Source: Siphonodentalium dalli (lineage: Eukaryota > Mollusca > Scaphopoda > Gadilida > Siphonodentaliidae). From it: a stretch of DNA of 64,000 nt. The first letter of the stretch is position 1. Each line of letters starts with the position of its first letter. Shown here piece after piece: positions 1-64,000 of the stretch. A model generated the notes under the pieces. The model was given only the letters and a program-made list of their open reading frames with translations. It made no database searches and had not been told where the DNA came from. The translations under genes and the position numbers were made by a program. The stretch covers positions 250,305,582 to 250,369,581 of the forward strand of contig CP136061.1 in the NCBI GenBank assembly GCA_032622095.1, given 5' to 3'.

Positions 1-389
1 CTCGTCACTTCGAATTTCAAAGTTTTTTCATTGAGAATCCTGTCTTGATATTCAGCAAAACGAGTAAAATTATTTTCAACTAATTCACGAATTTCGTTTA
101 TTTTGTTTTTAGAAACACGATGAAATATCCAATAATCTGAAAACAGTTGGTCCAATATATCCATTAAGAAATCAGTTTCAAATTCTGATCTCTCAATCAA
201 ACGTCTCAATCGACTCTGCCCCTCAGAGAAATGTCCCTTCAGCAAAGTCTGCACTATAATTTTACTTTCCCTCAAAAACCAAGTTTGTTTAAGTTCTCGT
301 TTGATTTCTTGATCCATTTTTGACATTTCGATCAAGTTATAATAAATTTTCAAAAGCATCTCTGCTGGTAACACATCAATTCCATCCAT
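1..389 (-). CDS. Conserved Polinton protein following PolB (partial, runs off window)
   Basis: The frame is open from the ATG at 389 to the window edge (129 codons), so only the N-terminal part is seen. It resembles residues 1 to about 60 of the protein at 54641-55237 in element 2: both have a hydrophobic start with PAEM or PPEI, then KIY, then a charged helix with EIK-EL and W--RE. The start overlaps the PolB stop (376-378) by 14 bases in another frame, the same tight layout as in element 2. The family's function is unknown to me. A helix-rich protein made with the polymerase is all that can be said. Confidence 0.6.
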   Translation of the reverse strand, partial: MDGIDVLPAEMLLKIYYNLIEMSKMDQEIKRELKQTWFLRESKIIVQTLLKGHFSEGQSRLRRLIERSEFETDFLMDILDQLFSDYWIFHRVSKNKINEIRELVENNFTRFAEYQDRILNEKTLKFEVT

Positions 390-3300
390 AAGGAATTGTG
401 TTGTATTCAGCCACAACAAGTCGTTTGGTGTACACAGATCGGAATGTTTTTGTTTGCTCTTCACTAATTACTTCTCGGTTCTTTGTGCGTTTAATTCTGC
501 ATGGATGGTTTATGACACGTTGAAAGTTTGACCGGTCGTTAACACATTCAACCATTGAATGAAAATTTATTTGCTGTTTAGTTTTATAATCCAGAGTGAT
601 ACCCTTGACCTTACATACAGATTTTATGACACCATCTTTCACGTACTGATATCCATAATTTTTCGGTCCTAACCCTACAAATTTCATGATTTTAGCATCC
701 GGATGCTCATCAGTCCATTTACCAAGGTAGCTGTCTTCGGTTTTGATATTTTCATTTTCTGGATCGAAAATATACATGCAGCTAACGGTGTCGAAATACA
801 ACACCCTATCTTTGAGTTTTTCTAAAACTTTATACAACTCCAAGCGTGCATATGCTGTGACAAATGATGCAACAACTACATTGGCAGATGGATGTGGTTC
901 TATAATATCGGTTTTATTTTCATAGCTGAATAATATGAATTTATCATGTTCAAAAATTTCAACTGCTTTGACGGTGATATTTTTATCAGTTAGTAGTTCA
1001 AAATATCTGGATGGTTCTGAGATATATTCAGTTTTAGTAAGAATATTATTTTGTGCATTTTTTCCCCATATGCAATTTATCATTAATTTTGCGCACTAAC
1101 AGAGTCCTGGGTTTTTCTCGATTTTTTCTTTTTCAAGTTTTATACCTTCAAACTGATAATAATATTTAATGTATTTATCTTTATCTTCTTCACTTTTAAC
1201 AGATTTTGGATATCCACTTGCTTCTTGTTTAATTTTGAGGTGTTTATCAATGTAATCCCTGTATACTTTGTCCGACCACTCAGTCGAATGCCAAACTTGA
1301 TACACTTCCAGAATTTGGTAACCCAATTCTATTGCTTTGAATAATTATACATGCGTCCAAACTCCAACTAAAGCACGCTGTTCAGTTTTATGACTACACT
1401 GTCCACTTTCATTTTCTGCACAAGTTTTACACAATGTATATATCATTTTGTTATTACAGTGGATCGGTAGCACTGGAATGTACAATTTATTTGCATTTAA
1501 TGAGTCCTTTGTAAGATTTGATGTCTCCTATTTGTTCCTGACTTAGAATTGCAGGATGACCAAGAGGGTACTCCCTATATTTATTCACACTAGGATACAA
1601 ACTGCATATAATAATTATAGCAATATATTTTATTTCCTGTTTAGATGTTGGTTCTATTTCATGATATAACTTTAGAGCATTAGTCCTACCACCAAATAAT
1701 GCTTCCCTTGGTTTAGTTGGGTCTTTATGCAAATAGAATGGATCCATAGTTTGTTTAAAAATTTTGTCTGCTTTACATTTATTGTCCAGGTCATGTTCCC
1801 AGATGCATATTAATTTGCATCCCAAGCTTTTGATTTACACTGTGTTTGATTTTGCACGATAACCATCAACAAAATGTATGCCTATTTTATCTTCACCACC
1901 ATTAAAGCATGTTTTATGTTTATATTTTGTTTTATAGCAATGTACTGTAGCCATCGAATTGCTTTCATCGAAAATTTACGCGTTTGTGGATATCCAGCAT
2001 CTGAAATTATACCTAGAGAATTCTCTGGTAATTAATTTTTTCTCCATGAAAGATTACATGTTTGAGCTAATGTTATTGCTTCCCGGAATGGATCTATTTG
2101 ATCATTGTTCATTACACATAGTCTGAATTTACCACATCCACGTCTTAAAATGTCTACATCTGATTTACAATACTTTTGAATTTCTTTTTGGAAATCAAAA
2201 ATAGCCTCAGCCCTAGCTTCGTACCATTTCAGAAATGAATCCCTATTTTCCTCAGACATGATTTCAGGTTTATTATATGTTTTGTCTAGATATGGTCCTA
2301 CGTAATTCAGAAAGTCCTGTGTAATTGCCCAATGTGGAAAATAACCTTTAGCCATTTCTTCAAGTTGGAATGTGTTTGGAAATTTAGATAATGCCATTGG
2401 GATGAAACTCAATGAATCGATTACTCTAACACCATTACATTTTAAACTCAGTATTTTGTTACCATTCATAATAACATTAGGTTTTGAATTTCCATTGTTC
2501 ACCAAGTAATGTAAGAGGAACTGACTATCGTAACCTCTTGCATTGTGAGCAATACATGTTGTGCCTTTATGGTCGTTGGTGTAAAACAACCATTTACAAA
2601 ATCTTTCCAATACATTTTCACCTTTAAAAACATATTCTCTATTTGACAATACAGAATCACATGAATTGCATATTTCATCAATGGGTTTGCATATACAATT
2701 TTCACAAGCAGTTTGTGCAACACAAATATTGGGTATATGAACACCAGTATCTTGTTGACATTCAAAATAAAAAAATATGAATGGTACCTTTACTTCTTTC
2801 TGTGTTTCTTTCTTTTCGTACTGTTGAATATGACATCTGTGGTCTGATGGAACGATTTCCTTACAGTATTTGCACTTCTCTATTCCCGAACAGATATGTC
2901 TTTTCTCCTTTCGTGTGACGATTTCAACCCCGCATTTCTGGCATTTGTGTATCATATCACAAATAGTTTTGTCTTGTTTTGGTAATTTTTTCAAATGATT
3001 GTCGAGATATCGTTTACTTCTAAAAGTCCTCTTACATTTGGTGCAGTGTATCCCTCGTTCAAATGGACATATCTGACCCTCGAAACACATAGAGTTGAAT
3101 GGACATAAATGATCACCTCTGTTGTTCAAACCGACATCACATTGTTCACAGTAATAACTGCATCCAAGGAATCGTGTGACAGTTGTGATCACATCGTAGT
3201 GGTTGTCATTGAAATATAGATGGATAACTTTACTTTCTTTCCTAACTGGTGGTGGTTGAAAAAGAAAGCCTTCGTCAGCAAATTGATTATGTAATTTTAT

Positions 3301-4057
3301 AACATACTCCGGATATAGTTGTTCCTGAATAATTTTGTATTCCTCAACCCCGCAACTGGTGTCGTATGATATCCCCACTTTATCCAACAATGACTTTGCA
3401 GTTTCCCGTTGTGTAGCTCTTGCTGGTCTCGTAATCCGTTTACATTGTTGCTTCCATTCAATGGTATCGTTTTTGTCAACATTACACATACCAACAACGA
3501 CAGCCCTCGCAAAACACATGTTATCTTCAGCGTTCTGAATCAGAAGAATACATTTCTTTACTGTTTTCATTTGATTTTTTTCACCGAATGCTCCATAATG
3601 TAATGTATGTCTTGCGGTCCCTGTAGGCATATGTGTGACAGTGATATCAAATGGCATCTGTCCGTCATGAATTTTGAATTTATTTTCGATTGTGCAACTT
3701 TTTCTATGTTGTCAGGCAATAATTCACCCGTCAGGTCTTTTGCTTCAGTGAACGGGACGTGAATCCCTAGATCTAGCCCTGGATGAAAGATGAAATTCTC
3801 ATTTGATCTTTTGGTCCTGCATCACACTCATCTTTCAAACTGTTCACCAGATCTTTGAAAATTATGTGAACAGTTTGAAATGGTTGATGAAATTCTTGAA
3901 ATGTGACGTTGTATTTCTTTGATGTTGTTTTAAATTTCCTCTAGTATTTATCGATCAGATTTTTTATAGTATAATATTTACAATCATCATCCAGTCGCAC
4001 TCTCTTTCTATTATCTCGTTCGCTTTCGCTATTTGAATATGGCACAAGGCGCTTCAT
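376..4057 (-). pseudogene. PolB: Protein-primed DNA polymerase B of element 1, decayed
   Basis: Similarity to the intact polymerase at 50551-54624 runs over the whole span, from a basic-acidic N-terminus (ATG at 4055-4057) to the C-terminal IPYGW. The reading frame is broken: there is a stop shortly after the first 38 codons (near 3940), and frame changes or stops near 3660-3850, 1830-2030, 1330-1490 and 1085-1095. Key residues are also lost. The exonuclease I Asp is Tyr (FYFE instead of FDFE), the motif A Asp region is replaced and lengthened before CSLYP, and motif C reads YFDTVS instead of YFDTDS. Exonuclease II (AHNARGYD), exonuclease III (YCKSDVD) and the N-terminal zinc-finger cysteines remain. 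It is a relic that cannot polymerise DNA. Confidence 0.93.
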
Positions 4058-4060
4058 TGT

Positions 4061-4175
4061 GAAATGACGACGTGATGAAAAATCGCGTCGCGTTTATGCT
4101 CTGACACGGACATGCACAGTCATCGTCCGTGTCAGAGCATAAAAGCGACGCGATTTTTCATCACGTCGTCATTTC
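4061..4175. promoter_or_regulatory. Inverted-repeat bidirectional promoter between PolB and zinc-knuckle gene
   Basis: Two 50-bp arms (4061-4110 and 4126-4175) are nearly perfect reverse complements around a 15-bp spacer. The right arm carries GCATAAAAGCG (4138-4148), a TATA-like box facing the zinc-knuckle gene. The left arm has the matching GCATAAACGCG facing PolB. The block lies exactly between the divergent starts at 4057 (minus) and 4209 (plus). The same position in element 2 holds another inverted repeat of unrelated sequence with TATAAAAG on both arms. The promoter role is inferred from position and TATA-like boxes. Confidence 0.6.
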
Positions 4176-4208
4176 ACTGACGACTGAATAACGCACCGAA
4201 CGCTCACC

Positions 4209-4814
4209 ATGGATCCACGATTGCAGAGTAACAACATACAACATTTACGAAAAATTGCATTAGAAGTTTTAAAGAATACAAAGTGGATACCACCATACGG
4301 TAACTGTTTTAGGTGCAATTCGAGTTCACATTGGGCTTTTCAATGTGATGGCACTACGAAAAAGAAGATTGATCAGATGAAAAAAACATCATTGATGGTG
4401 AGTGAATATACTCCTGGGAAGTCTACTTGGACTCACACATCAGACAACGATTATCTCACACCATATGATGCTATTTTAATGAACATTGATCAACCTGAGA
4501 CATCAACTAACGAGATCGCGGATCTGAAAGCTGAAAGTGGGGAACAATGCAACTCAACCGCGATATCAATTAACGAGATCGCGGATGTGAAAACTGAGAG
4601 TGGTGAATTATACGCCTCAACCGAGGTGTCAAATGATGAAATCACTATTCTAAACACGGATGATTCGCAGATGGAAGTGATAAACGCTGTAGCCAAAGGC
4701 GCTGACAATACTGAAATTAAGCAAAACACTTTGCCTATCAGAAGAGAAAAAGACGTGCATCGCGAGAATCTTCCAAGAAAGTTAAAATTGGTGAATAAAA
4801 TATTATTTATTTAA
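4209..4814 (+). CDS. Zinc-knuckle (CCHC) protein of element 1
   Basis: This 201-residue protein begins at ATG 4209 (context CACCATGG). One CCHC zinc knuckle lies at residues 33-46 (C33, C36, H41, C46), preceded by W-PPYG. The same motif stands at residues 92-105 of the counterpart at 49756-50331. CCHC knuckles bind single-stranded nucleic acid, so a role in genome or RNA handling is plausible but not shown. Residues 95-150 contain a diverged internal repeat (SxNEIADxKxESGE), and the C-terminus is basic. The frame is fully open although the neighbouring polymerase is dead. It is transcribed away from PolB from the shared inverted-repeat promoter. Confidence 0.7.
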   Translation: MDPRLQSNNIQHLRKIALEVLKNTKWIPPYGNCFRCNSSSHWAFQCDGTTKKKIDQMKKTSLMVSEYTPGKSTWTHTSDNDYLTPYDAILMNIDQPETSTNEIADLKAESGEQCNSTAISINEIADVKTESGELYASTEVSNDEITILNTDDSQMEVINAVAKGADNTEIKQNTLPIRREKDVHRENLPRKLKLVNKILFI

Positions 4815-4872
4815 TTACTTGTTACGTTTTTCTTTTAGCAATTTCAGAGCGTATCTTTTGAAAAATTTGGGT

Positions 4873-4888
4873 GGCCCTGAAAAGGGCC
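4873..4888 (-). terminator. Histone-type 3' stem-loop after the LYPDL gene (element 1)
   Basis: Read on the minus strand, the site is AAAC then GGCCCTTTTCAGGGCC then ACCCAAA: a six-pair stem, TTTC loop, A-rich 5' flank and ACCCA 3' flank. It lies 19 nt after the stop of the gene at 4908-5261. About 12 nt further on comes CAAAAGATACGCTCTG, placed like a histone downstream element. The match to animal histone mRNA 3' ends is seen in the sequence; its use is inferred. Confidence 0.7.
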
Positions 4889-4907
4889 GTTTAACTTGTT
4901 TGCTGAG

Positions 4908-5261
4908 TCAATAAAATTCAGACAAATCAGGATAAAGTCCTCCCTTGTTGTATGTGGGCCTCCAGTATGGTTCCTGCACGTATTCCGCTGCCTCAGTGGT
5001 AATCCACCTTGGCAGTGGTCTTGGAGGATTAAATTCAGACAAATCTGGATATAATGCTCCCTCCTTATACGTGGGTTTCCACTCTGGAGTTTCCCCATAC
5101 ACCTTGGGAGGACTAGAACTCCGTCTTTGCAGGAATTCTTGAACTCCAGCTCTAATCTCTAACTTGTGTCTCTCCGAATCTCTAATATTCTTCTGCCAAT
5201 TCTTTAATCGAGCATCGGCAGAGAATTTAAACAAAATATTCTCTTTTAGTTTAGAGAACAT
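4908..5261 (-). CDS. LYPDL-motif protein of element 1
   Basis: The protein has 117 residues from the ATG at 5261; an upstream in-frame start at 5285 would add eight hydrophobic residues. The N-terminal half is basic and helical, resembling that of the 116-residue protein at 49260-49610 (FxKL-K at the start, W-K---DS-E and LxRR near the middle). The C-terminal half contains two copies of W-PTY-x-G-LYPDLSEF, with LYPDL at residues 70-74 and 109-113. LYPxL is the known class of short ALIX-binding late-domain motifs used by some enveloped viruses for ESCRT-dependent release. That reading is inference. The frame is intact and is followed by a histone-type stem-loop. Confidence 0.65.
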   Translation of the reverse strand: MFSKLKENILFKFSADARLKNWQKNIRDSERHKLEIRAGVQEFLQRRSSSPPKVYGETPEWKPTYKEGALYPDLSEFNPPRPLPRWITTEAAEYVQEPYWRPTYNKGGLYPDLSEFY

Positions 5262-5388
5262 TTTGAAGATAAAAAAGAAACACACTTGGTTTGACTTTCG
5301 GGGGAATTTGGTAAAATACGCAATGTCGTCGTCAGCGGCGCCCGCGCGTTTTCAATAAAAAATAAACATACATCCACCATTCTTCATT
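5262..5388. promoter_or_regulatory. Probable start of divergent promoter between LYPDL and OTU-like genes, split by an insertion
   Basis: About 115 bp separate the LYPDL start (5261, minus) from the left target duplication (5376-5388) of the retroposed insert. On the other side only 9 bp separate the right duplication (ends 6654) from the OTU-like start (6664). Before the insertion the two divergent starts were therefore about 140 bp apart and probably shared a promoter. No clear TATA box is seen. Confidence 0.35.
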
Positions 5389-6641
5389 CTCTGGCAGCGG
5401 GTGGAGCGAACAAGTCAGATTTCATTTGGCTTAATTAGTTCCTCGTCTGCTAGAGCGTCGGTACGAGTGATTTGAGCGGTCTGTAACCTTAATTGGAAGC
5501 AACCGCCCTCGTGCTGATGCCGGCGAGTGAGACGGTTTTGGATTAGGCTTAGTGCGACGGACAATGGAGCTAATCCCTGACGCCGCGTTAGCAGCGATAG
5601 AGAGATCTCAAATTGCGGATATTGTTAGCTGGAATCTCCAGTCTAACAGAGGCTATTTGACTCTCTGTGTTGAATTTCGGACGGGAGATGCTGGAAACCA
5701 GAGATCTTCCACCCGGAGCAAGACCAAGACCAGCCGTACCATGAAAGAGGAGCCTCCTAAGAAAAAGACACCAGCTCGAAGGAGAAGGGACGCAGCCAGA
5801 CGGGCGAAATGGAAGAAAAAGAAGGGGGTGACTGTTGATCTGCCGGTCACCCCTCCCCGTGTGGTTCAGCCATCCAGTGTCACAGCCGGTAGGCCGGAGT
5901 TGTCCGAGAGACGCCCAGACGACCCGGCCTGCATGGAGACAGGTGACATCAGACCAGCTAGCAGGGACTCCGTAGATCTGCCGGAGGTCCCTGCTGTCGG
6001 CACAGAGACGAGCGGAGACAGGGACGCGGATACCACCCCCGATGTTCCTGCCGCCAGTTTCGACGTGGAGATGGAAACACCACCCAGCCTCTCTCCACCA
6101 GGGGCGGATAGCACCATCTCCGCCCCTCCGGCGCCGATGACGAGAAGCCGGCGTCGCCAACACCAGATCAGGTCAAACAAGAGCGCGATGACCTCCAACG
6201 GGTGATTCTCGAACACCACGCAGCAGGAATGAAATATCCAATCACCAACCACGATTTCTTCCTGCTGAGGGATTACCATATCTACAGAGGACCTGACAAG
6301 CTGGACCCTGCACAAGGCATCTACAAAATGCAAGATGGGAACATATACCTGTCTAAACACCCTCCTCCACTGGGAAAGCAGGAAAAAACAGAAGAAAAAT
6401 CCAGTTCAGACTCAGACACAGCCACAGCATCAACAACAGCTATACCAAACCGACGAAAAAAGAAAGCCAACAAGACTAAAAAAAAAAAAAAATAGATCAT
6501 TTTCATTTTCACCTCACCAATCTCATGTTATGTAATACCATTACATGTATCCTCATTAAATTTCAAGTGGGTTGTAGGAGAGGGGTTCCGCCCCTTTCAA
6601 ATCTTCCCGGGAAAGTTTCCCAAACCCCCCATAGTAGTAGT
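5389..6641 (+). mobile_element. Retroposed element with 13-bp target duplication (short non-LTR type)
   Basis: The insert is flanked by a perfect 13-bp direct repeat, ACCATTCTTCATT (5376-5388 and 6642-6654). Its base composition is much more GC-rich than the surrounding Polinton DNA. It ends in a short TAG microsatellite (ATAGTAGTAGT), as many non-LTR elements do, and has one gag/ORF1-like coding region (5564-6495) but no reverse transcriptase. Length is 1253 bp. A half-LINE carrying only ORF1 is the best reading; an internally deleted LINE is the alternative. It landed 9 bp before the OTU-like start codon of element 1. Confidence 0.65.
5564..6495 (+). pseudogene. ORF1/gag-like coding region inside the retroposed element, frameshifted
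   Basis: The first frame starts at ATG 5564 and stops at 6205. A second frame carries on to 6495, and the two overlap around 6120-6205, which suggests a frameshift there. The first part has a predicted helical start and then a very basic stretch (PARRRRDAARRAKWKKKK, about residues 71-88), followed by a Pro/Ser/Asp-rich linker. The second part has a compact hydrophobic-aromatic region (NHDFFLLRDYHIYRGPDKLD) and a poly-lysine tail encoded by an A-run (6478-6492). I do not recognise a named family. A basic nucleic-acid-binding ORF1 protein is inferred from composition and context. Confidence 0.4.
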
Positions 6642-6663
6642 ACCATTCTTCATTTATACCGAA

Positions 6664-7084
6664 ATGGATTACCGAGATCTGTATCAGAGTTATTTGGAGG
6701 AGGGGTTGATGGTGATCGAGAGGTGTCTTTGGGGATGAAACACAGATGATCTGGAAGGCTTTGAGTCTAGCAACAACGGGTACTGTAGATATCTATAGAT
6801 ATACCGTTATGCTGATGACAGATCACAGAGGTCGGTTATTCGGATTACCACCACGGTTGTTCGGATACACCAGGTTGCTGGGATCGTCAAGACTGATGGT
6901 GCGACTTGCGGCTACCTTGCTGCAGCGGTCTATCATAATCTTCTCAAGGCACAGGGTCTACGAGTTCTTGCCGCTCTGGGGGATACAGACAGGCCAGCCG
7001 TGTAATTGTGCCATTTGGTTGCGACGTTCCCAAGATAACTTCCAGGTTTATTCAAACCCAAATACACAGTGCGGTTTCTTTTGA
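6664..7084 (+). pseudogene. OTU-like protein of element 1, frameshifted
   Basis: The start ATG lies at 6664. The frame breaks near 6734, at the position matching the would-be catalytic loop, and the rest reads openly in another frame to 7084. The second part matches the 155-residue protein at 46569-47036 over its length: GDET then KALS, then SRLMVRLAATLLQR, then C-CAIWLRR near the end, and a final QCGFF (QCGGF in the other copy). The pattern recalls the OTU cysteine-protease fold, but the nucleophile cysteine position is not a cysteine in either copy. It converges with gene Y and is followed by a stem-loop. Confidence 0.6.
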
Positions 7085-7097
7085 AACCATCCAAAAC

Positions 7098-7113
7098 GGC
7101 CCTTTACAGGGCC
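7098..7113 (+). terminator. Histone-type 3' stem-loop after OTU-like gene (element 1)
   Basis: GGCCCTTTACAGGGCC has a six-pair stem and TTAC loop, with CAAAAC before it and TCACAAA after it. It lies 13 nt after the stop codon. It is followed by TTTTTCAAAAGATACGCTCT, almost the same downstream element as at the LYPDL gene of this Polinton. Confidence 0.65.
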
Positions 7114-7369
7114 TCACAAATTTTTCAAAAGATATACGCTCTACTATTGCTACCGTACGATTTGTTCATTCTTTCTGAACTTGGAGAGAATGTTCACATA
7201 ATTTCTCAAAAATACTTGTTCATTCATCCTGAAATTGGAGAGAATGTTCACATAATTTATCAAAGAATACTTCCCTAACAATAAAAAACCCCACTACCAC
7301 CTTTCATAGCTATAATGCGATCATTATGTAGCATAATAATACAGAGCGTATCTTTCGTGAATTTTAAGT

Positions 7370-7385
7370 GGCCCTGAAAAGGGCC
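7370..7385 (-). terminator. Histone-type 3' stem-loop after gene Y (element 1)
   Basis: Read on the minus strand, CTAAAC then GGCCCTTTTCAGGGCC then ACTTAAAATTCACGAAAGATACG. The downstream CACGAAAGATACGCTCTG is purine-rich and sits where a histone downstream element is expected. It lies near the end of the decayed gene Y. Confidence 0.65.
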
Positions 7386-7394
7386 GTTTAGAAT

Positions 7395-7785
7395 AATATA
7401 AAATAATTTCTTTTGTTTCTTCATCACTGTTAAATCTTTCTCGAGTGATCCAAATGTTGATCGCTTCGTAGGTTCTTTCTGGAAACCATGTACCTCAATT
7501 GGTATGTCAATCGTGTGAGGTTTCAAGTTGATTGTACATTCAGTCGGTCTTTGTGTTAACTGCTTTCGCAAGTCCTTCATTTCCTGACAAATATTCCGTA
7601 ACAACTTTGTCTGTCCTTCCCATTGTGAACTGTTGACAACTTTGGTATATAAAAGGTTGAATCATTTGTTGTGTGTTCACCGGCGGTATATACACTGGTT
7701 GTTGATCAGTTCGCGGATACACCATTGGTACCTGTTGCTGTTCTACCCGTGGTGTCACATTTTCCGCTTACAATGGAGCTGACAT
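7395..7785 (-). pseudogene. Gene Y of element 1, decayed
   Basis: The counterpart is the 162-residue protein at 47660-48148: the segment LR-I--E-KDLR followed by a stretch ending IDIPIEVHGFQK matches LKAILDELRCLRR and EIDIPIRVHDVQK. The ATG at 7785 is followed after five codons by a stop. A second break near 7600 shifts the frame between a Gln/Pro-rich N-terminal part and the conserved part. The basic C-terminal tail of the other copy is largely missing. Function unknown. Confidence 0.6.
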
Positions 7786-8199
7786 TTGCGTCGTTGCAGG
7801 AACAGGATCGTATCATATTTCTACGAATAAAAACACCGATTTCACTCGGGAAAATTTTATCTGTACCATTTTACCATTATCTCATAACATATTTCACTGA
7901 AAGGTAATTTCTACGAGTACATTTTACAACACTAGCGTCTTAGAATTTATTCGAAGACTTTCGCTTTTGTTAAAAATACAGTGGTAAAGTAGCACAATTT
8001 ACCAATGCTTCGATTTTTGCTTGGTATTATTCTAAGTTCAGTGTGTCCAGCGAAGGGGAACGCCCTTCGCTTACCACACTGGCATTAGAATCGGAGAAAA
8101 AAACGATACATTAGTAAACTATGCTCTTTTCTGTCAAAACAACCCACTTCGAAGCACTCACCTTACTCTTTGGAATCTAACACAACCTCTGGATCGACG
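7786..8199. other. Non-coding stretch between gene Y and element 1 terminus
   Basis: No supported gene is present. It probably holds the promoter of gene Y in its right-to-left direction, but I see no clear TATA box on the minus strand. Confidence 0.4.
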
Positions 8200-8476
8200 A
8201 CACCGACCCTGGGCTGTCACTCTGGCCCACCCTGCTCGGGGGCACTCTGGCCCATGGGCCAGAGTGCCAGGTCCTGACACTGACTCTCAGACTGGCACTC
8301 TGGCCCACCCCTGCTCGGGGGAACTCTGGCCCATGGGCCAGAGTGCCAGGTCCCATATCCTGACGTTGACACTCTGGCTGGCACTCTGGCCCACCCCCTC
8401 TGGATCTGTCACTCTGGCCCATGGGCCAGAGTGCCAGATCCAGAGTGGGTGGGCCGGAATGCCAGCCAATACTACT
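8200..8476. repeat. Terminal repeat of Polinton element 1
   Basis: The region is built from repeats of GGCACTCTGGCCCA and its complement. Perfect 24-bp palindromes centred on CCATGG occur (for example 8243-8266) and alternate with CCACCC-TGCTCGGGG units. The layout is like that of the element 2 terminus, where GGCACTATGGCCCAGTA units alternate with their complement, but the sequence differs. The outer end is 8476 (AATACTACT); the inner boundary is approximate. Confidence 0.7.
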
Positions 8477-8482
8477 AGTATA
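8477..8482. repeat. Probable 6-bp target duplication (one side), AGTATA
   Basis: It stands directly outside the CT-3' end of element 1. The second copy lies beyond the window, so it cannot be confirmed here. Confidence 0.4.
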
Positions 8483-8484
8483 TA

Positions 8485-10975
8485 GTCAAGAAAGGGTAAA
8501 AACTGATTAAATAATCCACAACAGTATCCTTATTAACCTTTATCAGCCAAGAAAGGGTATAAACTGGTTAACTAATCAACAACAGTATCCTTATTAACCT
8601 TTATCAGTCAAGAAAGGGTATAAGCTGGTTAACTAATCCACAACAGTATCCTTATTAACCTTTATCAGCCAAGAAAGGGTATAAAATGGTTAACTAATTC
8701 ACAACAGTATCCTTATTAACCTTTATCAGTCAAGAAAGGGTATAAACTGGTTAACTAATCCACATCAATATCCTTATTAACCTTTATCAGTCAAGAAAGG
8801 GTATAAACTGGTTAACTAATCCACAACAGTATCCTTATTAACCTTTATCAGTCAAGAAATGGTATACACTGGTTAACTAATTCACAACAGTATCCTTATT
8901 AACCTTTATCAGTCAAGAAAGGGTATAAACTGGTTAACTAATCAACAACAGTATCCTTATTAACCTTTATCAGTCAAGAAAGGGTATAAACTGGTTAACT
9001 AATCCACATCAATATCCTTATTAACCTTTATCAGTCAAGAAAGGGTATAAACTGGTTAACTAATCCACAACAGTATCCTTATTAACCTTTATCAGTCAAG
9101 AAAGGGTATACACTGGTTAACTAATTCACAACAGTATCCTTATTAACCTTTATCAGTCAAGAAAGGGTATAAACTGGTTAACTAATCAACAACAGTATCA
9201 TTATTAACCTTTATCAGTCAAGAAAGGGTATAAACTGGTTAACTAATCCACAACAGTATCCCTATTAACCTTTATCAGCCAAGAAAGGGTATAAACTGGT
9301 TAACTAATCCACAACAGTATTCTTATTAACCTTTGTCAGTCAAGAAAGGGTATAAACTGGTTAACTAATCCACAACAGTATCATTATTAACCTTTATCAG
9401 TCAAGAAAGGGTATAAACTGGTTAACTAATCCACAACAGTATCATTATTAACCTTTATCAGTCAAGAACGGGTATAAATTGGTTAACTAATCCACAACAG
9501 TATCATTATTAACCTTTATCAGCCAAGAAAGGGTATAAACTGGTTAACTAATCAACAACAGTATCATTATTAACCTTTATCAGTCAAGAAAGGGTATAAA
9601 CTGGTTAACTAATTCACAGCAGTATCCTTATTAACCTTTATCAGTCAAGAAAGGGTATAAGCTGGTTAACTAATCCACAACAGTATCCATATTAACCTTT
9701 ATCAGCCAAGAAAGGGTATAAACTGGTTAACTAATCCACAACAGTATTCTTATTAACCTTTGTCAGTCAAGAAAGGGTATAAACTGGTTAACTAATCCAC
9801 AACAGTATCATTATTAACCTTTATCAGTCAAGAAAGGGTATAAACTGGTGAACTAATCCACAACAGTATCCTTATTAACCTTTATCAGTCAAGAAAGGGT
9901 ATAAACTGGTTAACTAATCAACAACAGTATCCTTATTAACCTTTATCAGTCAAGAAAGGGTATAAACTGGTTAACTAATCCACAACAGTATCCTTATTAA
10001 CCTTTATCAGTCAAGAAAGGGTATAAACTGGTTAACTAATCGACAACAGTATCCCTATTAACCTTTACCAGTCAAGAAAGGGTATAAACTGGTTAACTAA
10101 TCCACAACAGTATTCTTGTTAACCTTTATCAGTCAAGAAAGGGTATAAACTGGTTAACTAATTCACAACAGTATCCTTATTAACCTTTACCAGTCAAGAA
10201 AGGGTATAAACTGGTTAATTAATCAACAACAGTATCCTTATTAACCTTTATCAGCCAAGAAATGGTATAAACTGGTTAACTAATCGACAACAGTATCCTT
10301 ATTAACCTTTATCAGTCAAGAAAGGGTATAAATTGGTTAACTAATTCACAACAGTATCCGTATTAACCTTTATCAGCCAAGAAAGGGTATAAACTGGTTA
10401 ACTAATCCACAACAGTATCCTTATTAACCTTTACCAGTCAAGAAAGGGTATAAACGGGTTAACTAATCCACAACAGTATTCTTATTAACCTTTATCAGTC
10501 AAGAAAGGGTATAAACTGGTTAACTAATCAACAACAGTATCCTTATTAACCTTTATCAGTCAAGAACGGGTATAAACTGGTTAACTAATTCACAACAGTA
10601 TCCTTATTAACCTTTATCAGCCAAGAAAGGGTATAAACTGGTTAACTAATCAACAACAGTATCCTTATTAACCTTTATCAGTCAAGAAAGGGTATAAGCT
10701 GGTTAACTAATCCACAACAGTATCCTTATTAACCTTTATCAGCCAATAAAGAGTATAAACTGGTTAATTAATCAACAACAGTATCCTTATTAACCATTAC
10801 CAGTCAAGAAAGGGTATAAACTGGTTAACTAATCCACAACAGTATCCTTATTAACCTTTATCAGTCAAGAAAGGGTATAAACTGGTTAACTAATCAACAA
10901 CAGTATCCTTATTAACCTTTATCAGTCAAGAAAGGGTATAAGCTGGTTAACTAATCCACAACATTATTCTTTACT
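8485..10975. repeat. 61-bp minisatellite, about 41 copies
   Basis: The unit is GTCAAGAAAGGGTATAAACT followed by GGTTAACTAATCCACAACAG, then TATCCTTATTAACCTTTATC and A. Copies differ by single substitutions (GTC/GCC, CCA/CAA/TCA, CTT/ATT), with repeated variant groups that suggest block duplication. TATATAGTCAA borders the left edge (about 8479-8490), and its complement TTGACTATATA borders the right edge (about 10988-10998), so the array may be the inside of a small inverted-repeat element. No coding role is seen. Confidence 0.95.
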
Positions 10976-11039
10976 AACCTTGTCTTGTTTGACTATATAA
11001 TTTTTTTGCACTGATTTCTATCTAGTTCTCACACACGCA

Positions 11040-14000
11040 TATATCATGCAATGAATCTCTACTACAGCTACACCCGTAAGTATCATATTCCACCAGCGCA
11101 AACACTTTATCATGCCATGAATCTCTACTATAGCTACACCCGTAAATATCATATTTCACCAGTACAAACAATATATCATGCAATGAATCTCTACTACAGC
11201 TACACCCGTAAATATCATATTCCACCAGTGCAAACACTATATCATGCCATGAATCTCTACTATAGCTACACCCGTAAATATCATATTCCACCAGTACAAA
11301 CACTATATCATGCCATGAATCTCTACTATAGCTACACCCGTAAATATCATATTCCACCAGTACAAACACTATATCATGCCATGAATCTCTACTATAGCTA
11401 CACACGTAAATATCATATTCCACCAGCGCAAACACTATATCATGCAATGAATCTCTACTACAGCTACACCCGTAAATATCATATTCCACCAGTAGAAACA
11501 CTATATCATGCCATGAATCTCTACTATAGCTACACCCGTAAATATCATATTCCACCAGTACAAACACTATATCATGCCATGAATCTCTACTATAGCTACA
11601 CCCGTAAATATCATATTCCACCAGTACAAACACTATATCATGCCATGAATCTCTACTATAGCTACACCCTGTAAATATCATATTCCACCAGCACAAACAC
11701 TATATCATGCCATAAATCTCTACTATAGCTACACCCGTAAATCTCATATTCCACCAGCGCAAACACTTTATCATGCCATGAATCTCTACTACAGCTACAC
11801 CCGTAAATATCATATTCCACCAGTACAAACACTATATCATGCCATGAATCTCTACTATAGCTACACCCGTAAATATCATATTCCACCAGTACAAACACTA
11901 TATCATGCCATGAATCTCTACTATAGCTACACCCGTAAATATCATATTCCACCAGTACAAACACTATATCATGCAATGAATCTCTACTACAGCTACACCC
12001 GTAAATATCATATTCCACCAGCGCAAACACTATATCATGCCATGAATCTCTACTATAGCTACACCCGTAAATATCATATTCCACCAGTACAAACACTATA
12101 TCATGCCATGAATCTCTACTACAGCTACACCCTGTAAATATCATATTCCACCAGTACAAACACTATATCATGCCATGAATCTCTACTATAGCTACACCCG
12201 TAAATATCATATTCCACCAGTACAAACACTATATCATGCCATGAATCTCTACTATAGCTACACCCGTAAATATCATATTCCACCAGCGCAAACACTATAT
12301 CATGCCATGAATCTCTACTATAGCTACACCCGTAAATATCATATTCCACCCACCAGCGCAAACACTATATCATGCCATGAATCTCTACTATAGCTACACC
12401 CGTAAATATCATATTCCACCAGCGCAAACACTATATCATGCCATGAATCTCTACTACAGCTACACACGTAAATATCATATTCCACCAGCGCAAACAGTTT
12501 ATCATGCCATGAATCTCTACTATAGCTACACCCGTAAATATCATATTCCACCAGCGCAAACACTTTATCATGCCATGAATCTCTACTACAGCTACACCCG
12601 TAAATATCATATTCCACCAGTACAAACACTATATCATGCCATGAATCTCTACTATAGCTACACCCGTAAATATCATATTCCACCAGTACAAACACTATAT
12701 CATGCCATGAATCTCTACTATAGCTACACCCGTAAATATCATATTCCACCAGTACAAACACTATATCATGCAATGAATCTCTACTACAGCTACACCCGTA
12801 AATATCATATTCCACCAGCGCAAACACTATATCATGCCATGAATCTCTACTATAGCTACACCCGTAAATATCATATTCCACCAGTACAAACACTATATCA
12901 TGCCATGAATCTCTACTACAGCTACACCCTGTAAATATCATATTCCACCAGTACAAACACTATATCATGCCATGAATCTCTACTATAGCTACACCCGTAA
13001 ATATCATATTCCACCAGTACAAACACTATATCATGCCATGAATCTCTACTATAGCTACACCCGTAAATATCATATTCCACCAGCGCAAACACTATATCAT
13101 GCCATGAATCTCTACTATAGCTACACCCGTAAATATCATATTCCACCAGCGCAAACACTATATCATGCCATGAATCTCTACTATAGCTACACCCGTAAAT
13201 ATCATATTCCACCAGTACAAACACTATATCATGCAATGAATCTCTACTACAGCTACACCCGTAAATATCATATTCCACCAGCGCAAACACTATATCATGC
13301 CATGAATCTCTACTATAGCTACACCCGTAAATATCATATTCCACCAGTACAAACACTATATCATGCCATGAATCTCTACTACAGCTACACCCTGTAAATA
13401 TCATATTCCACCAGTACAAACACTATATCATGCCATGAATCTCTACTATAGCTACACCCGTAAATATCATATTCCACCAGTACAAACACTATATCATGCC
13501 ATGAATCTCTACTATAGCTACACCCGTAAATATCATATTCCACCAGCGCAAACACTATATCATGCCATGAATCTCTACTATAGCTACACCCGTAAATATC
13601 ATATTCCACCAGCGCAAACACTATATCATGCCATGAATCTCTACTATAGCTACACCCGTAAATATCATATTCCACCAGTACAAACACTATATCATGCCAT
13701 GAATCTCTACTACAGCTACACCCTGTAAATATCATATTCCACCAGTACAAACACTATATCATGCCATGAATCTCTACTATAGCTACACCCGTAAATATCA
13801 TATTCCACCAGTACAAACACTATATCATGCCATGAATCTCTACTATAGCTACACCCGTAAATATCATATTCCACCAGCGCAAACACTATATCATGCCATG
13901 AATCTCTACTATAGCTACACCCGTAAATATCATATTCCACCAGCGCAAACACTATATCATGCCATGAATCTCTACTATAGCTACACCCGTAAATATCATA

Positions 14001-16860
14001 TTCCACCAGTACAAACACTATATCATGCAATGAATCTCTACTACAGCTACACCCGTAAATATCATATTCCACCAGCGCAAACACTATATCATGCCATGAA
14101 TCTCTACTATAGCTACACCCGTAAATATCATATTCCACCAGTACAAACACTATATCATGCCATGAATCTCTACTACAGCTACACCCTGTAAATATCATAT
14201 TCCACCAGTACAAACACTATATCATGCCATGAATCTCTACTATAGCTACACCCGTAAATATCATATTCCACCAGTACAAACACTATATCATGCCATGAAT
14301 CTCTACTATAGCTACACCCGTAAATATCATATTCCACCAGCGCAAACACTATATCATGCCATGAATCTCTACTATAGCTACACCCGTAAATATCATATTC
14401 CACCAGCGCAAACACTATATCATGCCATGAATCTCTACTATAGCTACACCCGTAAATATCATATTCCACCAGCGCAAACACTATATCATGCCATGAATCT
14501 CTACTACAGCTACACACGTAAATATCATATTCCACCAGCGCAAACAGTTTATCATGCCATGAATCTCTACTATAGCTACACCCGTAAATATCATATTCCA
14601 CCAGCGCAAACACTATATCATGCCATGAATCTCTACTATAGCTACACCCGTAAATATCATATTCCACCAGCGCAAACACTATATCATGCCATAAATCTCT
14701 ACTATAGCTACACCCGTAAATATCATATTCCACCAGTACAAACACTATATCATGCCATGAATCTCTACTATAGCTACACCCGTAAATATCATATTCCACC
14801 AGTACAAACACTATATCATGCCATGAATCTCTACTATAGCTACACCCGTAAATATCATATTCCACCAGCGCAAACACTATATCATGCAATGAATCTCTAC
14901 TACAGCTACACCCGTAAATATCATATTCCACCAGTACAAACACTATATCATGCCATGAATCTCTACTATAGCTACACCCGTAAATATCATATTCCACCAG
15001 TACAAACACTATATCATGCCATGAATCTCTACTATAGCTACACACGTAAATATCATATTCCACCAGTACAAACACTATATCATGCCATGAATCTCTACTA
15101 TAGCTACACCCGTAAATATCATATTCCACCAGCGCAAACACTATATCATGCCATGAATCTCTACTATAGCTACACCCGTAAATATCATATTCCACCAGTG
15201 CAAACACTTTATCATGCCATGAATCTCTACTATAGCTACACCCGTAAATATCATATTCCACCAGCGCAAACACTTTATCATGCCATGAATCTCTACTATA
15301 GCTACACCCTGTAAATATCATATTCCACCAGTACAAACACTATATCATGCCATGAATCTCTACTATAGCTACACCCGTAAATATCATATTCCACCAGTAC
15401 AAACACTATATCATGCCATGAATCTCTACTACAGCTACACACGTAAATATCATATTCCACCAGCGCAAACACTATATCATGCCATGAATCTCTACTATAG
15501 CTACACCCGTAAATATCATATTCCACCAGCGCAAACACTATATCATGCCATGAATCTCTACTATAGCTACACCCGTAAATATCATATTTCACCAGTACAA
15601 ACACTATATCATGCCATGAATCTCTAATATAGCTACACCCGTAAATATCATATTCCACCAGCGCAAACACTATATCATGCCATGAATCTCTACTATAGCT
15701 ACACCCGTAAATATCATAATTCACCAGTACAAACACTATATCATGCCATGAATCTCTAATATAGCTACACCCGTAAATATCATATTCCACCAGTACAAAC
15801 ACTATATCATGCCATGAATCTCTACTACAGCTACACACGTAAATATCATATTCCACCAGCGCAAACACTATATCATGCCATGAATCTCTACTATAGCTAC
15901 ACCCGTAAATATCATATTCCACCAGCGCAAACACTATATCATGCCATGAATCTCTACTATAGCTACACCCGTAAATATCATATTTCACCAGTACAAACAC
16001 TATATCATGCCATGAATCTCTAATATAGCTACACCCGTAAATATCATATTCCACCAGCGCAAACACTATATCATGCCATGAATCTCTACTATAGCTACAC
16101 CCGTAAATATCATATTTCACCAGTACAATCACTATATCATGCCATGAATCTATAATATAGCTACACCCGTAAATATCATATTCCACCAGTACAAACACTA
16201 TATCATGCCATGAATCTCTAATATAGCTACACCCGTAAATATCATATTCCACCAGTACAAACACTATATCATGCCATGAATCTCTACTATAGCTACACCC
16301 GTAAATATCATATTCCACCAGCGCAAACACTATATCATGCAATGAATCTCTACTACAGCTACACCCGTAAATATCATATTCCACCAGTACAAACACTATA
16401 TCATGCCATGAATCTCTACTATAGCTACACCCGTAAATATCATATTCCACCAGCGCAAACACTATATCATGCCATGAATCTCTACTATAGCTACACCCGT
16501 AAATATCATATTTCACCAGTACAAACACTATATCATGCCATGAATCTCTAATATAGCTACACCCGTAAATATCATATTCCACCAGCGCAAACACTATATC
16601 ATGCCATGAATCTCTACTATAGCTACACCCGTAAATATCATATTTCACCAGTACAAACACTATATCATGCCATTAATCTATAATATAGCTACACCCGTAA
16701 ATATCATATTCCACCAGTACAAACACTATATCATGCCATGAATCTCTAATATAGCTACACCCGTATATATCATGAATCTCTACTATAGCTACACCCGCAT
16801 ATAGCATATACCATGAATCTCTACTATAGTTACACCAGTAGATATATTCCACCACTACAA
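11040..16860. repeat. 66-bp minisatellite, about 88 copies
   Basis: The unit begins ATGAATCTCTACTATAGCTA, continues CACCCGTAAATATCATATTC and ends near ATATCATGCC. Sixty-six is a multiple of three and most units lack stop codons, so long frames exist on both strands; these are a by-product. A one-base insertion (ACCCTGTAAATATC) marks units near 11668, 12131, 12928, 13391, 13722, 14185 and 15308. Several spacings repeat exactly (463, 331, 463 bp), showing higher-order blocks. From about 15600 rightwards many units carry TAATATAG, which closes the plus frame. Confidence 0.95.
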
Positions 16861-17439
16861 TTAAAACATGGAAACTTTTTGATATTCTGATCAGTTCTGA
16901 TACGGAACTTCATAACTCTGAAGAAACAAGGCAGGGAGTATATTGATTGTATATGTGCACAGGCCTCATCCACATATCCATACTCCACATGCTTGTACTT
17001 TACATACCATATCACAAACTGAGCGATGAACGGTGAACGACAAACGAATTATACTATTATTTATTAAAAAACAGACATTTATATACCAATTTTTAAAGTT
17101 AACAAGACAAAACCTAGATAAATTAAAATTATTATTACATGTATAGTTATATTACTTTTCAACGGGGACGGCAGGTAGACAACCTTCTTGGTTATGCTGT
17201 CCCCGATAGCTCATTGAATGTTATACTATTACACACTGTATATAATTGTAAATATCATATGAATGAGTTATGAATAAATAATCATAGTCATATTTTATTG
17301 CACGTGTACTGTATTTTACGGCTATATAAAATAAAGTATTATTATTATTAATTAATTAAAATAAATAATTCCAAAAATGTTGATGCCCAGGCATCACTCA
17401 ATAATAAAGTTGTTTGTCTTTTCAGTTCCAACAATATGA
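16861..17439. other. AT-rich non-coding stretch
   Basis: No gene is supported. It contains a short stem (CGGGGACGGCAGG near 17164 and CTGTCCCCG near 17200) and AT-rich DNA up to the 3' end of the lectin gene. Confidence 0.5.
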
Positions 17440-18117
17440 TCACTCACAAATAAATTCCCTCTTTTGTGAGCAGGACAGATCATTCATCAGATATCTGTTG
17501 AGTTCCAAGCAATCACCATCTCCACTTGGGCTGTTTGGGTTCCACATGAGGTAAGGCTGGCCATTGACTTGTGTAGCGCTGATTAAGTTAACCCAGGTGC
17601 CATTGTTCATTTTCATACCATTGATCCAGTATTTTCGTATGCTGCTAAGATATGAATGTCCTCGGATATAACTTACAATCCCCAGCCAATGATCATAGTT
17701 TCTCACTACCAACAACTGTCCTCCACGAGCTGCACAATAACTATCTGCCTCATTATGACTCTTTGCTTCTGCTTGGATGTCGAATCTCTCATATATTGCT
17801 TCGCATCTGTATCCTGGTCCAGGCAGACAGCGTCCAGTCGGAACGCACAATTCTCCATACCCACAGATGTTTAGTGTTGTACAGACCTTCCCTGGTATTT
17901 CTGATTTATGCACTTTCACCCCGTACAGACTCTGAGGGTCGGTAATCATCAAACATCTCTTTTTGTTGAAGTAGACCCTCCAACACTGTGCCTGGTATTC
18001 ACAAAGTTTCCTGCATCGTAGGTAATTCTCTGTTCTTTTTATGTAAACACGGTGTGCTGTAACTTGTACAAAAATCCAGATTACTAATGAACAAGGCAGG
18101 ACACTCGACAGGTACAT
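17440..18117 (-). CDS. Secreted C-type lectin-domain protein
   Basis: This single-exon gene encodes 225 residues. Residues 1-21 form a signal peptide. A short cysteine cluster (C35, C39, C45, C55) resembles a PAN/apple-like fold, and C79 to C105 form a small cysteine-rich linker. The C-type lectin domain covers about 105-225: paired cysteines C128/C224 and C203/C216, the core WING (164-167), GTWVN (173-177) and FICE at the end. The usual EPN/QPD sugar motif is not clear (NPNSPSGDGD precedes C203), and the WND site reads MND. Calcium-dependent sugar binding is therefore uncertain. Invertebrate proteins of this type act in recognition, immunity or matrix. No intron is seen, which is common for expanded lectin families. 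Confidence 0.85.
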   Translation of the reverse strand: MYLSSVLPCSLVIWIFVQVTAHRVYIKRTENYLRCRKLCEYQAQCWRVYFNKKRCLMITDPQSLYGVKVHKSEIPGKVCTTLNICGYGELCVPTGRCLPGPGYRCEAIYERFDIQAEAKSHNEADSYCAARGGQLLVVRNYDHWLGIVSYIRGHSYLSSIRKYWINGMKMNNGTWVNLISATQVNGQPYLMWNPNSPSGDGDCLELNRYLMNDLSCSQKREFICE

Positions 18118-18740
18118 ATTTAAGTGAACATCACATGACGATGAAAAGATAACTCAATGTAAGGTCTGCAAAACGACTGCCATCCTTTAACGATCAGTGA
18201 AGCTGTTGTTATGTCAAAACATCGGGTAACCCTGACTAGATTTTCTTATAAGTTGTATAAATCCATTTCCCATTGGCGCATCTGCCTGTGGGTAGCTAAT
18301 AAGTCGTTACGTTTGTGTTCTGTTCCATTCAACGATTTAATTTAGTAGGCTTTATCGAATAGAATTCTTTTCTCTTTTGTTAGTTGCCGCCATCACGAAT
18401 ATTGATATGGCACAAGTGAATCAGGGGGGGGGTAGTAAAAAAAATTCAGAAAGGTATGCCGGGGTGTGTGGGTGGCCCGAGGGGTAAAAAACACGTATTT
18501 TACAACCTCATGCAAATTTTTTGTTAAAGACCTTTTGTGTCCTTATTTGACATTTCTAACAGTTTAAAATATATTATAAGAATTTATAACTGCAAAAACA
18601 CCATATTTATGTTACTGGGACCTAATATGGGCCTTAGTGGAGATGACATTAAGCTACTAGTATGTCATGTTGCATATGGGGCGGTGGGGTGAAAAAATCC
18701 TTCCCGACACCCTACGGAAAGAAGCTTCGAGAAATGTCAA
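18118..18740. other. Non-coding stretch upstream of the lectin gene
   Basis: It probably includes the lectin promoter just right of 18117; no TATA box is obvious. A G-run stands at 18424-18431. No further gene is supported. Confidence 0.4.
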
Positions 18741-18744
18741 ACTG

Positions 18745-20100
18745 AAATAAATAAACTTGCCTTGATGTAACTAAAGCCTGGATCAGTGTGTGCATGGAAA
18801 AAGGGCGAGCAACTGTCTCAAACATTAATGTGACTATCAATGGTTAGAATGTCTTCCCTCCACTGGAAATAATAACAAACACCCAATTATGTTTGGAAAC
18901 TAGCCACGACGAGCGACTGTCCCGTGTATCTGTTCGCATAATGGTAGGCCTGACCACGTTGAACCAATACGTACAGCCCCAGTAACGACGGCGTCCCCAC
19001 CGGCCAGAAAAAAACCCGCCTTTTTTATTCTGATTTTATATTTTTTTAATGGCGGAAATCTGTAACCAGAGCCTTTGTGAAGCCCGTATGCAGGGTGAAA
19101 TGCTGGTCCTCATCTCCATATTAATATGTATATTCAGGTTGGCATGGACCCCAATTTTTTACCAACAATGGTATCATGTTCTTTTCATTATACCCGGTTT
19201 TGAAACTTAAAAAAAAAAATTGTAAATGACATATCGTCTTGAACAGACAAATTAATTCAGGTTCTCAGATTCATTACAATTTCATGAAAACAAATTTGAC
19301 AATTTTCTTGAATTCACTTTCGTGTGATAACTTGCCTTTCCGTGAATATATAGCACCTGCTATCTTGAATATTCCTTGTGAAAGAAAAGCTTGGGGCCAT
19401 CATAACATGAATACACGTTTAATCACATCTTAAATGCATATTAATGAAGTCCACACAATATATAATTCGGTAATAAACCTCTGGATTTGGCATGAGAACT
19501 TTCTATGGCTTTTGATCCGATAATCTATAGATTTTTCTTAACGCCTCGTTCAATTTTGACAAAACGTCTTAAACCCTGCAACATTACCGCCACATTACTA
19601 GTATATATTGTGCTGTGCATCCAAATTCCAAAACACGCTTTGACATTTCTGAAGTTTGTCGAATCTTGACAAATTTAATGATTTTGTTAACATTCTTCAA
19701 CTTATATTCGACAAAAATTTCTTACAAATTGTTTGTTAGGAAGTTGACGGGACGAACGTCATGCTAAAAGTGAATATGATTCCTGAACACGTGACCCCTC
19801 TTTGTTATCACTAAGCCCCATTGGCTGTTACCTCGTCACGTGTTCATAAACAAACATAATTACACCCAATCACGAAACCCACCGTTTCCCGCGCTATTTA
19901 ATTATGTTAACCCGTGTTGGCAAGACAAATGTTTTTCTCTATACTGCGAAACGCGAAAAACTATTAATAACTGTCATTACATTGTTCATCAGTGCATCAA
20001 GCCAATCAGTGAAATATTTGCATGTCTATCAACTCATATGACCGGTTACTCTCACACCTAAAATATCCAAGTCTGGCATAGTGACTGTTTGTCATTACGC
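18745..20100. repeat. Interspersed repeat copy, interrupted
   Basis: Block A (about 18750-18850: TGATGTAACTAA, GTGTGCATGGAAAAAG, ATTAATGTGACTA) and block B (about 19990-20095: CATCAGTGCATCAAGCCAAT) recur almost side by side at 29095-29185 and 29205-29315. In this copy they are about 1.1 kb apart, so DNA was probably inserted here or deleted there. The stretch between them has no supported gene. Confidence 0.6.
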
Positions 20101-20154
20101 CACATGTGGTGTATCTAGTTTCGGTGATTTTGATATTGTGTGGTGGACTGGACG

Positions 20155-20630
20155 AATGTATTCTTGGAGATTTTTTGTACCTTACTCAATCGTACCAATA
20201 GAATCACGTATATGCTGAAATTGTAAAGTTAACGGCACCGGTGTATAATATGTTTTTGAAAATATGATAAATCATATCCATAGGGTCAGGACAGGCTGAA
20301 ATTGTGAACTTAAAGTCACCGGTGTAATAATAATAAATAAATTAATATAAATAATCTGATAGCCTGAAAATAATATATCACCCATTGGGAGCCCCATGGT
20401 GTATTCTTGGATATTTTTATTTGTACCTTACTCAATCGTACCGATAGAATCACGTAGATGCTTTAATTGTAAAGTTAACGTCACCGGTGTATAATATGTT
20501 TTTGAACATGTGATAAATCGTATCGATAGAGTCAGGACAGGCTGAAGTTGTAAACTTAAAGTCACTTGTTGTTGAAAATATAAATAATTTGATAGACTGA
20601 AAATAATGTGTAACCCATTGGGAACCCCTA
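20155..20630. repeat. Direct duplication of about 240 bp
   Basis: The segment with ACCTTACTCAATCGTACC, ACCGGTGTATAATATG and GGTCAGGACAGGCTGAA occurs at about 20160-20380 and again at about 20405-20625. Identity is high with small indels. No coding content. Confidence 0.75.
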
Positions 20631-21164
20631 GTGAATTGTGGGTAGTTTCATTGTGATTCTCCGCCATCTTTATTTTCTGGAATTATCACCAAGATTTCTC
20701 CACTCGATTCTCTTAAAATACACCCGAATCGGTCAAATTCTTTTGATAATTCTATCTAAATACATCTTAGCTACTATTCGGATGGCATACTATGGCTTTA
20801 TGTCGCCAGCCAGTCAGGGCAAGTGTCGAGTTCACAGCGCAGTCATCTCGGGCGAGAGATTGGGCGACGCGACAGACTGCTTTATCGGTAACGCCCCCAG
20901 GGATAATTACTAATCCGCTCAGCGAGTACACATTCAAAGCACTCCGCTGGCAAAAGCTATTATTACGCCACCGTAGTGTGGTGTTTCTAGCTTTTGGTTT
21001 TTTGATATCGCATGGTCGATCGATAATTCACTGGGTGATTGTACATTCGGCAAACCTCGTCAGATTCCGTCACCGTTTCATCGTACCGATAATTACGAGA
21101 GTACAACTAAGATTGGCACATGTGTTTACGTCACCGGTGTAATTGTGGGGACATGCTTCTATTA

Positions 21165-21790
21165 TGAAGGTTTGCTATCCCGAAGGTCCGCTATTCCGAA
21201 GGTTCTCTATTCCGAAGGTTTTTGTTATTTTTAGGTTAATTCTATATTTTAAAGTATTGAGACTAATTTGAGAGGGTTCATTTTCACAAAGATTCTTTAT
21301 ATGGAGTGTGCGCTCACATCCGAACTGATCATGCGCGCACACCGATACAGATACAGGAGGAAATAACTTAACTTAGAACATTAAATGTGATTTTGTTTTG
21401 TTTTCGCTGGTTTTCTTGAGATTTTATGTCATTACGTGGGCCCATACCTTTGAATTCTTGGCATATACTATGAATGTTGTGGTATATATGGACCCTCCCG
21501 CATTGGGACATGACATAGGTTCAGTTGACTTAAGTGGTGTTCTGTGTGTGCTCCAATTTGGAGTTCAATATTTTAAGGGCCAAGTTTAGAATGTTATGGG
21601 TCCATACCTTTGAACTCTGGGCATATAATATGAATATTGGGGGGCATGTCTCTATTCCGAAGGTTCACTATCCCGAAGGTCCACTATTCCGAAATTTCTC
21701 TGAATGTTCGCTATTCCGAAGGTTCACCAATCCGAAGGTTCGTTATTCCGAAGGTTCTGTGTTCCAAAGATTTTTTTTATTTTAAGGTTA
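21165..21790. repeat. Clusters of ATTCCGAAGGTTC units
   Basis: Short imperfect tandem units of TATTCCGAAGGTTCGC occur at about 21170-21225 and 21650-21770. Both are followed by the same downstream sequence (TTTTAGGTTAATTCTATATT, then AGAGGGTTCATT), so the two clusters are copies of one longer repeat. Confidence 0.7.
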
Positions 21791-22424
21791 ATTCTATATT
21801 CTAAAGTAACGAGAGGGTTCATTATCACGAAGATTCTTTTTATGAAGGAAATAACGTAAAACATTAAATGTGATTTTGTTTTGTTTTCGAGGGTTTTCTT
21901 GAGTTTAATGTCATTACGTATGACCTTATTTCTCATTACATATTCACGCCAAGGAGCCCACACAATTGCTATGTTACGATGCGATTTAATGTGATTATGT
22001 GTGACCTAATATCTCAATAATCTGAGGCAAGAGTACGCCTGCTAAAGGCGAATTATAACAGTTGGGGGTATAACGCTCAATAAATACTGGAGGCTATAAC
22101 AAACTGCGCAGTAGAATATCGCTGAATGGACGAGTATGAGATGAGCCTAAATGCAATTGTGACTTTGTTTAAAGGCCCACTTAATTTTCGAGTCATTAAT
22201 TTTTTATAGTATATACGGTTTTAATAACAATTTATGCCATAAAATTTGAATAAACTACTATAATTCATCACCATTTGAAAGGCAGAATACTTCTATCTCC
22301 TAGTTTGAAACACCTTCAAAATACCGCGTCGTATATCTAGCAATTAGCAACCAACATGTCCTCCTCGGCTTTCCATAGAATTCAACGTAATTTGATACTT
22401 ATGGGTATTTGTGTCCGGGAAGTG

Positions 22425-22910
22425 TTTTGAACGGGTCAAATCGTGACCCCGACCTGACCTTGACCATTAAAACTGTCAATGCAAGGTCAATTTGGGTAAA
22501 ACGGACAAATTTCGGCGAAATTTGATACCTAGGGATACTTTGGTCCGAGGAGAGTTTTGAACGGGTCAAATCGTGACCTCGGCCTGACCTTGACCTTCAA
22601 TATGGCCAATCAAAGGTCAACTCGGATAAAACGGATAGATTTCGACGAAATTTGATACCTATGGGTACTTTTGTCGGGGGGGGGGGTGTTTTGGACGGGT
22701 CAAATCATGACTCTGACCTTACCTTGACCTTCAAAATTGTTAATTAAAGGTCAAGTTGGGTAAAACGGACGGATTTCGACGAAATTTGATACCTATGGGT
22801 AGTTTTCTACGGGTGGGGGTGTTTTGGACTGGACAAATCATGACCCTGACCTGACCTTGACTTTCGAAATAGTCAATTGAAGGTCAAATCGCACCTTTCA
22901 CCGGAAAGCA
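22425..22910. repeat. Tandem 120-130 bp repeat with AGGTCA half-sites
   Basis: About four diverged units contain GACGGGTCAAATCGTGACC, CTGACCTTGACCTT, AAGGTCAA and GATTTCGACGAAATTTGATACC. The same family occurs at 25300-25960 and, inverted, at 31020-31310. TCAAGGTCA is the extended half-site bound by FTZ-F1/ERR-type nuclear receptors; any binding here is inference. Confidence 0.7.
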
Positions 22911-23435
22911 GATGGGAAACAGCCCGGGTGAAGTCGGGCCTATCAGCTTGTGTAATAAAGAAGGCAGTTTGATGAAAGTAATGTATGCCACGAGATACGG
23001 GAAAACTTGAAATATGGAAGTACGCAAATTTCCCGCATAAAATTTGAAAGCTAGTTTATAGAATAATTGTATTATTATTTATATTTATGGCTAATAATAC
23101 GATCTTGGTGGCGTTACCATTTCTGACTATGGTTTTCTTGTTGCTTAAATGGGCAGGTATAAATTGTTTGCATGGGTGAACCTGACCGGCAATAAAGCAT
23201 GGGACAGACCATTTTACCAGGTCACGACAAATAATTTGTATTGCACTGGTAGCCAATCATTTTACAATTGCAAGCGTTACCGATAAAGTTGCATATCACA
23301 ATCGCCATTTCGCCCAGAATGAAAACGCAGCGAACTCGACACTTACCGTGACTACATTAAACTGGATGAAATATAAAAGTCCACGTGTGATACGATTGTT
23401 TTATTCTAAATAAGATATAAATTATAAAATACATA
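22911..23435. other. Non-coding stretch with a repeat fragment
   Basis: Segment 23085-23135 (GATCTTGGTGGCGTTACCAT, then CTGACTATGGTTTTCTTG) recurs at about 28910-28950. No gene is supported. Confidence 0.4.
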
Positions 23436-23636
23436 ATACAGTAATTGACCACTTAACCACAGCTGAATTACGGGTATTTTTTCAGGATTTAGTCGGAAAT
23501 ATGGCTTGTTGCCATTCATTGGCAAGCTGTACATATGTGAGAGCTTTCCGATGAATGCCAACAAGCCATATTTCCGACTAAATCCTGAAAAATTTCCCAT
23601 AATTCTGCTGTTGTTAAGTGGTCAATAACTGTATGT
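23436..23636. mobile_element. Fold-back MITE-like element
   Basis: The outer arms ACAGTAATTGACCACTTAAC and its near-complement enclose inner arms with GGATTTAGTCGGAAATATGG and its complement, so the element can fold along nearly its whole length. The same outer arm occurs at 26145-27950 and 35060-35215. No coding capacity. Confidence 0.7.
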
Positions 23637-23637
23637 G

Positions 23638-23670
<33 letters not shown>

Positions 23671-23690
23671 ATATAAAATATATATATATA
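23637..23690. repeat. TA microsatellite
   Basis: TATATA runs directly follow the fold-back element. Confidence 0.9.
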
Positions 23691-23999
23691 ACCGGATCCA
23701 CGAAAATCCTTCTTCTCCCAAAGTAACCTTTCTTTTCAAGATATCTTTGTGTTTGTGACAGACTATATATGCACCGCTCGCGTGACGTCGCGTCGTCGTT
23801 CTCGTCTTCTGTACATATTTATCCCCCTGCGACCCTTGCGTATATTATGTACGGTGATAGTTTCGTATGTCCACGACTCTTCTTGTTCAATTGCTGTTCA
23901 AATGGTTACTCTTCAAATGTTCTGTACAAATATAAAAATGCAACTTTTAATATTATCCCATAGTGTGCTCGTTATTCCGCCAACGTGTTAATATTACTT

Positions 24000-24485
24000 G
24001 ATTAAACAACGTATTCCTCTATATTGCTCTACTGGCGGAGTAAAGGGCATACTCAAGGACATTTTACACACGGTAGAGATGGTTAACACCACTGCCAGAT
24101 ATATCGATCCATGCACCAAGTGTCAATTGTTAATAAAGAGCGTGTTTCATTCTAGGGAACGCGCTATTGACAACGTAACGGACACGCTATATATATATAT
24201 GTATAGGAGATAATATTACTATATATAGCGTGTCCGTTACTTCGTCAATATCGCGTTCCTTTGAATAAAACGCTCTTTATTAACAATTGACACTTGGCGC
24301 ATGGATCGATATATCTGTCAGTGGTGTTAACCACCTCTACCGTATGTCAAATAGCCCTGAGTGTGCCAGTTACTCCGCCAGTACAGCAATATCTTATACC
24401 ACATACCAAGTATATATACTTGAGTGTGCTCGTTATTCCGCCAATAAAGAGCGTTTATTTTCTAATAAGCCAACTTATATCGGTT
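24000..24485. repeat. Long inverted repeat centred near 24215
   Basis: The left arm (about 24010-24195) with TTAACACCACTGCCAGATAT, CATGCACCAAGTGTCAATTG and CGTAACGGACACGCTATATA has its complement at about 24225-24450. Bends and indels are present. It appears to be a non-coding fold-back element. Confidence 0.7.
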
Positions 24486-24654
24486 CGTGATTATCAGTAA
24501 AATTTGGTAATATATAGGTCTAGTGAAATTACAACTGCTGTGATGTATGTCTCCGAATCTAAATTATTCGAACGGGGTTATTTGATTATGGATTACCCCC
24601 GTCAAGGCGTGTCTATCATTTATGTTTACCCCCAAAACATTCCGAGCCCCTTTT

Positions 24655-26130
24655 TGCTAAGCAATTTCACTCCCCAAAAGAAAACCCTTTTCTGGAAGGT
24701 TTATAGAGCCTTGGGGAGATGATGTGGTATATATATACTATGGTTTTAGCCCCGTGTATTTCTTCGCTGATTTTAAATCCTTGCGGAGATAAAATGTTGC
24801 ATCTGTCCTGTATATATATACTATGGTATTAGCCCCGTATATTGTCTGTTCGTTCACAAATGGTTTATATAGCATACGGGGTTAATACCATAGTATATAT
24901 ATGCCACATCATTTCCACAAGAATCTATATTACTTCGCTGATTTGAAATCCTTGCGCGGGGGATAACGTGTTGCATCTGTCCTGTATATATACTATGGTA
25001 TTAGCCCCGTATATTTTATGTAAATTCAAAAATGGTTTAATATCATATACGGGGTTAAAACCATAGTATATATAAAGGAGAAGCGCAACATTTAATCCCC
25101 ACAAGGATTTAAAATCAGCGAAGTAATATAGATTCTTGGGGAGAAGATCTGGCATATACTATGGTATATATTAACCCCGTGTGCTATATAAACCATTTGT
25201 GAACGAACAGACAATATACGGGGCTAATACAATCTATTATATATTTTGGAAGATCTGTGTGTGTGTGTGTCTGTAATCGATGGACTCGAAAACGGCCGAG
25301 ACGATTTTGATGAAACTTGGTATGTGGGGGTATTTTCGACAGGGGAGTTACATAGGCCTATTGATTTGCCCGTGCGACGTGACCTTGACCTTGAAATCGG
25401 GTCATTTCAAGGTCAAACGCCCGAATATCACGGGATTTCGATGAAACTTGGTATGTGGGGTATTTTCGGCCGGGGAGTGGCATAGGCTTATTAATTTGCC
25501 CGTGCGACGTGACCTTGAAATCGGGTCATTTCAAGGTCAATCGCCCGAATATCACGGCATTTCGATGAAAATTAGTATCATGGGATACTTTCGTATGGGG
25601 AGTCTCATAAGCCTATTCATTTGCCCGTGCGACGTGACCTTGACCTTGAAATCGGGTCAATTCAAGTTCAAATCGCGAATTTTTATGGGATTTCGACGAA
25701 ATTTGATACGTAGGGTTACTTTTGTCCACTGAGTGTATTGGACGGGTCGAGTCGTGACCCCGACCTGACCTTGACCTTAAAAATGATCAATTCGAGGTCA
25801 AATCGGGTAAAACCGGATGGATTTCGACGGGCACGTTTGTCGGGTACTTTTGTCCGGGCAGTGTTTTGGACGGGTTAAATCGTGACCCCCACTTGACCTT
25901 GACCTTCAAAATGGACAATTCAAGGTCAAAGCCCGGACGAAGTCGGGTCACCTTCTAGTAGTATATATATATACAGGACAGATGCAACATTTTATCTCCG
26001 CAAGGATTTAAAATCAGCGAAGAAATAAACAGGGCTAAAACCATAGTATATATATACCACATCATCTCCCCAAGGCTCTATAAACCTTCCAGAAAAGGGT
26101 TTTCTTTTGGGGAGTAAAATTGCTTATAAA
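24655..26130. mobile_element. Composite fold-back element enclosing AGGTCA-type repeats
   Basis: The left arm 24665-24820 (CCCCAAAAGAAAACCC, CTTGGGGAGATGATGTGG, GGTTTTAGCCCCGTGTAT, ACAGATGCAACA-type ends) is the complement of 25965-26125. A second, inner inverted pair with CCATAGTATATATA and ACGGGGTTA lies at 24820-25235. The 25290-25960 segment is a copy of the half-site repeat family. No gene is supported. Confidence 0.65.
25290..25960. repeat. Tandem repeat with AGGTCA half-sites, about six units
   Basis: Units carry GATTTCGATGAAACTTGGTA, GTGCGACGTGACCTTGACCT and TCATTTCAAGGTCAA. They end in GCCCGGACGAAGTCGGG-TC. They are diverged versions of the 22425-22910 unit. Confidence 0.7.
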
Positions 26131-26144
26131 ATTTTTTTTACCCA

Positions 26145-27955
26145 TAATTATGCTGTGGTTAAGTGGTCAATTACTTTGGGCATTACTGTAACCAATATAA
26201 GGATTTGAGGTTTAATGATAACTCAATCCTCATACAGTAATGTTCAAAGTAATTGACCACTTAAAGGGATACTGTACCCAAAATGTTGTTGTTGGTTTCT
26301 ATAGTCTCCGAGTCGGAGAATAAGGTAACACTTTTTCCATTATTTTAAAGTCTGTTGAGTATACATGTTTTGAGCGTTTCGTAGATTAGCCCAAAACTAT
26401 TGTCTGTAGCGTATCGTGTGAATACAACTGAGTTGTCTAGAGTATCAGTAGTTGGCTAACGATAATTGGAGTTCACCGAGTGTGTGAGTAATTTCGTTAG
26501 CGCATAATAAAGTTGGGTCACTTTAGCCAGTTTTTCGCTAGGCGTGACAACTTAAATTACACATATTTGAGTAAAAATAATTTTATATGAGTATAGTTAC
26601 TAGTTACATGAGCACCATTATGGTAATATAATTGTACAAATTAATAATTACACATCGAATAAGATTTATTTGTACAGATGTATAACACATTAATTAATGA
26701 AACGTTATATATATAATCGCGAAGCGGACGGAAACGTCTCCTACACGCACATAAACATACGTTTCGAATGTGACATGTTACATATATATGACAACATAAA
26801 AATTATGTTCACTGGGCATGCAGCATCCAATGCTTCCAGAGTTTTCCCCACAAAATGTGGTTTTACCTCTGGTTTATCGCAGGAATTCTAACCGGAAACT
26901 GCTGGAGATTTGTGTAGGATTCTTGTGCATAGAATGACATGTTAATTATTACAGTATAATTATCGGAATTACAATATGTGAATATACTATTGAACTGAGA
27001 TGCTCACACATATTAATTTGTAACGAATGTTGTATATGTTGTACATCCAGCGGTTTTTGGTGTGCCCATCTGGTGTCAACTTCTGCGAATAAAGACACTG
27101 GCTATCTGCTCAAACATGTGTTTAGTTGTTATTTAGTTTAGTGTAGACCGAAGTAGTGTTACGGATGGCAAATTTACCGGAATGCAAAAATACAAATTGT
27201 CATTGACGAGTAATGTTTTTACAGTTTTCAATCAAATGTATCAAATAAAAGTTTTATTATATGCATACTAGTCCCATATACTCATTTAAGTTATTGTATT
27301 GTCACTAGTGAGTGGGTGGCTTGAGTTTTCTCCCGTATCATCATAATGTTTTAAACGATCGTGTGTGTGATCGGTTTACCAATCCAGTATCCCTCAATTA
27401 ATTTGATTACGTTTTGTACACGGAAATTCGTAATTTAATTGACGCCATTTTATGGCTCCAGTCATGAATTCAATTTATATCAAATTATTGACTTTGATTT
27501 TAAGATAGCCTATTAACCTGAGCGTTTACAGAATACATCTTCGACTCAAATTACTTATGTTTCTATATATTATCGATATTAGATCGTTGTTATCACCGGA
27601 AATTAATTGAAAATTGCGTATAGTACCCCTTTAAGCACAGCAGAATAATGGGTAATTTATCAGGATTTTAAATGCTGAAAAAATACCCATAATTCTGCTG
27701 TGGTTAAGTGGTCAATTACTTTGGGCATTACTGTAACCAATATAAGGATTTGAGGTTTAATGATAACTCAATCCTCATACAGTAATGTTCAAAGTAATTG
27801 ACCACTTAACCACAGCAGAATTATTGGTAATTTTTAAATCCTGAAAAATTACCAATAATTATGATGTGGTTAAGTGGTCAATTACTTTGGGCATTACTGT
27901 AACCAATATAAGGATGTGAGGTTTAATGAGAACTCCATCCACATAACTAATAAAT
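26145..27955. mobile_element. Array of fold-back MITE units interrupted by a TTAA-flanked element
   Basis: Units of about 210 bp contain TAATTCTGCTGTGGTTAAG, TGGTCAATTACTTTGGGCAT, ACTGTAACCAATATAAGG and their complements. Three partial or complete units are present. The first is split at TTAA by the element at 26265-27630; across the insert its sequence continues as CCACTTAA then CACAGCAGAAT, with one extra base. Confidence 0.75.
26265..27630. mobile_element. TTAA-flanked non-autonomous DNA transposon (1366 bp)
   Basis: TTAA stands on both sides (26261-26264 and 27631-27634). The terminal inverted repeats are AAGGGATACTGTACCC-like at the left and complement to AAGGGGTACTATACGC at the right. 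TTAA duplication is typical of piggyBac-type elements. There is no transposase frame; the longest open frame inside (26697-26891) looks random. It sits inside a fold-back MITE unit, so it is younger than that unit. Confidence 0.75.
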
Positions 27956-27999
27956 ATGTGTGAAAATTAAAACAAAACAAAATAAATTCCATGATGGCG

Positions 28000-28960
28000 T
28001 CCAATATGGACTGCCTAAGTCTGCTCCAAAACATGTATATTGAATATATGGATGTTTAGCGGGGGAAACCGATTATTTCAATGATATTTTCATTAACTGG
28101 GATTCAAAACCCGACTTACGGGAGCGTGCTTCGCGCGCGATTGTATCTTAAGCATATGTGCATATTTAATAAGCCAACAATTGGAATCCCAACAGAGAAG
28201 ATTGGCGTGGGTCCCTTGTGCGATCTGTCCATCGAAAACTATTTAGACATTTCAAGACACGTAAGACCCATTAACTTAATATACAGAATAGATACATCTA
28301 TTGCCTGAGTGACTAATATTTATATTTGTTACAATGAGGTCAAATAGTTGCGAAGCCAGCACCACAATTCTTTCCCTCCATAGTAAATCTTAAAACAACT
28401 TCTAAAGAATTATTAATTTACCTTATATTTGGTATGGAGCGTCCTTGGTTTACTGGAGTTCAGATTTGTTAACATCACGTCACCAAGTTAATTACTTGCG
28501 AAGCCACAGCCATAACTATTTCCCTCCATAGTAATTCTCAAAACAACTTCTTAAGAACAATTGACCAGGTCAGTCGCGCAATTATTGGAAGAGCCACGGT
28601 CAATCATTTTTTTTAAACCAAATGTTACATTTAAATTATTGCTTTATTTAACCAAAAAAAAATTAAATGAGAAAATTAACTTTTACTACTTGCTAAATTT
28701 TATCTTTTAATTATTTCATTTAAATTTTAGTATTTACAGACACAAATTACAGTATACTAAGTCTAAGTTTTTATAATCTGTTGAGTGACCCCCACAGTCG
28801 TTTACTTGCTTTGTTAGTAATAATTTGAAGGATTACTTGTTTAAACGCAATTGTTATCAAAATATTTTATGTATTTTTTATAATTTCTATTTATATGTAA
28901 TACTATAATCTTGGTGGCGTTACCATATCTGACTATGGTTTTCTTGTTTATTATAACAGA
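28000..28960. other. AT-rich non-coding stretch with short internal repeats
   Basis: A segment with GCGAAGCCA-C then CCCTCCATAGTAA occurs twice (about 28350-28410 and 28495-28560). No gene is supported. Confidence 0.4.
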
Positions 28961-28964
28961 GGTT

Positions 28965-29845
28965 GCTCCAGTCGACTAACAAAAGTGTAAAGGCATAATG
29001 CTAGATAATGGGCTGGTTAAAGACTAATCAGGAAATGGTTAGAAATGATGTAATTGTGTGTATCCTGTACAATGACCTAAGTTTGCATATATAAGTAAAC
29101 TTGTCCTGATGTAACTAATGCCTAGAGCATTGTGTGCATGGAAAAAGAGCGAGCAATTGTGTCAAATATTAATGTGACTACCAATAGGTAGACATATATC
29201 TATCATCAGTGCATCAAGCCAATCAGTGAATTATTTTCATGTCGTTCAACTCAGATGATATCTCACAAGACCTAAAGTATAGCCAAGTCTGGTATAGTGT
29301 TGTGACTGCTTGTCATCTATATAGACAAACGAGTAGGACCGGTCCGGAATTTTCTCTCAGACCCCTGGACCGAGTTCAACCAATTTAGTGTGGTGACTCG
29401 GTGTACCCTGGCGGATGTTATAATGGTATTAGTTTTTCAAAATGTTTAATGAAAAACAAATAAAATAAAATTGGTTTTGTTAAATTGAGCAAGGAATTAA
29501 ATCTTTAAAAAAAAATATATATATTAAAACAATATATATAAATCAAAATGTTTCAATGACCAAATGTGCTTGAAGCGCACAAAGGGGCTGCCGCTAAATG
29601 AAGGCTCTGTCTAAGATCAAAATGTGTGCGAAGTCCCCACAAAGGGGACACAGGTATCTCCGATGCTGAATATAGGCTCCCAAAGGGAGCCTGTTTCAGC
29701 CAGTTCATTATAATGGAAGTAAGTTGCTCGAGTAGACTAACATAAGTGATATGGAATTTGTTAGATAACGGGCTGGTTGACAGACTAATAAGGAAATAGT
29801 TAGAAATTATGAAATTTTGTGTATTCTGCACAATGACCTAGGTTT
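28965..29845. repeat. Interspersed repeats, including a 130-bp direct repeat
   Basis: Segment 28970-29090 (GGTTGCTCCAGTCGACTAAC, then GGGCTGGTTAAAGACTAAT) recurs at 29705-29835. Blocks A and B of the 18745-20100 repeat are contiguous here at 29095-29315. No gene is supported. Confidence 0.6.
29560..29705. other. Cluster of GC-rich hairpins
   Basis: Within AT-rich DNA there are GTCCCCACAAAGGGGAC (stem 6, loop 5), GGCTCCCAAAGGGAGCC (stem 7, loop 3) and a TGCTTGAAGCGCA-type stem in about 130 bp. It could be a structured RNA or a degraded repeat. No family is recognised. Confidence 0.35.
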
Positions 29846-30164
29846 ACAGATGATCAGCAATTTTTTTTTCAATTAAAACAGCTTCTGAAACAGGTTAAAC
29901 TGTTATTTGAACTAATCGAGATCATTCCCAGTCATATGAGTGATATCAGTAGAGTTTTATGCGATTTTAGACCAATTTTAGTGTAATTTGGGGGGTGTGT
30001 GTCAAAAACTTGGGAGTAGAAAATTATTTTTGTTGCAGGTTTGGGGGTGGTGGGTCCCAGAAAATTCCAGATACAAAAAAAACGGCATACCTTCCTGCAA
30101 ATGTTTTACGACCCCCCCCCTCCTAAGTGAATTACAGATATTTGTGAAAGTTGTCAACGACTTA

Positions 30165-30450
30165 TTAAATAAATGCCCAAACGGCTATGGTTGCCACTTT
30201 GGCCACCTACTGTGGCAACCGCACGGGCTAGAGGGTTGCGGTTTTCGGTTAATATATTTTATTTTCGGGTGGGCCACCCTACCACACCCTTTATTTGGTC
30301 CAAATCGGTTCACAAATGCCCAAACTGTTATGGCTGCCACTTTGGCCACCTACAGTAGCAACCGCACGGGCTAGAAGGTTGCGGTTTTCGGTTATTATAT
30401 TTTATTTTCGGGTGGGCCACCCTACCGCACCGTTTATTTGGTCAATATAT
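30165..30450. repeat. Two-copy tandem repeat of about 142 bp
   Basis: Copies start AAATGCCCAAAC at 30172 and 30314 and share GGTTGCGGTTTTCGGTTA and TTTTCGGGTGGGCCACCCTA. No coding role is seen. Confidence 0.85.
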
Positions 30451-31014
30451 AATGTTTCCGAATAAGGAATAAGGAACTGGGAATAAGTAACCGATGTCAC
30501 CGTAGTCAATACACGCGGTGCTAGTTTGTGGGCATGTGTCATGATAGTGGAAAAGAAATTGGACCATGACTGTTCTTTGGGTATGTTTTAGATTCAGACA
30601 TGATCTCATGTGGTTTTGCTTTCCTTGTATGCTAAGATTGTATCTTCCAATCCGTTTGGAAGCCGTTCTTAATTAACTGGACCAGGCGTGTACCATTGGC
30701 TACTACTATGTCTACTATCTAAGCCCTACCCAGACTGGGATGTAGTCTTAAGGACGATGCATATGATATTTGATATGTCATACTCACGCTGGGTGGTGGT
30801 CGGTGTGGTTCAAGAAAGTACAATGCTATCAACACAAGGGTGAAATGTTCAACGGGAAGAACATCTATAGAGGAATGTTACTTTGATGATATCTTGCATT
30901 CAGTTTAACCTGCGTCGGGTACACCAAGTGATTTTCTTGGTAACATCACCATTCAAAACTATTGTCCTGCATGCGACATAATAACTATTATATTCTAAAG
31001 TTATATAATACTAG

Positions 31015-31315
31015 CAGGTGGACCCGACTTCGTCCGGGCTGTTTCCCCTCTGCTTTTCGGCGAATTGCGCGATTTGACCTTGAATTGTCCATTTTGAAGG
31101 TCAAGGTGAGGTGGGGTCACGATTTGACCAGTCCAAAACACTGCCCGGACAAAAGTACCCGACAAAAGTACCCGTCGAAATCCATCCGGTTTGACCAGAT
31201 TTTACCTCGAATTGATCATTTTGAAGGTCAACGTCAGGTCGGGGTCACGATTTTACCCGTCCAAAACACTCAGTGGACAAAAGTAACCCTATGTATAAAA
31301 TTTCTTCGAAATCCC
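31015..31315 (-). repeat. Inverted copy of the AGGTCA-type repeat
   Basis: It begins with GGACCCGACTTCGTCCGGGC and contains TTGAAGGTCAAGGTGAGG and GGTCACGATTTGACC, the complement of the 25740-25960 units. It ends at a G-run (31317-31332). Confidence 0.7.
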
Positions 31316-31329
31316 AGGGGGGGGGGGGG

Positions 31330-33390
31330 GGGTTCGGAAAAAAAATTGCAGGCACGTATGCTGATTTTTTACTTTCGACCCTTGTTTGGGACCTACCCAC
31401 CCCCGCGTCAATTTTGTTTTCTGTTTTTGGCAGTTTTTTCCGACCATTTTTTGACACCCACCCCCCTTTTAACACTAAAACAGAGATTTGTTGGGGAATT
31501 TCACTGTAAACAGTTGTATATGAATTTCTGTGCATAATATAGTCATGGATGTGAACATTGACATGTAAATAGGAACAATTCATTTTGGGGTTATTCGGTC
31601 AAAAAAAAACATGGCTGCCAGCAGCCATCTTGGATTTCAAAATTCAACCCATTAGCATGGGCTACAGGCTATATTGTTTGTCTGATCATCATGAAATTTG
31701 TCTTTTATGTTAATATTGACATATAGATGTGTTTTAAGCCAAACTCATTGCAAAAACAGTCAACAAGACTTGCAGGAAAAATATTTTTGAGTTGCGGAAA
31801 AAATTGTTTGTTGGTCCTACCGAACACCCACCCACCCCGGCATATATACGTGCCCGGAAAAAACTGTTTTCCACCCCCCCCCCCCCTGGGTGTTGTCTAC
31901 TTTCAACTGAAAACAAATTGTTAGAAGTCACATGTCACATAAGCTTATATATACCACGCATATACGCCCTGTCACTAACTCGCGGCCATATTGAATCCAC
32001 CAGCCCGGTTCCGTGGTTCCAGTGCTACAAGTCAAAGTTTCGGAGCACCAGTCCATATATGGAAGTAATGAATTAGCCTACTCCATAACTTTGACATGTA
32101 GCACTGGAACCAAGGAACCGGGCTGGGTGAATCTCTGAAACCACGGAAAGGAGCAGGATGAATCCAATATGGCCACGACTCAGTGATCTCGCTTATTGGA
32201 TCCATTAATGGAATTAATGAAAATTCAAAAGCTCCATATATGGAATGCTACTCCAGAACTTTTACCTGTAGCATTGAATGCGTTGAACGGGGCTACGTGG
32301 ATGGTAGACCCCGAAGCCACGAAAAATAGTTTTTGCGGCTGGCTCAACCGATTTCGTGGCTGGTTATCTAGCTTAGTCGGCTCAGTCGCCACGTTCGTGG
32401 CTGACGAAATATGGCGGCTCAGCCGGCTGAGACGTTATCGTTCAGCGTATTTTCGTTTCCGAAATGTTCCTAATCCCCGGTTCTAGAGTGAATCTAGACC
32501 CCGTTTGTTTTAGCGTTTGTGGTGAACCCGTAGAATTCCAGACCATACATGTAATGATGCTATCCCCCACAGTGGGTTAGCATTACCAAATTCACCCTCT
32601 GAGTGACCTCGTTCTGCTTAGACCTCATCTGGAAAGTAACTATATATATATATGTACGTAATATTTCGGTGTTGGGCTTTTCCATTATGGCGAAAATACA
32701 CGAAGGCCTGACGTGGATATACTACATGCAGTTTCCCCATCTAATCGGTATATATATGTTACATGTACAGTTGGGACTTCTGTCGACTTCTGACTGCTAT
32801 CATCACTGGCATCTTGCGATATACATGCATGCATCATTGAATGATGAATCCGATAGGTAATGATATATAATATTTCAAACTATATTTTCTATTTTCTTCT
32901 ACAGGTTATGTGCATACATGTATATTGACAAATGCCAGCGATGTCTGAGACTGGGTCGTGTCGATATAAACAATTTATACTTTAACCCTTTCAATGCCGA
33001 ATGGATGCGCCCATTCAGTTATATGAAGGAATCAGGGAGCTAAATGTGTTCTAGAGTCGGGGAGCGAGTACACCGTGGAATGCTAAAGGTGAAGGTAACT
33101 GCAGAATGACCTTCACCTGATACATGCGACACGTTATTAAAGGGTGACATCGCGTTTATTTGATTTGTACATAATATCTAAATAATTTAAACTGGTGACT
33201 GAATGGGGGAATGGGTTTTTGTGAGCGGGAAATTTATTTAACTAGCTGCTGTAGGTCAGGGTTTTTCCAGATCAAATTTGGCTGTGAGATAGCCCTGTCG
33301 TAGACTTGGGGATTTATTTTAAAAAGTAAACACATGACCTATGATTTTTCTTGCATTTTCGTGATCAAAAAAATTTGGGTAGACATCACA
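31330..33390. other. Non-coding stretch, homopolymer runs and short inverted segments
   Basis: C-runs stand at about 31874-31886. A segment with TCCAGTGCTACAAGTCAAAG and its complement lie at about 32015 and 32100, forming an inverted pair around TCCATATATGGA. Open frames here have no recognisable protein content. I see no supported gene. Confidence 0.4.
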
Positions 33391-35059
33391 CAAAGTCCTG
33401 CGGTTGCCATGGCAACGGCTTAAATATACATGCCAAATATTGAGGTTTCAACAGCTGGAATGCTTGCATTTAACCACTTATCTCGCGTTGGATTTGTTAT
33501 AACTGCCTGCACATATCTATATTTGCTATATAAACATATCTAACTTATCGGGAAATGCTATGTACAAGTTGGCTGGCCATATATATCTCCGTTGCTATGG
33601 TAACGATAAAATATCATTGAGAATGGGCTTATAGTAAATGTCTGCCCTATAGCCATTGCAGGAATCAACGAGCCCCCCCCCCTATGTTGAAAATAACATA
33701 TATTTAGAAGAGACCACAATATCACATATCAAGTAAAGGGCCAAAATGTGGGATGTGACGTCACTATGACGTCATCGACGTCATGACATCTAAACTGGAA
33801 TCTCGCCATATGCCTTTTAGTGGGGCGGATAGATGACACAATTTTATGGTAAAAGCACCAAACTTGACACGCATGTACTACATATAAAAATAAGACATTT
33901 TTGATATCATGCCAAGCTGGAGAATGCCCATGGTTGCCATGGCAACCGTTTTGACAACAAATCTTGTTTTTCTCTCAATCCCAACAAGTTTGCATCGTTA
34001 TGACTCAGTTTCTGATCGAAAAACAATGTTTTATGTACCTATTTGTACTGAAAAGGGATCAGGCTATATATTAATTGACTCATGTGTCCGTTATAGTTTG
34101 GGTAGAATCAAAATGGCGGATAAAATGGCCGCCATTTGTTTGAAAGTCCCTATTATTGGCTGCGTGTATCGACATTTTATTGAGATGTGTGTTCATTTTT
34201 TATTATAAAATGTACTTTGACAAGAAAATATAAACTGATAAATCACTCTGTATATATATAACAATTCTAAGGATTGCAAAACAAAAATTATAGGCCAGAA
34301 GATGATGGAATAGCGTAAATATAATGCAAAAAACAAAACAATGGGTTGTTTGTTTTGATTACTATAATTGATGGTTACAATGACACGAGAAGCATTTCTA
34401 TGATATAAAACTATCTGAAAGTTGATTATGACAATCTTCCGCGTTAACTTTATATCATATCATTTTAGCGAGTGTGTGTGGACAATATTGGTCTGGTACA
34501 AAACTGCTTGGCAACCGTTGCTATGGAGCTACCCGATTACCTTTGTGCAGCTATAATAACACTTACTCACAATTTGACAAGCTGCCAATCATTGTGGTAT
34601 TATATGCGGAACATACAAGTACCGCAAAGTTTACATATTTATGATATTAACTATAATTCTTCAAAATAGAGGTAAGCAAATGTTTTTATTACGAGCGTAG
34701 GTGCGAATTATGTGCGACAAGGTATGATGTGAATTGTTTACATTTGCAATAGCAATATCGTGAGATATATGTAATTGCCTATATAGTTGTTATACAACTG
34801 AAGTGTGCTTAAAAATTTGATTCTAATATATTATGAGAATCAATCATGCAATAACTCGTGGCGTTTCGCCGCTCCAATATTGGATAAAACAGTCGAAGAC
34901 ACTCATTCTGCGATAAGTGGCATTCAAGAATGTGCAATGGATAGTCAAGTATGAATAATTCATGACAAATCGCCAGTCAATTCTGCTAGTTGTGTGAACG
35001 CACCCTAAAGAGTTGGAAAAACTTGCATACATGTCACTTTTGGCAACACTTAGAGTAAT

Positions 35060-35215
35060 GCCTTAAGTAATCGACATCCTAACCACAGCAGAATTATGGG
35101 TAACTTCCAGGATTTAGTCGGAAATATGGATATTTATTTCCGACTAAATCCTGAAAATTACCCATAATTCTGATGTGGTTAAGGGGTCGATTACTTAGGG
35201 CATTACTGTATTTTC
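35060..35215. mobile_element. Fold-back MITE-like element
   Basis: The arms TAACCACAGCAGAATTATGG and CCATAATTCTGATGTGGTTA, with inner GGATTTAGTCGGAAATAT and its complement, match the 23436-23636 family. Confidence 0.75.
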
Positions 35216-35334
35216 AATTGCAACTGCATAGAGCAGTACAGTGTAATGATGCCCTCGAGAATTTGCAATTGTTTTTGCATCCATTCTTGCAACCACATCG
35301 CAATAGTTCTTGGCAACCTTTGGATGCTCCAGGA

Positions 35335-35643
35335 TTGATTGATTGATTGATTGGGGTTTATTGTCGCTTTAGCAACTAAGGCCATATCACGACATTGTCA
35401 GTTTTAGTGGTGGAGTAAATCCGCACACTTGCGACTAATCTAACAGTGATTTCAATGGCTGATAAACTCGTCAACCATGTGCGGCAAACCACCGGCCATC
35501 GGCGAGTAACTGGTAACTCCACCAGATAACGATTTCGAGCTACAAAGTCCACGACGGAAACATGAGGATTTGAACCCTTATCGCCAGCGTTGGATGGCGA
35601 AACGGCTTGGAGTTGTACCAACCGATTGAGCCACCGAGGCCCC
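35335..35643 (-). mobile_element. tRNA-derived SINE with 13-bp target duplication
   Basis: Read on the minus strand, it starts GGGGCCTCGGTGGCTCAATC, which holds an A-box-like GTGGCTCAATCGGTTGG. A B-box GGGTTCAAATCC follows about 50 nt on. Then come a body of about 200 nt and a 3' tail ending CAATAAACCCCAATCAATCA with ATCA repeats. The insert is bordered by GGATGCTCCAGGA at 35322-35334 and 35644-35656. A tRNA head, unrelated body and short-repeat tail define a tRNA-type SINE. It would be transcribed by RNA polymerase III and moved by a partner LINE. Confidence 0.9.
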
Positions 35644-35659
35644 GGATGCTCCAGGAAGA

Positions 35660-37285
35660 TCGGTCCATGTCACACTCCAACTTTCTTCATAGTAGCCTGT
35701 CATTTGTATTAAAAAAAATGGGTTTCGTAAACAAAATTGGGGATTTTGTGCAATGTAGTTAATCGTAAATCCCATATACTGGAGACATTGGAAACCATTG
35801 TTGATAAGCTTCTTATCGATTAGTAGCCTCAAAAATGGCGTTACCATAGCAACAGTATGTGGTTTCTGAGAATTCTGGAAAATGTTCATATGTGAATTAT
35901 TTTAGTGACAACGGTGGACTTGTTGGTCGATATGGTTATATAATAATACTTGCATGCATACATTCTCCAAGACGAACCTCCAGCACTGTTTTATCACTTC
36001 ATGTGCTATTATTTGTCTTTATGAGGAACCTTTCTCAATTTATTGCATCATATTGATCTTTGTTACATTCTGGAGATCATAGCCTTTATTTTGAGATACA
36101 TATCTTATCCATAGGCTGATTGTTACTTGTGTGAGAGATTTTACGAAATATGTGACCAGGCCAATTGGCGACCCTTAAAATTAGAAATTGCTCTTCCCGA
36201 TAGACAATGGCCACACCATTAGTTGGGTGGAAAGAGGACACATGTATATCACACCATTATATATTATTTTGGATATGATCCGAATAACGTACACCGTTGG
36301 CATGGCAACCATTTTGGTGAATCACATGTTGTTTGTCATACTATATCCATTATGTATTGCTAATGACCAGAAACCTCATAATTTTTTTTTTCGCTGTGCA
36401 TCTATTTTGATTGGGTCATATACTTGTAAGAACATATAAATTTTATATATGGGTAGATTCAAAATGCTATCCCCAACAGTATGGTAATAGGACGCATGTA
36501 CGCCAATAATACTAATAATATATATTTAACAACAGTTGAGCATCGATGTTTTTATTTATTTCCAGATATTGTCGTAGAACAGGGATCAGTTTAGTTGAAG
36601 TGCTTTAAAGTTGTCGCCCTGGGATTACTCAAGTACACAATTTAAAATCCATATCTCAGGTAAAACATCCGTTTTGCGAGAACGACCGAGATGTTGTTAT
36701 GAAAAATCCGTTTATCAACTATGCATCAAATCGGTCGACGTTTGTTCAAGTTATATATCGCGATAACGACATTAAGTTTTTTTAAATAGGCAATGGGCCT
36801 TTTGTTTCTGTTTGATTGCTTTGAAAAATTCGACTGACTGAACACTGGGAAAGGATAGTTGAACACTATTTCAATAGAACACAAACATTATATGTAAGAC
36901 AGACGTAGAGAGAGAGATAATATAGAGTGAAAGACAAGGTATATAGATGGAGAATGGAGAGAGAGCACGGGAAGGGAAAGATGCTTCTTTTATATTTATA
37001 TTTTGTCTGATAGATATATAGGGTTATTGTTATTAATTTCGGCGTAATGGTTGCGTGTTCGGTCAATGGATATGGATTTTGAATGGTTTAAGTGATTAAG
37101 CCTCAAGAGGAATCAGATTGTATTACTTGTTGTGCTTATCAAATAAGCGTATCTGCAGCCATAAACTATTGTATTGGTGTTGGGGTCCTTCTTCATAAAA
37201 TGTTGGTACATGTGTAAGAAACAATAGCAAGTATATTATAACGGTATATTTTGAAGGGGGGTTACTTGTTTGTCCGAAAATGTAG
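35660..37285. other. Non-coding stretch
   Basis: AT-rich, with an X-box-like site near 36297 and a GAGAGA-rich stretch at 36906-36965. No gene is supported. Confidence 0.4.
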
Positions 37286-37287
37286 CC

Positions 37288-37593
37288 TCAAGAGTTCCGA
37301 AATATATCAATGACCTTTTTAAAAAAAACTAAGAGATTATTGGTAATTCTTCTGTTGTGGTTATTGAATAGTGCTGCTAACTTGTTAGCGTTTGGTTTCC
37401 GATAATAGTATGGCCCCAGGTATTGTACGCGTATGTCTTGGGGTTCAATACATTTAAGGATTACATGATACTCGTCGCATATTTCTGAGTTGCAGAGGGC
37501 ACATAATCTATCCGAATATGGGGCATTGGTCCACGTGCCATATTCTATAGAGAGTCTATGGTTCCTCGTTCGGAAAAGAAGGATGCTTTGCAC
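37288..37593 (-). pseudogene. C-terminal remnant of a LINE reverse-transcriptase protein
   Basis: About 100 residues are readable. They show the region after the RT domain of many non-LTR elements: RxRNHRLSIEYGTW, then R-C-LC (CxxC), then DEYHVILKC (H-x4-C), which together form the common CCHC-like end motif. A stop lies just upstream in the same frame, so the fragment is 5'-truncated or decayed. No polymerase core is present nearby. Confidence 0.65.
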
Positions 37594-37964
37594 GACCCGG
37601 TGGTTTGTTGTTCATAGGTAACTTTCTCGTTCACATGAGGTATTGATAATACGATAAGAGGCGAATTTACTGGATGTTGCTATCGATGACAACTAATTGT
37701 GCTTGGCATGCTCATCGATACTCATTCTCATGATAGCATTATGTATTCAAGCAAGTGTACTAGTCATCATAATTATAAACCTGTGGATATATATACATAA
37801 TCATAATATTTAATGAACATTGAAATCACTTCCGACATATATATTAGCTTACCACTAAATCCGTTTTATGTTAATGTTCTAATTGGACGCTAGGCCATTG
37901 GAAATACATACATGGATGCTCATGCAATGCCATATTCGTCAAATGTGTTAGAGTTCATGAATAA

Positions 37965-38835
37965 CTGGTTCGGACGTTAGAACGATCAACCAATTAGTTT
38001 GTAAAAGTGGTCAATATTAGCCAGTTTCTTTGCAAAAGACGTAAGCCTACATCCTTCTCGAAATTTGAATGCCATTGTGCGCAAATTTCACCGTTTAATC
38101 TTCTAGTCTATTCCAGACAAAGCAATTTTCCAAGTAGATTTGGAGAGCTTCTATGAGTACTATGGCATTTCCTATAGAACGTTAATGTCAATAGAACGTT
38201 GTTTGATAAACCAACGGCTAATTATGGACCCCTCTCCAATTCTGATCTCTCACGATAATCCAGCGACAAAAAGGGCACCAGTCTCATAAGAGACATATAC
38301 AACATCACAAAACAACAGGTATGTCCTGGACAGTAAACGCCCTTTGTGCTTGTCGTGTTTAGTAACTCATTCAACGTTTTTTAAAAATATTTTAGAGTTT
38401 GCGAGTTGTTTGTCTTGGATCGGATGTTAGAATAATGAACCAATTAGTGTGTAAAAGTGGTCAATATCAGCCAGTTTCTTTGCAAAAGACATAAAGGCTA
38501 CATCCTTCTAGAAATTTAATTGTCATTGTGTTTCGCAAATTTAACGGTTTATTGTTCTAGTTTATTCTAAGCAAAGTCATTATCAAGGTAGACCTGGAGA
38601 GCTTCGATAGGCATTATGGTATTTCCCATAGAAATTTAATTTCAATAGAACGTTGTTTGATAAACTAAAGGCTAATTTTGGACCACTCTCCAAATCTGAC
38701 CTTTCACGATAATCGAGCGACAACAAAAGGCCACCAACCTCATATGAGCGATCTACAACATCACAGCACAACAGGTGTGTCTTGGAGGTAGTAAGCTCCC
38801 TTTGTGTTTGTCGTGTCGAGTTATTCATTCAAAGT
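37965..38835. repeat. Tandem duplication of about 430 bp
   Basis: Segments 37970-38385 and 38400-38830 match over most of their length (AACCAATTAGT-TGTAAAAG, CAGTTTCTTTGCAAAAGAC, TAGAACGTTGTTTGATAAAC), with many substitutions and small indels. It is non-coding and old. Confidence 0.8.
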
Positions 38836-40120
38836 TTATCAATTAAACATTAAAAGTTCTCTTCCTGCTGGATCGGTAAAAAGCGACATTAGCCAGTCAA
38901 TATAGGTGATCGTGAATATGTGGCAGTGAGGCTCAAATTGCCTCTACTCCTACTACTAATCCATTCTTATTCTGCGTTTAAACAAATCTGCCAAAGGACA
39001 TGTCTCTCGACGCGAGTTTCACCACTTTGTGTGTGGTATTCCGCAAGATGATTTACCCGAAAAGACAAAAGTTGGTGTGTTTACATCATGTATGTTTATA
39101 GAGACATATTATGAGATCTGTCTATCTATCCGTCCGTCCGTTCGCAACTTTTCGTCCTAACCCTAGAACCGCTGTTGTGGGTTAAGTAACTAGATAGAAC
39201 AAGTTGTAACGAACACATTTGTTTATTGTTTTGTGTCTACTGATCGCCACCAAAAGAGTAGCCGTTAACGTGTCACTTGCAACACTTAGGAAACAGCCGT
39301 CCACACCATACTGTGCCATAAACAATAAAAAATCGAAGACTGCCCCCCCCCCCCCTCCAATGTGTTTTTGTTCTTGAGGACACAAATTTCACGGTTATTC
39401 ACGCTGTTGGGGTAGGATTGTAATATATGACAACTTCAGAAATTAGCAGTCTTCCGGGGACTTAGTATCGAACGTGTTTTTATTTTTGAAAACAATGAAA
39501 ACCGGTTCAGCCAGTTACAGAGGTGTGTTGACGATTTAAATGCAGACGGGGAACCACAGTGCAGTTATATTTGTCGATAACTTCCTGTTGATCTCTACAA
39601 GACAAAATCCATACATGGGAATGACATGACCACCATCCGATTTTAAATCTTCAAAACACATTTTCAGTGTATAAACCTACACACACGGATTGAAATAATT
39701 GGATGGGACATGGCATGACATGATATTAATTATTTGATACAATAAAGTGCACTAAGACATAGACGCATGTTTTGCTTAAATCGGGACAGCAATACATTTT
39801 CACTAAATGATTTGTTCTGGATCGTGAGAGATGAGCAACATTGAGTTTCATATATCACCATCACCATCACCATCACTGACTATGAAATGAAAACAGCCAA
39901 AGAGAAGACCAACAACAAATATAACTACAGTCCATGCATGTAGGTTAAAATAGTACATTCCTTGGAGTATAAATGACAATTGAATAAAACAAACCACCGA
40001 ATACATGTAGTATGCTGTCCAAAATGTCTTATTTTTGTATGTAGTACATGCGTGTCAAGTTTGGTGCTTTTACGATAAAATGCACGATTTTGTCATCTAT
40101 CCGCCCCACTATTTGTGCAT
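38836..40120. other. Non-coding stretch
   Basis: A C-run stands at about 39342-39355 and a CACCAT triplet run near 39856. The part at 40015-40115 is an inverted copy of 33800-33910. No gene is supported. Confidence 0.4.
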
Positions 40121-40124
40121 TAGA

Positions 40125-40580
40125 TTAGACGCCTTCAATCATAAACAATCATTTTATAGAACTGGAAGTGGAATTACGAACAAAAATCTGCGATAAGAAA
40201 TTCTATAAGATGTTGGGTGTGGGCTGGGGGGGGGGGGGGGGGGGGGTATCGAATAAATTTATTCTCAATACTTGGATGTCATATGAGTTTGTTATTTTGT
40301 GCATAATATTAGATAATCCTTCAATCAAAAACAATCATTTTTAGAACTGGAATTTCGAACAAAAATCTTCGATCTGAATTGGGTGGGGGTGGCGAATAAC
40401 TTTATTCTTCAAACTTGGGGTGGCGAATAACATTAGTCTTTAAACTCCGACGTAGATAAGTTTCTAATTTTTTGTATTTGATTAGACGATCCTTCATTCA
40501 TAAACAATCATTTCATAGAACTGGAAGTCGAATTGCGAATAAAAATCTGCGATCTGAAATTATGTATTGGTTGGTGGGTT
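40125..40580. repeat. Three diverged copies of a 190-bp repeat
   Basis: GATTAGACG, then CAATCATAAACAATCATTTT, then GAACAAAAATCTGCGAT occurs near 40125, 40310 and 40480. Each copy is followed by a G-rich stretch and GAATAA-TTTATTCT. Confidence 0.7.
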
Positions 40581-40664
40581 GGCGGGGTGGTGAATAACTT
40601 TATTCTTAATACTTGGATGGCAGATGAGTTTCTTATGCTGTACATTAGATTAGTCGATTGACAT

Positions 40665-41575
40665 TGAAAATTGGAATAGAGTCCAATTATTTAGCACAAC
40701 CCATCCTGATGTTGAAAATGTACATGCCATGCTGCTACTAAGAAAAGTATACAAGGGACCAGTTTTTGAACACTTGCCCCAACACTAGTGAAATCTATTT
40801 CATTCCTTGGATTGTCTTTGAGGTGTTTGATGAATGTTAATTAACCATAGAGTTAGAGATAGAACAAAATTTATTAAGGTTAACGAGCCATACAGCTCTA
40901 GCGCAAAATGAACAATGACCGTTTTCAACTACATCGGGTCTTGTGTACAATGTTATAAATCTATATTTTATCTGACAACCATAGAGGTCACTTGACATTA
41001 AACCACATTAAATCACACCAACATCATAGTGAAATGTATTTTATTCCTTGTATTGTCTTTAAGGTGTTTGATGAATGTCAATTAACCATAGAGTTAGAGA
41101 CAGAACAAAATTGATGAAGGTTAACTAGCCATACAGCTCTAACGGCAAAATGAACAATGACCGTTTTCAACTATATCGGGTCTTGCGTACAATGTTATAA
41201 ATCTATATTTTATCTGAGTTAAACAACCCACAATGTTAACTCCAACCTTCCTGAGCACATCTGCTGTTTCGACTGAACAGGAAACAATAAAGGCAAGTGA
41301 ACCGGATGATTTGGGGATATATGGCGGCTATTGGGGTAGATTTGGTCAAAAACATGAACAAAAATCCTCGAAGATATCCTGATTTTTGCTTAAGACGGCA
41401 GCCATCTTGGATTTGGAGATCACGTGACATTAAAACATTGGAATAGAGTGCAATTATTTTTATCACAACCCTTCCGATGTTGAAAATATGCATGCCATGC
41501 TTCTACTAAAAAAAGTATACAAGGAACCAGTTTTTGAACAGTTGCCCCAACCCTAGTAAATGTCCCGTAGTAATA
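40665..41575. repeat. Nested duplications
   Basis: Segment 40825-40980 (ATTAACCATAGAGTTAGAGA, GCCATACAGCTCTA, ATATCGGGTCTTG-type) recurs at 41065-41220. Segment 40670-40810 (AAAGTATACAAGG, CCAGTTTTTGAACA) recurs at 41435-41575. No gene is supported. Confidence 0.75.
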
Positions 41576-41684
41576 TGGAAATCATTATTAATTTTGTTTG
41601 ACCCCAACGGTTTCGTGATCATTTTACCTTGATAAAAATATGATATATGTATCGTGCATGGACCTCAACGTTGCAATTTATTTT

Positions 41685-42375
41685 GCTAAATCGGCTGCGT
41701 GGCCAGCACCATGGCTGTCACAAGGGAATCCTTGAATTCTCGTGCGGTGCCACACAGCGGGCATCTATATAAGACAGGGAGGCAACCATATAACCCGTTC
41801 CATATTTTCGAAAATAGGGCTGAAGTCGTGCATGGAGTGTCAAAATAGCCCCTTTTGATACTAAATCGGCTGCGTAGCCAGATCCATGGCGGCCACCCGG
41901 GAATTCTTGCATTTTCGGGCGGTGCCATCCAGCGGGCATCTATATGACATGGACGTGACTATATAGCCCCTTCAAAATATTCGAAAATTGGTCTGAATTC
42001 GTGCATGGAGACCAAATAGCACGTTTTGTTACTAAATCGGCTGCGTAGCCAGAACCATTGCGGCCCCCTGGAATCCTGGCATTTCCGCTCGGTGCCACCG
42101 AGCGGGCATCTTATATATGACATGGGCACGACCATATATACACGTAAGGATTCCCTTGTGACTGCAATGGTTCTGGCCACGCAGCCGATTTAGCAACAAA
42201 AATGGCAATGTTGAGCTCCGTGCACGACTTCAGCCCAATTATCGAACATTTGGGAAGGGGTTATATGGTTGCGTCCCTGTCCCATGGACGCCCACCGAGT
42301 GGCACCGCATGAAAATGCAAGGATTCCCGGGAGGCCGCCATGCTTTTAGCTACGTAATCATGTTTATGGGCTGCG
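41685..42375. repeat. Repeats of about 155 bp with AAATCGGCTGCGTAGCCAG
   Basis: Two to three direct copies (41690, 41865, 42035) and inverted pieces (42165-42350) share CTAAATCGGCTGCGTAGCC, GGCGGCC-CC, GGTGCCA-C-AGCGGGCATC and TATATGACATGG. Related pieces recur at 44735-45230. The open frames in them are shadows. Confidence 0.75.
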
Positions 42376-42899
42376 AAACGGTTTTCAAAAACATTTCTTT
42401 GTTTTTTGTAACATCTCCCAGTCTGTTGTTGAAAATACGTATGAGTATTAGGTCCTGATGGATCTGGGGTTTCTCTATCCATATTGTCGATTTAATTGTT
42501 TAAATACCAGAGGAGCAGATGGTGGCGATTTTGTGCCATGTCTATATAGTGGTATAAACGATACGACGTCACGATATCGGGAAGAGAAGTCCCAGAACCC
42601 AAGATACTGGCAGGTATACCACGAGGAGATCAGCGAAACCCACTTGAAATCCCAAACGCTCTGTATAGTCACACCGACTATCGACCCATTGGCCAAAGCC
42701 GGGACTATAGCCTATAGTACATGTATGAGGTGGCGCGGCATTTCCAAATTAATTGTCAACACACCTCATCCCACACGGACAACATCTTCATGTATACGGT
42801 ATTTTTATTTGTTTATATCTGCATTAAGTATACACTAATACTATAAAACAAGTTGATTATACGGTGACAGTCTTGACTTCTTGTTTACACTCAGACAGG

Positions 42900-43358
42900 A
42901 TGTCACCCGGAAAACTAGCAATTTATTTGTGCCTAATATTCAGCCAACTTAAGTCGGACAACGATTCCAACATTTATAACCAAAATATGCAATATATGTA
43001 TATAGTCATTCTCCAAGACAATGCCAATTTGTATTGTAATAATCAATCGGATAGGAATTTCATGAAAGCATTGTCATTCTGTGTACGTAGCATCAATTAT
43101 AAGACTGGAGCTATATATTTCAGCCTTGTCAATACATGCCCAGCGATACTTATATCGATTGGCATGTGTCGCTCGTCAACGTTTCAGCAGGAAGGGAGCC
43201 TGATGTTGAAATGTAAACCGTTGAAAGAAGCACTCAATGTGATAAATACAATAGGATTTTACCACCCAAGGCGCACCTGTTATTCTGGAAATCCATATAT
43301 TAATCTTATGAGACTGGTGGCATATTGTGATCGCCAGCGAACAGAATTGGAGAGGTGA
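42900..43358 (+). CDS. Candidate small secreted cysteine-containing protein
   Basis: A 152-residue frame starts at ATG 42900. The first 20 residues look like a signal peptide (MSPGKLAIYLCLIFSQ). The mature part holds seven cysteines spread over residues 45 to 145, such as LYC, SFC, NTC, GMC, LKC, RTC and AYC. A TATA box (TATAAAA, 42842-42848) lies 58 bp before the start. The nearest upstream and downstream DNA is repeat. I do not recognise the family. It may be an intronless secreted effector or one exon of a larger gene; a chance frame is possible. Confidence 0.4.
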   Translation: MSPGKLAIYLCLIFSQLKSDNDSNIYNQNMQYMYIVILQDNANLYCNNQSDRNFMKALSFCVRSINYKTGAIYFSLVNTCPAILISIGMCRSSTFQQEGSLMLKCKPLKEALNVINTIGFYHPRRTCYSGNPYINLMRLVAYCDRQRTELER

Positions 43359-43359
43359 T

Positions 43360-44730
43360 TAAAAATCACTCTATAGATACTGACACACAATGTTCTGTTG
43401 AAATGAATCTCCTAATTGAAAATACCGCTAGGTTTATCGACGCTCCGTGGGTCTACTTGGATAGATCTTGAAACTTATGATGCAGAATAGCTTTTACCTT
43501 CCTTTAACTCAATTGCAAATTAATTGATTAATATTGGCATCTATCACAAAGAAATGGGTTCATCGTCCAAACCATGACTAAAACGCACACTGCCATACAT
43601 ATTTAATAGAAAACATTTTTGACATAGCATCATACATCCTGGGACCCAACTTTACCCGAGCCTGTGTACATATTCCGTCCTTTTCCAGTCATTTTTTTTT
43701 AATTTGGCACAGATATTAAACATCGTTGGAACCTGCAATTCTGAGTTTGGTTGGAACCATTTTTGTCGAGTTCTTGTCATTTTTGCCGACTTTTCTAGCT
43801 CGTTAGCGCAATAACTTGAACAAATATTAACCGATTTTAACAATGTTTTGCGTAAGAGCTGTTTTAAAAAAATATCTTGGACGAGTTCGAAAACCAGACT
43901 TATCCGATCTTTTCTACCGCAATTATGGCCCCTAGTTTGACGAATTTTCTTGATTTTCAACATTTGAGGTTTCCGGATGATGACATTTATTCCGGACATA
44001 TCCAATCCTTCGGTTAGCCACATTGGACATTGTGGTCGGTCGACCTTTTATTTAATATGATTTGCGACGGTCATATCAGTGTATCATTTCTAGATGAAGA
44101 CAATCCAACTCGACCACCCATCGGACACTTGAATTATTCTAAACCACACAACTATCGACATTGCCGCGCCGTATATATCAGTACCAGATTCCTAGATTAT
44201 ATCCACGGTCCCCACACTACTTTCCCACCCATCGGAAACATGAATTATCAAAAAAATGCTCTTCATTGTTGGTCCACAAAATTTTAGGAGACAACGATAC
44301 GATTAGGTGCCATTAACTTAGCAGGTATAATCCCATGCGCATTAAGATTCGTCGACTAAGATTGTTACAAGTAACACCAGGGAGGTACAGCTTCACCTAT
44401 GTAGCCTCTGATGTCTACATATATAGAGTACATACAGTTTGCATTGGTGTGTGGCACCGTGGTACGGTATATATCATCTCATTCAAAACCAGCTAAATAA
44501 TCTTTTAATTCTTATTTTTTAAAAACACAGATTCACCCATATTAGCATTGCACTGTATCAACCCAATTTATTATGCTGTAATGCCGTTGAAGGTTGGTTG
44601 TGAGTTTGTGAGTAGCTTCATATCTGCCCTTACACAAGTTCCATGAATTCCGTTACTAGTTCCCAGACCAACCCCAGTTTCTAGTTCCCAGTTCTCATAA
44701 TATGATAACAATCGTTACTGAATCGCCCAC
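43360..44730. other. Non-coding stretch
   Basis: No supported gene. The minus frame at 43652-44023 has low-complexity basic content and no recognisable motif. Confidence 0.4.
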
Positions 44731-44734
44731 ATGT

Positions 44735-45205
44735 ATGTATGCATAATCACAGCAGCTACGGTGCCATCCTTTCTGGATTTTTCTTGTGCCGCGACTAGTC
44801 CATCTAGAAATCACAAACCAGGTCACATACGCTCGTCCAGCTGTTCAAAATTGGGCGTAAGTCGTGCATGGGGTCAACATAATGAAAAAAGGTCAGTTTT
44901 CGTTGCTAAATCGCCTGCGTAGGCATAACCATAGCAGCCACGATGTTATTGTTCTGGATTCGTTTTGTGCCGCTACTAGTTCATCTCAAAATAAAAAAAA
45001 CTTGGTCACAATTAACCTGTCCAGCTGTTCAAAAATTGGGTGTAAGTCGTGCGTGGAGGAAATTAACAATTTCCCGTTGCCAAATTCCAATATGTATGCA
45101 TAATCACAGCAGCCACGGCCACGGGGCTATCCTTGTGTATTCTTGTGCTGCCACCAGTCCATCTAGAAATCACAAACTGGGTCACATACGCCCATCCAGC
45201 TGTTC
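44735..45205. repeat. Three copies of a repeat related to 41685-42375
   Basis: Copies near 44740, 44925 and 45095 share CATAATCACAGCAGC, TTCTTGTGCCGC-ACTAGTCCAT, GGTCACATACG-CC and CCAGCTGTTCAAAA. Confidence 0.7.
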
Positions 45206-45209
45206 AAAA

Positions 45210-45536
45210 AATCGCCTTTGTTCTGACAACACTATTGTTTGTAAAAGAGCAGACAAAGGAGGTGCACTGGTGATTATGGAAGCGACCGACTATGCCAACA
45301 AATCGGAAGATACACTCTTGGACGATCGTTTTTACAAGACACTTCCTACAAATGAGGAGAAGTTTGTCACAAAGTTCTCTAAATGCCTAACTGATAAAGA
45401 AGCCGAATATCTCACAAAATTTGAGATGAAATGCAGCTCTTACGGATTAAGCAAAATTCATAAAAGTCCCACAATCCAACAGGCAAATAAAGAACAGAAT
45501 TCCGCGTATATCCGAGTGCCCAGGTGTGGATAATAT
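45210..45536 (+). pseudogene. N-terminal fragment of a Penelope-like reverse transcriptase
   Basis: About 105 residues carry the conserved start of Penelope-type RT: a strand ending RADKGGALVIM, then DYxxKxEDxLxDxxFYKxL, LTDKEAEYL and GLSKIHKS (usually xLPKIHKP). The frame stops right after and the polymerase core is absent. It follows directly on repeat DNA (44735-45205), so the fragment is truncated on both sides. Confidence 0.7.
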
Positions 45537-45539
45537 GGT

Positions 45540-46010
45540 CACTGATGTTAGTCGGGAAAATTTCTTTTGCGTGTATATACAGTTGGTGTTCGAGATAAAT
45601 CATCCAGAATATCGCAAAATTTGACTGAGTGAACATTTGGATGAATGTGGAAAGAATCAATATTCGATCTTCCCATTCCAAAAACTGTTCTCAGCAAACA
45701 GAATACGCCGAACCCGGAAGGAAGATTTCTACGTTGATCACTTCCGATGCAAACTAAATGCGCCCAGGAAATGACGTTGTGTAAAGCTGGGTTGTCTCCC
45801 TTGACACTATGATGTCTCATGTTATTCTTGGACCATATATATAACTGTGCACACGTTACTTTAAACTGTGAAATATATATATATATTTGCCAATGTCTGT
45901 TCCATAACAATTTACAGGGACCATCTCGATAACAATAGAGAGGTCTATTTTTGGTACTTTTTTTTACAAGAAAGATAATGGATAAGATAGTGCGGGTTAG
46001 AATTTTCTAA
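45540..46010. other. Non-coding flank of element 2
   Basis: No supported gene; host DNA up to the Polinton target site. Confidence 0.4.
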
Positions 46011-46016
46011 AGTGAC
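46011..46016. repeat. Target-site duplication, left copy (AGTGAC)
   Basis: It is identical to 63347-63352 and directly abuts the element's 5'-AG end. Six bp is the typical Polinton duplication. Confidence 0.95.
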
Positions 46017-46453
46017 AGTAGTAATGGGGGGCACTATGGCCCAGTACCCCCCAGTGGGGGGCACTATGGCCCAGTACCCCCCAGTGGGGGGCACTATGGC
46101 CCAGTACCCCCCAGTGGGGGGCACTATGGCCCAGTATCGAATACTGGACCATAGATCGTCCAGTATTCGATACTGGGCCATAGTGCCCCCCAGTGGGGGG
46201 CACTATGGCCCAGTATCGAATACTGGACGATCTATGGTCCAGTATTCATTACTGGGCCATAGTGCCCCCCACTGGGGGGTACTGGGCCATAGTGCCCCCC
46301 ACTGGGGGGTACTGGGCCATAGTGCCCCCACTGGGGGGTACTGGGCCATAGTGCCCCCACTGATGGGTACTGGGCCATAGTTCCCCCCTGAGGATAGATA
46401 TTCCTGTCATTGATGTGATATTTCTGATCGGAAAAAATGAAAATGGACTTAGA
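46017..46453. repeat. Left terminal inverted repeat of element 2
   Basis: The 437-bp repeat is itself an inverted repeat. Four 30-bp units (CACTATGGCCCAGTACCCCC, then CAGTGGGGGG) run inwards, then a pseudo-palindrome with GGACCATAGATCGTCC, a turn at about 46185-46200, a second one with GGACGATCTATGGTCC, and then the units in the opposite direction. A unique inner part ends GGACTTAGA at 46453. It matches the right repeat except for unit number and a few bases. Confidence 0.95.
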
Positions 46454-46533
46454 ATTATTTTTTTTCAAAAGGAAAATCTCACTTTGGAAAATATCAATTA
46501 GCAATCAAGAGTTTTTCTTTTCGAATATTTGGT

Positions 46534-46549
46534 GGCCCTGAAAAGGGCC
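46534..46549 (-). terminator. Histone-type 3' stem-loop after OTU-like gene (element 2)
   Basis: On the minus strand: ATAAAAC, GGCCCTTTTCAGGGCC, ACCAAATATT, then CGAAAAGAAAAACTCTTG. The stem lies 19 nt after the stop codon, and the purine-rich element starts about 12 nt after the stem. Confidence 0.75.
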
Positions 46550-46568
46550 GTTTTATTTTTGTTATAGT

Positions 46569-47036
46569 TTAGAATCCGCCACATTGAACTTCTTTGTTCG
46601 CCAAAACTTCAATTGATTTGTCTCCTCGCCTCATCCATATTTCGCATTCACAATAATGCTCGTGGCAAACGTGTGGGATCCACACTAGAGTTATTGATGA
46701 CTTGAATCTTGGTGTTGATTTGTAGCCGCCTTTGGTAGCATCAAACATGACGATAGGTCGCTGTATAACAGTCGCCGCTAATTCAACCATCAATCTTGAT
46801 TCAGCCAAAAGTGGTGTGCGCCGTAAATCTTGTGCCGACGCACCAAGTTCGTCACTCTCTGCGTAGTACAGGTCAACTGCCGCATCTCTCAGAACCATCC
46901 ATCCATCGGTCGTCCCGTAAACCGCAACGCTGAGTGCCCTCCAAAACAGAGATATTTCTTCGCCGCCGCACACTGCTTTACAGTATACCCCCTGTACCAT
47001 TATCTCGTCAAGATCTGTTATGTTTACAGCAGTCAT
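46569..47036 (-). CDS. OTU-like protein lacking the catalytic cysteine
   Basis: The protein has 155 residues from the ATG at 47036. This start is chosen over the upstream one at 47111 because the sequence TTCAAAGATG is shared with the duplicated cassette at 48641, and the genes diverge right after that ATG. The order of elements recalls the OTU fold: GGEE then LFWRALSVAVYGT, SRLMVELAATVIQRPIVMF, and an aromatic end with CECEIW. The usual DGxC nucleophile is not seen, so protease activity is unlikely. A ubiquitin-binding or pseudo-enzyme role is speculation. Element 1 carries a frameshifted homologue. It is transcribed outwards, towards the left terminus. Confidence 0.65.
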   Translation of the reverse strand: MTAVNITDLDEIMVQGVYCKAVCGGEEISLFWRALSVAVYGTTDGWMVLRDAAVDLYYAESDELGASAQDLRRTPLLAESRLMVELAATVIQRPIVMFDATKGGYKSTPRFKSSITLVWIPHVCHEHYCECEIWMRRGDKSIEVLANKEVQCGGF

Positions 47037-47659
47037 CTTTGAATGTAGAATAAGTCTGAAGATCCGTCTTGAACATATATTACGATTGTGCGGGCGGTAG
47101 AGAAAGCACATAATACTTTGACGTTAAAAATGACAAATGCTTCCTGACGTTGTGTTTCTTTACAGTGCATTATCTGTAGTTTTCACTATTTCGATATGTT
47201 ATAGATTAAATTCATGATAGTATATGCAATTAATTAAGATGTTTTAACATATGAATTCATCTTCGTTCATAAACGATGACCAAGTAAAGTTATCGATTGT
47301 AATGATGAAGAAAAATGTTCAGTATGTTTTCTTGTGTTCAGTTTTATGTATAAAATATGTACATCTCCAAAAACAAAACTAGAAAAACATTCCATATTTT
47401 CCTAACGAGGTAACAAATATATCAATCATGTATACCAAATAATAGATAATGATCTAACGAAATAAAAAACATTTGTTTGATCGCTATGCAATAATGATCA
47501 AGAAAAATATGAATGCTGATCCGTCTCTGAAAAAACACAACGCCAGGAAACATTTGTCAATTTTAACGTCAATGCGACATGTGATTTCATTGACGCCCGT
47601 GTCAAATGTATAAAAATATTTTCGAATTTGATCAACGTTACATTGCATTGCTATCAAAG
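47037..47659. promoter_or_regulatory. Divergent promoter cassette, copy A (OTU-like / gene Y)
   Basis: The DNA from about 47034 to 47623 is nearly the same as 48641-49234. The plus side has TATAAAAA (47609-47616), 44 bp before the gene Y ATG. Within the cassette, CAGGAAGCATTTGTCA/TTTTAACGTCAA-type motifs occur in opposite directions near both ends (about 47120-47160 and 47535-47575), as in a symmetric divergent promoter. Confidence 0.65.
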
Positions 47660-48148
47660 ATGGATCCGTTAACAGAATTTCTTCAGAGTGAGATATACAG
47701 TAATCCTGTTGTACAGAATACATATGCGGCACCACAGTCAACAGGCCAAGCTAATACGACAATGACTATAGGTGGTGATACACTCATTTTAAAAGCGATT
47801 TTAGATGAACTGAGATGTCTTCGCAGGGATATTGACGTGAAAACACAAGTAACGCATCAAGAAGTAAAAGTGAATCTTCGTTTCGTTGCAGAAGAGATAG
47901 ATATACCAATCAGGGTTCATGATGTTCAGAAATCGAAAGAACAGAAACAGATCAAAAAAGAAAAAATATTGGCTGCGAAAGAAAAAGAACCTAAAAGTAT
48001 CATGAAGCCTTCTACTGAGACAAAAGTCAGATTTCGTCTTCCTTGTAAAGAATCTAAAGATACAGAGAAAAGTGATGAATTCGCAAAAGCTATTGGTTCT
48101 CATGGGAAAGATATGTCAAGATATAAGAAAAACACAAAACGATGTTAA
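47660..48148 (+). CDS. Gene Y, conserved Polinton arm protein
   Basis: The protein has 162 residues from ATG 47660, which lies 44 bp after a TATA box; the in-frame start at 47606 would lie upstream of or within the TATA box and is rejected. Residues 1-40 are polar, residues 45-70 look helical (LILKAILDELRCLRRDI), and a conserved strand-like part (EEIDIPIRVHDVQK) is shared with the decayed copy at 7395-7785. The C-terminal half is rich in Lys and Glu and ends basic, suggesting nuclear localisation or nucleic-acid contact. Function unknown. A histone-type stem-loop follows after 22 nt. Confidence 0.7.
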   Translation: MDPLTEFLQSEIYSNPVVQNTYAAPQSTGQANTTMTIGGDTLILKAILDELRCLRRDIDVKTQVTHQEVKVNLRFVAEEIDIPIRVHDVQKSKEQKQIKKEKILAAKEKEPKSIMKPSTETKVRFRLPCKESKDTEKSDEFAKAIGSHGKDMSRYKKNTKRC

Positions 48149-48170
48149 AGTCAGATGATAATTTTAAAAC

Positions 48171-48186
48171 GGCCCTTTTCAGGGCC
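48171..48186 (+). terminator. Histone-type 3' stem-loop after gene Y (element 2)
   Basis: TTAAAAC, GGCCCTTTTCAGGGCC, ACACACATTTCCC, then AAAAGGTTACTCTTTCAT. It shares the downstream AAAGGTTACTCTTTCAT with the stem-loop at 49629. Confidence 0.75.
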
Positions 48187-48397
48187 ACACACATTTCCCA
48201 AAAGGTTACTCTTTCATTGCTGAAAAAATCAAAAACACGATTGTTCAATTTATATTTTATTCAACAACAAATATTTGCAAGTATATTTTGTTTTAAATTA
48301 TTCATGGCGTGATTTTTTCAAAACAAAACATAGGGTACAAAGAACATTATTAGTTATTAAGCAATGCTAAAAGTTTTTCTTTTTGAAAAAATTGGTT
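48187..48397. other. Spacer between convergent gene Y and 62-aa gene
   Basis: AT-rich, 211 bp. It holds the downstream elements of the stem-loops on both sides; no gene. Confidence 0.5.
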
Positions 48398-48413
48398 GGT
48401 CCTGAAAAGGACC
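48398..48413 (-). terminator. Histone-type 3' stem-loop, distal of a tandem pair (compensatory variant)
   Basis: On the minus strand GGTCCTTTTCAGGACC, followed by AACCAATTTTTTC and AAAAAGAAAAACTTTT. Relative to the usual copy, stem position 3 is T and its partner is A, so pairing is kept. Confidence 0.7.
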
Positions 48414-48425
48414 GTTTTTGTTTTT

Positions 48426-48441
48426 GGCCCTGAAAAGGGCC
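48426..48441 (-). terminator. Histone-type 3' stem-loop, proximal of a tandem pair
   Basis: On the minus strand CAAAAC, GGCCCTTTTCAGGGCC, then CAAAAACAAAAAC. It is 13 nt after the stop of the 62-residue gene. The ACCCA-like flank is weak and the purine-rich element follows only the distal copy. Confidence 0.65.
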
Positions 48442-48454
48442 GTTTTGTATGGCA

Positions 48455-48643
48455 TCAAAGTTCACGCCACGATTTTCTTTTGAGACTTTTGCTTTTGTTC
48501 CAACGCTGTTGTTTTTTGCATATTTGCATAACCAGTTTTGCACTGGCGGTTACTTCTTTTGCGTGTCCGGCCCGCATTATCTGGGGTGATAGCCCTATCG
48601 TTCCTCTTAGTATAGACATCAACGGTTCGGGGATTTCGGACAT
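48455..48643 (-). CDS. 62-residue basic protein driven by cassette copy B
   Basis: The start at 48643 is chosen because the preceding TTCAAAG is the same as before the OTU-like start in copy A. The protein begins MSEIPEPLMS, has a neutral middle and ends with a basic stretch (KSKSLKRKSWREL). Another frame (48462-48722) begins with MCFLYRP, encoded in the shared cassette, and cannot be fully excluded. No family is recognised. It ends 13 nt before a tandem pair of histone-type stem-loops, which supports it as a real transcript end. Confidence 0.5.
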   Translation of the reverse strand: MSEIPEPLMSILRGTIGLSPQIMRAGHAKEVTASAKLVMQICKKQQRWNKSKSLKRKSWREL

Positions 48644-49259
48644 CTTTGAATGCAGAATAAAAATTGTTCACGGCCGTGTTTGAACATATATCACGATTGC
48701 GCGGGCGGTAGAGAAAGCACATAATACTTTGACGTTAAAAATGACAAATGCTTCCTGACGTTGTGTTTCTTTTCAGTGCATTATCTGTTAGTTTCACTAT
48801 TTCGATATGTTATAGATTAAATTCATGATAGTATATGCAATTAATTAAGATGTTTTAACATATGAATTCATCTTCGTTCATAAACGATGACCAAGTAAAG
48901 TTATCGATTGTAATGATGAAGAAAAATGTTCAGTATGTTTTCTTGTGTTCAGTTTTATGTATAAAATATGTACATCTCCAAAAACAAAACTAGAAAAACA
49001 TTCCATATTTTCCTAACGAGGTAACAAATATATCAATCATGTGTACCAAATAATAGATAATGATCTAACGAAATAAAAAACATTTGTTTGATCGCTATGC
49101 AATAATGATCAAGAAAAATATGAATGCTGATCCGGTTCTGAAAAAACACAACGCCAGGAAACATTTGTCAATTTTAACGTCAATGCGACATGTGATTTCA
49201 TTGACGCCCGTGTCAAATGTATAAAAATATTTTCACTTTTTCAGTGAACTTCATTCATT
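48644..49259. promoter_or_regulatory. Divergent promoter cassette, copy B (62-aa gene / LYPDL gene)
   Basis: It is nearly identical to copy A from about 48690 to 49234. TATAAAAA (49220-49227) stands 40 bp before the LYPDL-gene ATG, and TCAGTGAAC near 49241 could be the initiator. Similarity stops just after the TATA box on the plus side and at the ATG on the minus side. Confidence 0.65.
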
Positions 49260-49610
49260 ATGCCGTCTCTAAAGAAATTTATCAAGAAGCTATGGAGGAA
49301 GAGAGATTCGTCAGAGGAGACGAAAATCAGAACCTATAGGAAATGGCAGGATTCTCCTGAACAAAAGGTGGTGCAGAAACAGATGTTAACAGATTTTCTG
49401 GCTCGGCGACGACCATCGGCTGAAGTATGTGATCAAGAACCAAGCAATCTTGATCTCGTGGAGATCTTGTCACAGATCTCGAAGAAAGATCTGTGCAATG
49501 CAGCAATTGACAGCTTCGCTCAGGCTGCTGCGGCGCACAGTTCAAACCCTACTTGGTCTGTGACAATTAATCCCAACGGGATATATCCTGATTTGGCAGA
49601 ATTTTTATGA
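49260..49610 (+). CDS. LYPDL-type motif protein of element 2
   Basis: This 116-residue protein has a basic helical N-terminus (KKFIKKLWRKR), a region ending DFLARRR (residues 45-51), an Asp/Leu helix (NLDLVEILSQISKKDL) and an Ala-rich stretch. The end is GIYPDLAEFL, with YPDL at residues 109-112. The element 1 homologue has two LYPDLSEF copies. YPxL motifs of this class bind ALIX in known viral late domains; here that is inferred. It starts 40 bp after a TATA box, and a histone-type stem-loop follows 18 nt after the stop. Confidence 0.7.
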   Translation: MPSLKKFIKKLWRKRDSSEETKIRTYRKWQDSPEQKVVQKQMLTDFLARRRPSAEVCDQEPSNLDLVEILSQISKKDLCNAAIDSFAQAAAAHSSNPTWSVTINPNGIYPDLAEFL

Positions 49611-49628
49611 ATTCTGGAAAAGAAAAAC

Positions 49629-49644
49629 GGCCCTTTTCAGGGCC
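49629..49644 (+). terminator. Histone-type 3' stem-loop after LYPDL gene (element 2)
   Basis: GAAAAAC, GGCCCTTTTCAGGGCC, ACCCACATTCCCC, then AAAAAGGTTACTCTTTCAT. This is the closest match of all to the animal histone consensus, including the ACCCA flank. Confidence 0.8.
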
Positions 49645-49718
49645 ACCCACATTCCCCAAAAAGGTTACTCTTTCATAGCTGAAAAAAACAAAACAAAACA
49701 CGATTGTTCAATTCATAA

Positions 49719-49724
49719 TTTATT
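49719..49724 (-). terminator. AATAAA polyadenylation signal for the zinc-knuckle gene
   Basis: On the minus strand AATAAA lies 32 nt after the stop at 49756. No stem-loop follows this gene. Confidence 0.55.
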
Positions 49725-49755
49725 CACAATATAATTTTCAAATGTTTGTATCGAT

Positions 49756-50331
49756 TCATTTATCTGTTTTTGGAATGTAGAATTGTCTCAGCTTCTTTTT
49801 CTTGGAAGTTTTCTTGGAATTTTCAAAATCTGGATGCTTATCTTCAGATTTGTTCTGTGAATCATTCGTAGGATCAACAGGTCGGGGTTGTTTGAAAACA
49901 TCTGATGTTGTAGACATCTCTTCAGTTTTGATAACTGCATTTTGTTCTTGTATTGTTACTGCTTGTAGACTTTTTTGTATAGTTTTCACATTTTTTTTGT
50001 CGTCGAAATCTGTTTTACATTGGAAGGACCAATGGGAGTCTTGTCCGCATTTGTAACAGTAACCATATGGTGGTTTCCAATTTTTATCAGCTTTGTTTTT
50101 CTCTTGTTTCTCTTGCCATTGCATTTTGTTACAAAATTTAAACAAATCAGTAGAGATCTGTCTCAATTCGACAAGATTATCTTGAATTTTTCTAGTCTGT
50201 AGTAGTGTAGATTCTTCTTTATGCAGCTCAATATAGCTCTCTTCAATAACTGCAGGCCTTGGTCTTTTTCTAACAATATCTTCTTCGCTGGCGGAGTCGT
50301 CTGAAACAGGTCTTTTGATTCTCTTAAACAT
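49756..50331 (-). CDS. Zinc-knuckle (CCHC) protein of element 2
   Basis: A 191-residue protein. Residues 1-32 (MFKRIKRPVS, then acidic, then RKRPRPAVIEES) are the same as the first 32 of PolB because of an inverted duplication. The knuckle is C92, C95, H100, C105, preceded by WKPPYG. The tail is lysine-rich (KKTSKKKKLRQF). The element 1 homologue lacks the shared N-terminus. Likely a nucleic-acid-binding helper of replication, made divergently with PolB. The basic N-terminus may be a nuclear signal. Confidence 0.75.
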   Translation of the reverse strand: MFKRIKRPVSDDSASEEDIVRKRPRPAVIEESYIELHKEESTLLQTRKIQDNLVELRQISTDLFKFCNKMQWQEKQEKNKADKNWKPPYGYCYKCGQDSHWSFQCKTDFDDKKNVKTIQKSLQAVTIQEQNAVIKTEEMSTTSDVFKQPRPVDPTNDSQNKSEDKHPDFENSKKTSKKKKLRQFYIPKTDK

Positions 50332-50646
50332 TTTTGTCTTGAGTTTTTGTCAGCAAAAAATATTGCGACTGGCTTCTTCGGAGTTGAAGTGTAAAGTGTA
50401 TAATTACACAATTTTACACTTGCTTTTATAGCATTTTTCATCGTGACTGCTATAAAAGCAGGTGTTAAAATTGTGTAATTATACACTTTACACTTCAACT
50501 CCGAAGAAGCCAGTCGCAATATTTTTTGCTGACAAAAACTCAAGACAAAAATGTTTAAGAGAATCAAAAGACCTGTTTCAGACGACTCCGCCAGCGAAGA
50601 AGATATTGTTAGAAAAAGACCAAGGCCTGCAGTTATTGAAGAGAGC
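50236..50646. promoter_or_regulatory. 195-bp inverted duplication: shared promoter and N-terminus
   Basis: The arms 50236-50430 and 50451-50646 are nearly perfect complements around a 20-bp centre. Each has TATAAAAG at its inner edge (minus 50423-50430, plus 50451-50458), a start codon about 100 bp away (50331 and 50551) and 32 identical codons. Differences are one or two bases near the centre. Such a match implies recent duplication or conversion. Confidence 0.9.
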
Positions 50647-53600
50647 GAAATGGAAACTGATGAGGCAGAAAGTGAAGAGAGCGATATGGAAACTGATGAG
50701 GCAGAAAGTGAAGAGAGCGATATGGAAACTGATGAGGCAGAAAGTGAAGAGAGCGATATGGAAACTGATGGAGGCGAAAGTGAAGAAAGTTCTAGTGATG
50801 GTCAGATTGGACGCGGTCGAAGACAGAATAGAGAAATTGGTGGGAAGAGAAAGAGAAGTCTGGCTAGAGAGCGTGTTGTGTTCAATCCAACAAAATATTT
50901 CAAATTGGAGCTGAACTCGGAGAAATTTTCCAGAAAATTTAAATCAGCATCACGACAATTTGGTGTGAAATTCGAGAAATTTACAGATCCAATCGAAAAC
51001 ATTCCAGAGATATTTGAGAAGTTGACAGAAGAATTGAAACAGAAATGTTCAGCAAATGAGAAGACAAGAATCAGAGTTACGATAAATCATCCAGGACTTG
51101 ATATGAACATTTTCATTCCATTCACAAAAGCCAGTGAATTGAATGGTGAGACACTCATGGATAATATTCAAAATGTGGTTCAATCAAATGCAGACTTTAC
51201 AATTCATGACGGTGCACTCAATTTCGAAATCTTCGTTACAGATATTCCGGAAGGTGGTACACGACACTCACTACATTATGGACCATTTGCAGACAAGAAC
51301 AAGCTTACAAAAGTGAAAAGAAGTATTGTCCGGATTGAAAATGCTGATGATGTTATGTGTATGGCAAGATCTATTGTCGTCGGAATGTGTAAGGCAGATA
51401 GTGATGGATCTGCGTGCTGGTCAAAGAAATGGAAAAGAATAAGACAATCAATATACACAGCACAAACAGATGCAGCAAAAAATCTACTCAACCGTGCTGG
51501 TATTCCACACGATACAGTTTGCAGTATCAATGAGTTCCACAAGATTCAAGAAATATTGTATCCAGAATATGTTGTGAAAATTCACAATGAATTTGCTGGC
51601 GCTGGATTTCTATTTGAACCTGCAGAAATGTGTTTGGAGAGCAAATGTGTACACATCTACTACAACAACAATCACTTCGACACCATAACATCAATCAAAG
51701 GATTTCTAGGCACCAGCTACTACTGCGAATTCTGTGACATTGGATTCAAAAGTCGTGGCGATCATCGATGCAGATTTGTTTGTGCATGCTGGTCATTGAC
51801 ACAGTGTAATTTCACAAATTTGGTGAAGTGTAGAACGTGTCGACGATCATTCAGAAGTAAATCTTGTTTCGACAACCATTTGAAGACGGAAGGAAAACAG
51901 AAAAGAAAAATATGTGATTTGGTTCAACTATGCAACATTTGTGATGAAGAATTTCTCATCAATAAATCAAACAGACATATATGTGCGGGGTTGAAGAAAT
52001 GCAAACATTGCAAAGAAATCGTTGAAGCAGATCACAGGTGCTACATTCCAAAATATGAATCACCGGAAAAGAAACCTGCAAAGATTCCATATGTATTCTT
52101 TGACTTTGAATGCAGACAAGACACAGGTGTTCATATTCCAAACTTCTGTGTTGCACATACCGCTTGTGGAGATTGCATGTGCAAACCAATCGAAGAAAAA
52201 TGTGAAACATGCGGACCGGATTCCAGAGAATTTGTATTCAAGGGTGACAACGTTTTAACAGACTTCACAAACTGGTTATTCCATCAAGATCACAAAGGAT
52301 GTGTTGCAATAGCACATAATGCTCAGGGATACGATGCACAGTTTCTACTTCAAGCACTCATACAAAGTGGAATTCATAAACCAGAACTGATCATGAATGG
52401 AAACAAAATTCTCAGTTTAAAATGCAACAGCGTGAAAGTTATTGATTCTCTGAGTTTTCTGATGATGCCGCTTTCAAAATTTCCACAAACTTTTCAGCTG
52501 AATGAGATGGCAAAAGGACACTTTCCACATTGGGCGAATTCACCAAAGTTTCAAAATTACATTGGACCTTACTTGGCTTGTGATTACTACAAACCAGATA
52601 TGATGAGCGTGGAAAATCGAGAGAAATTCTTTGAATGGTACAATGAGAAAATAGAAAATTATGCGATATTCAACTTCCAAGAAGAGATAGAGAAGTACTG
52701 CAAATCAGACGTGGATATTCTTCGCCGTGGATGTGGAAAATTCAGGAAATACATATTGGAAACAGAACAGATTGACCCGTTCATTGAGTCAATAACATTG
52801 GCACAAGTTTGCAATTTGGCATGGAGGAAGAATTCAATGCCAGAGAAAACAATTGGAATCATTCCAGATGGTGGATACCCATGTGCTAAAAACTATTCCA
52901 TGAAAGCGATACGTTGGCTTCAACATATATCATTGTCACGTATGATAACAATCAAGCATGCTTTGAATGGAGGAGAAATCAAGATTGGTGGACACTACGT
53001 CGATGGATATGAGGAAGCCACAAGAACAGTTTTTGAGATGAATGGATGTCTGTTTCATGGATGTCCAAAATGTTACAACAACAGACAATACAAGAATCCC
53101 TATACGATGCTCACCATGGAAGAATTATATACAAGAACCCAACAGAAGAAAGATGAACTGGAAAGTCTTGGTTACAGAGTTGAATCAATTTGGGAGCATC
53201 AGATCGACGAAAGAATGAAATCGGATGTGAAATTCAAACAACAAATGGAATCTTTCTACAAACATCGAGACCCCATTTTGCCAAGAGAAGCATTGTTTGG
53301 TGGACGTACAAATGCCATCAAATTGTACGAGGAAATTGATCAAGATTCCACAAAAGAAATCAAGTTCATCGATGTGTGTTCGTTGTATCCATTTTGCAAC
53401 AAATATAAATTCTACCCTGTTGGACATCCAGAAATTTTGAGCCAAGAGCAGATCGATCAAGAACACATTAGAGACTATGCGGGGCTTGTTAAATGTACAA
53501 TTTTACCACCATCGAAATTGTATATTCCAGTTCTACCGATTCATTGTAACAAGAAAATGGTTTTTACTCTGTGCAACACTTGTGCCATCAATGAGAACGA

Positions 53601-54624
53601 GGCATGTAACCATTCAGAAGAAGATCGAGCTATAACCGGAGTGTGGACCACGCCAGAATTATTCAAAGCAATGGATGTTGGCTACAAAATACTTGATGTG
53701 TACCAAATTTGGCATTGGACAGATTGGACAGATGAAATATACAAATCCTATATCGATAAACATCTAAAGATCAAACAGGAATGTAGTGGTTATCCATTTG
53801 GTGTTGAGACAGAAGAACAGAAACAAAAGTTTGTACAGGATTATTATGCAGCTGAGGGTATAAAATTGGAGAACATCGAGAAGAATCCAGGAAAACGTCA
53901 AATATCTAAAATTATGATTAATTGTATATGGGGTAAGAATGCACAAAGAAATCTTATGTCAAAAACAGAGTATGTGGATAAACCATCACGTTATTTTGAA
54001 TTGCTTACTAGTAACAATATAATTGTTCAAAATGTTACACTTCTTGATGGTGACAAATTCATTCTGGTAAATTATGTTGACATCTTAGATAATATTGAAC
54101 CTCATCATTCAGCAAATGTTGTTGTTGCTTCTTTTGTTACAGCGTATGCAAGATTACAATTGTATAAAGTTTTAGAAAAACTTGGAGATAGAGTGCTGTA
54201 TTTTGATACAGACAGCTGTATGTATGTCAGTGATCCATCAAAGAAGAACATCAAAACTATCGAAGGAAGATTGGGGAAATGGAGCGACGAACATCCAGAT
54301 GCAAAGATTGTCAAATTTGTTGGACTTGGGCCAAAGAACTACGGATATGAATACATCAAAGATGGGAGAAGATACACCAAATGTAAGGTAAAAGGTATCA
54401 CTCTTGATTACAGCACAAGTCAAAAAGTTAATTTTGAAACAATGGTACAATGTGTTAATGATCGTGAAAATTTCAAAACTGTTGTTGAGTATCCTTCCAG
54501 AATTAAAAGACAAAAGAACCATCAATTGATTAGTGAGTGTCAAACCAAAACTTTCAGATCGGTGTACACAAAACGAAAACTCGTCAATGGTATTCATACA
54601 TACCCATACGGATGGAGATGTTGA
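50551..54624 (+). CDS. PolB: Protein-primed DNA polymerase B
   Basis: 1357 residues, a usual length for Polinton polymerases. After the shared N-terminus comes an acidic tandem repeat of 12 residues (31-85). A cysteine/histidine-rich zinc-finger region lies at about 392-496. The 3'-5' exonuclease has FFDFE (D518, E520), AHNAQGYD (from 588) and YCKSDVD (Y716, D720). The polymerase has motif A DVCSLYP (D941), motif B with K1120, N1124 and WGKNAQ, and motif C YFDTDS (1217-1222). All catalytic residues are present. It copies the element using a terminal protein as primer, as known for the family; which region is the primer is not clear. Confidence 0.96.
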   Translation: MFKRIKRPVSDDSASEEDIVRKRPRPAVIEESEMETDEAESEESDMETDEAESEESDMETDEAESEESDMETDGGESEESSSDGQIGRGRRQNREIGGKRKRSLARERVVFNPTKYFKLELNSEKFSRKFKSASRQFGVKFEKFTDPIENIPEIFEKLTEELKQKCSANEKTRIRVTINHPGLDMNIFIPFTKASELNGETLMDNIQNVVQSNADFTIHDGALNFEIFVTDIPEGGTRHSLHYGPFADKNKLTKVKRSIVRIENADDVMCMARSIVVGMCKADSDGSACWSKKWKRIRQSIYTAQTDAAKNLLNRAGIPHDTVCSINEFHKIQEILYPEYVVKIHNEFAGAGFLFEPAEMCLESKCVHIYYNNNHFDTITSIKGFLGTSYYCEFCDIGFKSRGDHRCRFVCACWSLTQCNFTNLVKCRTCRRSFRSKSCFDNHLKTEGKQKRKICDLVQLCNICDEEFLINKSNRHICAGLKKCKHCKEIVEADHRCYIPKYESPEKKPAKIPYVFFDFECRQDTGVHIPNFCVAHTACGDCMCKPIEEKCETCGPDSREFVFKGDNVLTDFTNWLFHQDHKGCVAIAHNAQGYDAQFLLQALIQSGIHKPELIMNGNKILSLKCNSVKVIDSLSFLMMPLSKFPQTFQLNEMAKGHFPHWANSPKFQNYIGPYLACDYYKPDMMSVENREKFFEWYNEKIENYAIFNFQEEIEKYCKSDVDILRRGCGKFRKYILETEQIDPFIESITLAQVCNLAWRKNSMPEKTIGIIPDGGYPCAKNYSMKAIRWLQHISLSRMITIKHALNGGEIKIGGHYVDGYEEATRTVFEMNGCLFHGCPKCYNNRQYKNPYTMLTMEELYTRTQQKKDELESLGYRVESIWEHQIDERMKSDVKFKQQMESFYKHRDPILPREALFGGRTNAIKLYEEIDQDSTKEIKFIDVCSLYPFCNKYKFYPVGHPEILSQEQIDQEHIRDYAGLVKCTILPPSKLYIPVLPIHCNKKMVFTLCNTCAINENEACNHSEEDRAITGVWTTPELFKAMDVGYKILDVYQIWHWTDWTDEIYKSYIDKHLKIKQECSGYPFGVETEEQKQKFVQDYYAAEGIKLENIEKNPGKRQISKIMINCIWGKNAQRNLMSKTEYVDKPSRYFELLTSNNIIVQNVTLLDGDKFILVNYVDILDNIEPHHSANVVVASFVTAYARLQLYKVLEKLGDRVLYFDTDSCMYVSDPSKKNIKTIEGRLGKWSDEHPDAKIVKFVGLGPKNYGYEYIKDGRRYTKCKVKGITLDYSTSQKVNFETMVQCVNDRENFKTVVEYPSRIKRQKNHQLISECQTKTFRSVYTKRKLVNGIHTYPYGWRC

Positions 54625-54640
54625 GTCATTTCATGTCAAG

Positions 54641-55237
54641 ATGTTGGCAGGAGTAGTACCTCCAGAAATTGCTGAGAAGATTTATGGATATTTGGTGGCA
54701 CAGTCAACGCTTATTCCAGAGATAAAGAAGGAATTACAAGAAGTCTGGTTTGAAAGAGAAAAGAAAGCAATACTACGATGCTGTGATGTCGGCGAATGTT
54801 TACAGAGATTGGCCTATCTTGAGTCAAGTATATCTTCTCATTTCTCTCAAAAATATATTGAATCATTTATTAAATTCAAAACATTTTTTCTCATTGAAAA
54901 AATATCTGATTTTTGGACATTTGGTGCTGATCAACACCATTTAGATTTAGATTTAGGAACTTTTGATGAACATGACTATATTCATTATACAAAGTATGAT
55001 GATCATTTACCTCTTGATGGGGGAACTTTTGAATCAGTTCCTAGGATCTATGGGTATTTGTTAACAAAAAAAATGTCAACATATGCAAAAATTAAAAACA
55101 TTTTGGGGGATGATTTTTTTATTTACAGAACAAAGCACAGAAGAATAGAAGACTATGATGATTGGATTATTGAAATGTATGGAAATATTTACAGCTTTGG
55201 AGATTTCGGTTTAAAAACTAAATTCACACGTCGTTAA
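54641..55237 (+). CDS. Conserved Polinton protein following PolB
   Basis: 198 residues from ATG 54641, chosen because it gives a start like that of the homologue at 1-389; a longer frame from 54533 would overlap PolB by about 90 bp. Conserved near the start: PPEIAEKIYGYL, then IPEIKKELQEVWFERE. The rest is aromatic and acidic, with few landmarks. No known domain is seen. Its fixed place after PolB in two diverged elements argues for a real gene with a conserved role. Confidence 0.7.
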   Translation: MLAGVVPPEIAEKIYGYLVAQSTLIPEIKKELQEVWFEREKKAILRCCDVGECLQRLAYLESSISSHFSQKYIESFIKFKTFFLIEKISDFWTFGADQHHLDLDLGTFDEHDYIHYTKYDDHLPLDGGTFESVPRIYGYLLTKKMSTYAKIKNILGDDFFIYRTKHRRIEDYDDWIIEMYGNIYSFGDFGLKTKFTRR

Positions 55238-55270
55238 GTTCACTCTCTGATTAGACATCAAAGTGACAAC

Positions 55271-55921
55271 ATGGAAGAATCTTTACTTTTCCAACATCCG
55301 TGTAATTTCTTTATCAGCGGCCCTAGTGGATCAGGTAAAACAGAATTTGTTAAAAAAGTTATTGAATTTAAACACGATTTATTCCAAACACCACCAAAGA
55401 AAATAGTTTGGTGTTACAAAGAATGGCAAGACACATACAATCGTATAAAAGAAATTGATAACGTTAAGTTTATCGATGGTATTCCAGACGATGATGAGGA
55501 AATTGTATCAGATAAATCATTTCCTCATCTTGTTGTTTTCGATGACATGATGGGGGAACAAGATGAAGACAAAATAATGCTTTGGTTTACTAGAAAAGGT
55601 CATCATCGAAATGCTTCAATAATTTACATTACTCAAAACATGTTCCAAAAATCAAAAAGTAGCAGAACTATAAGTTTGAATGCACACTACATGGTTTTAT
55701 TTCAAAGCGTTCGAGATAAAAATCAAATAAAAGTTTTGGCTCATCAAATGCAAACCAATCATTTGAAACAAGCATACGAAGATGCAACTTCAATAAATCA
55801 TGGATATATTTTAGTAGATTTTCATCCTAGAACAGAAAATTATTTGCGAATTAGAACTGATATTTTCCATAAATGGTTGACAGCTAATGACCGAGGTCCT
55901 GTCATATATTCAAAAGTATAA
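55271..55921 (+). CDS. ATP: DNA-packaging ATPase (A32/FtsK-like)
   Basis: 216 residues. Walker A GPSGSGKT (17-24), Walker B LVVFDD (87-92), and a downstream TQN (sensor-like) in IIYITQNMF. This is the compact ATPase shared by Polintons, virophages and large DNA viruses, which pumps the genome into the capsid. Length is typical. Confidence 0.93.
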   Translation: MEESLLFQHPCNFFISGPSGSGKTEFVKKVIEFKHDLFQTPPKKIVWCYKEWQDTYNRIKEIDNVKFIDGIPDDDEEIVSDKSFPHLVVFDDMMGEQDEDKIMLWFTRKGHHRNASIIYITQNMFQKSKSSRTISLNAHYMVLFQSVRDKNQIKVLAHQMQTNHLKQAYEDATSINHGYILVDFHPRTENYLRIRTDIFHKWLTANDRGPVIYSKV

Positions 55922-55955
55922 ATTCAGTTGTTGTTATTTTTTTCATTTTAGAACC

Positions 55956-56543
55956 ATGTCGTCCACCGAGATGTTTAGTCGTGATGAACTGTCACAAATT
56001 ATAAATTTCTTCACTTTTGCAGCTGAATTATTTCTTGAAAATGATTGGAAATTACCATCACAGACAAAAAAGTTTTTTCAGAGAAATAAAAATGTTCTTA
56101 AAAAAATCTCTGATCGATCAACTGATATGGAAACAAAACGCAAATTAATTTTACAACGAGGTGGTAGTGGGTTTCTTGGAGGAGTTTTAATTAGAAGTCT
56201 TTTGAAAAATTCATTTGAACAAACTGGTAGACAATCTAAAAGTAAATCAAAGGTTTCTCCAAAACGTTCAAAGATTACTCGGAAGCAAACACAACAAAGA
56301 GGTAATCAAAAAGAATCTAAACGTAAAACAAAGCTTTCTCTAAATCATTCAAAGTTTACACCGATGCAAACTCAACAAAATCAACATTCTAAATTTACAC
56401 CTATACCTTCTCAGCAGAACCCTCAACATCAACCGTTACAAAAAAAACCAGTTATTGATCTTGAATTTTCAAAATTTATGCCGTTGTCTGATGCATCGAA
56501 ATCTGCATTCGAAGCTTTAGAATGGTTCAATCCGAAAAGATAA
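55956..56543 (+). CDS. Basic GG-motif protein, probable virion component
   Basis: 195 residues from ATG 55956, just after TTTTTTTCATTTTAG, which looks like a 3' splice site. A helical N-terminus is followed by KRKLILQRGGSGFLGG (61-76) with a hydrophobic stretch. Then comes a long Lys/Ser/Gln-rich tail with three SKF-P repeats. The KxxLxQ-GG-FL block also occurs in the next gene, so the two are probably paralogues. GG sites are common cleavage sites for adenain-type proteases, but the exact consensus is not met. Role in the virion is inferred. Confidence 0.65.
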   Translation: MSSTEMFSRDELSQIINFFTFAAELFLENDWKLPSQTKKFFQRNKNVLKKISDRSTDMETKRKLILQRGGSGFLGGVLIRSLLKNSFEQTGRQSKSKSKVSPKRSKITRKQTQQRGNQKESKRKTKLSLNHSKFTPMQTQQNQHSKFTPIPSQQNPQHQPLQKKPVIDLEFSKFMPLSDASKSAFEALEWFNPKR

Positions 56544-56599
56544 AAGATGAAACATATAATTTTTCTGCTCATTTTGAGACAACTACTTAGACTGTGAAG

Positions 56600-56962
56600 A
56601 TGCCTTCAAAAACTAAGAGCCGGAAAGCACCGCTGATAAAAAAATATGGTGAGTTGATTGTTGCAATGAGTAAAGTTCCATCTGCATATAAAAAGAAAAT
56701 GATCAACGATGCTCCGAAACAAGTGATGGATTGCATTTCAGAATGTTGTCAAAATCTTTTAAAAGGTAATGTAAAACTGAATGAAGCTCAGAACCGCAAG
56801 TTACATTCGAAGCGTAAACATATCAGATATCTTGCAGACAAGAACAAACCTTTGCAACAAAAGAAGAAAATTTTGAATCAAAAAGGTGGCTTTTTACCAT
56901 TATTATTTCTTGCTCCATTGATTAGCAAAACATTAGGTGCAGTTGTTAAAAATATTTTGTAA
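56600..56962 (+). CDS. Small basic GGFLP protein, probable virion component
   Basis: 120 residues from ATG 56600. The first 95 are basic and helical (KKYGELIVAMSKVP, ..., KRKHIRYLADK...KKKILNQ). Then GGFLP (96-100) begins a hydrophobic C-terminus (98-118). This arrangement is frequent in Polintons and adintoviruses. A membrane-active or core role after cleavage at GG is inferred, not known. Confidence 0.7.
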   Translation: MPSKTKSRKAPLIKKYGELIVAMSKVPSAYKKKMINDAPKQVMDCISECCQNLLKGNVKLNEAQNRKLHSKRKHIRYLADKNKPLQQKKKILNQKGGFLPLLFLAPLISKTLGAVVKNIL

Positions 56963-56982
56963 AAACTAAATCTCAAATAAAT

Positions 56983-57690
56983 ATGAAGAAAATGGTTATT
57001 GTACCATTCAGAATGTTGGAAGATTTCAAACAATGGGAAATGTCAGAAATGAATAAACCTCAATTACCTCCTGATCCTGCAATTTCAAATGTTTCAGATT
57101 CTTACAAAGAATTGAAATCAGTTTATGATAAAAATATTTCTGAATCAGAAAAGTCACAGTTATTTGGAGAAAATTTGTACAAATTGAAAACTTCACAAAA
57201 ATCTTTAAATTCAAAATTCAGATTACCTGAACAAAAGTTATCTGAAAACTTTGGGAAAATGAGTGACCATATATTGGAAAGTGTGCCATCTAAATTTCGT
57301 GGTAAAGCACAACAAATTTTATCATTGTTGTCAACTAATCCTAAACTTAGATGGGATGATCGTGGACAATTAATTTATGGAACAGAAACAGTTACTGGAT
57401 CAAATATAATTGATTTGATAAACGATGTTGTTCGTCACCGAAAAGGTTTTAACCCAGTTGGTTATGAAACATTCCTACGTGGATTGGGGGAACTTAATAT
57501 ACCACAAGATTATGTAGGTAACAGGGATCGATGGCTGTGGATGCAAAGACATTTAAAAGGTCACACTGGTGATGAGTTTCATACACCTCATGCAACTCCT
57601 ATCAGTGGCAAGTCAAGAAAACGTTCAGTTGATATTTTAACACCAGAAACCAGAAAAACTATTTTGAAAGGATGGTCCTCACTTACATAA
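56983..57690 (+). CDS. Conserved Polinton 235-residue protein
   Basis: Polar N-terminal half, then a conserved C-terminal half: LLSTNPKLRWDDRGQLIYG, GSNIIDLINDVVR and PVGYETFLRGLGELNIPQDYVGN, with RHLKGH and a basic tail. I know similar sequences as a common unnamed Polinton protein. No enzymatic motif. Its stop overlaps the integrase start by 19 bp, so the two are closely linked. Confidence 0.7.
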   Translation: MKKMVIVPFRMLEDFKQWEMSEMNKPQLPPDPAISNVSDSYKELKSVYDKNISESEKSQLFGENLYKLKTSQKSLNSKFRLPEQKLSENFGKMSDHILESVPSKFRGKAQQILSLLSTNPKLRWDDRGQLIYGTETVTGSNIIDLINDVVRHRKGFNPVGYETFLRGLGELNIPQDYVGNRDRWLWMQRHLKGHTGDEFHTPHATPISGKSRKRSVDILTPETRKTILKGWSSLT

Positions 57691-58766
57691 AATTTGACAA
57701 ACTTCTAACTGAAATTTACTACAATCCAAAAGAAGTTGGTGGTTTCAGTGGAGCAAATCAACTTTTTAAAAATGCAAAAGAAACAAATAACAAAATTAAA
57801 CTTTCAGATGTTAAAAAATGGTTACAATGGCAAAAAACATATACTTTGCACAAACCAATTGTTCGGAAATTTCGCAGACGTAAAACTATTGTTGCAGGAA
57901 TTGATATTCAGTGGCAAGCTGATCTGGCAGATTTGCAAACTTTGCAAAAGCACAATGACAATTACAGATATTTACTTTGTGTTATTGATGTGTTCTCAAA
58001 ATTTGCATGGGTTGAAAAAATTAAAGATAAAACTGGTAAAACTTTAGTTAAAACATTTCAGAAAATTCTAAAATCATCAAAACGAAAACCAGCTTCATTT
58101 CAATCTGACAAAGGTTCAGAATTCAAAAATAAATTATTTTTACAATTTTTGAAATCTAAGAAAATTCATTTTTTCACAACAGAGAATCCAGAGACAAAAG
58201 CAAGTATAGTTGAACGTTTTCAACGGACATTGAAAACAAAGATGTGGAAATATTTTACACATAATCAAACTTTGAAATACGTTGATGTTTTGCACGATTT
58301 TGTGAATTCTTACAACAAAAGTTTTCATAGAAGTATTAAGATGGCACCAGTTTTAGTAACTCGAGAAAATGAAATTGAAGTTTCCAGAAATCTTTATGGA
58401 AAGTTAAAAACGAAAAAAGATAAGATGTTGAAAGTTGGAGATTTTGTTAGAATAAATAAAACAAAGAGAACTTTTGATAAAGGATATCTTCCAAATTGGA
58501 CAAAAGAAATTTTCAAAATTAGTAGAGTTTGTAAAAGTACACCATTAACTTACAAATTAGTAGATTTAGATGGTGAAAACATCGCAGGATCATTTTATGG
58601 TAAAGAAATTCAACATATAAAAGATAATAAAGTTTACGAAATTGAATCAGTTGTTGGTAAACGTTCAAGAAAAGTTGCTGGTAAATCAGTTAGAGAAATT
58701 AAAGTTCATTGGGCTGGTTATCCTAAAAAATTTGACAGTTGGATACCTGCCACAAATTTGGTATAA
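57672..58766 (+). CDS. INT: Retroviral-type integrase with C-terminal chromodomain
   Basis: 364 residues. The DDE core has D84 (WQADLADL), D146 (FQSDKGSEF) and E181 (ASIVERF), with 35-residue D-to-E spacing as in retroviral integrases. After the core, a beta-rich region (about 240-315) follows. A chromodomain closes the protein at about 319-364 (YEIESVV...KVHWAGYP...SWIP). It inserts the element and makes 6-bp duplications, as seen here. The chromodomain suggests targeting to marked chromatin. Confidence 0.95.
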   Translation: MVLTYIKFDKLLTEIYYNPKEVGGFSGANQLFKNAKETNNKIKLSDVKKWLQWQKTYTLHKPIVRKFRRRKTIVAGIDIQWQADLADLQTLQKHNDNYRYLLCVIDVFSKFAWVEKIKDKTGKTLVKTFQKILKSSKRKPASFQSDKGSEFKNKLFLQFLKSKKIHFFTTENPETKASIVERFQRTLKTKMWKYFTHNQTLKYVDVLHDFVNSYNKSFHRSIKMAPVLVTRENEIEVSRNLYGKLKTKKDKMLKVGDFVRINKTKRTFDKGYLPNWTKEIFKISRVCKSTPLTYKLVDLDGENIAGSFYGKEIQHIKDNKVYEIESVVGKRSRKVAGKSVREIKVHWAGYPKKFDSWIPATNLV

Positions 58767-58776
58767 AACTTTTAAC

Positions 58777-59040
58777 ATGTCTCAAAATGGTTCAGTTGGT
58801 CTCGATGCTCCATCACAATTTCAAATCTGTGGAGAAAAAATTGCAAAAAATCAAGTAACATATTTTACACAAATTATTATAATTGTTGGTATAATCGCTA
58901 CAGCAATTGTTCATTTAAGTTTACAAAGTGAAAATAACGAACTGTGGTTAATTTTACTCAGTAGTTCTTTGGGGTACATTTTACCAACACCGCGTTTGAA
59001 ATATTTGAAAAATCAGTCGGCAGAAATTTTGAAAGTATGA
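58777..59040 (+). CDS. Small two-TM membrane protein
   Basis: 87 residues from ATG 58777. Two hydrophobic segments at about 28-49 (with IIIIVGIIATAIV) and 56-70 (LWLILLSSSLGYILP), then a basic tail. Small membrane proteins of this kind, ending G-ILP-P-LK, are frequent in Polintons. Function unknown; the stop overlaps the next start by 4 bp. Confidence 0.7.
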   Translation: MSQNGSVGLDAPSQFQICGEKIAKNQVTYFTQIIIIVGIIATAIVHLSLQSENNELWLILLSSSLGYILPTPRLKYLKNQSAEILKV

Positions 59041-59888
59041 ATCCTTTCTACATTACAATTCCGAGCGACAGTTCGATGGTAATGTATCCAAACAATACTC
59101 AATGTTGTTTTACTGTACAATTACCAAAACCAGTTCAAATTGATAAAGAAAAATGGGAAGTTGCATTAGCCGAACTGATAACACCTTCAGAAACATACAA
59201 TGTTACAGGGGATTCGTGTAAATTCAATTTGATTACAACTGATGCAATATTACTGTCTGTTCTTCAAAATCGTTTTGAAGAAAAGATATTTAAGAGACCT
59301 GATGGCGTTCATGCACTTGAAATACAGATACAAAATGGTTCGTATACCTCTGCGACAGATTTAGTTGATACAATGCAAGATGTAATTGATGAAACACTTG
59401 GAGAAGCAATGCAAAACGAATACGGATTTCACATCGGGTACTCAAAAGGTACAAAACGTGTGAAAATTATTCGCAAGAGTTTAAGTAACACAAAACTAGG
59501 AATTGAATTACCACAATGTCTTTTGCACAAGTTGGGTTACAAAACTGAAAACGCTTCTGAAGATTTTTATTCAAATAATAGATTTCCGTTTGGTGTAGAT
59601 TTGAATGTTGGTCATAATCTAATGTTTGTTTATTCTGATATTGCCGATTACACATTTGTTGGAAATGTTGAAGTACAAATTTTACGAGTTGTTTCTTTCA
59701 GAAGTAAAAGAGATATCGACGGATTACATGTAAAACATGAATTTTTAAATTTACATTATGTTCCAGTTTCAAAGTCATACTTTGACAAAATTAGTGTAAA
59801 TATAAGTGGCGACACAGGAAAATCAATTCAGTTTATCGGTGGTAAGTCTTTGGTGAAGCTACATTTCAGAAAACGAGAGGAGTTCTAA
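59037..59888 (+). CDS. mCP: Minor capsid protein (penton-like)
   Basis: 283 residues. The N-terminus has FYITIPSDSSM, NNTQCCFTVQLP and the conserved W40EVALAELITPSE, typical of the Polinton minor capsid protein, a predicted single jelly-roll that forms pentons. The remainder is strand-rich. It sits directly before the major capsid gene region, as is usual. Assignment is by pattern, without a search. Confidence 0.75.
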   Translation: MNPFYITIPSDSSMVMYPNNTQCCFTVQLPKPVQIDKEKWEVALAELITPSETYNVTGDSCKFNLITTDAILLSVLQNRFEEKIFKRPDGVHALEIQIQNGSYTSATDLVDTMQDVIDETLGEAMQNEYGFHIGYSKGTKRVKIIRKSLSNTKLGIELPQCLLHKLGYKTENASEDFYSNNRFPFGVDLNVGHNLMFVYSDIADYTFVGNVEVQILRVVSFRSKRDIDGLHVKHEFLNLHYVPVSKSYFDKISVNISGDTGKSIQFIGGKSLVKLHFRKREEF

Positions 59889-59893
59889 AAACA

Positions 59894-60268
59894 ATGTTCC
59901 CCGTGTATAGAGGCGTACCACGGCAATATGGTAATGGTATTGGTTCAATTTTCAAATCAGTTATGAGATCTGCTATACCATTTCTAAAACCGCTTGGTCG
60001 GACAGCTTTACAACTTGCGAAAAAACACACTTTTGGTGTTGCAGATGAAATTATTAATCAAGGTAAAAGTCCGAAAGAAGCGTTGATGTCTGAAGGTAAA
60101 AAAGCTTTAAAATCTTTTGGCACACAAGCTAAAAATCAAATTTTGAACTCGAGAAAAAAACCTAGAAAAAGAGTAGCGACTTCAAAAATGAATCATTCAG
60201 CTGTCAAACGCCGAAAAAGTCAGTCGAAAAATCATCCTAGCAGTCGAGCTCTTGATATTTTTGATTAA
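59894..60268 (+). CDS. Small basic protein, probable virion component
   Basis: 124 residues. N-terminus GNGIGSIFKSVMRSAIPFL (13-31) is amphipathic, then a region with LAKKHTFGVADE. The C-terminal half is strongly basic (RKKPRKR). Proteins with GxG-xxF amphipathic starts and basic tails are found next to capsid genes in many Polintons and resemble adenoviral pVI/core proteins in layout only. DNA or membrane contact is inferred. Confidence 0.65.
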   Translation: MFPVYRGVPRQYGNGIGSIFKSVMRSAIPFLKPLGRTALQLAKKHTFGVADEIINQGKSPKEALMSEGKKALKSFGTQAKNQILNSRKKPRKRVATSKMNHSAVKRRKSQSKNHPSSRALDIFD

Positions 60269-60270
60269 TC

Positions 60271-61575
60271 ATGGCACAAATGGTAAATGGATCATGCGAA
60301 TGCAATAAATCGGAACTTGACATAACACATGTTCCACCAACGGTGGCTACAATGTCAGAATCGCAGTGGATCGAAAATCATCCTATTGCACCGCTGAATA
60401 ATTCTGCTCCGATAGAGTTTGTCATACCATCTCAAACCGAAAAGTGGACAGATATTAATCAATCTTATCTTTATGTGAAATTCAAAATTACAAAAAAAGA
60501 TGGAACTAATTTGGTAGCTGCTACGGAATTAGCACCTGTTAACAATTTCTTTCATAGCATGTTCAGCAGTATCGATGTTTACTTGAACAACAAATTGATA
60601 ACTTCGAATTCTGACACTTACCCATACCGAGCATATTTCGAAAATCTGTTGGGATACTCTCAAGAATATAAAGATAATCAATTAGCAAATTTAGAAATGT
60701 GGTATGGCGATACAGCAGAACAATTTGAAGAGAGCACCAAAGGTGGTACTAATGCTGGATTAACTTCTAGAGAAAGTTTGATCACTGGTAGTAAATTTGT
60801 TGAACTATGCGGACGCTTACACACCGATCTGTTTCTTCAAGAAAAATATTTACCAAATGGAATTGAAATTCGTATCAGATTAAACAGATCACCATCAAAA
60901 TTTTGCCTCATTGGCTCCGAGGATGGACAAATTGTTTTCGAATCAGCAGTGTTCCATGTCAGAACAGTTAGTCTCTTTCCAGCGGTCTCAAATAAATTAA
61001 ATCAAGAAATTGCCCAGTCAAAAATGAAACTACCTATCAGACGAGTAGAAATAAAAACTTTCACAATTAGTACTGGACTTAGATCAAAAATTGAAGACCA
61101 CTTATTTCAAGGACAATTACCAAAGAGACTTTTTATTGCGTTGGTCGAAAATAAAGATATGAATGGAGATTTGGGTACCAATCCATTCCACTTCAAACAT
61201 TTCAGTTTGAATAAATTGGAAGTTAGTCAAGACGGTCATACAATACATAACCGTCCATTTGAACCAAACTTCGCAACAAAACAATGTCTCAGATCATATT
61301 TATCTTTGTATCAATCTTTAGGAATGTTTGGTGTTAACAAATCAATTGGCATTAATTTAAAAGAATATATGAATGGTTATTGTTTGTGGGGTTTCGACTT
61401 GACACCGGACCAAGGAAGCGACGAGGGACATCTACATCCTATAAAGACAGGGAACCTGCGTTTGGAGCTTCAGTTCTTGACAGCTCTCACTACAGCCGTC
61501 AACGTTTTGGTGTATGCTGAATTCGACAGTGAAATAGAGATCACAGCTTTGAGAGAAGTGCTTACTGACTATTAG
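60271..61575 (+). CDS. MCP: Major capsid protein (double jelly-roll)
   Basis: 434 residues, a common length. Conserved landmarks: NSAPIEFVIP (44-53), FFHSMFSSIDVYLNNKLI (93-110), YPYRAYFENLLGYS, and GRLHTDLFLQEKYLPNG followed by RIRLNRSP. These mark the Polinton major capsid protein, which forms trimeric hexon-like units of an icosahedral shell. Confidence 0.92.
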   Translation: MAQMVNGSCECNKSELDITHVPPTVATMSESQWIENHPIAPLNNSAPIEFVIPSQTEKWTDINQSYLYVKFKITKKDGTNLVAATELAPVNNFFHSMFSSIDVYLNNKLITSNSDTYPYRAYFENLLGYSQEYKDNQLANLEMWYGDTAEQFEESTKGGTNAGLTSRESLITGSKFVELCGRLHTDLFLQEKYLPNGIEIRIRLNRSPSKFCLIGSEDGQIVFESAVFHVRTVSLFPAVSNKLNQEIAQSKMKLPIRRVEIKTFTISTGLRSKIEDHLFQGQLPKRLFIALVENKDMNGDLGTNPFHFKHFSLNKLEVSQDGHTIHNRPFEPNFATKQCLRSYLSLYQSLGMFGVNKSIGINLKEYMNGYCLWGFDLTPDQGSDEGHLHPIKTGNLRLELQFLTALTTAVNVLVYAEFDSEIEITALREVLTDY

Positions 61576-61576
61576 G

Positions 61577-62035
61577 ATGGAGTTCACAACACAGCTATGG
61601 AACTACTATGAAGAATACCGACGTTCACAACACGTTGCTCCGAGATTAAAACTGATCTTGGACACACTCAACAACGCTACGATTGAAGAACTACAAGAAA
61701 TTATTCGCAAGGAAGTGTCAGAAAACTGTGAAGGATGTAAAATAGAACATCCTAGTCAACGTGAACATGTTCTGTGTTTGTTCTCTACAACTGATGATTG
61801 GACAAACCAGTTTATCGACTTAGCACTGATTAAACTTGACATATACAATGTTATGGAAAGATGGTTCCCGAAGCTGATGGAGTTAAACCCACACTGCAAG
61901 GAGAAGTTCGAAGCATACCTTATGTGGGATCATCTGAGAAACAGTTTGGAGCTCAACCGCAAAAAAATCGATGCAGAGTGGACTCTGATGTGGTCACAGC
62001 GAGTCAAAGAGAATTACAACGATGCAGACAGCTGA
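61577..62035 (+). CDS. Conserved CxxC/HPSQ protein
   Basis: 152 residues. C51, C54, H58, H64 and C67 (CEGC, HPSQREHVLC) make a likely zinc site of a kind I recall in Polinton and adintovirus proteins of unknown role. The rest is helical and Trp-rich. The start follows the MCP stop after one base, and the end overlaps the protease start by 14 bp, so all three are tightly linked. Confidence 0.7.
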   Translation: MEFTTQLWNYYEEYRRSQHVAPRLKLILDTLNNATIEELQEIIRKEVSENCEGCKIEHPSQREHVLCLFSTTDDWTNQFIDLALIKLDIYNVMERWFPKLMELNPHCKEKFEAYLMWDHLRNSLELNRKKIDAEWTLMWSQRVKENYNDADS

Positions 62036-62495
62036 ACTTCAATATATTCTAGACAATTCCTGGTTGCGTAAACTTAACACATATGTTTGTGCTAGAGATC
62101 TGTTACCAGAGAAGAAACCACAACATATTCAAGCATATATTGTGAACACGCACTCATCGGATCAGCCAGGAGAACACTGGACCTTGATGTTATTCAAGGG
62201 AAGATCAGCTGTATACTTCGACTCATTTGGACTACCACCACCGAGACGATATATGTTACCATTCATAAAAAGGAACTCATCAGCATGGACTATGAATACA
62301 ACACGATATCAACATCGTGCGACAAATGTGTGTGGATTATATTGTATATTCGCACTCCACCACATGATGAAAGGAAAGAGGATGAAAAGATTATTCAATT
62401 CTCGGGATTTCTTCAAGAATGACAGAACAATAGTTCGATGGTTTGGAAAACACTATGGTCGATTATACAGAAAAGCAAATTTGCTGTTGAATTAA
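62022..62495 (+). CDS. PRO: Adenain-like cysteine protease
   Basis: 157 residues. Catalytic set: H52 (GEHW), D67 (YFDSFG), Q97 and C104 (NVCGLYC). The Q-to-C spacing of seven equals that in adenain. It matures capsid and core proteins. Last gene of the cluster. Confidence 0.93.
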   Translation: MQTAELQYILDNSWLRKLNTYVCARDLLPEKKPQHIQAYIVNTHSSDQPGEHWTLMLFKGRSAVYFDSFGLPPPRRYMLPFIKRNSSAWTMNTTRYQHRATNVCGLYCIFALHHMMKGKRMKRLFNSRDFFKNDRTIVRWFGKHYGRLYRKANLLLN

Positions 62496-62880
62496 ACTTC
62501 ACCAGCACATCGACGGCTGATATACATACAACGCAAAGAAGACGACGACCAGATAACAACGAATGTGTCAACAACTCCACAAAATAGACTCTTTTGTTAT
62601 TGATTCAGCGTAGGATGTTGTAGGATGTTATAGGATGTTCAATTAAGTTTCTTCAAATCTGAGACCTTGTTTTGTACATAAATTATTGTTCTTTGTTAAT
62701 ATTATTGATGTATAATAATATATTATTGTTCATTGTTCTTGTTCTTGTTTTTGAAAAATAAATGATAAATTTCAACAAAATCGTTTTCACTGTAGGATCC
62801 CCACCAATTGATTCTGTTCGTGTCGATGTGTCATCTCTGGTCAGAATTATACAAACTTTAAAATTAGTAATGAAAAAATG
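62496..62880. other. 3' non-coding region of the late cluster
   Basis: AT-rich. Short repeats of TAGGATGTT at 62610-62640. AATAAA at 62757-62762 is a probable polyadenylation signal for the rightmost genes. No histone-type stem-loop is present here. Confidence 0.55.
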
Positions 62881-63346
62881 TCTAAGTCCATTTTCATTTT
62901 TTCCGATCAGAAATATCACATCAATGACAGGAATATCTATCCTCAGGGGGGAACTATGGCCCAGTACCCATCAGTGGGGGCACTATGGCCCAGTACCCCC
63001 CAGTGGGGCACTATGGCCCAGTACCCCCCAGTGGGGGGCACTATGGCCCAGTACCCCCCAGTGGGGGGCACTATGGCCCAGTATCGAATACTGGACCATA
63101 GATCGTCCAGTATTCGATACTGGGCCATAGTGCCCCCCACTGGGGGGCACTATGGCCCAGTATCGAATACTGGACGATCTATGGTCCAGTATTCGATACT
63201 GGGCCATAGTGCCCCCCACTGGGGGGTACTGGGCCATAGTGCCCCCCACTGGGGGGTACTGGGCCATAGTGCCCCCCACTGGGGGGTACTGGGCCATAGT
63301 GCCCCCCACTGGGGGGTACTGGGCCATAGTGCCCCCCATTACTACT
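62881..63346. repeat. Right terminal inverted repeat of element 2
   Basis: 466 bp, complement of 46017-46453, with one more repeat unit in the outer half. It carries the same two opposite pseudo-palindromes (centres GGACCATAGATCGTCC and GGACGATCTATGGTCC). Confidence 0.95.
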
Positions 63347-63352
63347 AGTGAC
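63347..63352. repeat. Target-site duplication, right copy (AGTGAC)
   Basis: Identical to 46011-46016. Confidence 0.95.
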
Positions 63353-64000
63353 GCTGTTGTTGTCAGGGGCACAAAAGGGGAGAAGGGCAGAAAACAAATT
63401 GTCGCCGATTTCCACCAAACTTATACATAATCATCTCCATGAGGAATCTAATGGTGTGGTTTACAGACGTCAATAGTGGCGCTATTTGAGTCAGGGATGC
63501 ATGGAAGGGGAGAGGTGCACAATAATTAACTCACCTGTTTAACGCCGATTTCCACAAAGTTGATACACATTCTTCTCTTTGAAACGAGGAATCTAATCGT
63601 GTGCTTCCAAGATGGCAAAAGTGGCGCTATTTGAGTCAGGGGTGCAGTGCAGGGAGAGGGGCACCAAAATCGCACTTCCGCAAAAAGCCAATTTGGCATT
63701 TTTGGCGGCTATGTTTTTCGGTGGTTACCATGGCAACCATGGGCTTTCCCTAGCTTGGCATGATATCCAAATCCACAAGATATCACCTCAGGATGTTGTA
63801 TACAAAGTTTGTTGCCTTAAAATGCACGATTCACCCTTTTTTTTGACATGGAGCCGCTCTACTATTTGGCTTCTTGAGAGTTGTCTATCTTTGACTGCAT
63901 TCAGCCATTGTTTGAAAATAATACCTACATATGCAGTTAGTGTTTTGCTTCTGAAGACACAGGTCAAAGATCTTATCAAGATTACAGGTAATTATAGAAA
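63353..64000. other. Non-coding right flank with dispersed repeats
   Basis: Two diverged copies of a segment with CGCCGATTTCCAC-AA, ACACAT-ATC-TC and GTGGCGCTATTTGAGTCAGG occur at 63400-63505 and 63540-63645. The part from 63715 relates to 33840-33950 and carries GGTTACCATGGCAACC. No gene is supported. Confidence 0.5.

Follow-up and report, generated by a model that had tools for sequence, protein, structure and literature searches.

A histone-type 3' end is taken to mark a replication-dependent histone gene. The mobile elements known as Polintons or Mavericks carry a polymerase B, an integrase, an ATPase, a protease and a capsid. The closest described overlap between the two is a count of six Rfam 'histone 3'UTR stem-loop' matches in a PLV/virophage collection (PMC12220804), which concerns the same Rfam class in a related element group; the accessible portion of that text offers no discussion alongside, and neither gene context nor host comparison. 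Beyond these six matches, the accessible parts of the open-access literature did not describe Polintons as using ends of this type; the initial annotation's remark that it knew of no description in Polintons needs qualifying in that hairpin matches as such had already been counted in a related group. For the animal-genome Polintons described here, by contrast with those matches, the position at gene ends, the sense, the match to the host's own histone hairpins and the recurrence across lineages can all be given. The small genes of these virus-like elements are not histone genes: none of those tested matches a core or linker histone domain in Pfam.

Our window is a 64-kb stretch of the genome of the scaphopod Siphonodentalium dalli, with hairpin-bearing genes in two elements. 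Element 2, a 17.3-kb Polinton (46017..63346), was delimited by a repeat search that found its terminal inverted repeat arms (about 46017-46461 and 62873-63346), by Pfam genes and by homologues. It encodes a DNA polymerase B (50551..54624, plus strand; PF03175, E 6.8e-39), an RVE integrase (PF00665, 1.3e-12), an A32-type ATPase (PF04665, 1.3e-8) and an adenain-type protease just under the cut-off (PF00770, E 5.8e-4). The protein at 60271-61575 is without a Pfam match; clam and oyster genomes encode homologues, and from its place we take it as a putative capsid. Element 2 is like known Polintons in its genes and terminal inverted repeats, and unlike them in an extra block of small genes that bear histone-type 3' ends.

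The hairpins lie 13-22 nt 3' of the stop codon, in sense, at 4 of the 18 open reading frames examined in element 2, and the other 14 have none. Gene A (155 aa, 46569..47036, minus strand; 33% identical to its element-1 homologue, dN/dS between copies 0.33-0.66) is followed after 19 nt by a hairpin at 46534..46549 that scores 41.8 bits against RF00032, the Rfam histone 3' stem-loop model, over 46508-46554. 'OTU-like' is the initial annotation's label for this protein; of 39 candidates that shared sequence words with it, none was homologous at E <= 0.01, and its predicted structure, at a mean pLDDT of 45, is too poor to use. Gene B or gene Y (47660..48148, plus strand; 162 aa when read from the ATG shared with its homologues, 36% identity to the element-1 protein over 33 aa) has its hairpin 22 nt after the stop (48171..48186, 40.1 bits). 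Gene C encodes 62 aa (48455..48643, minus strand), in a frame that is open in copies with too few changes for judging selection, and has two tandem hairpins: one 13 nt after the stop (48426..48441), below the RF00032 gathering score, and one 41 nt after it (48398..48413, 37.1 bits), which takes the place of a downstream element behind the first, carries the compensated pair change GGTCC/GGACC and is followed by the downstream element CAAAAAGAAAAAC. Gene D or LYPDL (116 aa, 49260..49610, plus strand; 29% identical to its element-1 homologue, dN/dS between copies 0.10-0.35) has a hairpin 18 nt after the stop (49629..49644, 42.6 bits over 49624-49669). Upstream of all four lies a promoter-region motif, CATTTGTCAWTTTTAACGTCAAWG, found by motif search at 47116..47139 (minus, gene A), 47551..47574 (plus, gene Y, with TATAAAA 51 nt before the ATG), 48727..48750 (minus, gene C) and 49162..49185 (plus, gene D, with TATAAAA 40 nt before the ATG); these are the only four copies in the window with at most three mismatches, against none in shuffles. 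The adjoining zinc-knuckle gene E (49756..50331, minus strand) and the polymerase gene serve as contrasts, both lacking a hairpin; the former has AATAAA 32 nt after its stop.

Element 1 repeats the arrangement in homologues identified by sequence comparison. Its LYPDL gene (4908-5261, minus strand) is followed after 19 nt by a hairpin at 4873..4888 (38.0 bits) and its gene A (6746-7084, plus strand) after 13 nt by one with a TTTA loop at 7098..7113, which is below the gathering score. The hairpin of its gene Y (7275-7580, minus strand), at 7370..7385 and likewise below that score, lies inside the frame as read in the window copy; in the element-1-type copies L079/L080 the stop stands 19 nt upstream of the hairpin. 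Between element-1 gene A and its copy L053 (dS 0.68, dN/dS 0.13) the hairpin stem is identical.

These are the eight sites of the window, at the ends of the four element-2 and three element-1 genes noted by the initial annotation, and the gaps of 13-22 nt that it gave for intact stops are confirmed. All except the two variants at 48398 and 7098 are exact copies of GGCCCTTTTCAGGGCC. At up to three mismatches the 16-mer has nine matches in the window against 0.16 expected from shuffles (one site being counted on each strand). The covariance model supports their identity as histone-type 3' stem-loops, with the gathering score reached at five of the eight and missed at 48426, 7370 and 7098. Seven stretches spanning all eight sites are predicted to fold into a 6-bp stem with a 4-nt loop, at z-scores of -1.3 to -5.2 against shuffles, the weakest being 49618-49672 and 7340-7395. 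Every site is in sense, and all but that of element-1 gene Y stand just after a stop. The flanking bases required correction: AAAC, rather than the AAAAC first reported, is constant upstream, and the bases directly 3' of the stem, given as ACCCA or ACC, vary (ACC, ACA, ACT, TCA, AAA, AAC).

How widespread is this gene-end signal? A 19-nt pattern of the AAAC-GGCCCTTTTCAGGGCC block has 2,841 matches in the genome and none in a reversed control, and each of the first 30 consecutive matches, which come from about ten insertions, lies next to a Polinton small gene and on its strand, with the protein alignment extending over the hairpin in two. Polintons were found in 10/10 regions of one hairpin-pattern set, two of which hold matches among these 30, and in 9/10 of a second. 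L070 was rejected as a Polinton site: its 2.5 kb match no Polinton protein of the query set, nor H2A, H2B, H3 or H4. A census of gene ends over 22 loci, 20 of them picked by a hairpin, took matches within 5 residues of the query end with 90 nt beyond, counted once an LYPDL end that matched two queries and excluded element-1 gene Y; of 29 small-gene ends, 26 had an intact hairpin and three a hairpin with its stem broken by one or two changes, and none of 14 ends of other genes had one. Element-2-type zinc-knuckle ends have AATAAA in 6/6 copies. The two loci picked by polymerase have hairpins at 3/3 small genes, with gaps of 13-19 nt. In several copies the hairpin or the frame is damaged, which is to be expected of old insertions; three of the ten regions of the first set (L047, L050, L052) have no RF00032 match at gathering score, and 4/6 hairpins of L079/L080 fall below it. 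Further afield, six distant loci in GTDB contigs, found by polymerase alignment at 25-33% identity, gave no RF00032 match up to E 1, and we therefore do not extend the trait to Polintons in general. In IMG/VR, searches by capsid and polymerase proteins or alignments found no relatives, and a 17-mer hairpin pattern in seven contigs, none of which passes the gathering score, is taken as chance.

The host's own histone genes supply the comparison. H4, H2B and H2A of the same genome (L006/L008) have the very same AAAC-GGCCCTTTTCAGGGCC block, 29-36 nt downstream of the stop codon, so that the Polinton signal shares with them the six-pair stem, the 4-nt loop and the AAAC. The host also has an SLBP gene, whose RNA-binding domain (PF15247) is matched on C2 in one exon at E 3.1e-13; a second match there (E 3.9e-4) has a stop inside the matched stretch, probably at an exon edge. 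A Rfam family search of the host found no U7 snRNA, with the controls of that search silent too, and a pattern search gave five matches, none convincing, against nine in a reversed control.

Why would a mobile element end its messages as a histone gene does? The sequences suggest that Polintons borrow the host's S-phase histone mRNA pathway in place of poly(A) tails, and we consider it probable that their small genes end mRNAs with a signal of the replication-dependent histone type, whose processing by SLBP and U7 would link them to S phase. The element-2 small genes would be driven from two near-identical divergent spacers, and each pre-mRNA would carry its hairpin 13-22 nt after the stop and the downstream element some 14 nt beyond the hairpin. 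The hairpin would be recognised by host SLBP and the downstream element, through base pairing, by the U7 snRNP, whose cut 4-5 nt past the stem would leave an mRNA that terminates in the hairpin. The use of SLBP and U7, the absence of poly(A), and S-phase and early timing are inferences. Abundance of the small-gene mRNAs would track SLBP, and hence host S phase, the time at which a DNA element can draw on the nucleotides and replication factors that it needs. Polyadenylation would be left to the polymerase and morphogenesis genes and to the zinc-knuckle gene, which lacks a hairpin and has AATAAA. The wider proposition, that an animal Polinton clade runs a small-gene regulon in this way, with divergent promoters and a stem-loop/U7 element yielding S-phase, non-polyadenylated messages that couple the replication of element and host DNA, has in our judgement about an even chance of being right.

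The purine-rich element that the initial annotation described behind the hairpins is clear and host-like in element 1, where AAAGATAC lies at 14 nt from the hairpin and so differs by no more than one base from the offset of AAAGATAA in host H2A/H2B (15 nt), and it is weaker in element 2. There it diverges from the histone pattern and is mostly non-significant (shuffle P 0.03-0.40, for motifs picked after the flanks had been inspected and excluding the first hairpin of the 62-aa gene), and behind the OTU-like gene of L049 it is missing (P 0.91). ATTGCT occurs at +29 to +35 in 3/3 host and 5/8 Polinton flanks. The weakness in several element-2 genes would fit a dual or SLBP-only use, in which SLBP aids stability, export or translation while cleavage and polyadenylation continue for many transcripts, as would AATAAA 194 nt after the stop of the 62-aa gene and directly before the gene A hairpin, where poly(A) processing is therefore possible. 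Such use is reported for host H2A.X, and a host precedent of dual processing is the subject of PMC7807067. We nevertheless regard such use as rather unlikely, given that no AATAAA or ATTAAA lies within 400 nt after the gene Y and LYPDL stops and that the element-1 downstream element is host-like.

Improbable, too, is that the hairpins mainly stop transcription between packed genes, a stop achieved by means of the histone-like signal, with cell-cycle control not the point: convergent pairs do occur (Y/62-aa and LYPDL/zinc-knuckle in element 2, Y/OTU and LYPDL/zinc-knuckle in element-1-type loci), but gene A lies outermost in element 2, where no gene inside the element converges on it, and still has a hairpin; hairpins also stay while gene order differs. 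A histone 3' end captured once and copied passively, without present use, might account for hairpins that are near-identical, most classified matches coming from one expanded family. The pattern of conservation makes this very improbable. Hairpins recur in this position behind homologous genes in at least three Polinton lineages, and although the small proteins are only 29-36% identical and gene order differs, unalignable flanks enclose a conserved 20-nt block, with part of the downstream element kept as well. Across nine representatives (excluding the near-duplicate sites Y_L047, OTUsub_L051 and Ysub_L051), identity is 1.00 for AAAC and 0.97 for the hairpin against a background of 0.31 upstream and 0.32 at +26 to +70; against three host histones the same positions give 1.00, 0.99, 0.28 and 0.31. 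The hairpin comparison of copies left out duplicate contexts and any hairpin in which a pair was broken, and dN/dS was taken only from matches 40-96% identical over >=50 residues, skipping stop codons. Least probable of all is a role at the DNA level, as a cruciform or an integrase or replication site: the sequence is near-palindromic, but it is sense to the adjoining gene at 30/30 unselected sites, and its loop, AAAC, downstream element and covariance-model match fit an RNA signal.

If the histone-type reading is correct, a mobile virus-like lineage would time its expression to S phase through histone-type ends on its own genes. Transcripts of the small genes would be poorly visible to oligo-dT RNA-seq, and Polinton expression may therefore have been underestimated. 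The hairpins would also give a testable way of telling which Polinton genes are active in replicating cells, and some thousands of them in the genome could compete for SLBP and U7.

The small genes of element 2, a Polinton at about 46017-63346 bounded by terminal inverted repeats found in a repeat search, are followed by histone-type mRNA 3' stem-loops (Rfam model RF00032), as the initial annotation had claimed: the stop-to-hairpin gaps of the four genes are 13-22 nt (19 nt for the OTU-like gene A, 22 nt for gene Y, 13 nt for the 62-aa gene and 18 nt for gene D, LYPDL). Eight sites in the window are the 16-mer or variants of it, where 0.16 matches are expected by chance; the RF00032 gathering score was passed at five of them and missed at three, and folding predicted a 6-bp hairpin in stretches covering all eight, with weak z-scores in two. 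The 62-aa gene has a second hairpin, 41 nt behind its stop, that includes a compensated pair change (GGTCC...GGACC). Among the 18 element-2 ORFs examined, a hairpin follows four, all of them small genes, and none follows the remaining 14; in place of a hairpin, the zinc-knuckle gene shows AATAAA 32 nt past its stop codon.

Element 2 codes for polymerase B, an A32-type ATPase and an RVE integrase with a chromodomain (Pfam), and for an adenain-like protease whose Pfam match falls slightly below the cut-off; a further protein, encoded at the capsid position, has clam and oyster homologues. At the left end of the element the small genes form two divergent pairs; the zinc-knuckle and polymerase genes, also divergent, come next. 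Over a stretch of 300 nt the two small-gene spacers are 98% identical, and a 24-nt motif occurs in four copies in the window, one upstream of each small gene; a window scan found no copy at the zinc-knuckle and polymerase genes. These spacers (47091-47599 and 48702-49210) are near-copies of one another; each is also palindromic within itself, as an inverted repeat of about 80%, and every gene is faced by a single motif copy. A near-perfect 189-nt inverted repeat (50228-50416 and 50466-50654) lies between the zinc-knuckle and polymerase genes, whose proteins are identical over some 32 residues in their N-terminal parts (MFKRIKRPVSDDSASEEDIVRKRPRPAVIEES). Elsewhere in the window, at 11015-16672, long ORFs overlap on both strands, possibly a repeat array.

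Is the hairpin a property of the small genes or of the loci at large? In a census of protein matches reaching the end of the query gene at 22 loci of the host genome (L046-L055, L062-L071, L079 and L080), 26 of 29 small-gene ends carry an intact hairpin, and the other three (L046, L052 and L054; all gene A) a recognisable one with one or two stem-breaking changes. Other genes contributed 14 ends, none with a hairpin: seven of zinc-knuckle genes, two of protease genes and one each of five more. AATAAA is present at 6/6 element-2-type zinc-knuckle ends. Because 20 of the 22 loci were picked by a hairpin, the census overestimates the rate; the comparison of small with other genes is free of that bias. 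In the reverse direction, a genome search with an oyster Polinton polymerase (best 35 of 2,826 candidates scored) gave two matches outside the element-2 family, both of the type of element 1, the other Polinton of the window, and one of the two polymerase frames carries two stops. In the 7 kb upstream of each, taken irrespective of hairpins, the homologues of Y, A and D are open, and their stops precede a hairpin by 19, 13 and 19 nt, respectively; the zinc-knuckle gene there has no hairpin. RF00032 matched each of the six hairpins with an E-value of at most 2e-4 and scored two of these above its gathering threshold. The remaining 33 scored matches look like element-2-family copies, and their stop-free open frames of 1363-1387 aa suggest a recent expansion of that family.

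Across the genome, the pattern ACGGYYCTTTTCAGRRCCA has 2,841 matches, host histone hairpins included, and its reversed control none; classification covers part of the matches listed. Each of the 30 that come first by coordinate, from about ten insertions, lies next to a Polinton small gene and on its strand, the protein alignment extending across the hairpin at two. A Polinton was present in all ten 6-kb regions picked for single or unusual hairpin clusters (two contain sites among the first 30), with RF00032 at gathering score in seven, and in nine of ten further regions, six of which surround dispersed RF00032 matches. At L049, one of the 6-kb regions, the gene beside the hairpin matches at 28%, and the alignment ends 115 nt short of the hairpin.

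The hairpin is conserved between Polinton lineages. Small-gene homologues of elements 1 and 2 are 29-36% identical (Y across 33 residues only), and their order differs: A and Y point away from each other in element 2 and towards each other in element-1-type loci. For nine gene-by-lineage representatives, identity is 1.00 in the four bases before the hairpin and 0.97 in the hairpin; it is 0.31 in the upstream sequence and 0.32 in that further downstream. Adding three host histones gives 1.00, 0.99, 0.28 and 0.31. Between copies, hairpin genes have dN/dS of 0.10-0.67, save one comparison without synonymous changes, though many values rest on few changes and some copies contain stops; in two zinc-knuckle comparisons the ratio is above 1. 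Among near-complete pairs with both hairpin stems intact, gene A of element 1 and of L053 diverge most (dS 0.68, dN/dS 0.13). The L050 copy (52% protein identity, one stop, dS 0.86) also retains its hairpin, and the hairpin of the L052 copy (dS 0.51) is damaged. Rearranged copies, with a polymerase fragment in place of or joined to LYPDL, occur at L051 5105-5262, L063 1-298 and L064 2596-3001; at L051 a hairpin is still present after the junction.

Searches of the host genome (2.23 Gb, nine contigs) recovered the host's own signals. RF00032 (best 75 of 409,530 candidates scored) located tandem arrays on contigs C5 and C8; three C5-array loci have the same 16-mer hairpin as the Polinton genes, with AAAC directly before it, and at two loci, L006 and L008, the stops of H4, H2B and H2A genes lie 29-36 nt before the hairpin. 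An SLBP RNA-binding domain is present on C2, and Rfam family and pattern searches of the genome found no U7 snRNA. A related protein (KEEPPKKKTPARRRRDAARRAKWKKK) is encoded at 5564-6205 inside element 1 and at L006 2154-2921, beside host H2B, which suggests that element 1 and the histone array each received an insertion of an unrelated repeat.

The purine-rich downstream element was compared using motifs chosen, like ATTGCT, after the flanks had been inspected. In the element-1 genes tested, which are LYPDL and Y from the window and the OTU gene from L053, AAAGATAC begins 14 nt after the hairpin, with a shuffle P of 0.002 for each gene; the counterpart in host H2A and H2B is AAAGATAA, 15 nt after it. 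Comparison with the host form AAAAAGATA gives P 0.03-0.40 for element-2 genes and 0.91 for the L049 lineage, and ATTGCT lies at +29 to +35 in 3/3 host histone and 5/8 Polinton flanks. A hairpin at L070 (C1:26379500-26382000; position 921, minus strand; RF00032 37.5 bits) has a host-like downstream element and ATTGCT; neither a Polinton small gene nor a core histone was found within its 2.5 kb, and an ORF that by eye is protease-like/zinc-finger-like stops about 425 nt upstream.

The evidence for the trait comes from one genome, where at least three lineages show it: element 2 with its subfamilies, element 1 with its relatives, and the L049/L068 lineage. RF00032 gave no match in six distant polymerase-bearing GTDB contigs, of which three exceed 7 kb. 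The initial annotation's statement that the feature is undescribed in Polintons needs qualifying: we found no account of Polintons using histone 3' stem-loops in the open-access literature searched, but PMC12220804 reports six histone 3'UTR stem-loops from a PLV/virophage collection, with no discussion alongside the count.

In the histone pathway, as outlined in PMC7026596, cleavage falls 4-5 nt after the stem and U7 pairs with the downstream element; we speculate that ATTGCT pairs with U7 as well. The most economical interpretation is that the Polinton small genes rely on the histone 3'-end pathway. From sequence we infer the cleavage, poly(A) state and timing of their messages, which would lack poly(A) and depend on SLBP.
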